From the NCBI RefSeq assembly GCF_932294415.1, contig NC_065537.1, positions 7,234,349 through 7,298,348 of the forward strand: a DNA stretch of 64,000 bases, in the 5' to 3' direction. Each line of letters opens with the position of its first letter. Position 1 is the first letter of the stretch. The notes beneath the pieces were generated by a model, which was given only the letters and a program-made list of their open reading frames with translations, was not told where the DNA came from and did no database searches. Positions 1 to 64,000 of this stretch are shown one piece after another. Source of the DNA: Quercus robur. Its lineage: Eukaryota > Streptophyta > Magnoliopsida > Fagales > Fagaceae. The position numbers and the translations under genes are program-made.

Positions 1-3000
1 CACTTCTCATCATTGACCTATTCCAGCAAGCATGAATTAATGATCAATCTTTTTTGAAAAATTTTACTTCTTTTCCTAGGCTGAAGTCCGTGGATTCCAG
101 CAAGATGGCTTACACCTCCAAGCAAGAAGTTAGAAGTATGGCAAGGTTTGTCTTCCTCATAATTTATAAACTTCTACATTCAGTCGTAGAACATGAAGAA
201 GGAAATAATTGTTTGACTAGCTCGTTTTACATAGAAGAAGCAAGAGCGGTTGGAACTCAAAAAAAGTTTCGGATAGGTTCCTTCTATTTTATATTTTAAT
301 AGTTGAAATTTGTAGTGCAAGGAAATAAAGATTTTGTTTTATAAGATTTCCTATTTTGATTATAATGTTTGTTCTTAGTAGTGTTTTTGTCCTGATTCTA
401 GGCTTGTTATGTATATTTCTAGGTTTGTTATGCATATTCCTCAAGTAGATTGTATATTTCTAGGCTTGTTTTGTATATTTTTGAATTTGTTAGTCATAGT
501 CTTTTTCTTTGTATAAAACTTAAGCTCACCTATTTGTTTTGATGTTATTTTAATAGGATGACAAAAATTCCTCTCAAGGCATGGATATTGTCGTTAATTG
601 GGTACCTTTCGGTTGGCATGGAGTTTGAGACTAAGTAGCATGGATACTTCCACAATGTGGTTGATTTTGAAACTTAGTAGCATAAATAGTGAGGAATTTG
701 CCTATGTGACTTGTAAATTTTTTGTATTCTACATTGGCTCTGATATGACACAAGCTTGTCTGAAGTTGCAAGGAGTGCATGTTGCTAATGCTGATAGAGA
801 GCGTATTGATAATGTTGATAAAGGCACAGAGATAAGTGATGGCTGATAAGGCATGCTTGCTAAGGATAGAATGCTTGTTGGTTGCCCAGTTTTGGTCAGA
901 TTATCAAACTTGGATAATTGTTTGCATTTTTAAAAAGTGCAGACAAATGTAAATTGCAACTTTGTACAATGCATTATTGGAGAAATTTGTACCAGAGCTA
1001 AGCAAATTATCACTAGATTAGTACAAAAGGCTAACAAGTTGGAAGCTAAAATTCTACAGTTAGAGAAGGCTTATTAGTTTGGCATGTGAAAGCAAATGGC
1101 CAAGGACTTGTATTTAGAATAGGTGAATTGTAGTTTAGTTATTGTAAAAGATTGTAGTGACAATTGTTTTGAAAAAGTAGACAATTTCTTATCTTATTTA
1201 ATGTAATGACAATTGTAATGGCCACTCATTATATTATATTGTAATGGAAATTGAAATTCATTTCTTGCAATGGAAATTGGCAATTAGTTGATTTGCCTTA
1301 ATATTGTTCAACAGCTTGTTCAATATAACACCACATAAGCTTGTTCAATATCACCATCATATTGCTCAATAGCTTGTTAAAAAAAAACACCACATAAGAT
1401 AAATAAATTTAGTCGAGTTGCTTTAATACTTAGTTGTTAACATAAAGGCTTTGTAAACTATTATCCAACAAAAAATAGGATACTTATGTCCAATATCACC
1501 ATCATATAAGCTTAACCAAAGGTCCTACCTAAGATCAACATAAAATAGGTTACTTTTGTCCATTAACACCATCAAATAAGCTTATGGACAGCTGTACAAA
1601 ATAGTAACCATAAAAGGTTCAAACAATCAAAGGTCCTAATATATAAAAGGTCCAACAAAACTAACACTGCTACTACCCTTCAATCTTTTCTAGCTCAATT
1701 TCCAGCTCTTCCTTTTCCAGCACCAGTTCCAATTCCTTTTCCAGCTCCAACTCCGTTTCCATACCTACCAACTCCACTACTTCCAACAACACTTGTTTGG
1801 GTTGAGACCTATAATAATAGATACATTTGACCATATGGTAAGCATGTATGCCCAACAAGATCAATGACCAAAATATTGGCAATATGCAAATAGCAAGCAC
1901 AATGTGTAGTATATAGAGAGTAGAGAGAGTTATGTGTCAATTACTTGAAGTTTTATAACTTCCTGAACATTCTGTAGTGCAAAACTTTAAGGTGGTCTAG
2001 GCTGTAGAATGGCTCTCTTGAGTCTTGAACACTTCCTGAGAATAAGACATAGAACATGTCACTTGTGAACACTTCCTGGGTTTGATGTTAGTTGTGGCTT
2101 GTTATTCTTTATGTTCAGTTTGTAACTTGATTGATTATTGTACTTGCGGCGATTGATTGTAATGTCCCCAATTGTATACATCCTATATGCTTGGGTAACT
2201 ATTTTTTTGGTATCAATAAAGTTCCATTACTTATCTAAAAAATGGCATAATACTAATAGTAATACCATAAAAAAATAAAAAATAAATAAAAAAGGGGAAA
2301 AATACATAAGCCCCATGTGGTTTCTATGTAAAACACAGAACCTCATTTCCATTCCTTTTCTTCTTTTTTCCTTTCCATTACTTAATCAACCTATATGGCT
2401 ACCTAATGTACAACAGACACTCACAACTTGGCCATTTCAAATTAGTTTTTCATTTTGTTATAAATAAAAAGCCTATTAGGGAAGAACAAAAGAACAAACT
2501 TGAAGTGCCCCAAATAAATGTGATAGTCTTTCTTTCTTTTTTTTCTAACCCAAATTTGGTATATAGTAGAGAGTAAACAAAGAAATATTACTACTTGTAT
2601 CAGAGATCTACACAAGACATGACCCAAAGAAATGTGAGTAATCATATAGAATTAAAATTCAGAGATCTACAACCACTGCCACCAGAGAAATGAAAACAAC
2701 GAAAACACAATAGATATTTTAAGCAAAATGAGTCCATATTGCTGATTATCAAAAGATTTGTTATTTTTAACAAAATTAATTAATTAATTAATTAATAATT
2801 AACAAAAAACAAAAAAGGAACAGAAATGAAATTTGCATCCAAGATCTACTTCAGCAAATTGTGGTTCGTTAAAATTATGAGAAAATGTAGTAAAATTAAA
2901 TTAATAGAAAGTAAGTTTCTGAGTAAATGAATCTACCACTAGTAACTAACTAACTAACTTGTTCCCTTTAAATTACATTACATTACTCCAGTATTTCAGA

Positions 3001-3279
3001 AACCAAACACAGCCAGCCCAACATGAATGATATGTAAGTAAGTATTAACATAAAGAATCCGGACTAGTTGGGAAAAAAAAATCACAATCAGATTTTTTTT
3101 AGGGTTTGAACCTACCACTTAAGAATCCTATCAAAACTCATGAAAACATCAAAAAACAGCAAAATTCATGCCAAATCAACCAAACCTATAATAATATGAA
3201 CAGATTGATATCCAAAAAAAATTATCCCAAACCCATCAAAATCACGAAATCCAAAAATTGGAGAAATAGAAAATCATAA

Positions 3280-3510
3280 AAGAACAAACCTTGAGTTCGG
3301 TGCGGCGGTGCCAGCTCCAGAGACGACGTGTGCAGCGGCAGGGTGGAGCTCCGGTGCTAAGAGGAGAGGAGGAATCTGATTTAGGGTTTGTTTGAGACTA
3401 TCGTGTAGTTTGATTGAGGATTGAAGGTTTGTGTGAGTTGTGATTGTGTGTATTAGAATGTATTGGCTTTTCATTAAAAAGCTGACGTGGCATTATATTA
3501 TTGGTGGCGT
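3280..3510 (-). promoter_or_regulatory. Possible 5' leader exon with promoter-like upstream, left copy
   Basis: On the minus strand a GC-richer patch (about 3290-3370) sits in AT-rich DNA. It follows a CA-rich, leader-like stretch and ends in a plausible splice donor, CTCAAG|GTTTGTTC, near 3290. Just upstream (3482-3505) are an ACGT-core box (CCACGTCAGC) and a TATA-like TATAATG. This could be the promoter and first non-coding exon of a gene or element that lost its body. No downstream coding exon was found on the minus strand. In the right copy the ACGT core is mutated. Confidence 0.3.
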
Positions 3511-4079
3511 AAAAGAGCTGGTTTACTCTAGCTTCGTACAGAATGTATTCTAAAAAAAATGATATAGATGTTGCTACAGTAACATCTATACTTAGATGTA
3601 ACAATAGTATATTGTAAAATATTTTGAAAAATGATTCACCAGATGGAGAGATTTTGAAAAATGATTTTGTGTATTTTGGTCTATTTACATTTTTTAAAGG
3701 ACTTTTGCATGCTCTTAATGAGCTAGCTAGGATAAAATAACTATGATCATCAGTCTTTTATTTTCCACAAAAGGTCAACGATGCTTTATAAAAATATAAT
3801 AAAAAATAGAAAGGTCTGTGTCGTATGGACCCATGGCCATGTGCGCTTAAACAGTGAGTTTTTTGTTTTTTTTTTTTATGGTTAGTCTGTGTCTTTTGAG
3901 TACGACTGAGGGAGTATTTTAGGCTTTTTATTGTTTTAGCAGCGGGCCATGAGAAAATAACAAAACAAAACAAAACAAAAGAGCTTCGTGCAAAAAGAAT
4001 GAAAAACAAGACAGAGACACCCACATTTTGGATGAGCAGGATTGGTGAAGTTTTGGAATAGGAAAAGTATTTTCTAACG

Positions 4080-4140
4080 GTAGCTTAGAGTGACTGAGAC
4101 CACTTACCAAACAATGGTGGTCCAAGAAATTATAAAAGCA
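4080..4140 (+). promoter_or_regulatory. Orphan promoter module P1 (TATA at 4131)
   Basis: This block (ACCAAACAATGGTGGTCCAA, then TATAAAAG at 4131-4138) matches the sequence directly upstream of the collagen-like gene (11870-11900) and of its paralogue (29340-29377). Homology extends upstream to about 3800. Downstream there is no signal-peptide or proline-rich frame, so the promoter has no recognisable gene here. Confidence 0.55.
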
Positions 4141-5715
4141 TAATGCCCAAGTGTATGCGTGTTTTTTACATTTTTTGGATCACTGATTTATAGATCTAAA
4201 ATGTAAAAATAAACATTCAAGGGAGTCATAATTTCTCTCTAGAAATTAAAAATTAAGGCATTAAAACTCTTCTTATTAAAAATAAAAAATAAAAAACAAC
4301 ATTAACTCTCTACTCTCTAGCTCATCATCTCTATCCAGTTTATGTAAAGAAATTTGAGGTTAGCTCCACAAATTTGTGTTTCGTGTTCTAAAGTGATTTG
4401 CCCTTAGATGTATCAGTTGGGTATACAATTTAACAATTGTATAATTAGAGGTTGTTATTCATGTGATGCTGATGCCTTCAGTACTTGCTGCTCGTCATTG
4501 GTGATGCCACAATTCGCTGGTGGCAAGTAATGAGAAAGGCATATCAAACACTCACAACATAAAATATGCAACAAACAGATGATATGGATAGTGGTGGAGA
4601 GTTTAAGTCTTGAAGATGATGGTGGAGTGTGGAGAATTAATTTAAGTAAAATTAGTTGACATGGCAAATAATATCACTATATTAATGATATGATAAGTTG
4701 TGGTATGCTCACCGTTATATTTTAATAAGAATTTATGATCATCGGTGGCACTATGTATAGTTCAGGATTGGAGTTTAAATGAACCCTCTGAGTTGCCAAT
4801 TTATTTTTTATATATATAATATTTTTTTAATGTTTTTTATTTAACTCCTTTAATAAAAATTTGAACACCTTGACCTCAAATTTATTTTTAAGCCTAGCTT
4901 AAATAAGTTTAAATATGATTCTCTTAACAATATTTTGGTCTTTTTTTTAAAAAAAAAATCCCAACAACAAATCAATTTTATCTAAAATATGGGGGAGTAA
5001 AAAATAGTAAGTCCAACAATAATAGCAAAATTTGTTCATCTTAAACCTCAAAAAATGTTCATTTAGATCTTAACAATTTTTAGTATAAAAATTACATTGT
5101 CTCTAAACAAATATGTAGAACATTATACATTTTTATGCAAAAGTGATATTATACACTTTTGCAAATCTTACATTGATAGTATCTAATCTACAATATAAAC
5201 ATATAATTGTCCTAAACTAATAAATAAAAGTATTTTAGGTAGTATTAATTAAAGTTCACTTAACAACAATAATTTATATATTCATTGTATTTAGAAATGA
5301 TAAATGATTTTCAAGATTTAATTTTAACAACAATAATTAGTATGTTCATTATATAAAGAAATAATATGTCTAATAAACTTATAGTTCATCTTTTATTTTC
5401 ATGCTAGTCCATCTTATGGAAAATTTTTGAAATAAGATCGTAGATTACAGTATTTATCTCTTATCCAAGATTCATATTTTCACCGACTCCCTAGAAAAAT
5501 ATCATGGAGCTCCTACTATGACTATGGTCTTAAAAAGGTGTAATTTTTTTTCAAGTGACACCAAGTGAACTTGTATGAACGAACGGATTTCATTAAAAAA
5601 AAAAGAGTTTACAGAACACATGCACACAAAATACAACCCAACTGGAAATCAACTCACTGAAACACCACACTATCAAGACTGCCACACAAGCCACGACTGA
5701 GAAGTTAACAACCAT

Positions 5716-6048
5716 CTCAATTAGTTCAGAGATATGTGAAAGGTTTATGCTGATGTAAAGCTTGATTTTGTGAATCTTTAAGTGGCACTCTGTATCTTGC
5801 ATCGACTTCACATGAGAGGTACCTTGGAAAGCCTCAAGAGTTTAAAATACATTCTCATAGCTCATTTTATATCCCCATTAATGATGCTCACTAGGTAAAC
5901 AATCCTATGTTTGATGTTTTCTAATGGCATTAGAAGATGCTATCTAATGATGTAATTCAGAAGGGTAATGCAAAGAACAACTTAGAGGATGTTCTGAATC
6001 CATCTAGAATTTCAATTATTCTATAACTGCTTATATATGTCTTACACA
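5716..6048. other. Spacer between duplicated copies, no gene seen
   Basis: This short stretch separates the end of the left copy from the first visible base of the right copy. It may belong to the left edge of the unit, whose equivalent in the left copy would lie outside the window. I see no coding region or terminal repeat here. Confidence 0.5.
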
Positions 6049-7334
6049 CACTTCTCATCATTGACCTATTCTAGCAAGCATGAATTAATGATCAATCTTT
6101 TTTGACAAATTTTACTTCTTTTCCCAGGCTGAAGTTTGTGGATTCCAGCAGGATGGCTTACACCTCCAAGCAAGAAGTCAGAAGTATGGCAAGGTTTGTC
6201 TTCCTCATAATTTATAAACTTCTACATTCAGTCGTAGAACGTGAAGAAGGAAATAATTGTTTGACTAGCTCGTTTTACATAGAAGAAGCAAGAGCGGTTG
6301 TAACTCAAAAAAAGTTTCGGATAGGTTCCTTCTATTTTATATCTTAATAGTTGAAATTTGTAGTGCAAGGAAACAAAGATTTTGTTTTATAAGATTTCCT
6401 ATTTTGATTATAATGTTTGTTCTTAGCAGTGTTTTTGTCCTGATTCTAGGCTTGTTATGTATATTTCTAGGTTTGTTATGCATATTCCTCAAGTAGATTG
6501 TGTATTTGTAGGCTTGTTTTGTATATTTTTGAATTTGTTAGCCATAGCCTTTTTCTTTGTATAAAACTTAAGCTCACCTATTTGTTTTGATGTTATTTTA
6601 ATAGGATGACAAAAATTCCTCTCAGGGCATGGATACTGTGGTTGATTGGGTACCTTTCGGTTGGCATGGAGTTTGAGACTAAGTAGCATGGATACTTCCA
6701 CAATGTGGTTGATTTTGAAACTTAGTAGCATAAATAGTGAGGAATTTGGCTATGTGACTTATAAATTTTTTGTATTCTACATTGGCTCTGATATGACACA
6801 AGCTTGTCTGAAGTTGCAAGGAGTGCATGTTGCTAATGCTAATAGAGAGCGTATTGATAATGTTGATAAGGGCGCAGAGAGAAGTGATGGCTGATAAGGC
6901 ATGCCTGCTAAGGATAGAATGCTTGTTGGTTGCCCAGTTTTGGTCAGATTTTGGTCAGATTATCAAACTTGAATAATTGTCTACATATTTTAAAATTGCA
7001 GACAAGTGTAAATTAAAACTTTGTACAATGGATTATTGGAGAAATTTGTACCAGAGCTAAGAAAATTATCACTGGATTAGTACGAAAGGCTAACAAGTTG
7101 GAAGCTAAAATTCTGCAGTTAGAGAAGGCTAATTAGTTTGGCATGTGAAAGCAAATGGCCAAGGACTTGTATTTAGGATAGGTGAATTGTAGTTTAGTTA
7201 TTGTAAAATATTGTAGTGACAATTGTTTTGAAAAATTTGACAGTTTCTTATCTTATTTAATGTAATGACAATTGTAATGGCCACTCGTTATATTATATTG
7301 TAATGGAAATTGAAATGCATTTCTTGCAATGGAA

Positions 7335-7344
7335 ATTGACATTT

Positions 7345-7385
<41 letters not shown>

Positions 7386-7401
7386 AGAATTAAAATTGAC
7401 A
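7335..7401 (-). repeat. Poly(T) insertion flanked by a short direct repeat
   Basis: A run of 38 T (7347-7384) followed by a few bases lies between two versions of AATTGACA(T/C)TTAG. The left copy of the duplication has one related version and no T-run. A poly(A) tract with a target duplication is what retroposition leaves, so this may be a minimal tail-only retroinsertion on the minus strand. Slippage at a pre-existing T-run cannot be excluded. Confidence 0.5.
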
Positions 7402-8763
7402 CTTAGTTGATTTGCCTTTATATTGTTCAACATAACACCACATAAGCATGTTCAGTATCACCATCATATTGCTAAATAGCTTGTTAAAAAAAAAAAAAAA
7501 ACACATAAGATAAATAAATTTAGTCGAGTTGCTTTAATACTTAGTTGTTAACATAAAGGTTTTGTAAACTATTATCCAACAAAAAATAGGATACTTATGT
7601 CCAGTATCACCATCATATAAGCTTAACCAAAGGTCCTACCTAAGATCAACATAAAATAGGTTACTTTTGTCCATTAACACCATCAAATAAGCTTATGAAC
7701 AGTTGTACAAAATAGTAACCATAAAAGGTTCAAACAATCAAAGGTCCTAATATATAAAAGGTCCTACAAAACTAACACTGCTACTACCCTTCAATCTTTT
7801 CTAGCTCAATTTCCAGCTCTTCCTTTTCCAGCACTAGTTCCAATTCCTTTTCCATATCTACCAACTCCACTACTTCCAACAACACTTGTTTGGGTTGAGA
7901 CCTATAATAATAGATACATTTGACCATATGGTAAGCATGTATGCCCAACAAGATCAATGACCAAAATATTGGCAATATGGAAATAGGAAGAACAATGTGT
8001 AGTATATAGAGAGTAGAGAGAGTTATGTGTCAATTACTTGAGGTTTTATAACTTCCTGAACATTATGTAGTGCAAAACTTTGAGGTGGTCCAGGCTGTAG
8101 AATGGCTCTCTTGAGTCTTGAACACTTCCTAAGAATAAGACACAGAACATGTCAGTTGTGAACACTTCCTAAGTTGGATGTTAGTTGTGGCTTGTTATTC
8201 TTTATGTTCAGTTTGAAACTTGATTGATTATTGTACTTGGGGCGATTGATTGTAATGTCCCCAATTGTATACATCCTATATGCTTGGGTAACTATTTTTT
8301 TGGTATCAATAAAGTTCCATTACTTATCCAAAAGAACAAACTTGAAGTGCCCCAAAATGTGATAGTCTTTCTTTCTTTCTTTTCTAAGCCAAATTTGGTA
8401 TACAGTAGAGAGTAAACAAAGAAATATTACTACTTGTATCAGAGATCTACACAAGACATGACCCAAAGAAATGTGTGTAATCATATAGAATTAAAACTCA
8501 GAGATCTACAGCCACTGCCACCAGAGAAATGAAAACAACGGAAACACAATAGATATTTTAAGCAAAATGAGTCCATATAGTTGATTATCAAAAGATCTGT
8601 TATTTTTAACAAAATTAATTAATTAATAATTAACAAAAAAAAGGAACAGAAATGAAATTTGGATCCAAGATCTACTATAGCAAATTGTGGTCTGTTAAAA
8701 TTCTGAGAAAATGCAGTAAAATTAAATTAATAAAAAAGTAAGTTTCTGAGTAAATGAATCTAC

Positions 8764-9857
8764 TGTAAGGTTGAATTTAATCAACCATCTTGTTGACTTT
8801 ATTCCGTGCCAAATTTGCTTGTATTTCAGCATTTAGTAACCCTGTATTTAGGTGGGTTTTGTTGTAAGGGTAGTGAGTGAGATAGAGTGATTGAATGTTT
8901 AAGAGTGTGCAAGAAAACAGAGCCTCGCAGCTTGATCTCGCGGGTGACTCGCGGCTGCAAGCCGCCAGAAGCAGCACACGTGCCAAGCATGTCAGAAGTC
9001 GAAGCGTCATGCTAGCTGGAGCACTACAGGACAAAATAGGACAACTGGTCGTTCTGTTATCGCGCGGCTGGAACTCGCGACTCAGTCAAGCCGCGAGCCA
9101 CCCCTGTTTTGAAAAACCTGACATTTCACATTCTTCTCTCAACCCAGTATAAATATCCCTTATACCCACAAATGAAAGAGAGCTTCCAAAGAGAATTTTG
9201 AGAGAGAAACCCTAGAGTAAAAAAGATTGTTTCATCTACAATCTTTACATAAGAGTCTCTTCAAATTCTTCAACTCTCTTCCTCTCTATTGTCAAATCCT
9301 TGAGAGGCATTTTACCAAAACCTTTTTCTCACCATATCTATTACTGTGAGAGGGCTGTTTGGTGTTCTGGGAAGCAGTTAGGAAGGAACCAATCTACATT
9401 GGTTGTTGCTATGGTCAAGTAGTAGAATTCGGGAAGCTAGAAAAGGAATAGGTTCGGCACAACCTCGTTGGAGTAAGAAGCTTGGAGGGCTTAGGTGCAC
9501 TGGGTAGATTAGGCTTAGAAGGTCTATTGCTGTCCATGTATCCCAACTACATTTTCTAGTGGATTGTTTACCGCTTAGAGGGCGGCGGAGAGGTTTTACG
9601 CTGAGGGCTTCGGTTTCCTCTTCGATAACACATCGCATGTTGTCTTTGTGTTTGCATCTTCCTTCCCTTTTATCTTTGCCTTTTATTATCTGCTGTGAGT
9701 TGTGATTTTAATTTGGCTTAGATTGTTTTTCCAATTCTATTTTATAGCTTGTGTTCATTTTCCGCACACTAGTTATTTGACATAAAGGTTGAATTGGTTA
9801 ATTTGTAAATTGGGGGTCTAAATGTTCAAGAGTGTTGTTACACTATTTGAACTTTCA
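8764..9857 (+). mobile_element. Solo LTR, 1094 bp
   Basis: The block begins TGTAAGG and ends CTTTCA, giving inverted TG/CA termini. It is flanked by the direct repeats tctac (8759-8763) and tctat (9858-9862). The left duplication copy holds the uninterrupted site (tctaccactag near 2932), which proves an insertion after duplication. A TATA box (TATAAATA, 9148-9155) lies mid-element, followed by a purine-rich leader, as expected for an LTR promoter. Its GC-rich motifs (CTCGCGGCTGCAAGCCGCC) contrast with the AT-rich surroundings. No internal retrotransposon sequence adjoins it, so it is the product of LTR-LTR recombination. The superfamily is not certain. Confidence 0.85.
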
Positions 9858-10225
9858 TCTATCACTAGTAACTAACTAACTAACTTGTTCCCTTTAAATT
9901 ACATTACATTACTCCAATATTTCAAAAACCAAACCCAGCCAGCCCAACATGAATGATATGTAAGTAAGTATTAACATAAAGTATCCAGACTAGCTGGGGG
10001 AAAAAAAAAATCACAATTAGATTTTTTTTAGGGTTTGAACCTACCACTTAAGAATCCAATCAAAACTCATGAAAACACCAAAAAACAGCAAAATTCATGC
10101 CAAATCAACCAAACCTATACTAATATGAATAGATTGATATCCAAAAAAGTTATCCCAAACCCATCAAAATCACGAAATCCAAAAATTGGAGAAATAGAAA
10201 ATCATAAAAGAGCAAACCTTGAGTT

Positions 10226-10470
10226 CGGTGCGGCGGCGCCAGCTCCAGAGACGACGTGTGCAGCGGCGAGGTGGAACTCCGATGCTAAGAGGAGAGGAGG
10301 AATCTGATTTGGGGTTTATTTGAGACTATCGTGTAGTTTGATTGAGGATTGAAGGTTTATGTGAGCTGTGATTGAGTGTATTAGAATGTATTGCCTTTTC
10401 ATTAAAAAGCTGATGTGGCACTATATTATTGGTGGTGTAAAAGAGTTGGTTTATGCCAGCTCCGGACGGA
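10226..10470 (-). promoter_or_regulatory. Possible 5' leader exon, right copy
   Basis: This is the counterpart of 3280-3510, with the same GC-richer patch and the donor-like CAAG|GTTTGCTC on the minus strand. The ACGT core upstream has changed from GACGTGG to GATGTGG on the plus strand. No coding sequence follows. Confidence 0.25.
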
Positions 10471-10994
10471 AGGTATTCTAATAAAAAATGATATAGATGT
10501 TGCTACAGTAACATCTATATTTAGATGTAAAATATTTTGAAAAATGATTCACCAGATGGAGAGATTTTTGTGTATTTTGGTGAATGGTGTATTTTGGTGA
10601 AAAATATTTTAAAGGACTTTTGCATGCACTTAATGAGCTAGCTAGGATAAAATAACTATGGTCATCAGTCTTTTATTTTCCACAAAAGGTCAAAGATGCT
10701 TTATAAAAATATAATAAAAAATAGAAAGGTCTGTGTGGTATGGACCCATGGCCATGTGCGCTTAAACAGTGAGTTTTTTGTTTTTTTTTTTATGGTTAGT
10801 CTGTGTCTTTTGAGTACGACTGAGGGAGTATTTTAGGCTTTTTATTGTTTTAGCAGCGGGCCATGAGAAAATAACAAAACAAAACAAAACAAAAGAGCTT
10901 CGTGCAAAAAGAATGAAAAACAAGACAGAGACACCCACATTTTGGATGAGCAGGATTGGTGAAGTTTTGGAATAGGAAAAGTATTTTCTAACGG

Positions 10995-11052
10995 TAGCTT
11001 AGAGTGACTGAGACCACTTACCAAACAATGGTGGTCCAAGAAATTATAAAAG
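10995..11052 (+). promoter_or_regulatory. Orphan promoter module P2 (TATA at 11045)
   Basis: This is the right-copy counterpart of P1 and is near-identical to it, with TATAAAAG at 11045-11052. No gene follows it. The intact gene's own promoter lies only about 840 bp further right, so two versions of the module stand in tandem here. Confidence 0.55.
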
Positions 11053-11839
11053 CATAATGCCCAAGTGTATGCGTGTTTTTTACATTTTTTGGATCACTGA
11101 TTTATAGATCTAAAATGTAAAAATAAACATTCAAGGGAGTCATAATTTCTCTCTAGAAATTAAAAATTAAGGCATTAAAACTCTTCTTATTAAAAATAAA
11201 AAATAAAAAACAACATTAACTAGCTCATCATCTCTATCCAGTTTATGTAAAGAAATTTGAGGTTAGCTCCACAAATTTGTGTTTCGTGTTCTAAAGTGAT
11301 TTGCCCTTAGATGTATCAGTTGGGTATACAATTTAACAATTGTATAATTAGAGGTTGTTATTTTTTGTCATGTGATGCTGATGCCTTCAGTACTTGCTGC
11401 TCGTCATTGGTGATGCCACAATTCACTGGTGGCAACTAATGAGAAAGGCATATCAAACACTCACAACATAAAATATGCAACAAACAGATGATATGGATAG
11501 TGGTGGGGAGTTTAAGTCTTGAAGATGATGGTGGAGTGTGGAGAATTAATTTAAGTAAAATTAGTTGACATGGCAACCTCACTATCAGGACTGCCACACA
11601 AGCCACAACTGAGAAGTTAACAACCATTACGTACGGTCTAGAAAATTCAACTGGAAAGTGGATGCATGCATGTATTATTGTACTAGCACCGACTTTCCTA
11701 TTAATAAAAATAAAAAGGTCCATGTCGCAAGGGCCCATGGCTCTTTTTTATTTTTTTATTTTTGGGTTATTTTTGTTTTCGGAAAAAATAACAAAATAAA
11801 ACAAAAGAGGTTCATGCAAAAAATTAAAATAAGGTTGGT

Positions 11840-11900
11840 GAAGTCTGAGACTGCCTAAGACTATCTACCAAACGATGGTGATCCAAGCAACTATAAAAAG
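11840..11900 (+). promoter_or_regulatory. Core promoter of the collagen-like gene (TATA at 11892)
   Basis: CCAAACGATGGTGATCCAAG is followed by TATAAAAAG at 11892-11900. A start of transcription about 30 bp downstream would lie near 11922. That excludes the ATG at 11902, which is in another frame, and leaves a leader of about 45 nt before the ATG at 11970. Conservation of the block in P1, P2 and P4 supports a promoter role. Confidence 0.6.
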
Positions 11901-11969
11901 CATGGCTTTGTGGGTATTTCAGAGCAGACGGAGCTTCACCTCCAACTACAACATCCAAATATTTCAACC

Positions 11970-12581
11970 ATGTTTGCCCTGTTCTTCATGTTGTTTACCA
12001 CCATCATCGCACCACTAATTCCAACCCTCTCTTCACAACCACCACCACTAATTCCAACCCTCTCTTCACAACCACCACCGCCAATTCCAACCCTCTCTTC
12101 AGAACCACCACCACCACCCTTCCCCACATTTCCGTCCCTTACTCCGCGTCCAAGAACTCCAGCGCCAGCACTTGAGTTTCCTCCAATCCCACCTTTCCCC
12201 CAATTTCCCCCTTTCACTCCATCACCACCAAATGACAACAAATGTGCTACATGTCAAGAACAATCAGTACCAGTGTCGGTCGTGCTGGAGATTACCTTCG
12301 CAATAACAATGTCAATCGCCTTAACCGTCACAGTGACGGTTTCCATTAGCCGGCGAAAGGGGGAAAAAGGGGACAAAGGGGACCAAGGGGACAAAGGGGA
12401 CAAAGGGCCGAAAGGGGACAAAGGGGACTGTTGTTATTGCTGCAAGGGCTACAAGGGCTGCGAGTGCCGCATTAGCTGCCAGGAAATGATAACAGTAATT
12501 TTTTTCCTATCTGTTTGGATTTTTATATTTTTTTCCCCCCAGTTTTTACCATTTGGTTCTGAGAATACTGTTGTTCTTTAA
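11970..12581 (+). CDS. Proline-rich membrane protein with collagen-like Gly-X-Y tail
   Basis: Predicted protein of 203 residues; I do not recognise the family. Residues 1-22 form a hydrophobic signal peptide (MFALFFMLFTTIIAPL). Residues 15-86 are proline-rich, with three tandem copies of an 11-residue unit containing IPTLSS(Q/E)PPP. A CxxC (C92, C95) precedes a single transmembrane helix at about 99-127, followed by RRK, which predicts a cytoplasmic C-terminus. Residues 131-153 have Gly at every third position (8 Gly, mostly GDK), a collagen-like tract. Seven Cys follow between 154 and 170, and then a second hydrophobic stretch (173-190). I chose the ATG at 11970 because the TATA at 11892 places transcription start after the ATG at 11902, and because the paralogue at 29469 starts identically. 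The last ~33 residues align with apparently untranslated sequence in the paralogue, so the native C-terminus is uncertain. It is probably a cell-wall or plasma-membrane protein; no function is assigned. Confidence 0.5.
   Translation: MFALFFMLFTTIIAPLIPTLSSQPPPLIPTLSSQPPPPIPTLSSEPPPPPFPTFPSLTPRPRTPAPALEFPPIPPFPQFPPFTPSPPNDNKCATCQEQSVPVSVVLEITFAITMSIALTVTVTVSISRRKGEKGDKGDQGDKGDKGPKGDKGDCCYCCKGYKGCECRISCQEMITVIFFLSVWIFIFFSPQFLPFGSENTVVL
12015..12113 (+). repeat. 33-bp in-frame triplication in the proline-rich domain
   Basis: Units start at 12015, 12048 and 12081, each beginning c(t/c)aattccaaccctctctt. The period is a multiple of three, so the frame stays open. The paralogue at 29469 has one unit, so this is a lineage-specific expansion. 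Confidence 0.9.
12360..12428 (+). repeat. 9-bp minisatellite encoding the Gly-X-Y tract
   Basis: Repeats of ggggacaaa and close variants encode the Gly-Asp-Lys triplets. The aligned region of the paralogue encodes a non-repetitive Gln/Pro-rich tail, so the collagen-like tract arose by local repeat expansion rather than by descent from a collagen. Confidence 0.85.
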
Positions 12582-13059
12582 ACCCAAAATCCGCTCTACA
12601 CAAAAAATACAGTGGCTGGGTCTGACGGGTCAGGCTGAAGCTAAAAATAAAAAAAGATGGGGGCGTTGACGTTATGCAGTCCCAAGACACCCCATCACCA
12701 AGACCGCAAAATAAAGTAGAAATGAAAAGCACAAACCTTATCTTTACCCTGCTTCTTCTGCGTTTTCCAGTTTCCCTTCTTCTCCAATCTTCTGTGTTTT
12801 CTTTCTGCAATTATTCTTCTTATTTCTTTGGGTTTCCTTTCTTCCTCTATCACTGGTACCCAAAACGGCAAAACCAAAAAAATAATAATTTTAACAATTA
12901 TTGAAATAGTATAATGTGAATTAATAATTTTTCTATTTATTATTATTTTTTTAACAATTAACAATATTCCATTCATATAAAAAGTACATTTGAAAGATGG
13001 TTTTTATTTTTACTTTTTGGAACTATTTTATTTATTTTTTCCATTTATACTAATTTATT
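12582..13059. other. AT-rich 3' flank, no supported gene
   Basis: The block interrupts the homology between the 3' flanks of the gene and its paralogue, so it is probably inserted or rearranged DNA. An ATG frame at 12674-12904 encodes a Phe/Leu/Ser-rich low-complexity peptide with no recognisable domain, and I do not treat it as a gene. Confidence 0.5.
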
Positions 13060-13202
13060 ATATTTATTTATATATATTTTAAATAACTTTTAAATTAATC
13101 ATAACATCATCATGATTCGACCTCAGTTAGACCTCTATCCAACCTCAAAAATCTTAAACCCCTTCGTTTTTCGGTTCTTTGAACAGTCTGGGTTTTAAAA
13201 CC
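13060..13202 (-). repeat. Dispersed repeat, minus copy
   Basis: Read on the minus strand this starts ggttttaaaaccc and continues through a region with gaggt(t)g and ctaactgaggtcgaa into an AT-rich tail. It matches 15146-15295 on the plus strand. The edge at 13202 coincides with the point where homology to the paralogue's 3' flank resumes, which supports an insertion. The class of element is unknown. Confidence 0.45.
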
Positions 13203-14480
13203 ATTATATGGGTTTGACAAGGTGTGTAGAAGTTGGATGATCTTTTGTGTTGTTAAGTAGGTTCTTTCCTGGGAATTTCTATTCAATTCGTATATGCTAT
13301 GAGGTCCTTCTAAGGAGAAATTATTAAGACCTAGGTCCCAAGTAGTCCCAACCAATAATAAAAAGCCACACATTTAAAACAACTCTGACTTAACTTCTTA
13401 AATGAAAAAACAAAACAAAACCACATAAATTTAACTCTAGTTAAAAAAAAAAAAATTAATTGGAAAAACACAAATAAATTTAATTTATAAACAGGCAAGA
13501 TTCAAAAGCTTTAAATAAATTTGAAATCCAAAAGCTCAATCTCATCAGTTTGTATTTAGTTTTAGCGACCTTAGTCTTTCCATAAAGGTCTTTTTCTCTC
13601 AAAACTCTAGATTAGTTTCCTTCTTCTACTCCATAACCATCACTAATCTATCTCAAACTTTATGGCAAAGAATATGGCCAACGAGTATAGGTGCTTACGC
13701 AGTCCATAGATGTGTATTTAAAAAGAATGATGAAAATGGAGGCATGATGAATTTTCGTAAAAGCTGCAGAGCAATTTTTTCTTTTTCATCAAGATTTTAT
13801 TCTTGTGTGTGTGTGTGTGTGTGTTTTTTCCCCCCCAAATAACTATTTAACCACTGACTTTCTTTTTGAATTTATTTTTACATTAATAGTGTGACCATAG
13901 GGGTTGGCCTTAGTAACTGATGTGCATGTGCGAATATTGTGGAATCAGCTATCACCTAATAGCAAAGATTGATGTCAAAGTTTTGAATTGAAGATTGCAA
14001 ATGTTATATTCGGTCGTGGATTTGATGTGAGCTTTGAACATTGGTTCTAATGTGATCTACTTGTGTAGTTTGGAATAGTTGTTTTAATTTGGGATTGTAA
14101 TATTTTGGCGTATAAATAAGGTTAGTGGTATTTGTAGAAGTTTGGAGGTTAGTATTTGCAAATGATTTGTGTTTCAGGGATTAATTTTGTTTTAGTGTTT
14201 GGATATCATTGTAAATTGTGTTTGTTTTGATAATAAAATTTCTCCTTTATCCAAACAAATAGGTTTGTCAATGGCATGTGTTGTCTGTAAAATGCTTTTA
14301 ATAGGGCAGTTTGTTGTGCTTGGCCATATCCTTGGCTATATTCGAAAAGTGACTATTATTGAATAAATGAATTGTATTGAATGTGGACCCAGCAAAACTC
14401 TTGTATGCGCTCGGCACATGAGATATCTTTTCAGGATTTGGGAATTAAATATAGTTTGTGTTGTAAATGAATGAGCTCTT
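13203..14480. other. 3' flank homologous to the paralogue's flank, no gene
   Basis: This stretch aligns with 30061-31280 and with 32320-33530, showing that gene and flank were copied together. It includes a (GT)n run at 13806-13824 that is also present, with different length, in both other copies. Near 14365-14385 it preserves the empty site of the TIR element found at 33531-34400. No frame is conserved across the three copies. Confidence 0.6.
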
Positions 14481-15145
14481 GCAAAAATCAACATTTTTTT
14501 TATCTCTTTCTAGATAAAATGTTGGCCTTTTCCTTTTAAACAATTATTGTTTTACATTGATAGTGTAATATAAACTAATAATTTATTACATAATGCCAAC
14601 TAGGAGATTTAGAACTCACTTGGGATAAATCTTAGATTTATTTTTTACTATATAAATGGTTAAATATGTATTGAGGTTTTTAGAAAGTTAAATATTACTC
14701 ATTTGCTTCTCTTTGGCATTGTCAGATATCTACAAGTTTGTTATTAGATGATATGTCAGTATTTCAAGGACTCTAATCATTCTCCTTTTCCCTCTCTCTC
14801 TTAGTTGATTACCCTCTTGTTTGTTTTTTTGTAAGATAGTCTTTCATTCAACAGGCAAAAATGTTGCATCCGCCACTAGTAATATACCAATTTTGCATTA
14901 TTTAGGAAGACCTAAACAACTAAACTTAACAAAGATGCCAAGGACTTGGGGTCAATGGTGCTTTCCCTGCACCTTATGTTAGGCTTTCTTGGATAATCCT
15001 TGCATTATTTGATAAGAGCTAGCTAGACTAACAATAGTTGAAGACTTCGTGTCTTTCCACTTTCTACCAACCACGACGACTTTTGCCAACTTTGTTTTTT
15101 GGCAAATTAACCTATATGCTAAATGCGATTCCAGCTTTTAAACAT
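14481..15145. other. AT-rich intergenic sequence, nothing recognised
   Basis: No open frame, terminal repeat or RNA gene is recognisable. It lies between the collagen-like gene's flank and the dispersed repeat at 15146. Confidence 0.5.
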
Positions 15146-15295
15146 GGTTTTGAAACCCCAACCATTCATTGAACCATAAAAGGGAGAGATTTAAGGTATT
15201 TGAGATCAAATCGAGGTTGAACTGGGGTCGAACTGTAATGACATCATAATTAATTTAATAATTATTTAAAATATAAATAATTATATTTAGTAAAA
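15146..15295 (+). repeat. Dispersed repeat, plus copy
   Basis: It starts ggttttgaaacccc and includes gaggttgaactggggtcgaa before an AT-rich tail. It is related to the inverted copy at 13060-13202. Confidence 0.45.
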
Positions 15296-15824
15296 AAAAC
15301 TTAAAAAGACCCCCCCCCCTTTTTTTGGTACTTCCTTGGCCTTTCCAAGGCTGTATTCAATGGAAGTATCAAGTTCGTTTATGTGATTAATATTCCCATG
15401 TTATTAATAGTATCATTTCTGATTGAACATAGTTTAATTGTCAATTCCAATCTCAAATTATCACTGTAAGGGCAGAACATTGCCTTTAACTTAGATAAAC
15501 GTTTACTCGAGTGTTAACTCAGCAGCGTAATATTCTTATGCAATTGGTAACAAAAAGAAAAACTAACCTTTCTACGGTCAGCAAAATAATAACTGAACTT
15601 GAAGATAAACCAATATACCTGAAATATTCAGTCCAAAGAGCTGCGTATGACCAAGGTTCCACTCCCAATTGTAATCAGGTGTGAGTAGTTGGCTATAGAG
15701 ATTTGACATAGTTAGGCCTTAGTTCACCACTTAACCATATAAGTAGCGTCATCCCACTAAGTATCAGTGGACAGGGGAGCCCCATAAGACTAAAACTCAA
15801 TTTGTTATTTAGAGGGGTAGGTAG
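15296..15824. other. Presumed 3' end of the first Tat-type element, LTR not identified
   Basis: A C9 run and moderately GC-richer sequence follow. The 3' LTR of the minus-strand element should lie here, but I could not recognise its termini or a polypurine tract. Confidence 0.3.
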
Positions 15825-16613
15825 TATTAACTCATCCAAAATATATGGTTTGAGGATTCAGACATGACCAAAGTTCTGTTTAACCCTTAACGAAATATGT
15901 AGTATTAATTTATCCAAGATATGTGATCCAAAGAACCAGGCATGACCAAGGTTCTGTTTAATACTTAATGAAATATGTAGCATTAATTTACCCAAGGTAT
16001 GTGGTTCGAGGAACCCGTCATGACCGAGGTTCTGTTTAATACTTAATGAAATATGTGATATTAATTTACCCAAGGTATGTAGTCTAAGAAACTAGGCATG
16101 ACCAAGATTCTATTTAACATTTAACGGAATATGGAATATTAATTTACCTAAGGTATGTGATCCGAGAAACCAAACATGACCGAGATTCTGTTTAATACTT
16201 AACAAAATATGGAGTATTAATTTACCCAAGGTATGTGGTCCGAAAAACCAGGCAGGACCTATGTTCTGTTTAATACTTAACGAAATATGGAGTATTAATT
16301 TACCCAAGGTATGTATTCCAAGGAACCAGGCATGACCGAGGTTCTGTTTAACACTTAACAAAGTATGGAGTATTAATTTACCCAAGGTATGTGGTCTGAA
16401 AAACCAGATAGGACCTAGGTTTTATTTAATACTTAACAAAATATGGAGTATTAATTTACCCAAGGTATGTATTTCGAGGAACCAGGCATGACCGAGATTC
16501 TGTTTAATACTTAATGAAATATGTGGTATTAATTTACTTAAGGTATGTGGTCCGAGGAACCAGGCATGATCGAACTTCTGTTTAATACTTAATGAAATAT
16601 GTACTATTGGAAA
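15825..16613 (-). repeat. 78-bp tandem array, 10 copies, exact period
   Basis: The marker atgacc or its variant recurs at 15864, 15942, 16020, 16098, 16176, 16254, 16332, 16410, 16488 and 16566, always 78 bp apart with no indel. Since 78 is 26 codons, the minus strand stays in one frame and encodes a repeated peptide with cores such as LGKLILHISLSIKQNLGHAW. Only two internal stops break it (near 16419 and 16107), each where a Gln codon would stand. The array begins about 40 nt behind the pol stop (16662-16664), in the same frame as integrase. Confidence 0.95.
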
Positions 16614-16661
16614 GCAACACACATAGTTAAAGAAATGAAAAAGGGCCAGATTTCCTTTTCA

Positions 16662-17735
16662 TTAATAATAGTACTTTTGCAGGTTATTTACATTCCACAA
16701 GTGTGGTACAACATTTCCATCTAAGTCTTCTAAATAGTAAGCCCATATACTAGCCACTGAGGTGATGCGATAGGGCCCCTCTTAATTTGGTATGAGCTTT
16801 CCCCAAGATGGGTTCTTCGCAGTTCCTACTACTTTCCTTAACACCAAGTCACCCAGTATCAGTGGTCTCTCCTTCACACTTGTATCATACCTTTGTTTAA
16901 GCTTTTGTTGATAATGCGCCAATTGTACTGTAGCAGCTTCTCTTTGCTCATCAATCAGATCTAAGCTTTTCTCTAATAGCCGATCATTATTGTTCGGAGT
17001 GAATAAGCTTGTCCTTAATGTTGGAAACTCAGTCTCTAAAGGAATTGCTACCTCAGACCCATATGTCATCGAAAAAGGTGTTTCTTCGGTTGACCAACGA
17101 GGAGTAGTCTGACATGTCCAAAGAACATGCGGTAATTCTTCCACCCACCTTCCTTTTGATTCATCTAACCTCTTCTTGAGCTCATTCCCTATGACTTTAT
17201 TGACCGCTTCAGCTTGTCCATTTCCTTGTGGATAAGCTAGAGTTGAATATTGGATCCTGATGTCTAATTCACAACAATATCTCCTAAAAGCTTTATTATC
17301 AAATTGAAGCTCATTATCCGAGATGAGAGTATGAGGGATGCCAAACCAAGTAACTATGTTTTTCCAAACAAACTTCTTGGCATCTACGTCTTTGATATTA
17401 GATGATGGCTCAACTTCCACCCACTTTGTAAAGTAATCAGTTCTTACCAGAAGCCATGTTTGATTTCCTGTGGCCTTAGGAAATGGTCCTACAATATCTT
17501 GGCCTCATTAAGTAAATGGCCAGGGGTTGGACAAAGGATTGAGTACACCTCCAGGTTAATGAATGTTCGGAGTAAATCTCTAACACTGGTCACACTTTTT
17601 TGCATATTCTTGGGCATCTCTCTACATATTCGGCCACCGATGCCCCTGAGTAAAAGCTCTATGGGATAAGGATTTGCCCCCAGTGTGACTTCTGCATATC
17701 CCTTCACGTAATTCTTCTAGAAGCAATTCCACTGC
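16662..17735 (-). pseudogene. Integrase of the first Tat-type element
   Basis: Integrase inserts the cDNA copy into host DNA. In minus-strand order, a degraded zinc-binding region (HTGGKS, CDQC, about 17530-17700) precedes the catalytic core. GQDIVGPF gives the first Asp, LISDNELQFD the second and GQAEAVNK the Glu, so the DDE residues are visible. The C-terminal part ends with the family-typical GPYRITSVA, YYLEDLDG and NVNNLQKYYY before a TAA at 16662. Premature stops (two in the PWPFT-GQD linker, one TAA in place of the Trp codon before EGPYRI at about 16779) make it non-functional. The longest clean stretch is 16782-17420. Confidence 0.85.
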
Positions 17736-18377
17736 CTAAAGGTGAACACAAAGCAAATAAGGTTTAGAGAAAGAAAGTTTGTACAACTTCTTCTCCTCGG
17801 AAAACCAAAAGTGAGGAGCTTTCCACCTTATCTTCTCTACCTTCCCCCTATCAAGAGGTAAGGCACCATCCTTAAGGAATAAGACCAACTGATCCATCCA
17901 ACAAGGTCTAACCTTGATCTGGTGAACCAGAACTTTCTCCTTTTGGTCCTCAGCAGGCTTATGCAAATCTTCAACAAGTATTACCCAAGGTAGATATGTG
18001 CCAGAAGAGGTCACAAGGGTTGCTAAAGAGTCAGCATATGTATTCCTACATCTAGGAATTTGTTGTATGGTGAAGAACTCAAAATCTGACTGCAAGCACT
18101 GAACTCGACCTAAATACCCTTGCATTCTTAAATCCTTGGCCTCTAATTCTCCTCTTACTTGCCCCACGATGAGCTGGGAATCCGAGAACACTTCGACAAC
18201 TTTTCCTGCCATTTTCAAAACCATAGCTAGCCCTATCAGTAGAGCTTCATACTCAGTTTCATTGTTCGTGGCTGAGAAGCCTAATCTTAAAGATTTTTCA
18301 ATAGTGATTCCATCCGGGGACACTATTACCAGCCCCACCCCGGATCCCTTTTGATTTGCTGCTCCATCAATGTACAA
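17736..18377 (-). pseudogene. RNase H (second, plant-type) of the first Tat-type element
   Basis: This domain removes the RNA strand during reverse transcription. YIDGAANQKGSG supplies the first Asp, NNETEYEALL the Glu, FSDSQLI the second Asp and NTYADSLA the last Asp, so the four acidic catalytic residues are present. The remaining ~100 residues form the linker to integrase. The 213-residue stretch is open, but a frame break separates it from the upstream RT-side fragment at about 18380. A second, better preserved RNase H after a degenerate first one is what is known of Tat elements. Confidence 0.85.
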
Positions 18378-18380
18378 TAT

Positions 18381-18650
18381 CTAGGGTGTAAGCCCCTGTG
18401 GAGAAATTGTCAGAGCTAGCTTTCCCACTAATCTATGCTCTTCAACCTCTACCCCCGTTGGAGGCTTAGTGAACTCAACCACTAAATCTACAAGAACTTG
18501 TCCTTTAACTAAAGAACGTGGCATGTACATTATATCAAAGGCCCCCAAGATTGTCCCCCATTTGGCAACTCTCCCTGTATAATCAACTTTTTGCAATAAA
18601 GACTGCAAGGGGAGTTGAGTTAGAACTACAATGGTGTGTGCCTAAAAGTA
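18381..18650 (-). pseudogene. RT-RNase H connection, 3' part after LTR insertion
   Basis: The minus-strand frame reads AHTIVVLTQLPLQSLL, then DYTGRVAKWGTILGAFDI and KGQVLVDLVVEF, which is the C-terminal part of the first RNase H-like segment and its tether. A stop stands in place of the Gln just after the insertion point. The N-terminal part lies at 19690-19900 on the far side of the solo LTR. Confidence 0.8.
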
Positions 18651-18655
18651 ATGGG

Positions 18656-19689
18656 TGTTAGGACATATGTGTTTCATATGTTAAGAACAGATGTTATGAT
18701 TTTATGTAATTGGCTTATCCTTTGACAAAACGCACTTTACTTGTATTTGGATAGATTTAGGTTGATTTAAATACTTCAAGAAACTTTGTTTCAAGATAAA
18801 GTATTAAAACTTTTAAGTCTGTTCAAGAAAACAAGTTCAGAGTGCAAAATTATTAAAACTCGATAGCTGGCTCGACAACTGTATCTATCGAGCTTAAGGA
18901 AGTTGTTCTTCATTCGGTGTGCTTGACACCTGCTCGACACCTGCTCGACACCTGCTATCTATCGAGATTTAAGATTGTCATAATTCCAATCTGATTTTCT
19001 TGGGATCCATGAATGTGTCTTTGGGCTTTCTTTTCTCCTAACCATAGACATATAAAAAGATCAGTTTAAGGGCCGTTAAAGTGTTCACAAGTTGCACAAG
19101 TTTTGAGCAAACTCTGTTCAAGCAAAGTGTGACAGGAGACGAAGTTCTTGCTCTAGTTCATCTCTTTCTCTTGAAGAAGTTGCTGTATATGTGCACCGTA
19201 GGGTTTTGTGATCAAGCATCTTCTTGATCTTTATCATGTGGATGAACTGAAGAACTTTGCAACCAACAACCTTCTTAGTTGGTGATTGAAGTCGCGTACT
19301 GGGATCTGCACAATTGGTTAGTCACATATTTGGGAGTCATGCATCTAAAAGGAAAACTGTCACTACAGAACAAGTCCAATTGGATATTGGGGTAAGGGTT
19401 CAACTGTAGGTTTGTAAGGTACTTGGATTCCTTTACTTGTAACCATTTGTTGTGATAATAGTGGAGTTTCAGGAGTGGTGACCTGAAAATCACCTGGTGG
19501 GGGTTTTGCTGTTAGATTTTCCCCATTCGTAAACAAATCATCATGTTATTTATTTTCTGCTACATAATTAGTTTATTAGTGATTTGTTTATGCTACCACA
19601 CATTTGCATGATAAATTGATTAATTAATAACTTGACTAATTAATTAATTAATTTATATCACAATGGGTCATTTAGTTTGTGGCCTATCA
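18656..19689 (+). mobile_element. Copia-type solo LTR, 1034 bp, inserted in pol
   Basis: It begins TGTTAGGACATATG and ends GGCCTATCA. Flanks are atggg (18651-18655) and atagg (19690-19694), a 5-bp target duplication with one change, and the interrupted pol frame resumes directly across it. A TATA box lies at 19051-19058 and a threefold 15-bp repeat (cacctgctcga) near 18925-18955. No internal copia sequence remains. A relative in opposite orientation lies at 22265-23148. Confidence 0.85.
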
Positions 19690-20243
19690 ATAGGGAAGCT
19701 TCCTCATAGCGTGCACCACTACCAAGATGGCCTTTTCCAAAAGCAAGCAGCAAATTTCAACTTCGTGCAGAGATTTACTCGCATAATAGATTGATCTTTG
19801 TACTCCTTCCTCCACTCTCACTAGTACTAAGCTGACTGCATGTGAAGCCATAACAATGTAAGCGAAGAGGACTTCTTCCCTTTTGGGTCTCGACATAATG
19901 GGTGGCCAAGAAAGATAATCCTTCAGTTGTTGGAAGGCAAGAGCACACTCCTCATTCCATTCGAACCCCTTCTATTTGTGCAACAGCTAGAAAAATGGCC
20001 TACATCTATTTGTTGACCTAGATATAAATCTGTTAAAGGCAGCTATCATCCCTGTTAGTTTTTGCACTTCCTTCGGATTCTGAGGTGGTTGTAGATCATT
20101 AATCACTTTGATTTAATCAAGATTAACCTCAATTCCATGCTGCGTGACCATATAACCCAAAAACTTGCCCGAGTTAACACCAAAAGAACACATAGAAGTA
20201 TTAAGGCATAACTTGTGCCTCCTCAACACTTTAAAAATATCTC
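19690..20243 (-). pseudogene. First RNase H-like segment, N-terminal part
   Basis: From higher to lower coordinates the minus strand encodes LRRHKLCLN, FLGYMVTQHGIEVN, the conserved NDLQPPQNPKEVQKLTGM, RFISRSTNRCRPFF, ECALAFQQLKDYLS and then SRPKREEVLFAYIVMASHAV to AMRKLPY. These are the hallmarks of the thumb, connection and first RNase H region of Ty3/gypsy pol. Several stops are present. It is interrupted by the solo LTR immediately after KLPY. Confidence 0.8.
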
Positions 20244-21006
20244 CTAGTCCTTCAAATGCTCAGCAACCACCGTACTCTTCACAACCATATCATCAATATA
20301 AACCTCTATATTCTTACCTAGTTGGGACTCAAACATTCTTGTCATCATCCTTTGATAGGTAGATCCAACATTCTTCAATTTGAAAGGCATCACCTTATAA
20401 TGATAATTCCCAATAGGTGTAAGAAAAGCAATCTTCTCCTGGTCGGCCAGAGCTAGTGGAATTTGATGGTACCCCTGAAAGGCATCCAAAAATCTCATCT
20501 GAGAATGTTCAATGGTAGCATTTACTAATTGGTCTATTTAGGGTATTGGGAAGGGATTCTTAAGGCAAGCTTTGTTTAAATCTGTGAAATCTACACACAC
20601 CCTCCACTTCCCACTCTTCTTCACTACTATTGTATTGGCCAACCATTATCGGTAAAAAGACTTCCTTTATTGCCCTTGCACACTTGAGCTTCGTTACCTC
20701 TTCTTTAACAGCCTCAGTGTGTTCCTTGGATGAGTGCCTAGATGGTTGCTTCTTTGAGACAACGGTTGGATTGACATTAAGGAGATGACATATAAAATCA
20801 GGGTCCACTCCAAGAGCTTCATAAGCTCTCCAAGAAAAGATGTCCATGTTTTCGCGTAAGAAAGGCAGTAGCTCTTCCTTTTCTTGAAGAGGCAGTTGTA
20901 CCCTTACTTGAAAAAACTTCTCTACGTCAGTACATATCATCACCCTTTCCAACCCTTCACATTTGGCTTCCTCGCCCACGACGCGTGAGGGAGTTTCCAC
21001 ATTCAT
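20244..21006 (-). pseudogene. Reverse transcriptase of the first Tat-type element
   Basis: The domain copies element RNA into DNA. The minus strand shows the N-terminal fingers region (LLPFLRENMDIFSWRAYEAL, HLLNVNP, EEVTKLK), then in another frame WRVCVDFTDLNKAC-like sequence near 20580-20620, and then MRFLDAFQGYHQIPL, PFKLKNVGSTYQRMM and the catalytic YIDDMVVKS at about 20280-20310. The active-site YIDD is intact, but at least one frameshift (about 20650) and a stop separate fingers from palm, so no functional enzyme is encoded. Confidence 0.85.
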
Positions 21007-21081
21007 TGGTTACTACAAAGCCCTATCCGAGGACATTAAGGGTTCGCCCCCAGATTGGTGCCTGATAGCAGTGACCAAGCA

Positions 21082-21513
21082 TTACCTTGCCACGGCCTGG
21101 CTCCCAACAAGTTCTTCAAATTGCTCCCCAAAGGGGTACTTCACCTTCAGATGTAGAGTTGAAGACACAGCCTTCATGGCATGAAGCCATGGTCTCGCCA
21201 AAATGGCTGTATAAGGTGAATATGCCTCCACCACAATGAAATTCACTTCCACTACTCTAGAACCCATCTGAACAGGCAACTTAACCATACCCTTAAGGAC
21301 AACCATCTTCCTATCGAATCCCACCAAGGGTGAATCGTAACTGTCCAGATCCTCTAGCTTAAGCCCTAGTCTCTTGTATAGATCAGGGTACATGATCTCT
21401 GCCCCATTATCCTGATCTACTAAGACTCTCTTCACATCATAGCCCCCAATTTGAATCGTTACTACCAACGCATCATCGTGGGGTTGATGAGTTCCAGTCT
21501 TATCTTCATCCAA
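21082..21513 (-). pseudogene. Aspartic protease of the first Tat-type element
   Basis: A 143-residue open stretch contains the retropepsin-like signature VLVDQDNGAEIMYPDLYKRL, followed by LPVQMGSRVVEVNFIVV and SPYTAILARPWLHAM. These match the protease and downstream region of Tat-type pol. The active-site region reads VDQDNGAE, and relatives of this family have a Gly-Ser at the Asp-Asn position, so the site is probably damaged. Confidence 0.8.
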
Positions 21514-21556
21514 GAAACTAAGAGTTGGTCGGGCCTACATCCTTCCTCACTTAGCC

Positions 21557-22264
21557 TTAGGGGTGAGAATTTCTCTGTGCAAGTTTGATACAAACATCAC
21601 CTCGGATTGATATATACTTGTTCGACCTGGAGCTGCCATAATCACATTGATTGTCCCCAAGGATGGCTGCAGATAGTTCTCCCGATGAGGGGTTGGCCCA
21701 ATCTTTCCTCCTTACATAGATGACTAAGACAAGAACTGCTTTAATTTCTTGGCCTTGACCAATTGCTCTAGAAAATCTCATAAGGTTTTGCAGTCTTCTA
21801 TAGTGTGCCCACGATCTTGATGATACTAACAATGCAAACTTTGATTGCACTGAGATGGATGTCCTCCCATTTTATTTGGACATTTAAAATATAGATCATT
21901 CTTTATTTTTTCTAGTATCTGATGCACAGGCTCCCTAAAAACTGTATTAACTACTTGCATGGTGGACTGTCCTCCAGACCCTAGAAAATACCTTCTCACC
22001 ATACTACTGTTGTACTTATCCACCTTGTAATCTCTTCGGTCAGGAGTATTCACTTTGGCCTTCCCTTCCCCTTACTGCTGGTCTTCCTCGACTCGCTTGT
22101 ACTCATCAATACGATCCATCAACTAGCGCATGCTGCATGCAGGCTTTCTAGTTAAAGATTTCCTCAGCTCATGGTCTATAGGGAGTCCGAACTTGAACGT
22201 CCTTATGGCCACATCTTTGAAATCTCCATCTATCTCATTAAACATCTCCCAATACCCTTGAGGT
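21557..22264 (-). pseudogene. gag C-terminal remnant of the first Tat-type element
   Basis: The minus strand encodes YWEMFNEIDGDFKDVAIRTF, RKSLTRKPACSMR, LMDRIDEYKRVEEDQQ and TPDRRDYKVDKYNSSM, and then a knuckle-like YHQDRGHTIEDC near 21800-21840. These are typical of the C-terminal half of Ty3/gypsy gag. Stops replace Gln codons at least twice. The N-terminal half is absent because the sequence breaks at about 22264. Confidence 0.8.
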
Positions 22265-23148
22265 AAATTAATTAATTAATTATCCGAGTTAATTAATTAA
22301 TCCAACTTAACATGCAATCACGTAGTAGCACAAACAAATCATCAAATAAACTAAGTGCAGCAAAAATTAAATTTGATACGGTGATTTGTTTACGAATGGG
22401 GAAAACCTACAAGACAAAACCCTACCGGATGATTTTAAGGTCACCACTATCAAGAATCCTCTATTATCAAAACAAGTGGTTACAAGGAAAAAGAATCTCA
22501 GTACCTAATACCAACTTACAGTTAAACCCTTACCCCAATACCCAATTGGACTTGTAATGTAGCAGCAATCTCTCCGTTTAATGCACGAATCACAGTACGT
22601 GACTAACACTCCAACTTGAGAAAGATGTTGGCTACAAAGTTCTTCAGTTCATCAACATGAAGATCAAAAGCTTCTTAGTCACAAAACCCTAGGCTTACAA
22701 ACGCAGCAGTTTCCACAAGAGAAAGATGAACTTAGAGCAATATGTCTCCGGCCACAATATGCATATGTGCTTGGAATGACTTGGGCAACCTTGAGACGGC
22801 TCTAAAATAATTCTTATATATGTCTAGGGTTGTGAGAAAAGAAACCCTACACAAATACTCAAGGATATGCGTGTAATCATATCTGGAAATCCTGATTTCA
22901 TAATTCTCGACAGATACAGTTGCTGTCGAGCTTCTATCGAGCTTCAACACTAAATCTCCATAGATTGGATTCTATCGAGCTTTAATAAGCAGTACATCTT
23001 CACTTGTTTCATGGTCAGACTTTTATGGCTTCAATACTAGACTTGAACATCAGTTCCTTGAAGTACTAAACCATCCTAAATCTACCCAAATACAAGTAAA
23101 GTGTTTTTTGTCAAAGAATTAGCCAATTACAACAAAAATTGTCCTAAG
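22265..23148 (-). mobile_element. Copia-type LTR fragment, inverted relative of 18656-19689
   Basis: Read on the minus strand, it matches the LTR at 18656-19689 from the equivalent of TAGGAC (near 23145) through GTAATTGGC, the TCGAC-rich middle and the TCGTAAACAAATCA motif (22380-22400). The last ~35 bp of the LTR are missing, and the fragment abuts the broken gag at about 22264. No target duplication was found, so it is a truncated or rearranged copy. Confidence 0.75.
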
Positions 23149-23363
23149 AAGTGCGAGGAACAAAATGGATCATATAAGAAGATCTGTCTCACTCATGTAG
23201 AGATGTTCCCCGCTTCACCAAAAGATTGGCATGCACATGAATTTGCTTTTCTCCATATATGCCTAGGATGGACTTGCCATTGTCAACTTAGAAGAGACCT
23301 ACAATCCAAAACCAATTCAACTTCCCTTTATTATTGTACATGACTAGATATACAATTGTGAAT
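23149..23363. other. Short unassigned stretch, no supported gene
   Basis: An 80-residue open frame crosses this region but starts inside the copia LTR and resembles nothing I know. Confidence 0.4.
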
Positions 23364-23368
23364 GTAAC

Positions 23369-24746
23369 TACTGTGACTTAAATAATGCTTCTAAGTGCAG
23401 AATTGTCACAAAGTAATAACTCGGTAAATCCGATGTCAAAACTACTGGAAAAAGGGAATTGATTAGCAAATCACAAAAGAATAAAACTAAAATAATAAAG
23501 TTTAATTGAAGAGATTTTTGATGGTTTAGTAAAATTAATTAAAATTGAGAGAAGATAATAATATATTAAGGCACTCACAAGAAAAATGGAATTGATTAGC
23601 AAATCACAAGAGAATAAAACTAAAATAATAAAGTTTAATTGAAGAGATTTTTTATGGTTTAGTAAAATTAATTTAAATTGAAAGAAGATAACAATATATT
23701 AAGGCACTAAGGTTTATGGATCTATACACAACACATCTATTGGTGGTTTTAACAATATTTATTTTATAACTCAACCAAAATTCATACGAAGGATGATTTT
23801 AGTTGGATGATTTAACAATAAAAACTCAAGAATGAATTGTTTAAGGTAGTTTCATGAAAATTGATTGATTTTAGGCAAAACAAAACTAGTGAATTAGTTC
23901 TCAGGGAATACTAAGCATTTAACCTACCCAGAGTCTATGAATATTCAAAGAATTATATAGAAATAGACACTTTTCTTGATGAGTAAATAAGTCAAAAACA
24001 AAAAAGCATAAGCATTAAAACCAATAAATAATTTTTAAGAACATACCAATAAATGGTTGGGTTTCACCCCCTTGCCTTAACAAGTCTTCTAGCAAGTTAT
24101 AAAACAAATAAAACTTAAAAAAAAAAAAAAAACCCTAAATTATGTTCTACGGCAGCTCCCTCCTGAATTTTGCCCTAAAGAGCTTTTAAATAGGTCAAAA
24201 AATCCTATTACAAGTTGAATTTCCGTTTGGAGAAAATCCCAAGTTTTTAGGTTCCACTTAACCAATGTTTTCAGCCCATTTAACTTCAGAATTCGGACTT
24301 TTTGTAAACTATAAAGTTGTAACCCTTTAAGTTAACTTTCGAGACCAACTCGAATCATCTCAATTGGACGTCTAAGCCGAATGTTATGCTCCAAATACTA
24401 ATTGGTATGCAAGCTGTAATCCTAATCCAAATTGGATTTAGATTCGGTACAAATTTCTTTTGATTCCTTGCTCCAATTGGACTCGAATTTAATTGGGTTG
24501 GCCTTCTTTGACTTCATCATGGCCCTTGTAATAGCAAAGTCCATTACCTTTCTTCTTTGCACAAATCCACTTATTTAATTTCATTATCCTACAAAAGACA
24601 AATTCACACATTAAAATTCATTTAACCACAAAATTGATTATTCAGAATTATTCCAAAACCAACTATAAAATTCAAGAATTAACTCAAAATAAATATGATA
24701 ATACTTTCTAATAATGACATAAATATGAAAAATTAAGCTATTATCA
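23369..24746 (-). mobile_element. Solo LTR, 1378 bp (family shared with 36923-38188)
   Basis: Read on the minus strand, it begins TGATAATAGC and ends CACAGTA (CA changed to TA). The flanks gtaac (23364-23368 and 24747-24751) are a perfect 5-bp target duplication. It matches 36923-38188 along its length. A ~125-bp internal tandem duplication, with copies starting near 23456 and 23588, is unique to this copy. Confidence 0.85.
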
Positions 24747-24751
24747 GTAAC

Positions 24752-24838
24752 TTTTTTTTTAATAAAAAAATAGACTTTTTTTTCAAAGGGAAAAAGATGA
24801 AATATTTAGTAATTAGATTTTTTTTGTGTGCTTCTTTT

Positions 24839-24877
<39 letters not shown>

Positions 24878-25150
24878 TTGATTGAAGAATTTTTTTTATA
24901 AAAAAAGTGTTACCTTTTAAAAGATATTTAGAAAATTTGATGGTAGGATGTATCTCAATAATAATTTATTGTTGTGTGGTTGACTACTGTTGGTCAATGG
25001 TAGTTTACATAGCCCTAGTAGTAATAGGACTCTACTTTGGTGTATGACATGCACTAGAAAACCAAGTCCTTGGTTCAGGACTTGCAGTAGTAGCCGCCGA
25101 CCTTTGCCTATTATAGATTATATTATATTATGTGATGTAGGCACATAATT
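24752..25150. other. AT-rich spacer with (AT)n microsatellite
   Basis: It holds a TA repeat at about 24842-24874. No gene is seen. Part of it may belong to the upstream flank of the copia element that follows. Confidence 0.5.
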
Positions 25151-25405
25151 GTGTTGAGAGAAAGATGTAGCAGCACAATAGGCTTAGTAAATACAATAGG
25201 GTGTGCTTTATTTTTTATGAGAGAGACTTTGGGGTTTAGGTCTTGTGAGTGTTTGCATGCCACTATTATAATATCTTTATTTTATAGTGGAATTTTCTTT
25301 GTTATCACTGATGGATGTAGGCAAATTTTCAAACCATGTAACTTCTCTGTGTTTATTTTTCTTCTCTCTTCTTTAGTCTTACGTAAGTGAATTTATTTTC
25401 ACAAA
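25151..25405 (+). repeat. 5' LTR of the copia element
   Basis: It starts near TTGAGAGAAAGATG and matches 28236-28490. Shared blocks include AAATACAATAGGGT, GTGAGTGTTTGCATGCCACT and CTTTATTTTATAGTG. The precise TG start is uncertain. Confidence 0.7.
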
Positions 25406-25615
25406 AAATTGGTATCAGAGTAGCAAGTTGGTTGATCTAATAAAGGTTAATACTTCTATTGCCAAGGTAGACATAGTTAAGTTCGATATGTCTATTTTTC
25501 TTCTCTTATTTAATCTTACGTAAGTGGGTTTATTTTCACAAAAATTGGTATCAAAGCTCTAGGTTTGTTGATCTAATGGAGGTTAATGCTTCTATTTTCA
25601 AGGTAGACATAATCA
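25370..25615 (+). repeat. Duplicated LTR end, primer-binding site and gag leader (136 bp)
   Basis: The primer-binding motif TGGTATCAGAG (25410-25420), which would pair with initiator tRNA-Met, recurs as TGGTATCAAAGC at 25546-25557. The surrounding ~130 bp (from CTTACGTAAGTG through AAGGTAGACATA) are also duplicated. Only the second copy keeps the gag ATG (25576); the first has ATA. Confidence 0.85.
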
Positions 25616-26435
25616 AGATTGGTAACTTCAGGTTATAGCAAAGAATCCTAAAAGAAATGTTGGTGCAACAAAGCTTGGTGAAGGCTTTGTATGGAAAACA
25701 AAGAAACTAGAGAAGATGATTGATGACATGTGGGAAGAACTTGAGATGAAGACAGTGAGTACAATTCGACTATGTCCAACAGATGAGCTTATGTATGATG
25801 TCATGGATGAGGTGTCAATTGCTGCTATATGGTTGAAGTTGAAGAGCCAATACATGTCCAAGTCCCTCAAAAATAAATTGAATATTAAGTGGAAACTTTA
25901 TGGGCTTAAGATGGTTGAGGGTGCAGATATGGCGTAGCACATCAACACGTTTAACCAACTTATTACTGACATGTTGAGGATCAATATAAAATTCAATGAT
26001 GAAGATAACGCGATGATGGTTTTGACCTCAATCCTGACTTCCTACGAACATTTGGTTACAATCCTATGTTGGGGGAAGGAGACTTTGGAATTTAAAGAGA
26101 TCTCAGGAGTCTTGAAGGATCACTACCATCGTAAATAAAATCCGAGTAAGAGTTTTGGTGAAGGGCTCATGGTAAAGGGTACTCAAGATCATGGAAGGGA
26201 GAAAGACAAGAATAATGGTTCTACTAGGGGACATAGTATACCCAAATACAAGAGTAAGATAGTGAAGTGATATAAATGCGAAAAGAAGGGCCCAATACAT
26301 TGAGACTGTCTAGAGTGGAAAAGAGACAAGGATAAAAACAAGGAAGGGTCCTCAAGATCTACTAATGAAGTGGAAGTAGATGCAAATTTAGATGGAGACT
26401 TGTGTTTTGTTTCATCAAATCTAACTGTTTGATCG
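25576..26435 (+). pseudogene. Copia gag with zinc-knuckle remnant
   Basis: Gag forms the element's particle. The longest clean stretch (25716-25937) reads MWEELEMKTVSTIRLCP, DEVSIAAIWLKL and YMSKSLKNKLNIKWKLYGLKM, the classic copia gag domain. It continues past a stop with HINTFNQLITDML-like sequence. Near 26265-26330 a degraded knuckle (YKCEKKGPIH-DC) follows. Early stops after the ATG at 25576 show that it is dead. Confidence 0.8.
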
Positions 26436-26855
26436 ATTCTTAGGTTCTAGATTCAACATATTTGTTCCATGTGACTCCACAGGGATTGGTTCGACACTTA
26501 CAGATTATTTAATTGTGGTTCCGTTCTAATGGAAAAAAATGTTGCTTGCGAAGTTGTTAGAATAAGAACAATTAAGTTAAGATGTTTAATAATGTCATGA
26601 GAACATTATAGGATGTAAGCATGTTCTAGATCTCAAAATGGCTTTATCTATAAGTCTATCTATCAGTTTAAAAATGAGATAATGAAGATATCAAAAGGTG
26701 CTATGGTTATGAATTATGATGAAGAGACAAAAGGTAGATGATAATATCTACAGATTTTTTGGCTGCACCATTGTAGCTCAAGTTGCTATAATTACTAAAT
26801 TTGAGCAAGATGATACACTCTTGTGGCATAAGTGATTAGGGTATATAGGTGAGCA

Positions 26856-27565
26856 CAAGGATGGATCCCGTCCATTTTTTTAATAGTTATTATATATTTC
26901 ATTTTTATACTTGAGCCTCCCTTCCAAAACCTTAGGCTTCCTTCTCCTCAATAAGCCTAGTTAGCCTCACCCAAATAGCAATTATCCATCTCAAAAACTT
27001 AACAAAAATAATAAAAACATTCACAATGGAGATTATATTTTAGCAAAAAAAATATTTTACCACCAAAGAACCAAAAATTCATGTGTTATTAGAGAAACTA
27101 AAGCTAAATTCTTTGCAATTATAGTAAACTGGTATAAATACCAGTTGGCTGTAACAAGTTGTTAAAAATAAAATACAATATTTTATTAAGATTATATATC
27201 TTTCTTCAATTAAAAAACTCAAATTCTCTCTCTTCCTTCGCTATTTTAATGAGTTGTTTATATTATTTTAAATGAAGTAATAAAAAAATAGAACATTTGA
27301 TATTATATGTATTGTAAATTGAGATGGTAAAATAGATAAAATACATTTTTGAGGTGTTAAAAACTAAATTTTTTAGCACCACCATGTGAATGCTCTAATT
27401 TCAACAACAACAAAACACCCTAGCCAGCCTAGTATTAAAAAAAAATGATTTTGTTTTTGGTGTGTATTTGTTAGTAATGATTGCATTTTAATGTATTTAG
27501 AAACAACGATTTTGAGTATATATATATATATATTTTTTTTTTAATACTAGATGATGCCTATTTAG

Positions 27566-27610
<45 letters not shown>

Positions 27611-27647
27611 CAACCTTCACTGGCTTAAAATCCTGAGTCCATCCCTA
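26856..27647. mobile_element. hAT-type non-autonomous element, 792 bp
   Basis: Its ends are CAAGGATGGA and TCCATCCCTA, imperfect inverted repeats of hAT type. It is flanked by a perfect 8-bp target duplication, ggtgagca (26848-26855 and 27648-27655). The interrupted copia pol frame resumes across it. A 38-T run precedes the right end, and no transposase is seen. Its right half resembles 63655-63808. Confidence 0.85.
27000..27399. mobile_element. Possible small MITE inside the hAT element
   Basis: The left end (aacattcacaatgg, about 27015) and the right end (ccatgtgaatgctcTAA, about 27385-27400) are partial inverted repeats of the type seen in Harbinger-like elements with TAA targets. Boundaries are approximate and no full target duplication is proven. 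Confidence 0.3.
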
Positions 27648-27655
27648 GGTGAGCA

Positions 27656-28235
27656 TGGTATGAGGGAATTGCAGAAAAGAAATCTGTTGGTTGGAGTTAA
27701 GTCATGTAAATTAGATTTCTGTAAATACTACCTTTTGGGAAAGTAGTGTAAAGTGCAATTTGAAACTTCCACACACAATACAAAGGAAATTCTGGATTAT
27801 TTTCATTATGATATTTTGGAACTGGCGAAGATTATCTCTAAAGATGGATCTCGGTATTATATGAGTTTCATTGATTACTATTCTTGGAAAGTTTGAGTTT
27901 ACTTTTTGAAGAGCAAGTCTAATGCATTTGCAAAGTTCAAGAAGTGTAACATTGAAGTGGAAAACCAAACTAGAAGGAAGGTCATGTGTCTTAAATCTGA
28001 TAATGGCACTTAGTACACAAATAAAGATTTTTTGACGTTTTGTGAAAAGTATGGCATCAGAAGGCACTTATGGTACCAAGAATGTCTCAACAAAATGGAA
28101 GAGCTGAGAGGCTTGATAGAACATTGGTGAAATATCTAGGTGTATAAGACTAAATGCTGAGCTTTCTAAGGTCTTTTGGGTTGAAGTTGTGAATATGGTG
28201 TTCTTTATTCTTAATGGAAAAATCTTAATTTACAT
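27656..28235 (+). pseudogene. Copia GAG-pre-integrase and integrase fragment
   Basis: The plus strand encodes GMRELQKRNLLVGVKSCKLD, then DGSRYYMSFIDYYSWKV, LKSDNGT and RLNAELSKVFWVEVVNMV. These are the zinc-binding and catalytic-core motifs of copia integrase. Several stops and at least one frameshift are present. The rest of pol is missing before the 3' LTR at 28236. Confidence 0.8.
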
Positions 28236-28490
28236 TGAGAGAAAGAAGTAGCCACAAAATAGACTTTAGCAAATACAATAGGGTTGTTCTTTATTCTTTG
28301 TGAGAGAGAGCCAAGTATATATTTGGTGTTTGAAACTTGTGAGAATGTTTGTGCGCTACTATTGTAATCTCCTTATTTTATAGTGAAATTTTCTCTATCG
28401 CCGCCTATGTACATAGGCAAATTGTTAAATCACGTAAATTTCTTGTGTTTTTTTCTTTTCTTTTCTCTTCTTTAATCTTTTTCCCAACAT
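28236..28490 (+). repeat. 3' LTR of the copia element
   Basis: It is related to 25151-25405 and ends near TTTCCCAACA. It differs from the 5' LTR by many substitutions, so the element is not recent. Confidence 0.7.
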
Positions 28491-28799
28491 TTATTCTTTT
28501 CCATTAAAATATATATATATATATATATATATATTAAAGTGTGAAGATGATTATATAAAAAAATTTCATTATATTATTTTCAATTATTACTGTTGCCACA
28601 GCATACACTGACAACTCACCCAAACCATGATAACCACCAAAACTAAACCCAACAACAGCAGCACTAACAATCCACCCCAGCAAAAAACAACCGTGACTAC
28701 CACCTAGATCTAAAATGACGACCTAGAATGATGACCTTAATTTGAGGAGTGAGAGAGAAGAAGTCTGAGGAAGAGAAGAGTGGATAAATAAAGAGGAAA
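28491..28799. other. (AT)n tract and Harbinger-like remnant, no gene
   Basis: An AT repeat (28506-28534) is followed by a C/A-rich and then purine-rich stretch, similar in style to the interior of the Harbinger-like element at 40588-41694. No frame is supported. Confidence 0.4.
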
Positions 28800-29299
28800 A
28801 ATGATTTAGATGTTGCTACAGTAACATTTATATTTAGATGTAATTGCAGCATGTCGTAAAATACTTTGAAAAATGGCTCACCGAATGTAGGGTTTTTGTG
28901 AATAGTGTACCCCTATTTGCATTTTTAAGGATTTTTGCATGTTCTTAACTAGCTAGGATAAAATAAATATGATTATCAAAGACTTTTATCTTCCACGAAG
29001 AGTCTACTATGCTTTATAGAAATATAATAAAAATAGAAAGGTCCGTGTGGGCATTAAGCAGTGAGCTTTGTTTTTTTAGGTTGTTTTTTTTTTTTTTTCG
29101 GAGTAAGACTCGAAGGTATATTAAGCTTTTTATTGTTTTAGCAGCCGAGCATAAAAACAAAAATGCAAAAACAAAAACAAAAACAAAAGAGCTTCTTGCA
29201 AAAATAAATAAAACACTAGTGTAAAACATGACGGAGAAGTCAACATGGGAAGAGCAAGGCTGGTGAAGTCTAGATCTGAGACTATCTACCCACATGGGA

Positions 29300-29377
29300 A
29301 GAGCAAGGTTGGTGAAGTCTGAGACTGCCTGAGACTATCTACCAAACGACGGTGATCCAAGCAACTATATAAAAAAA
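29300..29377 (+). promoter_or_regulatory. Promoter module P4 of the paralogue (TATA at 29366)
   Basis: ACCAAACGACGGTGATCCAA is followed by TATATAAAAAAA from 29366. The upstream region from about 28800 matches 3550-4130 and 10490-11040. The ATG at 29469 lies about 100 bp behind the TATA box. Confidence 0.55.
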
Positions 29378-29468
29378 TAAAAATAAAAATACTAAAAAAG
29401 CATGGCTTTGACTTTATGGCTATTTCAGAGCAGACGACCTTCAGCTCCAACTCCAAAATCCAACAACC

Positions 29469-29876
29469 ATGTTTGCCCTGTTGTTCATGTTGTTTACCAC
29501 CATCATTGCACCACTAATTCCAACCCTCTCTTCACAACCACCACCACCCTGGCCCCCATTTCCCTCCCTTACTCCACCACCGCCAGCATTTCAGTTTCCT
29601 CCAATCCCACCTTTTCGCCCTTTCACTTCATCACTTCATCACGACAACATATGGCCTCCAACTACAACCAGTATCCGTGCCCCTCGTGCTGGGGAGTATC
29701 TTGGCTCTAACTACATTAACCGGCATCCTCGCGGTGATGATTTACCATCGTCAACGCAACCAGCCTCAGGTACAGGCAGTGCAACCGCCGCTTCCGATCG
29801 AGGACCCTGTAACTGTGCACGGATGGAGCCGCGTAATTGTGTACTCGATCACATAGTGATATACGACGTCTGGTGA
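29469..29876 (+). pseudogene. Frameshifted paralogue of the collagen-like membrane protein
   Basis: The first 25 residues are nearly identical to the gene at 11970 (MFALLFMLFTTIIAPLIPTL), followed by a shorter proline-rich region with one repeat unit. The frame stays open for 135 residues but loses the membrane segment. That segment is found in the next frame (29677-29745: VPLVLGSILALTTLTGIL, then a basic YHRQR) and continues to a TAG at 29854. Between the conserved GACAAC and GTA(T/C)C(C/A)GTG there are 22 nt here and 27 nt in the intact gene, so a net 5-nt loss explains the shift. The alternative tail is Gln/Pro-rich and has no Gly-X-Y tract. It could still make a secreted truncated protein, but a pseudogene is more likely. 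Confidence 0.6.
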
Positions 29877-32079
29877 AGGTAATTTTTTTTTTTTCCTATC
29901 AGTTGGATTCTTCTTTTTAATTTTTCCTAGTTTTTACCATTTGATCCGATCTGAGTATTTGGGCGATAAATGTTCTGTAATGGCTTTTTTTTTTTTTTTT
30001 TCTTCTTTTTTGGGAATTTAGTTTTGGAGCGCTTGCATTTGGGCTAAATGATTCTTATCTCTGTTTTATACGGGGTTTGACAGTGTGTGCAGAAGTTGGA
30101 GGCCTTTTGTGTTGCAAGTGGCTACTTTCCGAAGAATTAATATGACCTAAGGGAGGACAGCTTAGCTGTTCCTCCAAAGTAGTCCAAACCAGTAATAATA
30201 GGCGTTTAAAACAACTCTTACACAACTTCCTAAATAACAAAACGAAACAAACCATGCAATTAGATTTAAAAATAGTGCCACGACTTTTCCAATAAATTTT
30301 AGTTGGCAGTTTATTGTTGATTATAATCTGAACTCCATCATTAAAATTAATTTTTTGCCCACCAATAACATTAAGTAACAACCTATCATTCAAGATATAA
30401 CATTTCTCTAGACAAGGATTTAACTCTAGTTAAAAAGACCTAACTGATTTGAAATCCAAAAGCTCAAACTCATCGTTTGGTATTTAGTTTTATTAGTGAC
30501 CTTTGTCTTTCAAGAGAGGTTTTTCTATCTCAAAACTCTAGATTAATTTCTTAACCCACAACCATCACTCAGTCTTAGACTTTTATGCCCGACGAGTATA
30601 GGTGCTTATGCGGTTCATAGATGTGTGTTTCAAAAGAATGATGAAAATGAAGGCGTAATCAATCTACGTCAAAGGTGCAGAGCAATTTTATCTTTTTCAT
30701 CAACATTTTATTCCTCTGTGGGTGTGTGTGTGTGTGTGTTTTTTTTTTTTCAAATAACTGTTTAACCGCTAACTTTCTTTCTGAATTTATATTTACATTA
30801 ACAACATTGAAGAAATTGCAAACTGATGTGCATGTGCGAATACTGTGGAATCAGCTACCATCTAATAGGATTGTTGTCTTTTAAATTGAAAATTGCAATT
30901 GTTATATTTTGTTGTGGGATTGTTGTGAGCTTTGAATATTTGTTTTGATGTGATGTAGTTGTGTGGTTTGGAATAATAGTTGTTTTAATTTGGAATCGTA
31001 ATGATTTGGCTTATAAAGAAGGTTGGTGGTATTTGTGGAAGTCGGTAGGTAAGTATTTGCAAATGATTTGTGTTTCAGGGGTTGATTTTGTTTTAGTGTT
31101 TAGATTTCATTGTAAATTTTGTTTGTTTTGATAGTAAAATTTCTCCTTTATCCAAACAAATAGGAAAAAGCTTGTCAAGGGAATGTGTTGCCCGTAAAAT
31201 GTTTTTAACAGGGTAGTTTGTTATGTCTGGCTGTATCCTTAGCCATAATCGAAAAGTGACTCTCTCATTGTATAAAATTAGGGGTGTCAATGATTGACCC
31301 AACCCGTGAACATGATACAGGTTTTTGTGGGTTAGGATTGGGTCTTAGCAGGTTTGGATTATAAATGGATTGTCCCGAATGTTACATAATAAGAAACATG
31401 TCATAAGCAAATTAACCCGTGTGACCTACAATAGACACGTTTGACATGTTAATTTATGTATATCAACCTAAGATGACCCATTATTTAACACAACACGTTT
31501 AACTTGCATAATAAATAAATATTCATTTTATTTTAGATTTGTCAAATACCTCTTATATCCAACCTATATTTTAAACTCAAAAAGAAAAGTGAGTAATTAC
31601 AAAAACTTATAAGTGATATAATTGTAAATTGAAACTTTATAAACCCTAGTCATGATCAGTCTATTGTTTGCACCAACTCTTTTAATATTGATACTTAGCA
31701 TTTAGCAAGTTCTGTGAATGTTATATTTTTGTTAAACTATTTTATTTTGAAGTTGGGTTAAAGTGTATGCACTTCTTTTGAAGTGTAAAGAACTTATTTC
31801 TAGATGAGTGTTATATTTTTGTTGGACTATGTTATTTTAAACGTGAATTGAAGACTTGAAGTATATGCATTACTTTCAGGATTTAAAGAACTTATTTTTA
31901 TATGAATGTCGTATTTAATATTAAGTGGGTTGAAATGAGTTGTGTCACATTTGTGTCAACCCAACATGACCAGTTTTTTAGGCATGTCAAGTGTCAAGTT
32001 GCATTAACCCACTTCATTAACAAGTTGGGTTAGGGTGAAAGAGCCATGACACGACTTTTAAATGGGTCGGGTTCAAGTC
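29826..32079. repeat. 2.25-kb tandem duplication, first unit
   Basis: The unit runs from the gagcc within the paralogue's 3' coding end to the gagcc inside a TIR element; the second unit starts at 32080. Both junctions share only the 5 bp gagcc, so this is a microhomology-type tandem duplication. The two units are very similar throughout. An open frame on the minus strand (30055-30393) is repeated in the second unit, but it starts at TTG and is not conserved in the related flank at 13.2-14.5 kb. Confidence 0.95.
31281..32079. mobile_element. TIR element, right end removed by duplication junction
   Basis: It starts GGGGTGTCAAT like the complete copy at 33531 and is cut at 32080 by the tandem-duplication junction. 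Confidence 0.6.
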
Positions 32080-34334
32080 GAGCCGCGTAATTGTGTACTC
32101 GATCACATAGTGATATACGACGTCTGGTGAAGGTAATTTTTTTTTTTTCCTATCAGTTGGATTCTTCTTTTTAATTTTTCCTAGTTTTTACCATTTGATC
32201 CGATCTGAGTATTTGGGTGATAAAGGTTCTGTAAAGGCTTTTTTTTTTTTCTTTTTTCTTCTTTTTTGGGAATTTAGTTTTGGAGCGCTTGCATTTGGGC
32301 GAAATGATTCTTATCTCTGTTTTATACGGGGTTTGACAATGTGTGCAGAAGTTGGAGGCCTTTTGCGTTGCAAGTGGCTACTTTCCCAAGAATTACTATG
32401 ACCTAAGGGAGGACAGCTTAGCTGTTCCTCCAAAGTAGTCCAAACCAGTAATAATAGGCGTTTAAAACAACTCTTACACAACTTCCTAAATAACAAAACG
32501 AAACAAACCATGCAATTAGATTTAAAAATAGTGCCACGACTTTTCCAATAAATTTTAGTTGGCAGTTTATTGTTGATTATAATCTGAACTCCATCATTAA
32601 AATTAATTTTTTGCCCACCAATAACATTAAGTAACAACCTATCATCCAAGATATAACATTTCTCTAGACAAGGAGTTAACTCTAGTTAAAAAGACCTAAC
32701 TGATTTGAAATCCAAAAGCTCAAACTCATCATTTGGTATTTAGTTTTATCAGTGACCTTTGTCTTTCAAGAGAGGTTTTTCTATCTCAAAACTCTAGATT
32801 AATTTCTTAACCCACAACCATCAGTCAGTCTTAGACTTTTATGCCTGACGAGTATAGGTGCTTACGCGGTTCATAGACGTGTGTTTCAAAAGAATGATGA
32901 AAATGAAGGCGTGATCAATCTACGTCAAAGGTGCAGAGCAATTTTATCTTTTTCATCAACATTTTATTCCTCTGTGTGTGTGTGTGTGTTTTTTTTTTTT
33001 CAAATAACTATTTAACCACTGACTTTCTTTCTGAATTTATATTTACATTAACAGCATTGAAGAAATTGCAAACTGATGCGCATGTGCAAATATTGTGGAG
33101 TCAGCTACCATCTAATAGGATTGATGTCTTTTAAATTGAAGAATGCAATTGTTATATTTTGTTATGGGATTGTTTTGAGCTTTGAATATTTGTTTTGATG
33201 TGATGTAGTTGTGTGGTTTGGAATAACAGTTGTTTTAATTTGGAATCGTAATGATTTGGCTTATAAAGAAGGTTGGTGGTATTTGTGGAAGTCGGTAGGT
33301 AAGTATTTGCAAATGATTTGTGTTTTAGGGGTTGATTTTGTTTTAGTGTTTGGATTTCATTGTAAATTTTGTTTGTTTTGATAGTAAAATTTCTCCTTTA
33401 TCCAAACAAATAGGAAAAAGCTTGTCAATGGAATGTGTTGCCCGTAAAATGTTTTTAACAAGGTAGTTTGTTATGCCTGGCTGTATCCTTAGCCATAATC
33501 AAAAAGTGACTCTCTCATTGTATAAAATTAGGGGTGTCAATGATTGACCCAACCCTTGAACATGATATGGGTTTTTGTGGGTTAGGGTTGAGTCTTAGCA
33601 GGTTTGGGTTACAAATGGATTGTCCCGAATGTTACATAATAAGAAACATGTCATAAGCAGATCAACCCGTGTGACCTGCAATAAACACGTTTGACATGTT
33701 AATTTATTTATATCAACTTAAGATGACCCATTATTTAACACAACCCGTTTAATTCACATAATAAATAAATATTTATTTTATTTTAGATTTGTCAAATACT
33801 TCTTATATCCAATCTATATTTTAAACTCAAAAAGAAAAGTGAGTAATTATAAAAACTTACAAGTGATATAATTGTAAATTGAAACTTTATAAACCCTAGT
33901 CATGATCAGTCTATTGTTTGCACAAACTCTTTTAATATTGATACTTAGCATTTAGCAAGTTCTGTGAATGTTATATTTTTGTTAAACTATTTTATTTTGA
34001 AGTTGGGTTAAAGTGTATGCACTTTTTTTGGGGTGTAAAGAACTTATTTCTAGATGGATATTATATTTTTGTTGAACTATGTTATTTTAAACGTGGATTG
34101 AAGACTTGAAGTGTATGCATTACTTTCAGGATGTAAAGAACTTATTTCTATATGAATGTCATATTTAATATTAAGTGAGTTGAAATGGGTTGTGTCACAT
34201 TCGTGTCAACCCAACATGACCAGTTTTTTAGGCATGTCAAGTGTCAAGTTGCATTAACCCACTTCATTAACAAGTTGGGTTAAGGTGAATGAGTCATGAC
34301 ACGACTTTTAAATGGGTCGGGTTCAAGTCGAGCC
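32080..34334. repeat. 2.25-kb tandem duplication, second unit
   Basis: This near-identical repeat of 29826-32079 begins with the last ~50 bp of the paralogue's coding region and ends at gagcc (34330-34334). Beyond it only the single-copy right part of the TIR element continues. Confidence 0.95.
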
Positions 34335-34400
34335 ATTTAGTCAAATATTCATACCTCAACATGATATAAATCCGACATGCTAATCTGAATTGACACATAG
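33531..34400. mobile_element. TIR element of ~870 bp (GGGGTGTCAAT ends), hAT-like
   Basis: The left end GGGGTGTCAAT and the right end AATTGACACATAG are imperfect inverted repeats. The homologous flank of the intact gene (about 14365-14385) lacks this block, confirming the insertion. The target duplication is unclear. The interior is rich in gggtt and aaccc motifs and has no transposase frame. Confidence 0.6.
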
Positions 34401-35672
34401 GATTGTATTGAATATAGGCTATAGGGATTGAAGTTAGTTTTTGTTATAAATGAATAAGCTCTTGCAATTCATCCAATTTTGATCGATTCAATGATATAAA
34501 GTGCTCATTCATCTCAAAATTTTAAAAATAATTATAATAACAACACTGCCATAGCAATGAAAACACCATATATAGCAATAAAGTCATACATAAATAATAA
34601 GGCTAGCGAATGATTTGGCACTACAAATATTACACTTGCTTCACTAACCCGTTATACAATGAGTATGATTCAAAAATACCTATGAAAGAAATTAATTTAC
34701 CCTACCCAATTATCCACCACAAAAAAAAAAAAAAAAAAAAAAAAATCACAAAAAAAATTGCTTACAAGCATTATTTGAAGGAAAAGCACTTTTCATTAGT
34801 ATTAGTTCCATACAATTAGATGAGCAATAATGTCTGTTAATATTAGCTTTGTTATAAACCATATAATATATGTTTAAATAGATGTAGAAGAGGGAAGCAT
34901 AAAATAAGGGCGTAAGAGCATAAAAATTACATGATTCAGTTTGACTGCCTATATCCATAGAAGAAATCAATAAGTATTATATCTTTATTATATAAGAGTA
35001 TTGTAATACTAATTATAAAATATTTGATAAGATGCTCTCTTCTTCTTGAGTGTAAAATTTATTATTTTGACAAGACTTATGCGGCAAAAAATCCCAATAC
35101 AATATGTATAGGAGATCAGGCCGGAATTTGGGGAATTAGAATCTCAAGTGTTTGAAAAACCAGTACAATTTGGAGACAGATCAAGTTGAGCCTGCTTCAT
35201 TAATTAGCTATCACCTTCGCCAAATAAATCTAAACACGTGGTGGTATGGATTTCTATGGTGATATTCACTCAATCACTGTCGTTATTAACAGTTGACTTA
35301 AGACTTTGTTCATTGACTTGTAGTAAGACTATAAACAAGTACAACAGTAGGACAAGAGATGATCACAGCAAATCTTCGCCCGTAAACACGTATATGTTTG
35401 ACCCATGGAAAGTGGATTACCAACTTTGTCCTTCAATTTCTTAATCAAGGGGCTGGGTACTTTGGGATTAATTAGTAAGTGGGACTTTAAGTTGCTTACA
35501 ATATATGGAGTTTCATTATTTGGGCAATCAGATTTTGTTATAGGACATGAAACCCTCTACGTCAACCATTTAGAATGGGAATAAGTTCAAGAATTATGAC
35601 TCCTGCCATTAAATTGACATTCAACTATTATTAATAAGGTTCAGCAAGGCTTGTGTGCTATACGTGATATTA
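34401..35672. other. AT-rich intergenic sequence, no gene seen
   Basis: Contains a poly(A) run (34723-34745) and a few short frames, none with recognisable domains. Confidence 0.5.
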
Positions 35673-35680
35673 CCATTACA

Positions 35681-36506
35681 CAAGACCGGCTTTAAACTAA
35701 GGCCAATTAGGCCATTGCTTAGGACCCCCTTACTAGAGAAGACCCCAAATTTGGAGCAAATATTTTTATTTTTTATATATAAATATTTTTGAGATATTAA
35801 AACTTTTTAGTTTACATTTTTTTTTTCACTATTAAGAAGGCTCAAAGAATTAAGTAATGCTAGAGATAAAGATAAGAAAATTTTAAATAAATAGGTCTTA
35901 TAAATAGACGTGTTACTAATCACAAGTAATTCAAATAAGAAAATGTTAAAAATACATAACTTTTATTTATTTAATTATTTTTATACAAGATAAAAATTCT
36001 ACTCTAGCTTAATCTAAGTGTATATGTGTGCGAAACTCTCTTCTAGAAACTTAAATATCAGCCATTGCCCCCCACACCCTACAAGAATTTATACTTGTGG
36101 AGTGATCACTGCACCAAGGGTGCGTGGTGGTCTCCATAACTTTTATAATTTGATGTGACAATGAATATGATAGATGAATTTTAACAAACTATTGAACGCA
36201 TTTTTAAATGAATATTTGTAATTGGTAATATATCTTTATAATTCTCATTTGTAAATTTCATAATATTTCTAGCATTTTTGTAAGTCTCATGTCATTTATC
36301 ACATTCATTACAACACTAGTTTGTAGTAAAATTTGTTATAACTTTAGCATTTTCTTAACCAAAAAAAAATCATACTAAAAAGAAAAAAAGAATGGACTTT
36401 AAAAAATTATTGTATAAAACGCTAGTTAAATATTATTTAAATGATAACATAAATGCCCTATTTGAAGATTTTGCCCTAGGCCTCCGAAACGCTTGGGCTG
36501 GCCTTG
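35681..36506. mobile_element. hAT-type non-autonomous element, 826 bp
   Basis: Ends are CAAGACCGGC and GCTGGCCTTG, inverted with 8 of 10 matches. The target duplication is ccattaca (35673-35680) and ccatcaca (36507-36514), 8 bp with one change. No transposase frame is present. Confidence 0.8.
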
Positions 36507-36514
36507 CCATCACA

Positions 36515-36570
36515 TAGTATAGTGTCGATGAACTCACACTGGTGACCTCTTTTTTCATTCAGCCAATAAA

Positions 36571-36602
<32 letters not shown>

Positions 36603-36917
36603 GTTGAAAATTATGAATGCTTGACTTAAAGACTCATGTATTCAATTTTTTTTTTTTTTTAAATCAGCAATTTCCCTTCTTTAAGGTTGTACAAATTAAC
36701 CAGAATAATTGAATAGTAAAATTGAAAGACTAGAAAATAAAGGTGTATGACTTAGGAGTCAACACGACATCTAGACCTAGCTTGGAGTCAATCTCAGGCA
36801 GGAAAATCACTAGGTTTCAACAATTAAGGTGGAATTGGAGTTAGTGCCACACCAAAGAGACCAAAAGGCTTATTTTTTTCATTAATCAAAATATTAACTA
36901 TTTGCAAAAGGAGCACA
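36515..36917. other. Microsatellite-bearing spacer
   Basis: (AAAT)n and (AAT)n runs lie at about 36565-36601, with a T-run near 36645. No gene is seen. Confidence 0.5.
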
Positions 36918-36922
36918 ATTGG

Positions 36923-37557
36923 TGATAATAGCTTAATTTTGCATATTTATATTATTATTATTAGGAAGCATTATCATACTATTTTGAGTTAATTCATGCA
37001 TTTTATATTTGGCTTTGGAATAATGCTGAATAATCAATTTTGTGCTTAATTGAATTTTAAATGTGCGAATTTTTCTTTGTAGAAGAATGAAATTAAATAT
37101 ATGAATTTGTGCTAAGAAGAAAGTTAATGGACTTTACCTTTACAAGGGCCATGATGAAGTCAAAAAATGACAACCCAATTAAATTCAAGTCCAATTGAAG
37201 TAAGAAATCAAAGGAAATTTGCACTAAATTTAAGTCCAATTTGGATTAGAATTTCAACCTGCACACCAATTAGTATTTGGGGCATAACTTTCAGGTTAAA
37301 TGTCCAATCAAGATTATTCAAGTTGGGCTGGAATGTTTTACAATTTTATAGTTTACCAAAAGTACAAATTTTGACGTTAAATGGGCTGAAAACGTCAATT
37401 AAGTGAAGTCTAAAAACCTGAGATTTTCTCCTAATGAGAATTCAACTTTTAATAGGATTTCTTAACCTATTTAAAGGCTTTTCAGGGCAAAATTTAGAAG
37501 GGAGCTGCTATAGAACATAATTTAGGTCTTCTTAAAATTTCTTTATAGTTTTTAGAG

Positions 37558-37589
<32 letters not shown>

Positions 37590-38188
37590 TATGGCTTGCT
37601 AGAAACCTTGCTAAGGCAAGGGGTGAAACTCTACTGTTTATTGTTATGTTCTTAACAATTATTTTATGATTTTAATGCTTATGTTATTATGTTTTTGATT
37701 GATTTACTTATCTAGAAAAATATTTAGTCCTATATAATTCTTTGATTTATCGTAGACTCCAAGTAAGTTAAATATTTAGTATTCCCTGCGAACTAATTCA
37801 CTAGTTTTGTTTTGCTTAAATCCAATCAATTTCATGAAACTAACTTGGACAATTAATTCTTGAGTTCTTATTGTTAAATCATCCGACTAAAATCATCCTT
37901 CATATGAATTTTAGTTAAGCTATAAAATAAACATTGTTAAGACTACCAATATATGTGTTATGCGTGGATCCCTAAACCTTAACACCTTAATACATTATTA
38001 TTTTCTCTCAATTTAAATTACCTTTACTAAACTATCAAAAATCTCTTCAATTAAACTTTATTGTTTAAGTTTTATTCTCTTTTGGTTTTCTAATTAATTC
38101 TTTTTTTCCTTGTAAATTCTATCTCAGATTTATCGAATTAGTGCTTCGCGACAATTCTACACTTGGGAGCATTATTTAAGTTGCAGCA
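36923..38188 (+). mobile_element. Solo LTR, 1266 bp (family shared with 23369-24746)
   Basis: It begins TGATAATAGC and ends AGTTGCAGCA. Perfect 5-bp target duplication attgg (36918-36922 and 38189-38193). It matches the inverted copy at 23369-24746 but lacks that copy's internal duplication. A (TG)n run lies near 37571-37589. No internal element sequence adjoins. Confidence 0.9.
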
Positions 38189-38193
38189 ATTGG

Positions 38194-38747
38194 TTGCTTA
38201 TATCGAAGTACAATAGGTTTCAGAAATAATTCATACCAACTATCCACAAAAGTACATATGATACAATTATATGTATATTATAGGGTATAATATTTGTCAT
38301 TATTTTATCAATTTATATTAAATACAGTTACCTCCATTGCAGAAAGTTTCACAAATACCGAAATAATGTATACATGTGTATAAAATTTTGAACTAGCAGC
38401 ATAGAAAAATATTGTTGGAGTACTAAAACATTGAAGTGTTTCAATTGTTTTTAAGTCTTGTTTTCCCATTCCTTCTTTCCCTTTATCTTGTGTATTTTGT
38501 CTATATTATCTCCCAAAAAAAAAAGGCATTTTGGCTGTTTTCAAAATTTTACTAAGGTTGTGGGGTCTGATCATGATATTCAAAAGGTTGGAGGACCTTT
38601 GTGAAATTTTCAAGAGAGGGGTTAGTTTCAATTTTAAAAAATTTTGGGGTAAACTTTTTTTTTTCCCGAAAAATCTGCACTTCAAAAATGTAACTTGAAA
38701 AGACTGTGGCGGTCAACATATTAATTTGGAATATTTTTTAGTTAAAA
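38194..38747. other. AT-rich spacer, no gene seen
   Basis: No frame, repeat or RNA gene is recognised between the solo LTR and the Helitron. Confidence 0.5.
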
Positions 38748-40145
38748 CTAGTCGCTAACCCGTGCGATGCACGGGATAGTTAAACAAAATTTATACACAT
38801 TCACTTTTATTGGTACAATCATTTGAAAATAATTCTAACTAATACCCAAATGTTAGAGACACATTAATTTACTATTTAAAGTAGCCTTCTGAAAAATTTA
38901 CACATATTATGCAACTGAGCCTTAATATCTCATCAACAATAAAAACATGAAAAAAAAATAAAAATTACAATAATTAATTCCATTATCTTTTATGCTATAC
39001 TTTGTAATTGTACGGAATTAAGTCAATTCAATTTAAGTAGTTGTAATAAAATTGGTTTCTACTATTCTCTATTCTATAGAGATATGAACATATTAGATTT
39101 CTCAAACAATTACTAGTATTGCAATAAAATGATTTATTATTGAAAATAAGAAACAAAGAAAATCTGTCTATAGTTTAAGAAACACAATATACTAAAATTA
39201 AAGAGATAAAATTTTTGGAGGACAAAATATTATAGATAATTTTAGAAACAGATTATACACTTAAAAGGGTTAGTAATTTATAGCACTTACCCTCCACTAT
39301 TAGTATACAGACACCAAGTGCGGTCGTCGTAACCCTTTGAAAGAACCTTCCCCAATTGGACCCTATCAAAAAAAAAAAAAAAAACACCCAATTAACAAAA
39401 TTGACCCAAAAGGGTCTAAAAAACACACAAAATCAATTCAAAAAACAAAAATATGAGACAAAGTAATTACTTTCCGTTGCCAATGAAATCGTCTTTTGTA
39501 TTGCTGTTCCAAATTGCAACACTTATTTCTCTAGGACCTTCAATTATGCAACCAATACTATGACTCACCATGCACTCGATATACAGATTTTTTTTGTATG
39601 CATATATCCGTTTAAAGGAAAAAAAGAAAAATCAATCAGTATATTTTTTGTGATTGTGCAAACCTTGTTGGCCCACTTGAGTCCACATGCATTACACAAA
39701 GTCCTCGGACCAGCTGGCCCACGACGCATCATCGGAGTAGACTTTGAACTAATTCCACAGTGTGTACATCTGCACAGAGCATTGGGCAAGGATTTACAAA
39801 AAGAGAACATATAACGTTGTATTTATAAACAATCTATACACACACACAAAACAAAATCAACATAACTCACTATTAATCTATATAAACCTCAAAAATATAA
39901 AGAGAAATTAAAGGGGTTGAATTTTTATGTTTGGAGAGAGAGAGTTTGCAGAAACTGTAGCTTTATATTTCTTAACTTGAGAGAGAGGTAAGATTGTTAG
40001 GGTTTTGAGGTGTTATAATGTTTTTATTTTTATTTTTTATTTTTTAAATATTGTGCTGATGTGGAAAATTGTGGTAAATATTGTGCTGACGTGGAAAATT
40101 GTGGTGCCAGTAGAGACTTCGGTTTTATATATATATATATATAGA
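38748..40145 (-). mobile_element. Non-autonomous Helitron, 1398 bp
   Basis: On the minus strand it starts TCTATATATAT (40145) and ends with the hairpin CCCGTGC-atc-GCACGGG (38759-38775), seven spacer bases and CTAG (38748-38751). It sits between A (38747) and T (40146 on plus), which fits Helitron insertion between A and T without target duplication. No RepHel gene is present. It carries a GATA zinc-finger exon (39664-39769). Confidence 0.8.
39664..39769 (-). pseudogene. Captured GATA zinc-finger exon (ZML/TIFY-GATA-like)
   Basis: A single exon encodes [29 protein letters not shown] and LKWANK, a class-IV-type plant GATA finger (Cys-x2-Cys, ~20-residue loop, Cys-x2-Cys). All four Cys are present. 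The exon is bounded on the minus strand by an acceptor (CTGTGCAG|A) and a donor (AACAAG|GTTTGC), so it was copied from genomic DNA with intron edges rather than from mRNA. In host genes of the CCT/TIFY-GATA group this finger binds GATC/GATA-type sites. Here it lies inside a Helitron with no TIFY or CCT exon nearby, so it is a fragment. The minus-strand frame stays open through 39565-39810. Confidence 0.85.
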
Positions 40146-40584
40146 TGTGATTCTCGAAAGGCTTTGGGGCATTTTTCTGTCTTGGGCTTGACAAATTTTA
40201 TTAAAGAAGGCTTTTCATTGGGCTTGGTTAAATTGTGTGGGTGAATTTTGGGATGGACTAGGTTTGATGGATTTGGATCCTTTTATTTGTGGGTTTTTGT
40301 TATGTTCAGATTGGGCTTTTGAGAGAGTGATACATATTGTATTTCGGATTGGGCATAAGTGAAGGTACAAACTGATTTGTTGGGCAATTTTGAGCGAGTG
40401 ATTGATGAACTCAGGTTGGGCCTAATAATGTTTAATATAGGCTTGACTGTTCAGCTGAGGGCCCAATGTGAGTTAAGTCTGAGATTTATTCATTTCGTAC
40501 TGGGCTTTTAAAGAGGGGTTAGAAAAAAAAGAAGCCTGGTGGGTTTGGATTGGGCTTATCACAGACAGACCCACATAGTCACCC
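40146..40584. other. GT-rich intergenic sequence, no gene seen
   Basis: Repeated tgggctt motifs occur. Nothing supports a coding region. Confidence 0.4.
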
Positions 40585-40587
40585 TAA

Positions 40588-41694
40588 GAGCATTTCCATC
40601 AAAGATTTCAAAAAATTTAGCATTTAGCATCTCAAAAACTTACTTTATCTGTTTTAACAACTCATTTTACAATATAACCAACATCAAAAGTTTTACATTT
40701 TTTTCCACTTCATTAATTTTTTTTTTTTTTTTTTAAATTCTCAATCTCATCTCTTCCACTCCACACAACCCACAATCATAGCAACCACCACCCACAATCA
40801 CAGTCGCCGCTGCCGCCACCACCACCACCCAACCACCAAAATCACAAACAAAAACAAACTAGTATAAACCTAGCAAACCCACAGTCACCACCAGCCACCA
40901 TCACCCACCCACCTACCACCACCATACACCCCAACCCAAAATCAACCCACCACTAGCCACCACCACTAGCCACCACCACTACAAAACAACCACCAAATCA
41001 CAAAACCTAGCCATCAAACAACCAATCACAAAACAATTACCAAAACCCAACCATCACAAATCATGAAAACAACCATCAAAACCCATCCATTACAAATCAC
41101 CAATCAGAAAACAAAAACCCAGCCACCAAATCACAAAACAACCACCATCACAAACATAAAATCCAGGCATCACAAAATTTCACCCACCACCAAATCCGAT
41201 CTACCACCAAACTATGACCCATGACCCAGACCCACCGTGACCAGGTGACCCATAGCGACCACCGAAGCACTGTAACTCACACCCATGGGAAACCGATGAG
41301 AGAGTGAGTGACAAGCAAGAGAGAGCAAGGGCGAGAGGGTTAGAGAGAGGAAGAAGTAGAAAGAACTAATGGGAAAGAAAGAAAAAAGACAGAGAAGAGA
41401 GAAACCGGTGAAAGAGTGAAGAAAATGAGAAAGAAGAGAGAGAAAAGAAAGTCTGGAGAAAGAAGAAAAAGAGAGAATACGGAGAGAGAGAAAAGATATT
41501 TTAATTGAAAACATATTAAAAAATTATTATTTTTATAAGATTTGAGCTACAGTAGACTGTTATAGATAGCAGTCCATTGTAGCTCAGCTTCTAAAATTTT
41601 TCATAATAACACCTTTGTTGTAGTGTTTTTTTTTTTGGAGTGAGATTCAATAATATAACACTTTTAGCTTTTAACATCTTTAATGGGAATGCTC
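40588..41694. mobile_element. PIF/Harbinger-like non-autonomous element, 1107 bp
   Basis: Ends GAGCATTTCCAT and ATGGGAATGCTC are inverted repeats (11 of 12 matches), flanked by TAA (40585-40587 and 41695-41697), the 3-bp target of this superfamily. The interior has a C/A-rich block (40750-41200) with degenerate caccac repeats and a purine-rich block (41290-41490). No transposase is seen. Confidence 0.75.
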
Positions 41695-42323
41695 TAAGAT
41701 TGGCATCTGCGAAAGTATGTGATTGAGATGGGATCAAATTATTTTCTTGTATATCTAAAGTTTATATTAAGGATAATAGGATGCACAAAACCACAAAAGT
41801 CAAATTCCTAGTACGATGAAAGTAAAATAGGGAATGGGTATTGATGATGTAGAAAATCCTCAGTCAAACTCCTCATCAATACAAATGGACGAAGGCATTG
41901 GATTCATCTAGAGACAAACTTGCAATAAGATATGAAATAGAGCAAAAGAAATATACCGGTGTGGTGTGTGCTAAAGGCACTTTGATGATTAAGTTAGAAT
42001 GAAATTCAGTTGAAGTATATCACAAAAGAATTCAATTTGTGAATAGTTTTTGGGATGGAAATTGTTTACCTTTCTCCCTTTGGTTTGTGTTGTTTTTATT
42101 ACCCTTGTTTTCATTGTTTGAATGAATATTTGCATTTATGGGATATGGAGCCATTGGTATTAATGGTTGGTTTTTATTGTTTGCTAATGGTTATTCGTCC
42201 GTTGGTGCTCATACGTTACTCCTTAGTTGTCTTAGGCATGGAATGTCTTTTATAGCTTTGTCTGTCATTGATGTCCATACGTTACGCCTTGCATTGAATA
42301 TCATTTAATTATTCCGTTGAAAG

Positions 42324-42603
42324 ACTATTATAATTTTGTTTAATAGTTCTTATGTGATAAAATGGAAATAGAGTTTGGATAAATTGCTCATTAACTTCTC
42401 CAAAAATGCAAAATAATGTTAGCTTTCATATGAAACCATCAAGATTCATTTTCATGTTTTCTAATAAAAATTATACATTTTTCATTTTTTAATTGTGCTG
42501 TGTTTTGATGCATATGTCACTCTATTATAATGTATTACAAAATATTTTGGCATATGTAATAATTGAAAGTAAAATACAATGTGTTTCCTTGCCAATATAT
42601 ATA
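42324..42603. repeat. Direct repeat, copy 1 (~280 bp)
   Basis: It matches 43282-43562 closely; the offset is 958 bp. It could be a truncated tandem duplication or the terminal repeats of a small element. TG/CA ends and target duplication were not found. Confidence 0.8.
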
Positions 42604-43281
42604 TACCATCATCATCATCATCGCATTAACTATGCAACTTACCAGTTATAAATACATTTTTCAATTACCAAAACATACAAAGTCTCTTCCTCTTCTCCAA
42701 CCTTTCCCTTACCTCAACACTTATGTATTGTATAAACTTTTTTCTCTTCTCCTAAATATTTTTTATATTTATATATGTTCTCTTTTAATCTATCTTAAAA
42801 CCAATAAGTATAGTATTTGTAATGAATTTTTTTTTTAATTATCACTACATATATTGCGATATCTTTTAATCTCTCTTTTAATTATCACCAAAATTTAGAA
42901 ATTGTGTTTGGCTTCATTTTGTTAGGTTCTTTTTTAATGATCATTGGTTTATATGCTGTGAGTTGGGCTAAATCTACAGACCTAGGGGAGATCAAACAAG
43001 ATATAGTCACTACATGAATATTTTAGAAAACAAGAGTATTAATATAAAAAAAAACAAATATGGACATATATAAACAATTATATTGTGAAAACGTTCGCTT
43101 TCCCCTCCCCCTTTTATGTTATTTATTGATTGACTAAGATCAACTAGACATTTAGATTCCTTAGTTATTCACATTTTTTTAATTGTATGGAAAGGAAAAA
43201 TAGAAATCAGTATATGTTTTGGGGGAAAAAATTTTTGTAATGGTTGATTATCATATATGTTTAGTGATTATCAAAATAGAA

Positions 43282-43562
43282 ACTATTATAATTTTGTTTA
43301 ATAGTTCTTATGTGATAAAATGGAAACAAAGTTTGGATAAATTGCTCATTAACTTCTCCAAAAATGCAAAATAATGTTAGCTTTCATATGAAACCATCAA
43401 GATTCATTTTCATGTTTTCTAATAAAAATTATACATTTTCCATTTTTTAATTGTGTTGTGTTTTGAAGCATATTTCACTCTATTATAATGAATTACAAAA
43501 CATTTTGGCATATATAATAATTGAAAGTAAAATACAACATGTTTCCTTGCCTATATGTATAT
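43282..43562. repeat. Direct repeat, copy 2 (~280 bp)
   Basis: Second copy of 42324-42603. Homology stops at an AT repeat near 43555. Confidence 0.8.
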
Positions 43563-45751
43563 ATATATATACAAAAAATCAAGATATAGACTTCTTTACT
43601 TACATAAAATTTATTATATATATATTACAATGTAATCACATTATTGTGAGATGAGTTTGAGACTCTTATAAGTTTATACTATTATTCTCATTTTTTTACT
43701 TAACAAAAAATAATATGGCAAAAAAATTATCTTGCGCATTAAGTGGGTCTGCAACTAGTTTAAAATAAAAGATTGGTCAGGATGAGTTTAAATCCTAAGG
43801 TTCAATTCCATAGGATTATCATCACTAGTTTACGTAGTTAATATTTCAAAAAGAAGAATTGAAATTTCATTTATGGAATCTAATTGCTCAGCTAACTTAG
43901 GTGGAATTAACCTAACAACTCGTTTAGTTCACGAAAATAAGGGATACCATGTTTGGTTTGTTTGTTTGTTTGTATAAACAAAACATTACATAAGATTTAC
44001 TCCCAAAAAAAAAAAAAAAAAAAAAAAACTTACATAAGAATTCTAGCACTTCGTTTGTGAGTTCATAAAGGAAATCTATACATATTAATAGCCAAAGCTT
44101 ATAAAAAATCTAATTAGATTTTAATTGGATTCTCAATTTTGTGCCACGTGTTTTATTTAATTTTTAAATTTGTGCCAACTGCCAAGTGAATTATTGAGTG
44201 TAAAAATCAAAGAGTCCAAATCTAATTACACACTGTTTGTTTTGTTGAAAAACCTTATGTAAAGATAGTTTCCATATTTTTCAGTGTTTGGTAACATAAA
44301 AAAAAAAGTCAAAGGAAAACTATTATTAGTCAACATAAAAATTATTGCTTATTTTTAGAAATTGTTTTCCACTAATCTTTTTTGGAAAACAACTCTATCT
44401 CACAACAAGCTAAATAGGGGAATTTAAAATCAATTAAATTCTATATCATATATGTGTGTGTGTGTGCGTGTGTGTGTGCGCGTGTGTGTGTGCGCAAGTG
44501 CGTGCATGTGTGTGTGTGTGTACACAGATAATGAGAAACCTGTTAAGTTTGTTTAGACCCTAGTACACTCAAATTGTTTAACCTAATTAATTAACCAAGT
44601 AGTTACTTAGATTTATTATTCAAATCTAGGTTAAACACAAACAATCATATCACTTAATGTGGAAAAGTAAAGAAGACAAGCAATATGGTGACCTAGGAAA
44701 ACCAACAAAACTGTTTAATTTCAAGGTAAAAAAAACTAGGGAGGATTTAACATAAACTATCCTCAAGGCAACAAATTCACTAAAATAGAACAGAAGTTTT
44801 ACAATAGATTTTTCCTTAAATCTAAAGCAATCTCTTGTAGTACTTACTCATGCGACCACACACAGTTTCAAATCCATGACAATGGTAAAGCCATTTGATG
44901 ACCGAGGGTGGCCTTATCCCCCGCAAAATTTTCAAAAAAACAAAATTAGAAAAAAAAAATTGTGGAAATATCCTAAATAATTTTAAAAATTTTAAACCTT
45001 ATCATTTTGGCCCCTTATACCTGATAATATACGTATTAAAGAAAGTCTAAAAATAAACATAATTTTCATTTAAATAAAATACAATCCATAAATACATATG
45101 TCAACAAATTACAATAATTAAATTTTCAACATTTTTAAAATGAACACATAGGTATTTTAATAGTTACCTTAACAAATAAAAGGGAAAAAAAATTCTAATT
45201 TTCATCCCAACACATCTAGGGCTTACTTATACCACAACAGTAGAAAAATTGAAAAGTCTGAAGTTTTATTGATGAGCCACACCACCAAGTCCCCCATACA
45301 ATTGCAAAAAAATTTTGCCTCACACAGGTGTCTCTCTCTCTTGCTCTCTTTGTCTCCGTTGGTGACTTGACGTTTGCCTTCTTCTTCTTCTTCTTCTTCT
45401 TCTTCTTCTTCTTCTTTTTTTCCTTTTCAATTCTTTCCTTTCCCTCCCACTATAAAAAGTAAAAGTTTTGTAGTTTGTGACTAAACTAGATAAGAAAGAG
45501 TGAAAGATTTAAACTTTTGTGAGCCCCTCATCCCCTGACTATGTAGTGCTCTGTGCCCCTAGCTGACCCCTTTTTTTAAACTATTTTCCAAGTACTTTGC
45601 ATTTGATTTCTTTTGATTTTTTTTTTACTTTACTTTTCATTTGCTTTCTTTTTTATATTCCTTATAATATATTATTTATTATTATAATAATCAATATATT
45701 ATATACTAAATGGCATTATAAATTATAAATGTACTTGATTAGTTGATTAAT

Positions 45752-47364
45752 GGCAAAAAGCACATTTTGGTCCCTACATTTTCAAACGATTCCCATTTTA
45801 GTCCCTACATTTTATTTTTATCACTTAGTCCCTATCCTGAAAAATGTTTCCCATTTTGGTCCCTACCGTTACTCATTTAACAGAAATATCCTACGTGGCA
45901 AACGGTCCAACAGTAAATGCTAACGTGTCTATTAAAATAATATTAAAAAAACCACATCGGATAAAAATAATATTAAAAAAATGCCACGTCAGCAATTTAA
46001 TTTTGAAAAAAGCCACATCAGATAAAAATAATATAAAAATTTCTAACCTAATTATTTTTAAAAAAAAAAGAAATTAGTTAAATTAATTTTTTTTCCTTTT
46101 TTTTTGGAAGAACATGAAGAGCGTGCCAGGAGCATGTTTCCCATTCCTCTTTCTCTATTCACAGTTCTCCATCTCTCCCTCTATATCTCTCTTCTACGTT
46201 TCCCATTCCTCTTTCTCTATTCACAGCATATTTTGCTCATCTATCTCTTCTCATCTGACTAAGTTTTGGTTGGATCGAATCGGTGGTTGCTGGGTTTTAG
46301 TGGTGGCGTTTCGGTGGTAGGTTTCGATTGTGGAGTTGAACCGGTGGCTAGCTTTAGTGGTGGGTTTCGGTGCTTGCTAGGTCTCTTTGGTGGCTGGGTT
46401 TCGTGATGGTCTTTTTGGTAGTTGGGTTTTGTTGGTAGCCGGGTTTTGGTGGTGGCTGGGTTCTGTTCAGAGTGGTGGTGGTCGTGCCTGTGGGTATTGT
46501 TTGGGTGTTTGGTGATTTTTTGTTAAGGTGTTTGGTGAGTTAGGTATTGGATTGGGTTTGAATTGCTTGGCAGTGGGTGGTTTGATTTCTGGGTTTGTGG
46601 TGTATGTTGATTTATGGGTTTGTGGGTTTGTGGTGTATGTTGTCTGAATCCAAATCGAATACTCATTTGGAGAAGATTTCGAATCCAAAGTGGAATCAGG
46701 TGTACATTTTCTCTAAGATCTTATTCAGGCTTTGCTGGGTTTGGTTGTGCATGGAGGCCGAAAATCTGGGTTTGAGTTTTGTGTTTTTTGTGTTTGGTCT
46801 CAAAGCATAAGAAAATCTTGTTGAATGTTTGTGTTTTGTAAATTTTTATGGGCATATCTTTTTATTTTGTAAATTTGAGTGATTTTGTGGTTTTGGTTGC
46901 TAAGAAAATGCAAGAAAAGAAAAGTAAATTTTTAATTTTTAATTTTATGGGCAAGCTTAGTTGGGGAAGAAAAATGAAGAACACATTCTTCAGGTTTTTC
47001 CAAAAAAAAAAAAGGAAAAAAAATTAATTTAACTAATTTCTTTTCTTTTTTAAAAAAAAAAATTAGGTTAGAAATTTTTATATTATTTTTATCTAATGTG
47101 GCTTTTTTCAAAAATTAAATTGCTGACGTAGCATTTTTTAATATTCTTTTTATCTGACGTTGCTTTTTTAATATTATTTTAATAAACATGTCAGCATTTA
47201 CTGTTGGACCGTTTGCCACGTAGGGTATTTCTGTTAAATGAGTAACCGCAAGGACCAAAACGGGAAATGTTTTTCAGGATAGGGACTAAAAATGGTAAAA
47301 ATAAAATGTAGGGACTAAAATGGGAATCGCCTGAAAATGTAAGGACTAAAATGTGCTTTTCGCC
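45752..47364. mobile_element. MULE with long TIRs and captured sequence, 1613 bp
   Basis: Ends GGCAAAAAGCACATTTTGG and the inverted right end (GTGCTTTTCGCC) open terminal inverted repeats of roughly 350 bp. The flanks ttgattaat (45743-45751) and ttgattaaa (47365-47373) are a 9-bp target duplication with one change, as in Mutator-like elements. The unique core (about 46110-46960) is GC-richer and gene-like and includes a C2-domain fragment. No MURA transposase is present, so it is Pack-MULE-like. Confidence 0.85.
46642..46731 (+). pseudogene. Captured C2-domain fragment, MCTP/FTIP-like
   Basis: Within the MULE core the plus strand encodes SNTHLEKISNPKWNQVYIFS, very close to the conserved end of a C2 domain in plant multiple-C2 transmembrane-region proteins, where a T/K-x-hydrophobic-EK-x-x-NPxWNQVFAFSK pattern is usual. 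These C2 domains bind membranes in a calcium-dependent manner. After FSK the match continues at nucleotide level (gat-c-ttattcaggct) only with a 1-nt shift, so the fragment is broken. Only about 30 codons are retained, without other MCTP domains. Assignment rests on the motif alone. Confidence 0.6.
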
Positions 47365-47673
47365 TTGATTAAAATATATAGTATATACTACTTTATTAAC
47401 ATTTCATAGTTGATTAAAGATATTAAATCGTTTTGTCAATCTTGTTCATGATTGTTTAATTTTAATTAAATACACTTTTGATTATAGCACATGTTGAGTT
47501 ATGAAGTATTGTACTTTACTATTTTACATTTCACACACACACACAAAATTATATATGGCCCCTCCCAAAGATAAATTCCTAGCTCTGCCATTGATCCAGG
47601 AGCTCTTCTATCTAAATTTGTAGCCAAAAAACACCCACGTTTGTAACTCTGAAATCCCACTCAAAAATTTAAA

Positions 47674-48720
47674 AGCGAAAAGCATATTTTAGTCCCTACA
47701 TTTTTAGGCGATTCCCATTTTAGTCCCTAAATTTTATTTTTACCATTTTTAGTTCCTATCCTGAAAAACGTTTTTTATTTTGGTCCCTGTCGTTACATCA
47801 GAAACAGAAATTGCATAGCTGGCAAACGGCATGCACTGTTGACCTGACGTGGCCATTAAAATAATAATAAAAAATGCTATGTCAGCATTTAAATTAAAAA
47901 AAATTAATTTATTAATTTTAACTAAATAAAAAAAATTTAAAACAGAATTTAAAACTAAAAATCATATGAATTGAGATCTAAGTGTGTCTTGAATAAGAAC
48001 AACGAGAACACAAACTCAAATCCAAGAACACAAACCCAGAAATAAAAAAAAAACAAGCAAAAAAAAGAAGAAGGTATTTTTCACTATTTATCCACCTGAC
48101 ACTTCTTCTGTTAACTAAAACTAGAACCGGATAATAAAAAAACTCTCCTTCCCCGAAAACTCATCTCTCAAAAACGTTAGTCCCCAAAAACCATCTCCCC
48201 TAACACTATTGAAAAAACAATCATTAGCGTTAAAGAAAAACCCAAACTGAAAAACCCTTTTGAACCCATAGCTAACGCATCAATTTCTGGGTTTGGATCG
48301 TCGAATCCGTAGATCTCAGTCTCTCTATCCTTCCTCATTCTCAGATCGGAGCTTAGATTTTTTTATTTTATTTTTTTTGTAGAGAACCAAACGGTCCTCA
48401 CTCTCAGATCGGCATGGAGCTTAGATCAGTGTGGATTGTGAGATATCTCCATTCAATGAAACGGAAAACAAATCAGTAAGTTGTGGTTTGGGTAAGTGAT
48501 TGTTCTGATTTGGTATTTGTTTGGTGGTGGATTTCTAGGTGGATCTGAGCGTGACCGGAGCTGGGTGTGTGCTGTGATGTGTGCGTGGGTTTGGATCGGT
48601 GAGTTTCTCAATGGGTTTCTAGGTTGATCTGGGTGTGACCGAAACTGGGTGTGTGCTGTGATGTGTGTGTGGGTTTGGATCGGCGGAGATCGGAGTGGGT
48701 TTGAACTAATGCTTTGATGG

Positions 48721-48759
<39 letters not shown>

Positions 48760-49120
48760 CTGGGTTTGTGTTCTTGGATTTGAGCTTGTGTTCTTGTTGT
48801 TCTTGTTCAAGACATACTTAGATCTTATTCATATAATTTTTAGTTTTAAATTCTGTTTTTTTATTTTTTTATTTAGTTAAAATTAATAAATTAATTTTTT
48901 TAATTTAAATGTTGAGGCATTTTTTATTATTATTTTAATGGCCACGTCAGGCTAACAGTGCATGTCGTTTGCCAGCTATGCAATTTTTGTTACATCAGTA
49001 ATGGCAGGGACCAAAATAAAAAGCGTTTTTCAAGATAGGGATTAAAAACGGTAAAAATAAAATTTAGGGACTAAAATGGGAATCGCCTGAAAATGTAGGG
49101 ACTAAAATGTGCTTTTTGCC
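47674..49120. mobile_element. Second MULE with long TIRs, 1447 bp
   Basis: Ends (AGCGAAAAGCATATTTTAG, and on the right GTGCTTTTTGCC) are homologous to those of the MULE at 45752. The terminal inverted repeats run to about 370 bp (47674-48045 with 48750-49120). The 9-bp target duplication aaatttaaa (47665-47673 and 49121-49129) is perfect. The core (48050-48720) is GC-richer than the arms, holds an 84-bp tandem duplication (units at 48532 and 48616) and ends with a T-run (48723-48754). I recognise no protein. Confidence 0.85.
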
Positions 49121-49718
49121 AAATTTAAATCATTAGCTATGTATGATCTTATTGTAATAACTTCAGATATATCGATTCTAATCATGTGTAGCTGGAATTC
49201 CAGTAGTGACTTTAAAAAGAGAGGCCATAGTACATTTTAGATCTTAAAAGAGCACCTACAAAAGTCATCATAAAACGTGTCTTAGGGTTTCCTTTAAATA
49301 CTATGTGAAATACATCTAAAACCCTAATCACTTAATGGGCTTAACTGGTTGTTGGGCCAAAATTAAATTCTGTAGATCCGTGTCTCGATTTGTCAAACTT
49401 GGCATGTTTCGAATTCCTGAACCTATAGCTTTCTTTTTCTTGTATTCAGACTTGCAGCACCTTGAGTATTGCCTAATCATACCTATAGACTTATGAATCT
49501 ATATCTAAAAAAGTTTGTGCTCACGATTTGCTAATTGTTCTAAACTTTTAGAACCTAACAAAACAATTATATATTTTAGAAATGTATAGTTTAAAAAAAA
49601 GTGTAAGTTAATGCCATGCATATTTGAACATCTTTTAGAAAAAAAAATGTATAATTTGAATCGTATAATTACAATTGTTTTTAATTGTAGTTGTGCACAT
49701 GCATGGGCAATACACTAG

Positions 49719-50363
49719 TTTAAATAATAAAAAAGAAATGAATTGAATAGAATTAGATAATATTATTTGGATTTTTTTAAGTTAATGATGAAAAGAAATA
49801 GAATATAAGTGACTTTATCGGAATAAGTGTTTGAAGAAATGGTACGAAATTACATTATAATAATATTACTATTATACTCCTATTTCAAAGAGTAATGCTA
49901 GCGTCACATAAAATAACACAATTTGTGCTACAACTCACCCATGTGGAGTTGTGAGTGGTAGAAATGTGTCTCCATATAGACCCCTATCACACTTATATCA
50001 CTTACAACTCGCCATGTGGGCAAGTTGTGCCATTTTATTTAGCACCAGTTTTACACCATTGGAAGCATATTCATCCAAATTTTAGAGAAATTAAATTTTA
50101 AAATTTTAAGGGAAAAGAAATGAATAACTGATCTTGCTTACCCATTTCATTCATTCCCATTTAAACACTCAAATAACATAATTATCTTTCAATTTTCTCC
50201 ATAAAACTCCCAAACAATGGAATAAAATAAATATTTTAATATAATTCTTTTTCACTTGAAGAACTTATAAAGTAAGTGCAATTGGTGTCCAAACAATTTA
50301 TAATGCGGAACATGTATTGATGTAATCCTTGTCGACAACATTTTTGCTATAACCTATAAGCAT
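49719..50363. other. Spacer with a foldback element (~49900-50065)
   Basis: The stretch ataaaataacacaatttgtg / ctacaactcaccc is mirrored by gggcaagttgtgccattttat, suggesting a ~170-bp foldback MITE. No gene is seen. Confidence 0.4.
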
Positions 50364-50624
50364 TCATATATATATTAATAGCCAAAGCTTAGAAAAAATC
50401 CAATTAGATTTTAATTGGATTCTCAAATTTACGCCATGTGTCTCATTTAATTTTTAATTTTGTGCCAAATGAATTATTGAATGTAAAAATCGAACAGTCC
50501 AAATCCAATTAGATTTCAATTGGAGTTTAATTTTTCACTACGTGTCCATCTATTTTTTAAATTTTTGTGGGAAGCTAATTATTTAGTGCAAAAACTGAAA
50601 AGTATAAATCCAATTAAATTCTAA

Positions 50625-50658
<34 letters not shown>

Positions 50659-50788
50659 GAGAAACCATTACATATTTTAAAAACATATAGCTTAAAAAAA
50701 ATGTAAGTTAGTACTATGTATAATTTAAATTGTATAATTAAGATTATTTTTAATTGTACCCGTGCATATGCACGAGACTACATACTAG
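50364..50788 (+). mobile_element. Small Helitron, 425 bp
   Basis: It starts TCATATATATATTAATAGCC and ends with the hairpin CCCGTGC-at-GCACGAG (50759-50774), ten spacer bases and CTAG (50785-50788) before T. It is the uninterrupted relative of the Helitron at 44075-49718. An AT repeat lies at 50629-50656. No coding capacity. Confidence 0.8.
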
Positions 50789-50861
50789 TACTATTTAATA
50801 GCTAAGACAAAATACCATTAAAAGGTAAAATACTATTAATACTCTTAAAGTTTAGGCTTGA

Positions 50862-51050
50862 TGATGCACAAAAATCATCAGTGAGTTAATCGTCCACATA
50901 CGTGCCAATGGATATAACTAAAAGGAAAAAAAAAAAAAAAAAAAAAAAAAAACCAATCAAAGGCCTCTAGTGGGGTACTGGCCAAAGACCCTTCGAAAGT
51001 TAAATCAGTAATAGAAGACTCTCCAAAACTCAAGAGTGCAAGAGATAGAG
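50862..51050 (-). repeat. 3' LTR remnant of the second Tat-type element
   Basis: It matches 57471-57650, including aaaactcaagagtg near the inner end, but contains a poly(A) run (50925-50951). The rest of the LTR is missing and 61-bp repeats follow directly. Confidence 0.8.
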
Positions 51051-51051
51051 A

Positions 51052-51455
51052 GGGCATCCTTGATTGTCTGTCTACCACTTGAGTATAACTTAGAATTTGA
51101 TCTGGTGCACGAGGGCATCCTTAATCGTCTGTCCACCCCTTAGGTAGGACTTAGGATTTGATTAAGTGTACGAGGGCATCCATGATCGTCTATCTATCCC
51201 TTCGGAAGGACTTAGGATTTGATCAAGTGCACGAAGGCATCCTTAATCATCTGTCCATCCTTTTGGTAGGACTTAGGATTTGATCAAGTGCGCAAGGGTA
51301 TCCTTGATCGTTTATATATCCCTTAGGTAGGACTTAGGATTTAATTAGGTGCACCAAGGCATCCTTGATCGTCTGTCCATCCCTTAGGAAGGACTTAGGA
51401 CTTGATCAGGTGCACATGGGCATCCTTGATCATCTGTCTACCCCCTACGCTTTCC
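51052..51455 (-). repeat. 61-bp tandem array, ~6.6 copies
   Basis: The marker gcatcc or its variants recurs every 61 bp (51054, 51115, 51176, 51237, 51298, 51359, 51420). Related units reappear at about 55520-55700, so this array brackets the 71-bp and ~62-bp families of the same 3' region. Confidence 0.95.
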
Positions 51456-51949
51456 AAACCGATGAGTTAGGAAGATGTGTGACATCCCTCGACAGATCCT
51501 TGATGACAGAGTAGATCAGCTTGGTCACAACCCAATTAGTCAGGGGGATGCGTGATAGATCCCTGATGACAGAGTCAATTGGCATGGTCACAATCTATTG
51601 GGTCGGATATGCTGACAATCTCTTGATACGTGATGATCGTTAAGGCGAAGTGTGTTGCATAGTGTCAGGGAAGGTACCTGACGATGCTTTTGGTAATCGA
51701 AGACTCTAGGGTGTTAAAAACTTTCTAGATGGTGAAAATATTCCCTATCAGTTGTCCCTCATTCCGTGGTTGTTACACAAGTAGATGAGTGCAGAATATG
51801 AAGGTTTTGTAATAGTAGAGTGTTAGGGGTTCATTTATTTTCCCCCTATTCCATGAGAATTCAGTGTAACTTGTTCGGTTGACCACCACTTACACATACC
51901 GATGATTGGCCAGGATATTGGGTCATCTTAGCAACTTAATTAGAGGATC

Positions 51950-52470
51950 ATTACTTAAGTCAATTGTCATCAAAGGATTGCTGTTTGACTCAATTATCTT
52001 TGGAGGGTTACTTGGATCGTTTGTCACCTTGGTTACTTGATTCGAGGATTTCTACTTGAGTCAATCATCTTTAGAGAATCACTTGGATCATTTATAGCCT
52101 TAATGACTTGGTTCAACAATCTTTATTTGAGTCAATCCTATTTGAAGGATTTCTCGGAAAGGATAATTTGGATCATTTGTCACCTTGGTGACATGATTAA
52201 ATGATCTCTACTTAAGTCGATCATCTTTGGAAGATCTCTTTGATTAGTTGTCACCTTAGTTACTTGGTTGAATGATCTCTACTCGAGCCGACCATCTTTG
52301 GAGGATCATTTGGATCGTTTGCCACTTTGGTGACATGGTTAGATGATCTCTACTTGAGTCGATCTTCTTTGGAGGATCTCTTAGATCATTCGTCACCTTG
52401 GTGATTTGGTTGGATGATCTCTACTCGAGTTGATCATCCTTAGTGGATATATTGGATCATTCATCACCTT
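51950..52470 (-). repeat. 71-bp tandem array, ~7 copies, split by a solo LTR
   Basis: Units of the form ggatcattcgtcaccttggt ... gatgatctctact ... atcatctttggagga recur about every 71 bp, one unit being longer. The array resumes at 54863-54960 after the inserted LTR. Confidence 0.9.
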
Positions 52471-54862
52471 TGTCATGCCCAAACCCCAAAGAGTCCAAAG
52501 CATGAGAAAGACGTCTCAAGTACCTGTAAATTTTTCCTTTTTGACAATTCAATCCACATAAATCCTATCAAGTGCCAACATCAAGAATTTTCATAATAAT
52601 CTCATAGAATATACTCTTAGAGTAAGTCAGAGCTCTAAGCATTAATTACAAGGACCATTGGCCACAAAAGAATAGAAATCTGAATAAACAATTACATATC
52701 AACCACTTGTCCCATAAGTGGGAATACAATCATAACCATTATAATATACAAAAGAATGAGTCAAGCCTAGTCTAAGATGTATACCATCTAATATATCCAT
52801 TACAAAAGTTCAGCCTCCATCAGTAGTTAGTCTAACTACTATTAGCTACCAAAAGCTGTCTCAAAAAATTGTTGCCTACTCTGAAAAGTTTAGAAAATAA
52901 TGGAATGAGACAGAGCATAGTAAGTAGCATATTTAATGGGGGTGAGGGAAATGCAAGTTTCATCTTCAATAATAATAATATGATAAGGATGATTAAATAA
53001 TGAAACACAAAGTTTCTCAAAGTAAATACCTTAAAACTATATACTATAATCTGTGAGCACCAACAATATAATTTCCAAATCCATAATATCTAACATAAGG
53101 TAACTTATTATAAATATACCACACTACCACATAAACCGGTCAGGAGATCCACCCATTCACAACTGGCGTGATATTGTCCTCTTTGTTATGCAAACTCTTG
53201 GCCCCATGGACAGCAGCCTCACTTATACCCTCAAGGTTTTTCTCTCCCCCCATGGGCAGCAAAGAGAGCGCGTCTAATAGGACCTCTCTTGCATGTGGTC
53301 TTTTGGCCCCATGGACAGCCTCTTCACCCACACACAATCAAGGAACCTTTTCCCCCCATGGACAACAGGGTAGAACGCGTCATCCAAAGTGAAAGGGCAC
53401 TGACCTAGATTTGATTCCATTGTCACAAAGACTACGGAAACCATATCAAGTGATCATCGGAAAATCACACATGGCATGGTGTTAAAACCACATAAAGCTC
53501 ACAGGTATACATTTTCTTTCAAATACATAGTTTATAACCAGGTAGTTTCAGAAAAACTTAAATAATCAAACTTCCACAAAGTTTGTAAGGTTTTCAACTT
53601 CATTCTTGTCAAAAAAATTTCTAACAATTTCCCACATAACAAGACGAGATAAGCATCTTTAAATTTTCTAATATATCATAAAATCTAAGATTTCCTTATC
53701 TAAGAGTGAATAAAAGATGCTTATTTTTCCATATCAACAGTTTATGCATTCCCTAAATGCGATACCAAATATGATGCATTTTCATATATATAATCATGTA
53801 TATATTAAGGTTACGACACAATAATTTTTAGGAAAATATAGTTTTCATAGGTAGTTTTCAAAAATGTGTCTCATTTATGCAACATGATTATATTTTCAAA
53901 ATTCCATTAAAAAGCTACTTACCTCGCAACCGCAAAATCCTAATTCTCCAAGCTCCAAGAAGATTAGCTAGAACCTAAACAATATCAAGTAAACCTATCA
54001 CAATAAGCATAGAACTTGAAATTGCATCTAGCCACAATTTAGGAATTGCCAATTAATCACTTAATTAGACAAGCCTAGTATCTAACCTCATCAATAATAA
54101 TATATTCTACTTCCAAAGTTTCTCAACAATTAGATTCACAAGACAAACTCCAATTTACAAAGTTAACCCATTTAATATCATCTCCAACATTATGACTAGC
54201 TTCCATAAAATTTATACTACATCATTAAGAGAACCATGAAAGCAAAATCAATATATCCTCCAAGATAAGAAATTTAGAACTTCAACTAACTACAAATAAA
54301 CCCAATGGCAATGGAAAAATTAAATTTACCAACAATTACATGTAATAACTTAAAACCCCTAAATTTTTCACCATACATAAACCTTAAGTAGTCATCAATA
54401 GCACAAAGTATATACCCACTCATCAAATAATTCCACCAATACAAAACCCATATATAAAAACACATAAATATCACTTCCAATACTCATAAATCACATGTGT
54501 ATCATTATTAAAGCTTAGATAAAAATAACCTCAAGCAAAAGTGTAAAACCCACCAAAAAGATGAGAAATTTTTTTACCTCAAATAAAATGATGAAGATGC
54601 TTTGGGGTTCCTAAGTATTTTTCTGGTGATCTTGCTGGAAAAATGATGGTGAGATTGTGTGATTTGGAGTGGAGGCCGGTGGGTGAGTGTGTGTTTAAGA
54701 GAAAAGAAAGAAAAATAAAAGAAAGAAAAGAGGGAGCCGGCCAAAAGAGAGAAGAAAGGTGGGTGAAAATGAGTGGTGGGGAGTGGGGTTAGGTTGGGGC
54801 ACACGTGGTCCACAAAAAAATGCTGACTTTACATTTTTTTTTTAAACTGACGGGATGTTACA
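52471..54862 (-). mobile_element. Solo LTR, 2392 bp
   Basis: Read on minus, it begins TGTAACATCCCGTCAG and ends GGGTTTGGGCATGACA. Target duplication: acctt (52466-52470) and acctc (54863-54867). It splits the 71-bp array. A diverged ~120-bp internal repeat containing cttggccccatggacagc lies at 53190-53375. The size and TGTAACATCCC start resemble chromovirus LTRs, but that is only an impression. Confidence 0.85.
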
Positions 54863-55144
54863 ACCTCGGTGACTTGGCTAGATGATCTCTACTTGAGTCA
54901 ATCATCTTTGGAGGATTTCTTGGATCGTTCATCACCTTGGTGACTTGGTTCATTTGTCACCTTGTAGGTAGGAAGACTTAGATCGTTTTCCAAGGACCTC
55001 GTGGGTGGCTTGGTTCATCCCCCTATCCATCGGTAGGATGATTTGGATTTTTTACCAAGGCACTCGTGGATGGTTTGGTTTGTCCCTTCACCTCTTGGTA
55101 GGAAGATTTAGAATTTTTACCAAGGCACTTGTGAGTGGCTTGGT

Positions 55145-55720
55145 TTGTTCATTCACCCGTAGTTGACTTTGGTCGTCATCCTTCCCTTTCGGTGATGAAC
55201 TTACTTTAGTCGTCGTCTTTCCCTCTTATGTAAGACTTTACTTTGGACCGTCCACTCGTAGGTGACTTTGGACATTGTCCTTTCCTCTTAAGTAGGACTT
55301 TACTTTGGACTGTCCACCCATAAGCGACTTTGGTCGTCTATCCACCCGGAGGCGACTTAGGTCATTGTCCTTCCCTCGTAGGGATGACTTTATTTTAGAC
55401 TGTCCATCCATAGGCAACTTTGATTGTTGCCCTTCCCTCTTAGGGATGACTTTATGTTGGATTGTCCATCTGTAGACGACTTTGTTCGTTAGTCCACCCA
55501 TAGGTAGGACTTAGTCTTTGGGCGAGGAACAAGTGCCCGTTGGCATCCTTGATCAGTCCATCCCGTAGGTTGGACTTAGTTTTGGATAAGAATTAGGTGT
55601 CGTTGGCATCCTTGGTTGTCGATCCATCCCGTTGGGATGAGGATTAGGTGCCCATGGGCATCCTTGTTTGTTGATCCATCCTGTTAGGATGAGTATTAGG
55701 TCCTATTTCTGTTGCAATCA
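55145..55720 (-). repeat. Diverged ~62-bp tandem repeats, two families
   Basis: Units with tttactttgga(c/t)(c/t)gtcca and gactttgg(t/a)c recur between 55145 and 55500. From 55520 to 55700, three units of the 61-bp type (ggcatccttg ... tccatcccgt) follow. Together with 51052-52470 these fill the 3' region behind integrase. Confidence 0.8.
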
Positions 55721-56160
55721 ATGATACTGTATGGTCCTTCCTAGTTGAGTCCTAACTTTCCTTGTGCTGAATCCTTTGCAGCTATGGTCACTTTCCTTAA
55801 AACAAGTTCCCAATGCTGAAGTGTCAAGGTTTGACTTTGGTGTTACAGTGTTTAGCCATGAGGTGTAACGGGCCATTCATTGTTCAGCAATTGCCCTGAC
55901 CTCATCTAGTATATTCAAGTGTAGATGGATCTCTTCTTCGTTCTTCCCTTCGTAGTGTTTAGCCATGAGATCTTACTGAAGTGTTGGTACTCATTTCATG
56001 CTTTTACGTAGGATTGGGCATCCTTCTGCATGGTAGGACAATAGTACCGTGCTTGTATGAGCCTGTGGTGGACCAACAATTACACCTTCAAGTGGTTTCC
56101 ATACACCCCTTCATGGACTTTCCTCATGACATAGTTTGCTTCGTCAAGGATCAAACACTT
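55720..56160 (-). pseudogene. Integrase fragments of the second Tat-type element
   Basis: The minus strand gives a zinc-binding remnant (KEVHEGVYGNH, then ARYYCPTMQKDAQSYVKA) at about 55970-56130. With the catalytic core deleted, C-terminal sequence follows in several frames (EIHLHLNILDEVRAIAEQ, MARY, RKV, GPYSIIDCNRN). It is non-functional. Confidence 0.7.
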
Positions 56161-56405
56161 TAGGTATGGTCAGGAGAAACCTCTCCTATCAGCACAAAGC
56201 GTGATGCTCGAACTTTCGACCTTTGGGACATGTTGTGGTCGTCCAGAATCATCCCATTTTTAAGGAAGGAGGTGATTAGAATTTTCCAATCAGTACTTGT
56301 TGATATCACTTGTACTTTCAATTCCTCAATGGTAGAGGAGTGTTGGGTGAAGGATAGTACCTGATGATCGATAGTCATGTGTTCAGCAAATGCGGCCTTG
56401 GCCAA
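56160..56405 (-). pseudogene. RNase H-integrase linker, second Tat-type element
   Basis: An 81-residue open stretch includes IEELKVQVI, DWKILITSFLKNG, and SKVRASRFVLIGEV, matching the linker that precedes the integrase zinc finger in this group. Confidence 0.7.
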
Positions 56406-56409
56406 TCGA

Positions 56410-56880
56410 TCAACATGTTCCTTTCCTTCCTATGAGACTTGTGCAAATTCTGCTGCAAAATTTTGATATGTCCGTCTCTTGACAAGGATAAGGTACTTCT
56501 TCATCCGCTTTCCCTTGGCTTCGTAGTCTCCATTGATATGCTTGATGACAACTTGGGAGTTGCTATGGATGACAACTGATGAAACCCTAGCTGCTTTGGC
56601 TAAATCGAGTCCCGTTAGTACAACTTCGTACTTAGTCCATTATGGTCATCGGGAACTAGAGTCGGACGGTACACTCTATGACATCCCCTTCAAGAGATAG
56701 TAGGACTACTCTAGTCCTTCCAACATGTCTGTTGGATGATCATTCTGTTCAGACCTTCTATGGGGCTGCCCCCCAGCCTTCCGCCTTGTTCGTCGTAAAT
56801 TCTACGACGAAGTCAACTAATGCTTGGGCCGAGGGGTTTGTTCGTCTAGACAACTATGGTGTGCATTTCTAATAATGGCC
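56410..56880 (-). pseudogene. Plant-type RNase H, second Tat-type element
   Basis: Readable pieces are LVDFVVEFTT, RVVLLSLEGDVIECTVRL, EYEVVLTGLDLAKAARVSSV, VIHSNSQVVIKHINGDYEA and KRMKKYL. The Glu of EYE is present, but the Asp expected in the HSDSQ position is Asn, so one catalytic residue is lost. Stops and frameshifts are present. Confidence 0.75.
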
Positions 56881-57170
56881 TAAGCTTGCAAGCTACTGTG
56901 ATTAGAGTGAAGGCCAACTTCTCCATGGGGGGATATCTTTCTTTTACTCCTTTAAGCACTTGGCTATTCTAGTGTACGGGTAATTGCATACGATCCTCAG
57001 TTTGGATAAGAGCTGAATTAATAGCCATGGGGGATATGACCAAGTACAGGGAAGCTTTTCATCGGGTGTGGATGGACTGAGGAATGGTGGATATGCGAGG
57101 TACGCCTTAGTTCCTAAAATGCTTTTTGACATTCGTCGGTTCGCTCAAATGCTTTCATCTTGGTCGTCCC
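56880..57170 (-). pseudogene. RT C-terminus and first RNase H-like segment
   Basis: The minus strand shows ECQKAF, LKAYL-like sequence, SPSTPDEKLP, then LYLVISPMAINSALIQTEDRMQ and KERYPPMEKL-type pieces in alternating frames. Reverse transcriptase fingers and palm are absent, because the gag N-terminus is joined directly to this part. Confidence 0.65.
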
Positions 57171-57400
57171 TTTCCCGGTCATCGTTCATCAAGGGACGCT
57201 TGTTGTTGCATTTGCCACCGCCCTATTCGTCATTTTGGTCATTTGAATGTTGTTCGTTGTGCAGGCCCAACTTTCACTCCAGCTCATGATTTTGTTGGGT
57301 GAGTTGATCAACTACTGTAGTGAAGGTTTGCACTTGTTTCTCTAAGGTGTTGGGTGGGTTTTCAAGCTCTTAGTTGATGGTAACCATTGATCGTGTTAAG
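57165..57400 (-). pseudogene. gag N-terminus, second Tat-type element
   Basis: Behind the primer-binding region the minus strand encodes MVTIN, ELENPPNTLEKQVQTFTTVV, DQLTQQNHELE and LHNEQHSNDQND, a coiled-coil-like N-terminus typical of this gag group. Gln codons are replaced by stops. The frame runs into RT-derived sequence near 57165, marking an internal deletion. Confidence 0.7.
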
Positions 57401-57470
57401 ACTATACAACTCTTTGTCTTTGAAACGACAATATAGCTTATCACTTGTCCCCACAGACGGCACCAACTAA

Positions 57471-58500
57471 TGATGCACAAAAATCATCAGTGATTTGATC
57501 GTCCACACACGTGCTATTGGATGTACTTGAAGAATAAAAGAGAAGAACCAATCAAAGGGCACCAATGAGTACCAGCCAAAAACCCTCCGAAGGTTAAGTC
57601 AGTAATAGAAAACTCTCCAAAAACTCAAGAGTGTAAAAGATAGGGAGGATTCACATACCTCAAGAAAGGTAATGTTTGTGATTTATATAGTGGTAGAGAA
57701 CTGACATGAATCCCTTGATACGGGGGAATTTCCTTGTAGAGAGAAAGGTCCTAAGATACTCAGGATCACCTTTCCATATATAAGATATTTGATTGCATAG
57801 TAGGGCCTTTGGTCATGATATGCAAGTAATTTCCATACAAGGATGCATAAGTGGGCCCCACGTAAGCCCCATGGAAACCCTAGGGGGACGAGTCGTAAAG
57901 ATCAGGGATTGCCTAATTCATCAACCCACGTGTTGGTCATCACTTTTTGGGGTCGGTCATCCATTTGGGATCGATCATCCCTTTTAGGATCAGTCATCCG
58001 TTTCAGGGTTGGTCATCCTTTTGGGGATCAATCATCCCTTTTGGGGTTAGTCATCCCCTTTTAGGGTTGATCATCCCTTTCGAGGGTCGGTCATCCTTTT
58101 TGGGATCAATCATCCTTTTCAAGGGTCGATCATCCCTTTTTAGGGTCAGTCGTCCATTTTGGGATCGATAATCCCTTTTGGGGTTGGTCTTCCCTTTCGG
58201 GATTGGTTATCCCTTTCGGGGGTCGGTCATCCCTTTCGATTGATCGTCCCTTTTGGGGTTAGTCATCCCTTTTAGGGATCAATCATCCCTTTTGGGATTG
58301 ATTATCCTTTTCGGGGTTAGTCATACCTTTTAGGGTTAGTCATCCCTTTCGAGGGTCAGTCATCCCTTTCGGGGTCAATCATCCCTTTTGGGATTGGCCG
58401 TCCCTTTTAGGATTGATCATCCCTTTTAGGGGTTGATCATCCCTTTTGGGATTGATTATCCCTTTTAAGGTTGATCATCCCTTTTGGGCACCTCCATAGC
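57471..58500 (-). repeat. 5' LTR of the second Tat-type element with minisatellite
   Basis: It starts on plus with TGATGCACAAAAATC and shares its first ~190 bp with 50862-51050. The far end is uncertain. The half away from the primer site is a ~19-bp minisatellite (57955-58490). Confidence 0.65.
57955..58490. repeat. ~19-bp minisatellite, about 28 units
   Basis: Units such as ggtcggtcatccctttt and gatcaatcatccctttt recur every 18-20 bp. They are degenerate at (t/c)gg(t/a)c/gat(c/t) but keep catcc(c/t)ttt. Confidence 0.9.
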
Positions 58501-59299
58501 AAGCAATCAAAATTATCCTTGTCATGGCCAATGCCAACCAAGTTCAAGACTTTTCAAAATTGATCAACTTTACTATTTTTTTTTTTACTTTGTCTCTCAT
58601 AGTAGCATTTCTACAAACAGATGGAAGACATGACTCCAAAGAAAGAAAATCACATCTCAATCTAATTTCCAACATTTTCTTCTCTTTTGAACCATCTATA
58701 TGGATTGGTTGCTCTAAAAACAATTAAAAAAAAATTATGAATCTCATATTTTTCATCACTTAGGAGCCAAAAGTAAAAACCACTACCCAATTAAACCTAA
58801 TATGGTTTCTCCAACCAAAAAAAAAAAAAAAATGTAAACCTAAAATGCAATAAAAATACGTTACAAAGTGCACCAAACATTAATGAATTTCAAAGCACCA
58901 TGAAACAAAAAAGATTAAAAAACTATGTTTTTTCTTTGTCTGTTTTCTCAGGAACCAAACAGGATTGGGTTTGAAGATGGTGGATAAGAGATCTTGTAAA
59001 TTGGGGGATAACTGTGAACTTGGGTGTAAGGGTCAAGATACCAAAATGTGACACCCTTCACAATTCACAACAAACCAAAGTGTGTCAAGTTGTGTATCTT
59101 GACCCTAACACCCAGTCTTACCGTCATTCTACTTTGTCAGTCTATGCGGTCGAGGAGGAGAATCGGGTTTGTGAAGGTTTTTATAGAGGCAAGGCTGCTA
59201 CCACAGAGCTCTGTTTTTGCAAGATTGTCCTTTTTCTAACACTATAAGTCCTTCATCGAGGACCCTCTTGTTCACTAGCGGCTCTATTTGTCTGTAAGG
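58501..59299. other. Unassigned sequence with a near-perfect foldback
   Basis: An ATG frame at 58524-58727 and one at 59048-59239 have no recognisable domain. The only structured feature is the inverted repeat at 59021-59114. Confidence 0.4.
59021..59114. ncRNA. 21-bp foldback, possible small-RNA hairpin
   Basis: The arm 59021-59041 (TGGGTGTAAGGGTCAAGATA plus C) pairs with 59094-59114 at 20 of 21 positions around a 52-nt loop. The transcript would form a hairpin with an arm length typical of plant miRNAs. It could equally be a tiny MITE or chance. No flanking target duplication was found. Confidence 0.3.
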
Positions 59300-60757
59300 G
59301 TGGACCCAGATCCGGATCCTCTCCATTTCTATTTGAAATGGAGAGTTTCTAGTTAAGGGTTAGGATCTGCCTAAAAACAATCAAAGGCTTATAACATTCC
59401 ACCTCATTTAATAGCTTTAACCTAATCAAATAGCAAATTCAAATTTTGTAACCAGAGTTAACTCTTGTCCAAAACCCAAAAAAGCCACCCTAGGTTCCCA
59501 ACAAGGCAGCAACCGTATCCTCAGGTTTAGATCCTTTCAATCTCAACCCCGAGTGCCCATCAGCCACCAGCAACCAAAGTGATCAAACACTGATTTGTCT
59601 AGTTTCTTCTAGTATTGTATCAAACACTGATTTGGCTTGCTCTCAATTTTCGACTACATCATTCTTTTTCATTGATGTAATAATCACTACTTTTAATTCC
59701 ATTTTTTGATGTCTCAAAACGTTAATAATCCAAAATTAGGCAAAAAAGAAAACAAAAAAAATGGTTTTGCAAAAGTTGACTATATGTAAAGGATAAAGGA
59801 TTTCTAATTTCTTTGTTAGTTATGCAGGGTGTTTATTGAATTAGGTTAGTCAAATTAGAGGTGACTAACCTCCCAGAACATGAGAAAGAAAAGACCATTT
59901 GTGATTTAATTTGCTTGCTTTATTATTCAAGTCTCATTGCTTAATTACAGTGTAGTTTACAAGTTGATACAATCGAATAGAATAAAAGATAACTCAAATA
60001 AATGAAACAATCTAAATAACTTAACTCTCCAAAAAACTAGAAATCTTATTTGTTGAACTCCAATACTACTCTTATCAATGGTCCTTGAATTAAGGCACAA
60101 ACTCAATCCATTAATCCATAGCTCATCCAAACAAAATAATAATAATAACGATGATGCTAGGTTGATGTCTATCCTTATCCTCACTTTCACTGTTCCCTTG
60201 CTTCAAAGCTCTGGATCATTTGATTGATTGCTTCACCCATTTCTTAAATTACTAGACCACCATAAGTTCATCATATTCAGAAACACCAAAAGACTAACGA
60301 AGCATCAAAAGTTGAATATATAAAACAAGCCATAAATCACAGCCATAGAACATAAAATAAACGTGAAATTCACATCTCGCAGGGCCTGTAGCAAAAGCCA
60401 AACGAAGAACAAGAGAGAGAGAAATGACGCCCCAATTTTGGAAAATCAACTCATGGGTCCACAGTAGCGTGATAATAGCGAAGATGGTGGCCGGTGGCTG
60501 ATGGGCAGTTGGGATTGAAGAACTGAGTCTTGAAGGGGATCCAAATTCCGGACACAAGGATCTAGTGCTTTTTTTTTTTGGACCATAGTTAACTTTGTTT
60601 ACCATAGTTATTTGTTATTTGGTTAAGTTAAAAACTTTTAATTGAGGTGGCACTTTGTAGACCTTAGATTCTTTTTAAGCAAATCCTAACCCTTAATTGG
60701 ACACTCTCCATTTCAAATAGAAATGGAGAGGATCCAGATCCAGTCCTAGGACCACCC
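59300..60757. mobile_element. DNA element with ~300-bp TIRs, MULE-like
   Basis: About 59305-59590 is the inverted complement of about 60470-60757. Shared blocks are GGATCCTCTCCATTTCTATT at the ends and ggtggctgatgggca further in. Ends near GGGTGGACC and its inverse are approximate, and no target duplication could be fixed. Minus-strand frames in the core (59957-60190, 60294-60605) have no known domain. Confidence 0.65.
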
Positions 60758-60997
60758 TCACTTGTCAAAAAAAAAAAAAAAAAAAAATTATACATGCAAA
60801 AAAAAAAATATATATATATATATAATTATTTTAAATTAATATGTTCCGTAACCACCTTGACTTGAAAAAATTGTATATATATATACTTTTAAAAAATATA
60901 TTATTTACTAAATTAACCTATTTTGACCACCTTAATAAAATTTTTGAACACTTTTACTTGAGACTCATAAGAATTTGAGTTCAATAAATATAAGAGC
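60758..60997. other. A/T tracts, nothing recognised
   Basis: A poly(A) run (60768-60787) and TA repeats fill much of this spacer. Confidence 0.5.
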
Positions 60998-61125
60998 CAC
61001 AACAATTTCACAATAAATCTTATGTGGTAAGTTGTTGCTCTAATTCAAGCTCAATATTGACATGTTTTTCCCACCATTAATATGCTAACAACTTGTTACA
61101 TAAGATTTGTTATGAAATTGTTGTG
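60998..61125. mobile_element. Small MITE with ~40-bp TIRs
   Basis: CACAACAATTTCACAATAAA on the left is mirrored by ttgttatgaaattgttgtg on the right, with further pairing through cttatgtgg and acataag. It is about 128 bp long. The target duplication is unclear. Confidence 0.6.
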
Positions 61126-61996
61126 ATCACTTTATTTTTCTCATATCAGCATTTTCAATTTACACTTTATCTTTTATTAGTCTTTTTTTTTTCCTTATTC
61201 TCTTTGTTAGTATAAAAAATTGTAATATTTTGTGTATTTGCATTTTTTTTTTGTGACGTTGATATATTCAAATTGTATCTTTATTAAATTTTGTATAATT
61301 TAAATTTCTTAGTGATCACCCTAAAAAATATTCCTAGAGTCGCCATTACTCTTGTTTTTAACTATTTAGTATTTAGTGGGACCATCTTTGAGTCCAAAAC
61401 CAAAATTGTGGGAATGGTGGTATCTGAATCATGTCTGCGAGGATGAGTGCTGTGCAACAGTAGATGGAAAATGAAATTAGTAAAGTGAGCTACCAAAATG
61501 AAAAATTTTGTTTGAATGGGTTCTTCATTCTTGTCCTCTTTAGTTTTGAAATTTATTTATTTATTTTTATTATTATTATTTGTGTGTGGGTGGGAGATAT
61601 GGGTTTGTATGTTTACAACGTGGGTGGTGGGAAGCACAGGTGTGGCTCTAGGGCCACGACACCCACACTCAACACACATCAACGCCCCAATTCGCTTATC
61701 CTTTTTTTTTTTTTTTTTTTTTTTTTTCATTTTTCGATTCATGCTGATTTGGGTCGATTTAGGCCGAAACTAGGCGAGAAACTGGCCGAAATACTTGTTT
61801 AAAAAATTAATAAAATAAACTTGATTTGATTTTTTATTTATTTATTAACTTATTATATATTTGTCAAATTATTTGTAGGTTAAACAAATTAAATTAAAAT
61901 TACTAAATTATTTGTATTTATTATTTCTCTTAAATTGGTATATATTACCATTATATGAATATATATATATATATATATAATATTTTTTTTAAAGAA
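61126..61996. other. Intergenic, no supported gene
   Basis: A T-run at 61703-61728 and simple A/T repeats occur. Near 61335-61355 cctagagtcgccatt resembles an hAT right end, but the partner end was not found. A frame at 61464-61802 crosses the T-run and is low complexity. Confidence 0.45.
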
Positions 61997-62001
61997 ATAA
62001 A

Positions 62002-62799
62002 TGTAGGGTTAAGGGCCCAAATTGTACATTGGGCCTTGGCTCTTGGCCGAGAGCATAGTAATCCGAGAACAAATGAATGGTGTTGGATGGGTCAAGCTTA
62101 GAATCTAATGAGTGAGATACAAATGGGAGGGCGGTCTGAGGAGGAATAACTCCTCAGATATGCTAGGTACAGCTCAAATGTATGTCCCAATAGTCAAGGG
62201 AACCTTTGAGGAAGCTCTAATGATAGGGACGTGCATCATGAACACACAAGAAGGATGGGAACTCAAAAATATCTAAGAGAAAACTACTACCACCACATTG
62301 AGTGCCATGCAGCTAAACTTCTGGTCGTATTTATGTGGAGAAGACCCCTGAACAGTGCTACTTTGGCTACCACAATTCACAAAAAGTCAGAAAGGGTGTC
62401 TGATGGGACAAGCACTCAAGTAGTGGCTCAAATGATTGACAAGTGTAGGATCAAGATCGTCTAAAGGAAACTATATAATGTAAGTGGTCCTTCATAGATG
62501 GGGACCCGAAAATGAAGAGAGAAAAACATTGTAGCAATCAAAGTTATATTTGTAACCTGTTTAGTTGATTTATATGAAAACTTATGTCCTCGGACAGTGA
62601 ATTCATTCAGTTTTATGTTCCTTGTTCTTGCTTGATCATCATCTAAATCCATACTGGCCGTTATCAAATTTATTACGGCCTAATTCTTTGACCCATTCTC
62701 TACAAATTTATTGTACTAGGCTCACTGGGCCAATATCCTATACATCTTGGGCCAATATCCCATACATCTTGGGCTTGGGTTGCAAAATGTGTTCCTACA
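62002..62799 (+). mobile_element. Ty3/gypsy-type solo LTR, 798 bp
   Basis: It begins TGTAGGGTTAAGGGCCC and ends TGTGTTCCTACA. The 5-bp target duplication ataaa (61997-62001 and 62800-62804) is perfect. The 3' third (cttgatcatcatctaaatcc, tatcaaatttattacggcc) resembles LTRs of Tat-type gypsy elements known to me. A ~26-bp tandem repeat with tacatcttgggccaatatcc lies near 62729-62775. No internal sequence adjoins. Confidence 0.9.
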
Positions 62800-62804
62800 A
62801 TAAA

Positions 62805-63654
62805 TATTTAATAATTTATTAGTAAACGTATCCTACCACACTCACACTCTATTTTTTCAAAAAATTTTGAGTCACTTCACAGTACTCACACCTAAACACG
62901 AATTTGCACCCTTGCTTCCTAGGGTGGTACCGGACAAAATATGGGAATTTTTTTATGATTGGTTTGTTGGATCGTATATGGGGGCTTCGAATTTGAGGTC
63001 ATGGGTATGTTGGTCAAGTGTTTGTGGTTGGTGTTGAATGTAAGCTTGGTATTTAGAGTGGTGTGGTTTGGGAATTTTCAGGCTTGGTTATCAAATGAAT
63101 AAATTTCGATGTTTGATTTGTTAAGCGCTTAATGTGGTTTTTATGATTGTTTATGACCGTTGAGAATAATGAATGTAGTTGGAAAAATAAAACTTTGAGA
63201 GTCCAATTACGCTTAAGAATTTGAGAATGAGTTTTATAGATTATGTGTTTGGGAATGACTTTTTTAATAGTTTGAGTTTGGAAATGGCTTTTGGAGGGTA
63301 TGTGAATTTCTTAGCTTATTGCTTGATTTTGTAGCAGCGTTGATGTGTATATATATATATATATATGATAGTGTTTGAACCTTTATGTCTCCATTCTATG
63401 ATGATTGTTTTTTATCATCATGTCAAGATAACAATTATTTTTTGGTGATCTCATATTTGACGATAAGAGATTTTATAATTGGAATCCACACACTGTTAAT
63501 GTATTTGTTTATGTGTTTGAGCTGGGCGGACCTCAAATAAGTGTTAGAAACAATTTGGTTTGGAGTTATTGCATGAAACCACAAAGGACTGCAACTGTTA
63601 GTGCAGTCAACGCTCTAGTTCTTAAGGGAAGTGCTGATCCGCACTTAATGCTTT
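62805..63654. other. Intergenic, no supported gene
   Basis: GT-rich and AT-rich sequence with a TA repeat at 63346-63366. Upstream parts of the glycosyltransferase were looked for and not found. Confidence 0.45.
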
Positions 63655-63809
63655 ATATGGATACTTATATGGATTTTATAATGTATTAAGAAATAATGAT
63701 TTTGTGTATTTATAATTTGTTAATACTATATAGATGCTTATTTGGAGTTTTTTTTCTTTCTTAAACTTTGGCTCCCTCTAGTTTAAAATTTTGGGTTCGT
63801 CCTTACTTG
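63655..63809. mobile_element. Right end of an hAT-type element abutting the UGT exon
   Basis: It matches the right half of the hAT element at 26856-27647 (aatgtatt(t/a)agaaa, ttaatacta, (g)atgc(c/t)tattt(a/g)gag, a T-run, then a degraded GTCC(a)TCCCTA-like end, GTCCTTA, at about 63800-63806). The left end was not found. Sequence of the glycosyltransferase begins a few bases to the right. Confidence 0.5.
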
Positions 63810-64000
63810 CCAATAATAACTTGGCCCTTGTTTGCTGATCAGTTTTATAATGAAAAGTTTATTGTACAGGTGTTGAAGGTTGGTGTGAGTTTAGGGGCTG
63901 AATTTGTTGTAAACTGGGTAGAGGAAGAGAAGTTTGGGGTGGTGCTAAATAGGGATGAATTTACAAGGGCTATAGATCAGTTGATGGAAGAAGGAGATGC
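63810..64000 (+). CDS. UDP-glycosyltransferase fragment (UGT73-like), 5' cut, runs off window
   Basis: The open frame begins within the PSPG box, the nucleotide-sugar-binding signature, with PIITWPLFADQFYNEKFIVQ. It continues as VLKVGVSLGAEFVV, EEEKFGVVLNRDEFTRAIDQ and LMEEGDA, the usual order after the PSPG box in group-D (UGT73) enzymes, which transfer sugars to small secondary metabolites. The Gln that closes the PSPG box is present. The ~33 preceding PSPG residues (including the HCGWNS core) are not found upstream; hAT-like sequence stands there instead. The C-terminal ~60 residues would lie beyond the window. It is either the 3' part of a gene disrupted by the transposon or a pseudogene fragment. 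A spliced exon is possible, but no convincing acceptor was seen. Confidence 0.7.

Follow-up and report, generated by a model that had tools for sequence, protein, structure and literature searches.

The window, by which we mean the whole 64,000-nucleotide stretch of Quercus robur DNA analyzed here, contains an ORF of 203 amino acids running from ATG to TAA at 11970-12581; this gene, its flank, and its paralogue all lie on the plus strand. The stop-to-stop frame that holds the ORF (11859-12578, 240 codons) is the joint longest in the window. Hydropathy analysis of the ORF revealed three peaks, at residues 2-20, 104-126, and 170-188, and together with tandem repeat detection by TRF it bore out the order of domains and the underlying 9-bp array as described in the initial annotation, whose attribution of the DNA to a plant was likewise supported. 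The first peak falls in a signal-peptide-like N-terminus (MFALFFMLFTTIIAPLIPTLSS; 11970-12035), and in an alignment of 14 sequences the N-terminal 22 columns include 13 that are invariant and 6 that are almost invariant. This start is followed by a Pro-rich segment predicted to be extracytosolic (12036-12281; 31 Pro in residues 23-104), and the ORF as a whole holds 0 SPPP motifs. Inside the Pro-rich part, a 33-bp tandem array detected by TRF (12010-12114; 3.2 copies, LIPTLSSQPPP-type units) reiterates the last part of the signal-peptide region.

A hydrophobic helix (12273-12350; residues about 102-127) is then followed by Ser-Arg-Arg-Lys, by eight Gly-X-Y triplets that run uninterrupted from residue 131 on a 9-bp minisatellite of GGGGACAAA (12360-12431), and by a Cys-rich patch with 7 Cys (CCYCCKGYKGCECRISCQ; 12429-12482). 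The remainder (12483-12581) either extends the protein at its C-terminus with hydrophobic sequence or is where an intron or 3' UTR starts; its hydrophobic stretch at residues 170-188, absent from the initial annotation, may form a helix or lie in a 3' UTR or intron. Since Arg-Arg-Lys follows the helix and the start resembles a signal peptide, the Gly-X-Y tract is predicted to be cytosolic, which is consistent with the side proposed for it earlier and suggests a type I single-pass protein, with one further hydrophobic stretch (170-188) if the ORF is unspliced. An AlphaFold monomer model built on 22 sequences contains helices at residues 2-13, 16-21, 102-132, and 167-188 (mean pLDDT 63) and shows the tract without secondary structure (pLDDT 50-54), a monomer model being silent on trimers. 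A Pfam scan of the protein found no kinase domain, and the Rfam and tRNA scans returned no matches.

The minisatellite that had been proposed to underlie the tract was recovered by TRF as a 9-bp array at 12360-12428 (7.7 copies, 85% matches). Its eight units occur in the order GGGGAAAAA, GGGGACAAA, GGGGACCAA, GGGGACAAA twice, GGGCCGAAA, GGGGACAAA, and GGGGACTGT. They place Gly at every third residue over all 8 triplets and give six Lys-Gly-Asp/Glu pairs; the Pfam Collagen model (PF01391) matches residues 131-152 with E=2.4e-4 and 21.2 bits, under the 27.2-bit cut-off. Such a pattern is easily obtained from 9-bp arrays, since, of the 9-mers that contain no stop, 17% carry Gly at exactly one of their three codons when read in a given frame, and (GGGGACAAA)n yields Gly-X-Y in 3/3 forward frames (GDK, GTK, and GQR). 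The tract of a single gene is therefore weak evidence for a collagen-like domain, and the case depends on relatives. All eight Gly codons are GGG, so a recent event may have been a local change inside an older tract.

A paralogue of this gene lies at 29469-29876. Its best match among the proteins compared is P0013, a relative without a Gly-X-Y tail; its open frame lacks the helix, which is encoded in a frame different from that of its N- and C-terminal parts. The initial annotation had taken a Gln/Pro-rich tail in the paralogue as the ancestral state, for which this copy is a poor proxy because it is nearest to the tail-less P0013 and carries its helix in another frame. The 5' flank of the gene (11831-11969), with a TATA box (TATAAAAA) from 11892 and a probable short 5' UTR, is identical to the paralogue flank (29305-29468) at 125/132 aligned bases. 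The two flanks differ by indels of 26, 6, 1, and 6 bp and are thus probably not coding; a coding role for the open frame 5' of the ATG was set aside on this ground. Gene and paralogue agree at 77/79 bases in the first 26 codons (11970-12048) and, with indels, at 114/142 in the rest of the Pro-rich part and 37/49 in the helix, which suggests a conserved start and a faster-changing remainder. Across 11831-12048 and 29305-29547, conservation between the paralogues is higher in the promoter-proximal flank and the codons of the signal-peptide-like start than elsewhere in the gene. This pattern resembles that of secreted-peptide families, in which a constant leader precedes a variable mature part.

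The surroundings are rich in repeats. A tandem duplication 5' of the gene (1-5715 and 6049-11627, pieces 92-97.5% identical) stops about 340 bp short of the ATG, and no protein copy was matched in its first unit. A second, of 2.26 kb (29826-32084 and 32080-34334, 96%), begins within the last part of the paralogue, whose final codons it copies. On the minus strand at 16785-20537 we found retrotransposon-like frames with PF00665 integrase core (below cut-off), PF13456 RNase H-like, and PF00078 reverse transcriptase matches, adjoined by a 78-bp tandem repeat x10 at 15823-16608. A further tandem array with overlapping periods of 19, 39, and 58 bp occupies 57932-58488.

Relatives and the distribution of Gly-X-Y tails

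To test for a recent origin in this one gene, we left the tract out and scored residues 1-132 only (E<=0.01); 531 candidates yielded 15 proteins. The tract proved to be present and variable in copy number: 11/15 relatives (P0001-P0009, P0011, and P0012) carry a Gly-X-Y tail of 6-17 triplets after the helix, 3/15 (P0010, P0013, and P0015) carry another tail, and P0014 stops before the helix. Most relatives come from ENA contigs that carry no species label. The seven species-named ones all have a Gly-X-Y tail (7/7) and span Quercus, Castanea, and Lithocarpus: P0002 of Q. suber (6 triplets), P0003 of Q. lobata (13, named "collagen alpha-2(IX) chain-like" at NCBI), P0006 (17, ACB092_11G092100) and P0012 (7) of C. 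dentata, P0007 (9) and P0009 (10) of C. mollissima, and P0011 of Lithocarpus litseifolius (14). Quercus and Castanea belong to the Fagaceae, in which a taxonomy look-up also placed Lithocarpus. In 5/7 of these relatives the tract directly follows the basic residues, and in P0011 and P0012 the two are separated by a short charged spacer. We rejected contamination with a collagen gene of bacterial or animal origin, the species-named matches obtained without the tract all being from Fagaceae.

A full-length search that included the tract scored the 7991 candidates sharing most words, and 120 of its 266 matches were listed. Of 12 newly listed matches examined, 10 have the family helix or 3' end and two (P0081 and P0119) share the tract alone; among the matches listed, this added P0016-P0024 and P0039 to the family, and the remaining listed ones may include more members. 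Because this search used the tract, the members it contributed are enriched for it, and the unbiased count is the 11/15 above. Tracts of 6-20 triplets occur in 21 of the 26 proteins (the window protein, P0001-P0024, and P0039) and are missing from P0010, P0013, P0014, P0015, and the decayed P0024. The 235 triplets of the 21 tracts have mainly D, P, or E at X and mainly K, P, or Q at Y; P0016, with 20 triplets, has Pro at 14 X and 11 Y positions. PF01391 exceeded its cut-off in six of ten relatives scanned (P0003, P0005, P0006, P0011, P0016, and P0017), matched P0001, P0002, and P0008 under it, and gave no match to P0013. The window protein shares the conserved MFALLFMLFTTIIAPLIPTLSS-type start, the helix, the basic residues, the Gly-X-Y tract, and the Cys-rich end of the family, the last being absent in some members such as P0007 and P0009.

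A profile search with 14 N-terminal pieces (E<=1, 7984 candidates scored, shared words required) returned 17 proteins, and those with species names are all from Fagaceae. Five of the 17 were further matches, namely P0126 with a tract, P0123 with another tail, and P0122, P0124, and P0125, which stop before the helix. No relative outside Fagaceae was found among the 17; as only 7984 candidates were scored and shared words were needed, distant relatives may have been missed.

In a tree of 23 sequences based on the N-terminal part and the helix, the tail-less P0010, P0013, P0015, and P0123 cluster together (support 1.0), and the tailed sequences can be read as another four groups, to which P0002 is loosely joined. 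This tree is unrooted, 7/23 sequences are partial, P0020 sits on a very long branch, and the paralogue at 29469-29876 was left out. As the tree has no outgroup, it fits gain and loss of the tail equally for the tail-less group. The tract seems dispensable in some copies, being absent from P0010, P0013, P0015, and P0123, interrupted in P0017 and P0018, and decayed in P0024. Taken most simply, these comparisons suggest that the Gly-X-Y tail is older than the divergence of Quercus, Castanea, and Lithocarpus. It resembles an inherited, changeable trait of a little-known tree gene family and not an isolated accident. On sequence comparison, we consider this reading as a whole, a family of small membrane proteins bearing an inherited tract of variable length, to be somewhat probable.

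Collagen-like module or flexible tail

The anatomy of the family proteins, their kinship, and the placement and variability of the tract are observed, and we infer their topology, translation, and function. The members would be small membrane proteins with a signal-peptide-like start, an extracytosolic Pro-rich part, one helix, and a cytosolic tail flanked by basic residues; in this tail a collagen-like tract, differing in length between members, would be followed in many of them by a Cys-rich end. Slippage of the 9-bp repeat and exchange between paralogues, which we infer as causes, would shift the tract length and the X and Y residues, and Gly at every third position would mostly be retained while X and Y change. 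Three tails rich in Lys-Gly-Asp/Glu might then twist together as a short triple helix free of hydroxyproline, which could serve as a cytosolic trimerization module for a single-pass membrane protein facing the wall. Plant prolyl hydroxylases work in the secretory pathway, so a tract predicted to be cytosolic would be unhydroxylated. According to a review (PMC7824840), Lys-Gly-Asp/Glu pairs make host-guest peptides melt 15.4-17.5 °C higher, and recombinant constructs of bacterial collagen, 75-237 residues long, fold and are stable without hydroxyproline; the window tract is short by comparison, with eight triplets or 24 residues. A short trimerizing module is thus possible, and we hold trimerization by this tract to be a tentative and rather doubtful step.

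A charged tail that is simply flexible is no less likely than a trimerizing module. The family could be real and translated and its tail an unstructured charged linker, with Gly-X-Y arising incidentally from a G-rich 9-bp minisatellite and no triple helix forming; this explanation competes with the trimerization step only, leaves the inherited tail intact, and has in our view a little under an even chance. It fits the ease with which 9-mers yield Gly-X-Y (17% of stop-free ones per frame, and (GGGGACAAA)n in all three), the shortness of the window tract, its eight GGG codons, the interruption or absence of the tract in some relatives, and the tract without order in the monomer model. It accounts less well for the unbroken Gly of relatives with 13-20 triplets and diverged X and Y residues, such as P0016, or for the fewer differences found at Gly than at X or Y sites, a count that is biased. 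For this count, Gly-X-Y tracts of 7 or more triplets were aligned with a residue-blind score in pairs of 50-99.9% identity. Ten disjoint pairs differ at 10/112 Gly, 42/105 X, and 31/107 Y sites (156 pairs, mismatches: 248/1807, 1000/1730, and 795/1705), figures that are biased, as the tracts were selected for being intact, the pairs for 50-99.9% identity, and the register itself depends partly on Gly. Two of the ten pairs contain P0019 and P0126, which are near-identical, and the p value of about 7e-5 is given no weight. Apparent constraint on Gly is thus supportive only.

Apparent mosaic structure and the status of the window copy

The helix region of the window protein is nearest to those of P0001 (26/35), P0017 (20/25), and P0024 (20/26), and its Cys-rich patch and 3' part are nearest to P0016 (47/49, residues 155-203) and P0008 (27/38), whose helix regions match it poorly (5/16 and 14/35, respectively). 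P0008 also matches window positions 12499-12666 in a different frame (91%). The gene therefore looks like a mosaic of two subfamilies with a switch within the array or close to it. The simplest reading would be that paralogues exchanged sequence at or close to the Gly-X-Y array, convergence of the helix being less likely.

The 3' end allows two structures. The end of Q. suber P0002 matches window positions 13261-13338 at 21/26 residues, with one stop in the window, and points to a candidate GT-AG intron at 12495-13260 and a possible second exon (VLSWEFLFNSYML and a stop) at 13261-13302. If 12494 is joined to 13261, the product has 188 aa and lacks the second hydrophobic stretch, and the last ~28 codons of the ORF may be 3' UTR or intron. 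P0003 stops directly past CQEKTGWW, and several ENA frames continue like the window ORF.

It is conceivable, although we think it unlikely, that the window copy is a pseudogene or an untranscribed chimera in a repeat-rich region while the family functions elsewhere. The mosaic structure, the retrotransposon-like frames and tandem duplications close by, the disrupted frame of the paralogue, and an ORF end possibly in non-coding sequence would all fit such a copy; yet its open frame, the joint longest in the window, holds the signal-peptide-like start, the helix, the tract, and the Cys-rich patch, and its TATA-containing 5' flank is conserved. A recent de novo tail, which the initial annotation had proposed as an expansion of the minisatellite within a formerly Gln/Pro-rich tail of the window gene, is very improbable: the in-window paralogue without a Gly-X-Y tail and the homogeneous array agree with it, but 11/15 tract-free relatives, including 7/7 species-named ones from three genera, are tailed after the helix and the tail-less sequences form one group on the unrooted tree, which contradicts it unless tails arose many times at the same site. 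The inherited tail is thus normal within its family and unusual for plants, and it did not arise de novo in the window gene.

A possible plant collagen-like module among known systems

To our knowledge, plants are not known for collagen-like proteins. No plant collagen-tailed family is described in the titles and abstract openings of the papers listed on collagen-like proteins of plants or Fagaceae, most listings covering a part of the papers found, in keeping with the rarity that the initial annotation had supposed. If the tails trimerize, they would form a plant triple-helix module of independent origin, on the membrane side opposite to that of animal membrane collagens. Short, long, interrupted, and tail-less copies would then coexist among living Fagaceae, and one could test directly how a minisatellite gives rise to a collagen-like domain and how that domain is maintained. 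The most far-reaching proposal is that of an independently evolved plant collagen-like module, hydroxyproline-free and facing the cytosol, that was kept and diversified while 9-bp repeats set its length and provided an exchange point shuffling helices and Cys-rich ends; we regard it as improbable.

Animal transmembrane collagens (types XIII, XVII, XXIII, and XXV) are type II proteins with the collagen outside. They resemble the window protein in combining a membrane helix with a collagenous segment, whereas for the window protein a type I orientation is predicted, in which the tract lies inside and is very short. Scl1 and Scl2 are bacterial surface proteins, and they share with the window tract charged X and Y residues in Gly-X-Y and folding without hydroxyproline. 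Their tracts have 50 and 79 triplets in the serotypes cited in PMC8968730, in contrast to 8 in the window protein, which is predicted to be cytosolic and has unrelated flanks. PERKs resemble it in their wall-facing Pro-rich part and helix, but the Pfam scan found no kinase domain in it. One criterion of an extensin survey, as given in PMC4769139, is at least two SPPP motifs, and with 0 such motifs the window protein differs from extensins. The closest likeness is to Fagaceae proteins P0003 and P0006, which have the same succession of N-terminus, Pro-rich part, helix, Gly-X-Y tail, and Cys-rich end and differ in belonging to another helix subfamily, in their 13 and 17 triplets against 8, and in their C-terminal ends.
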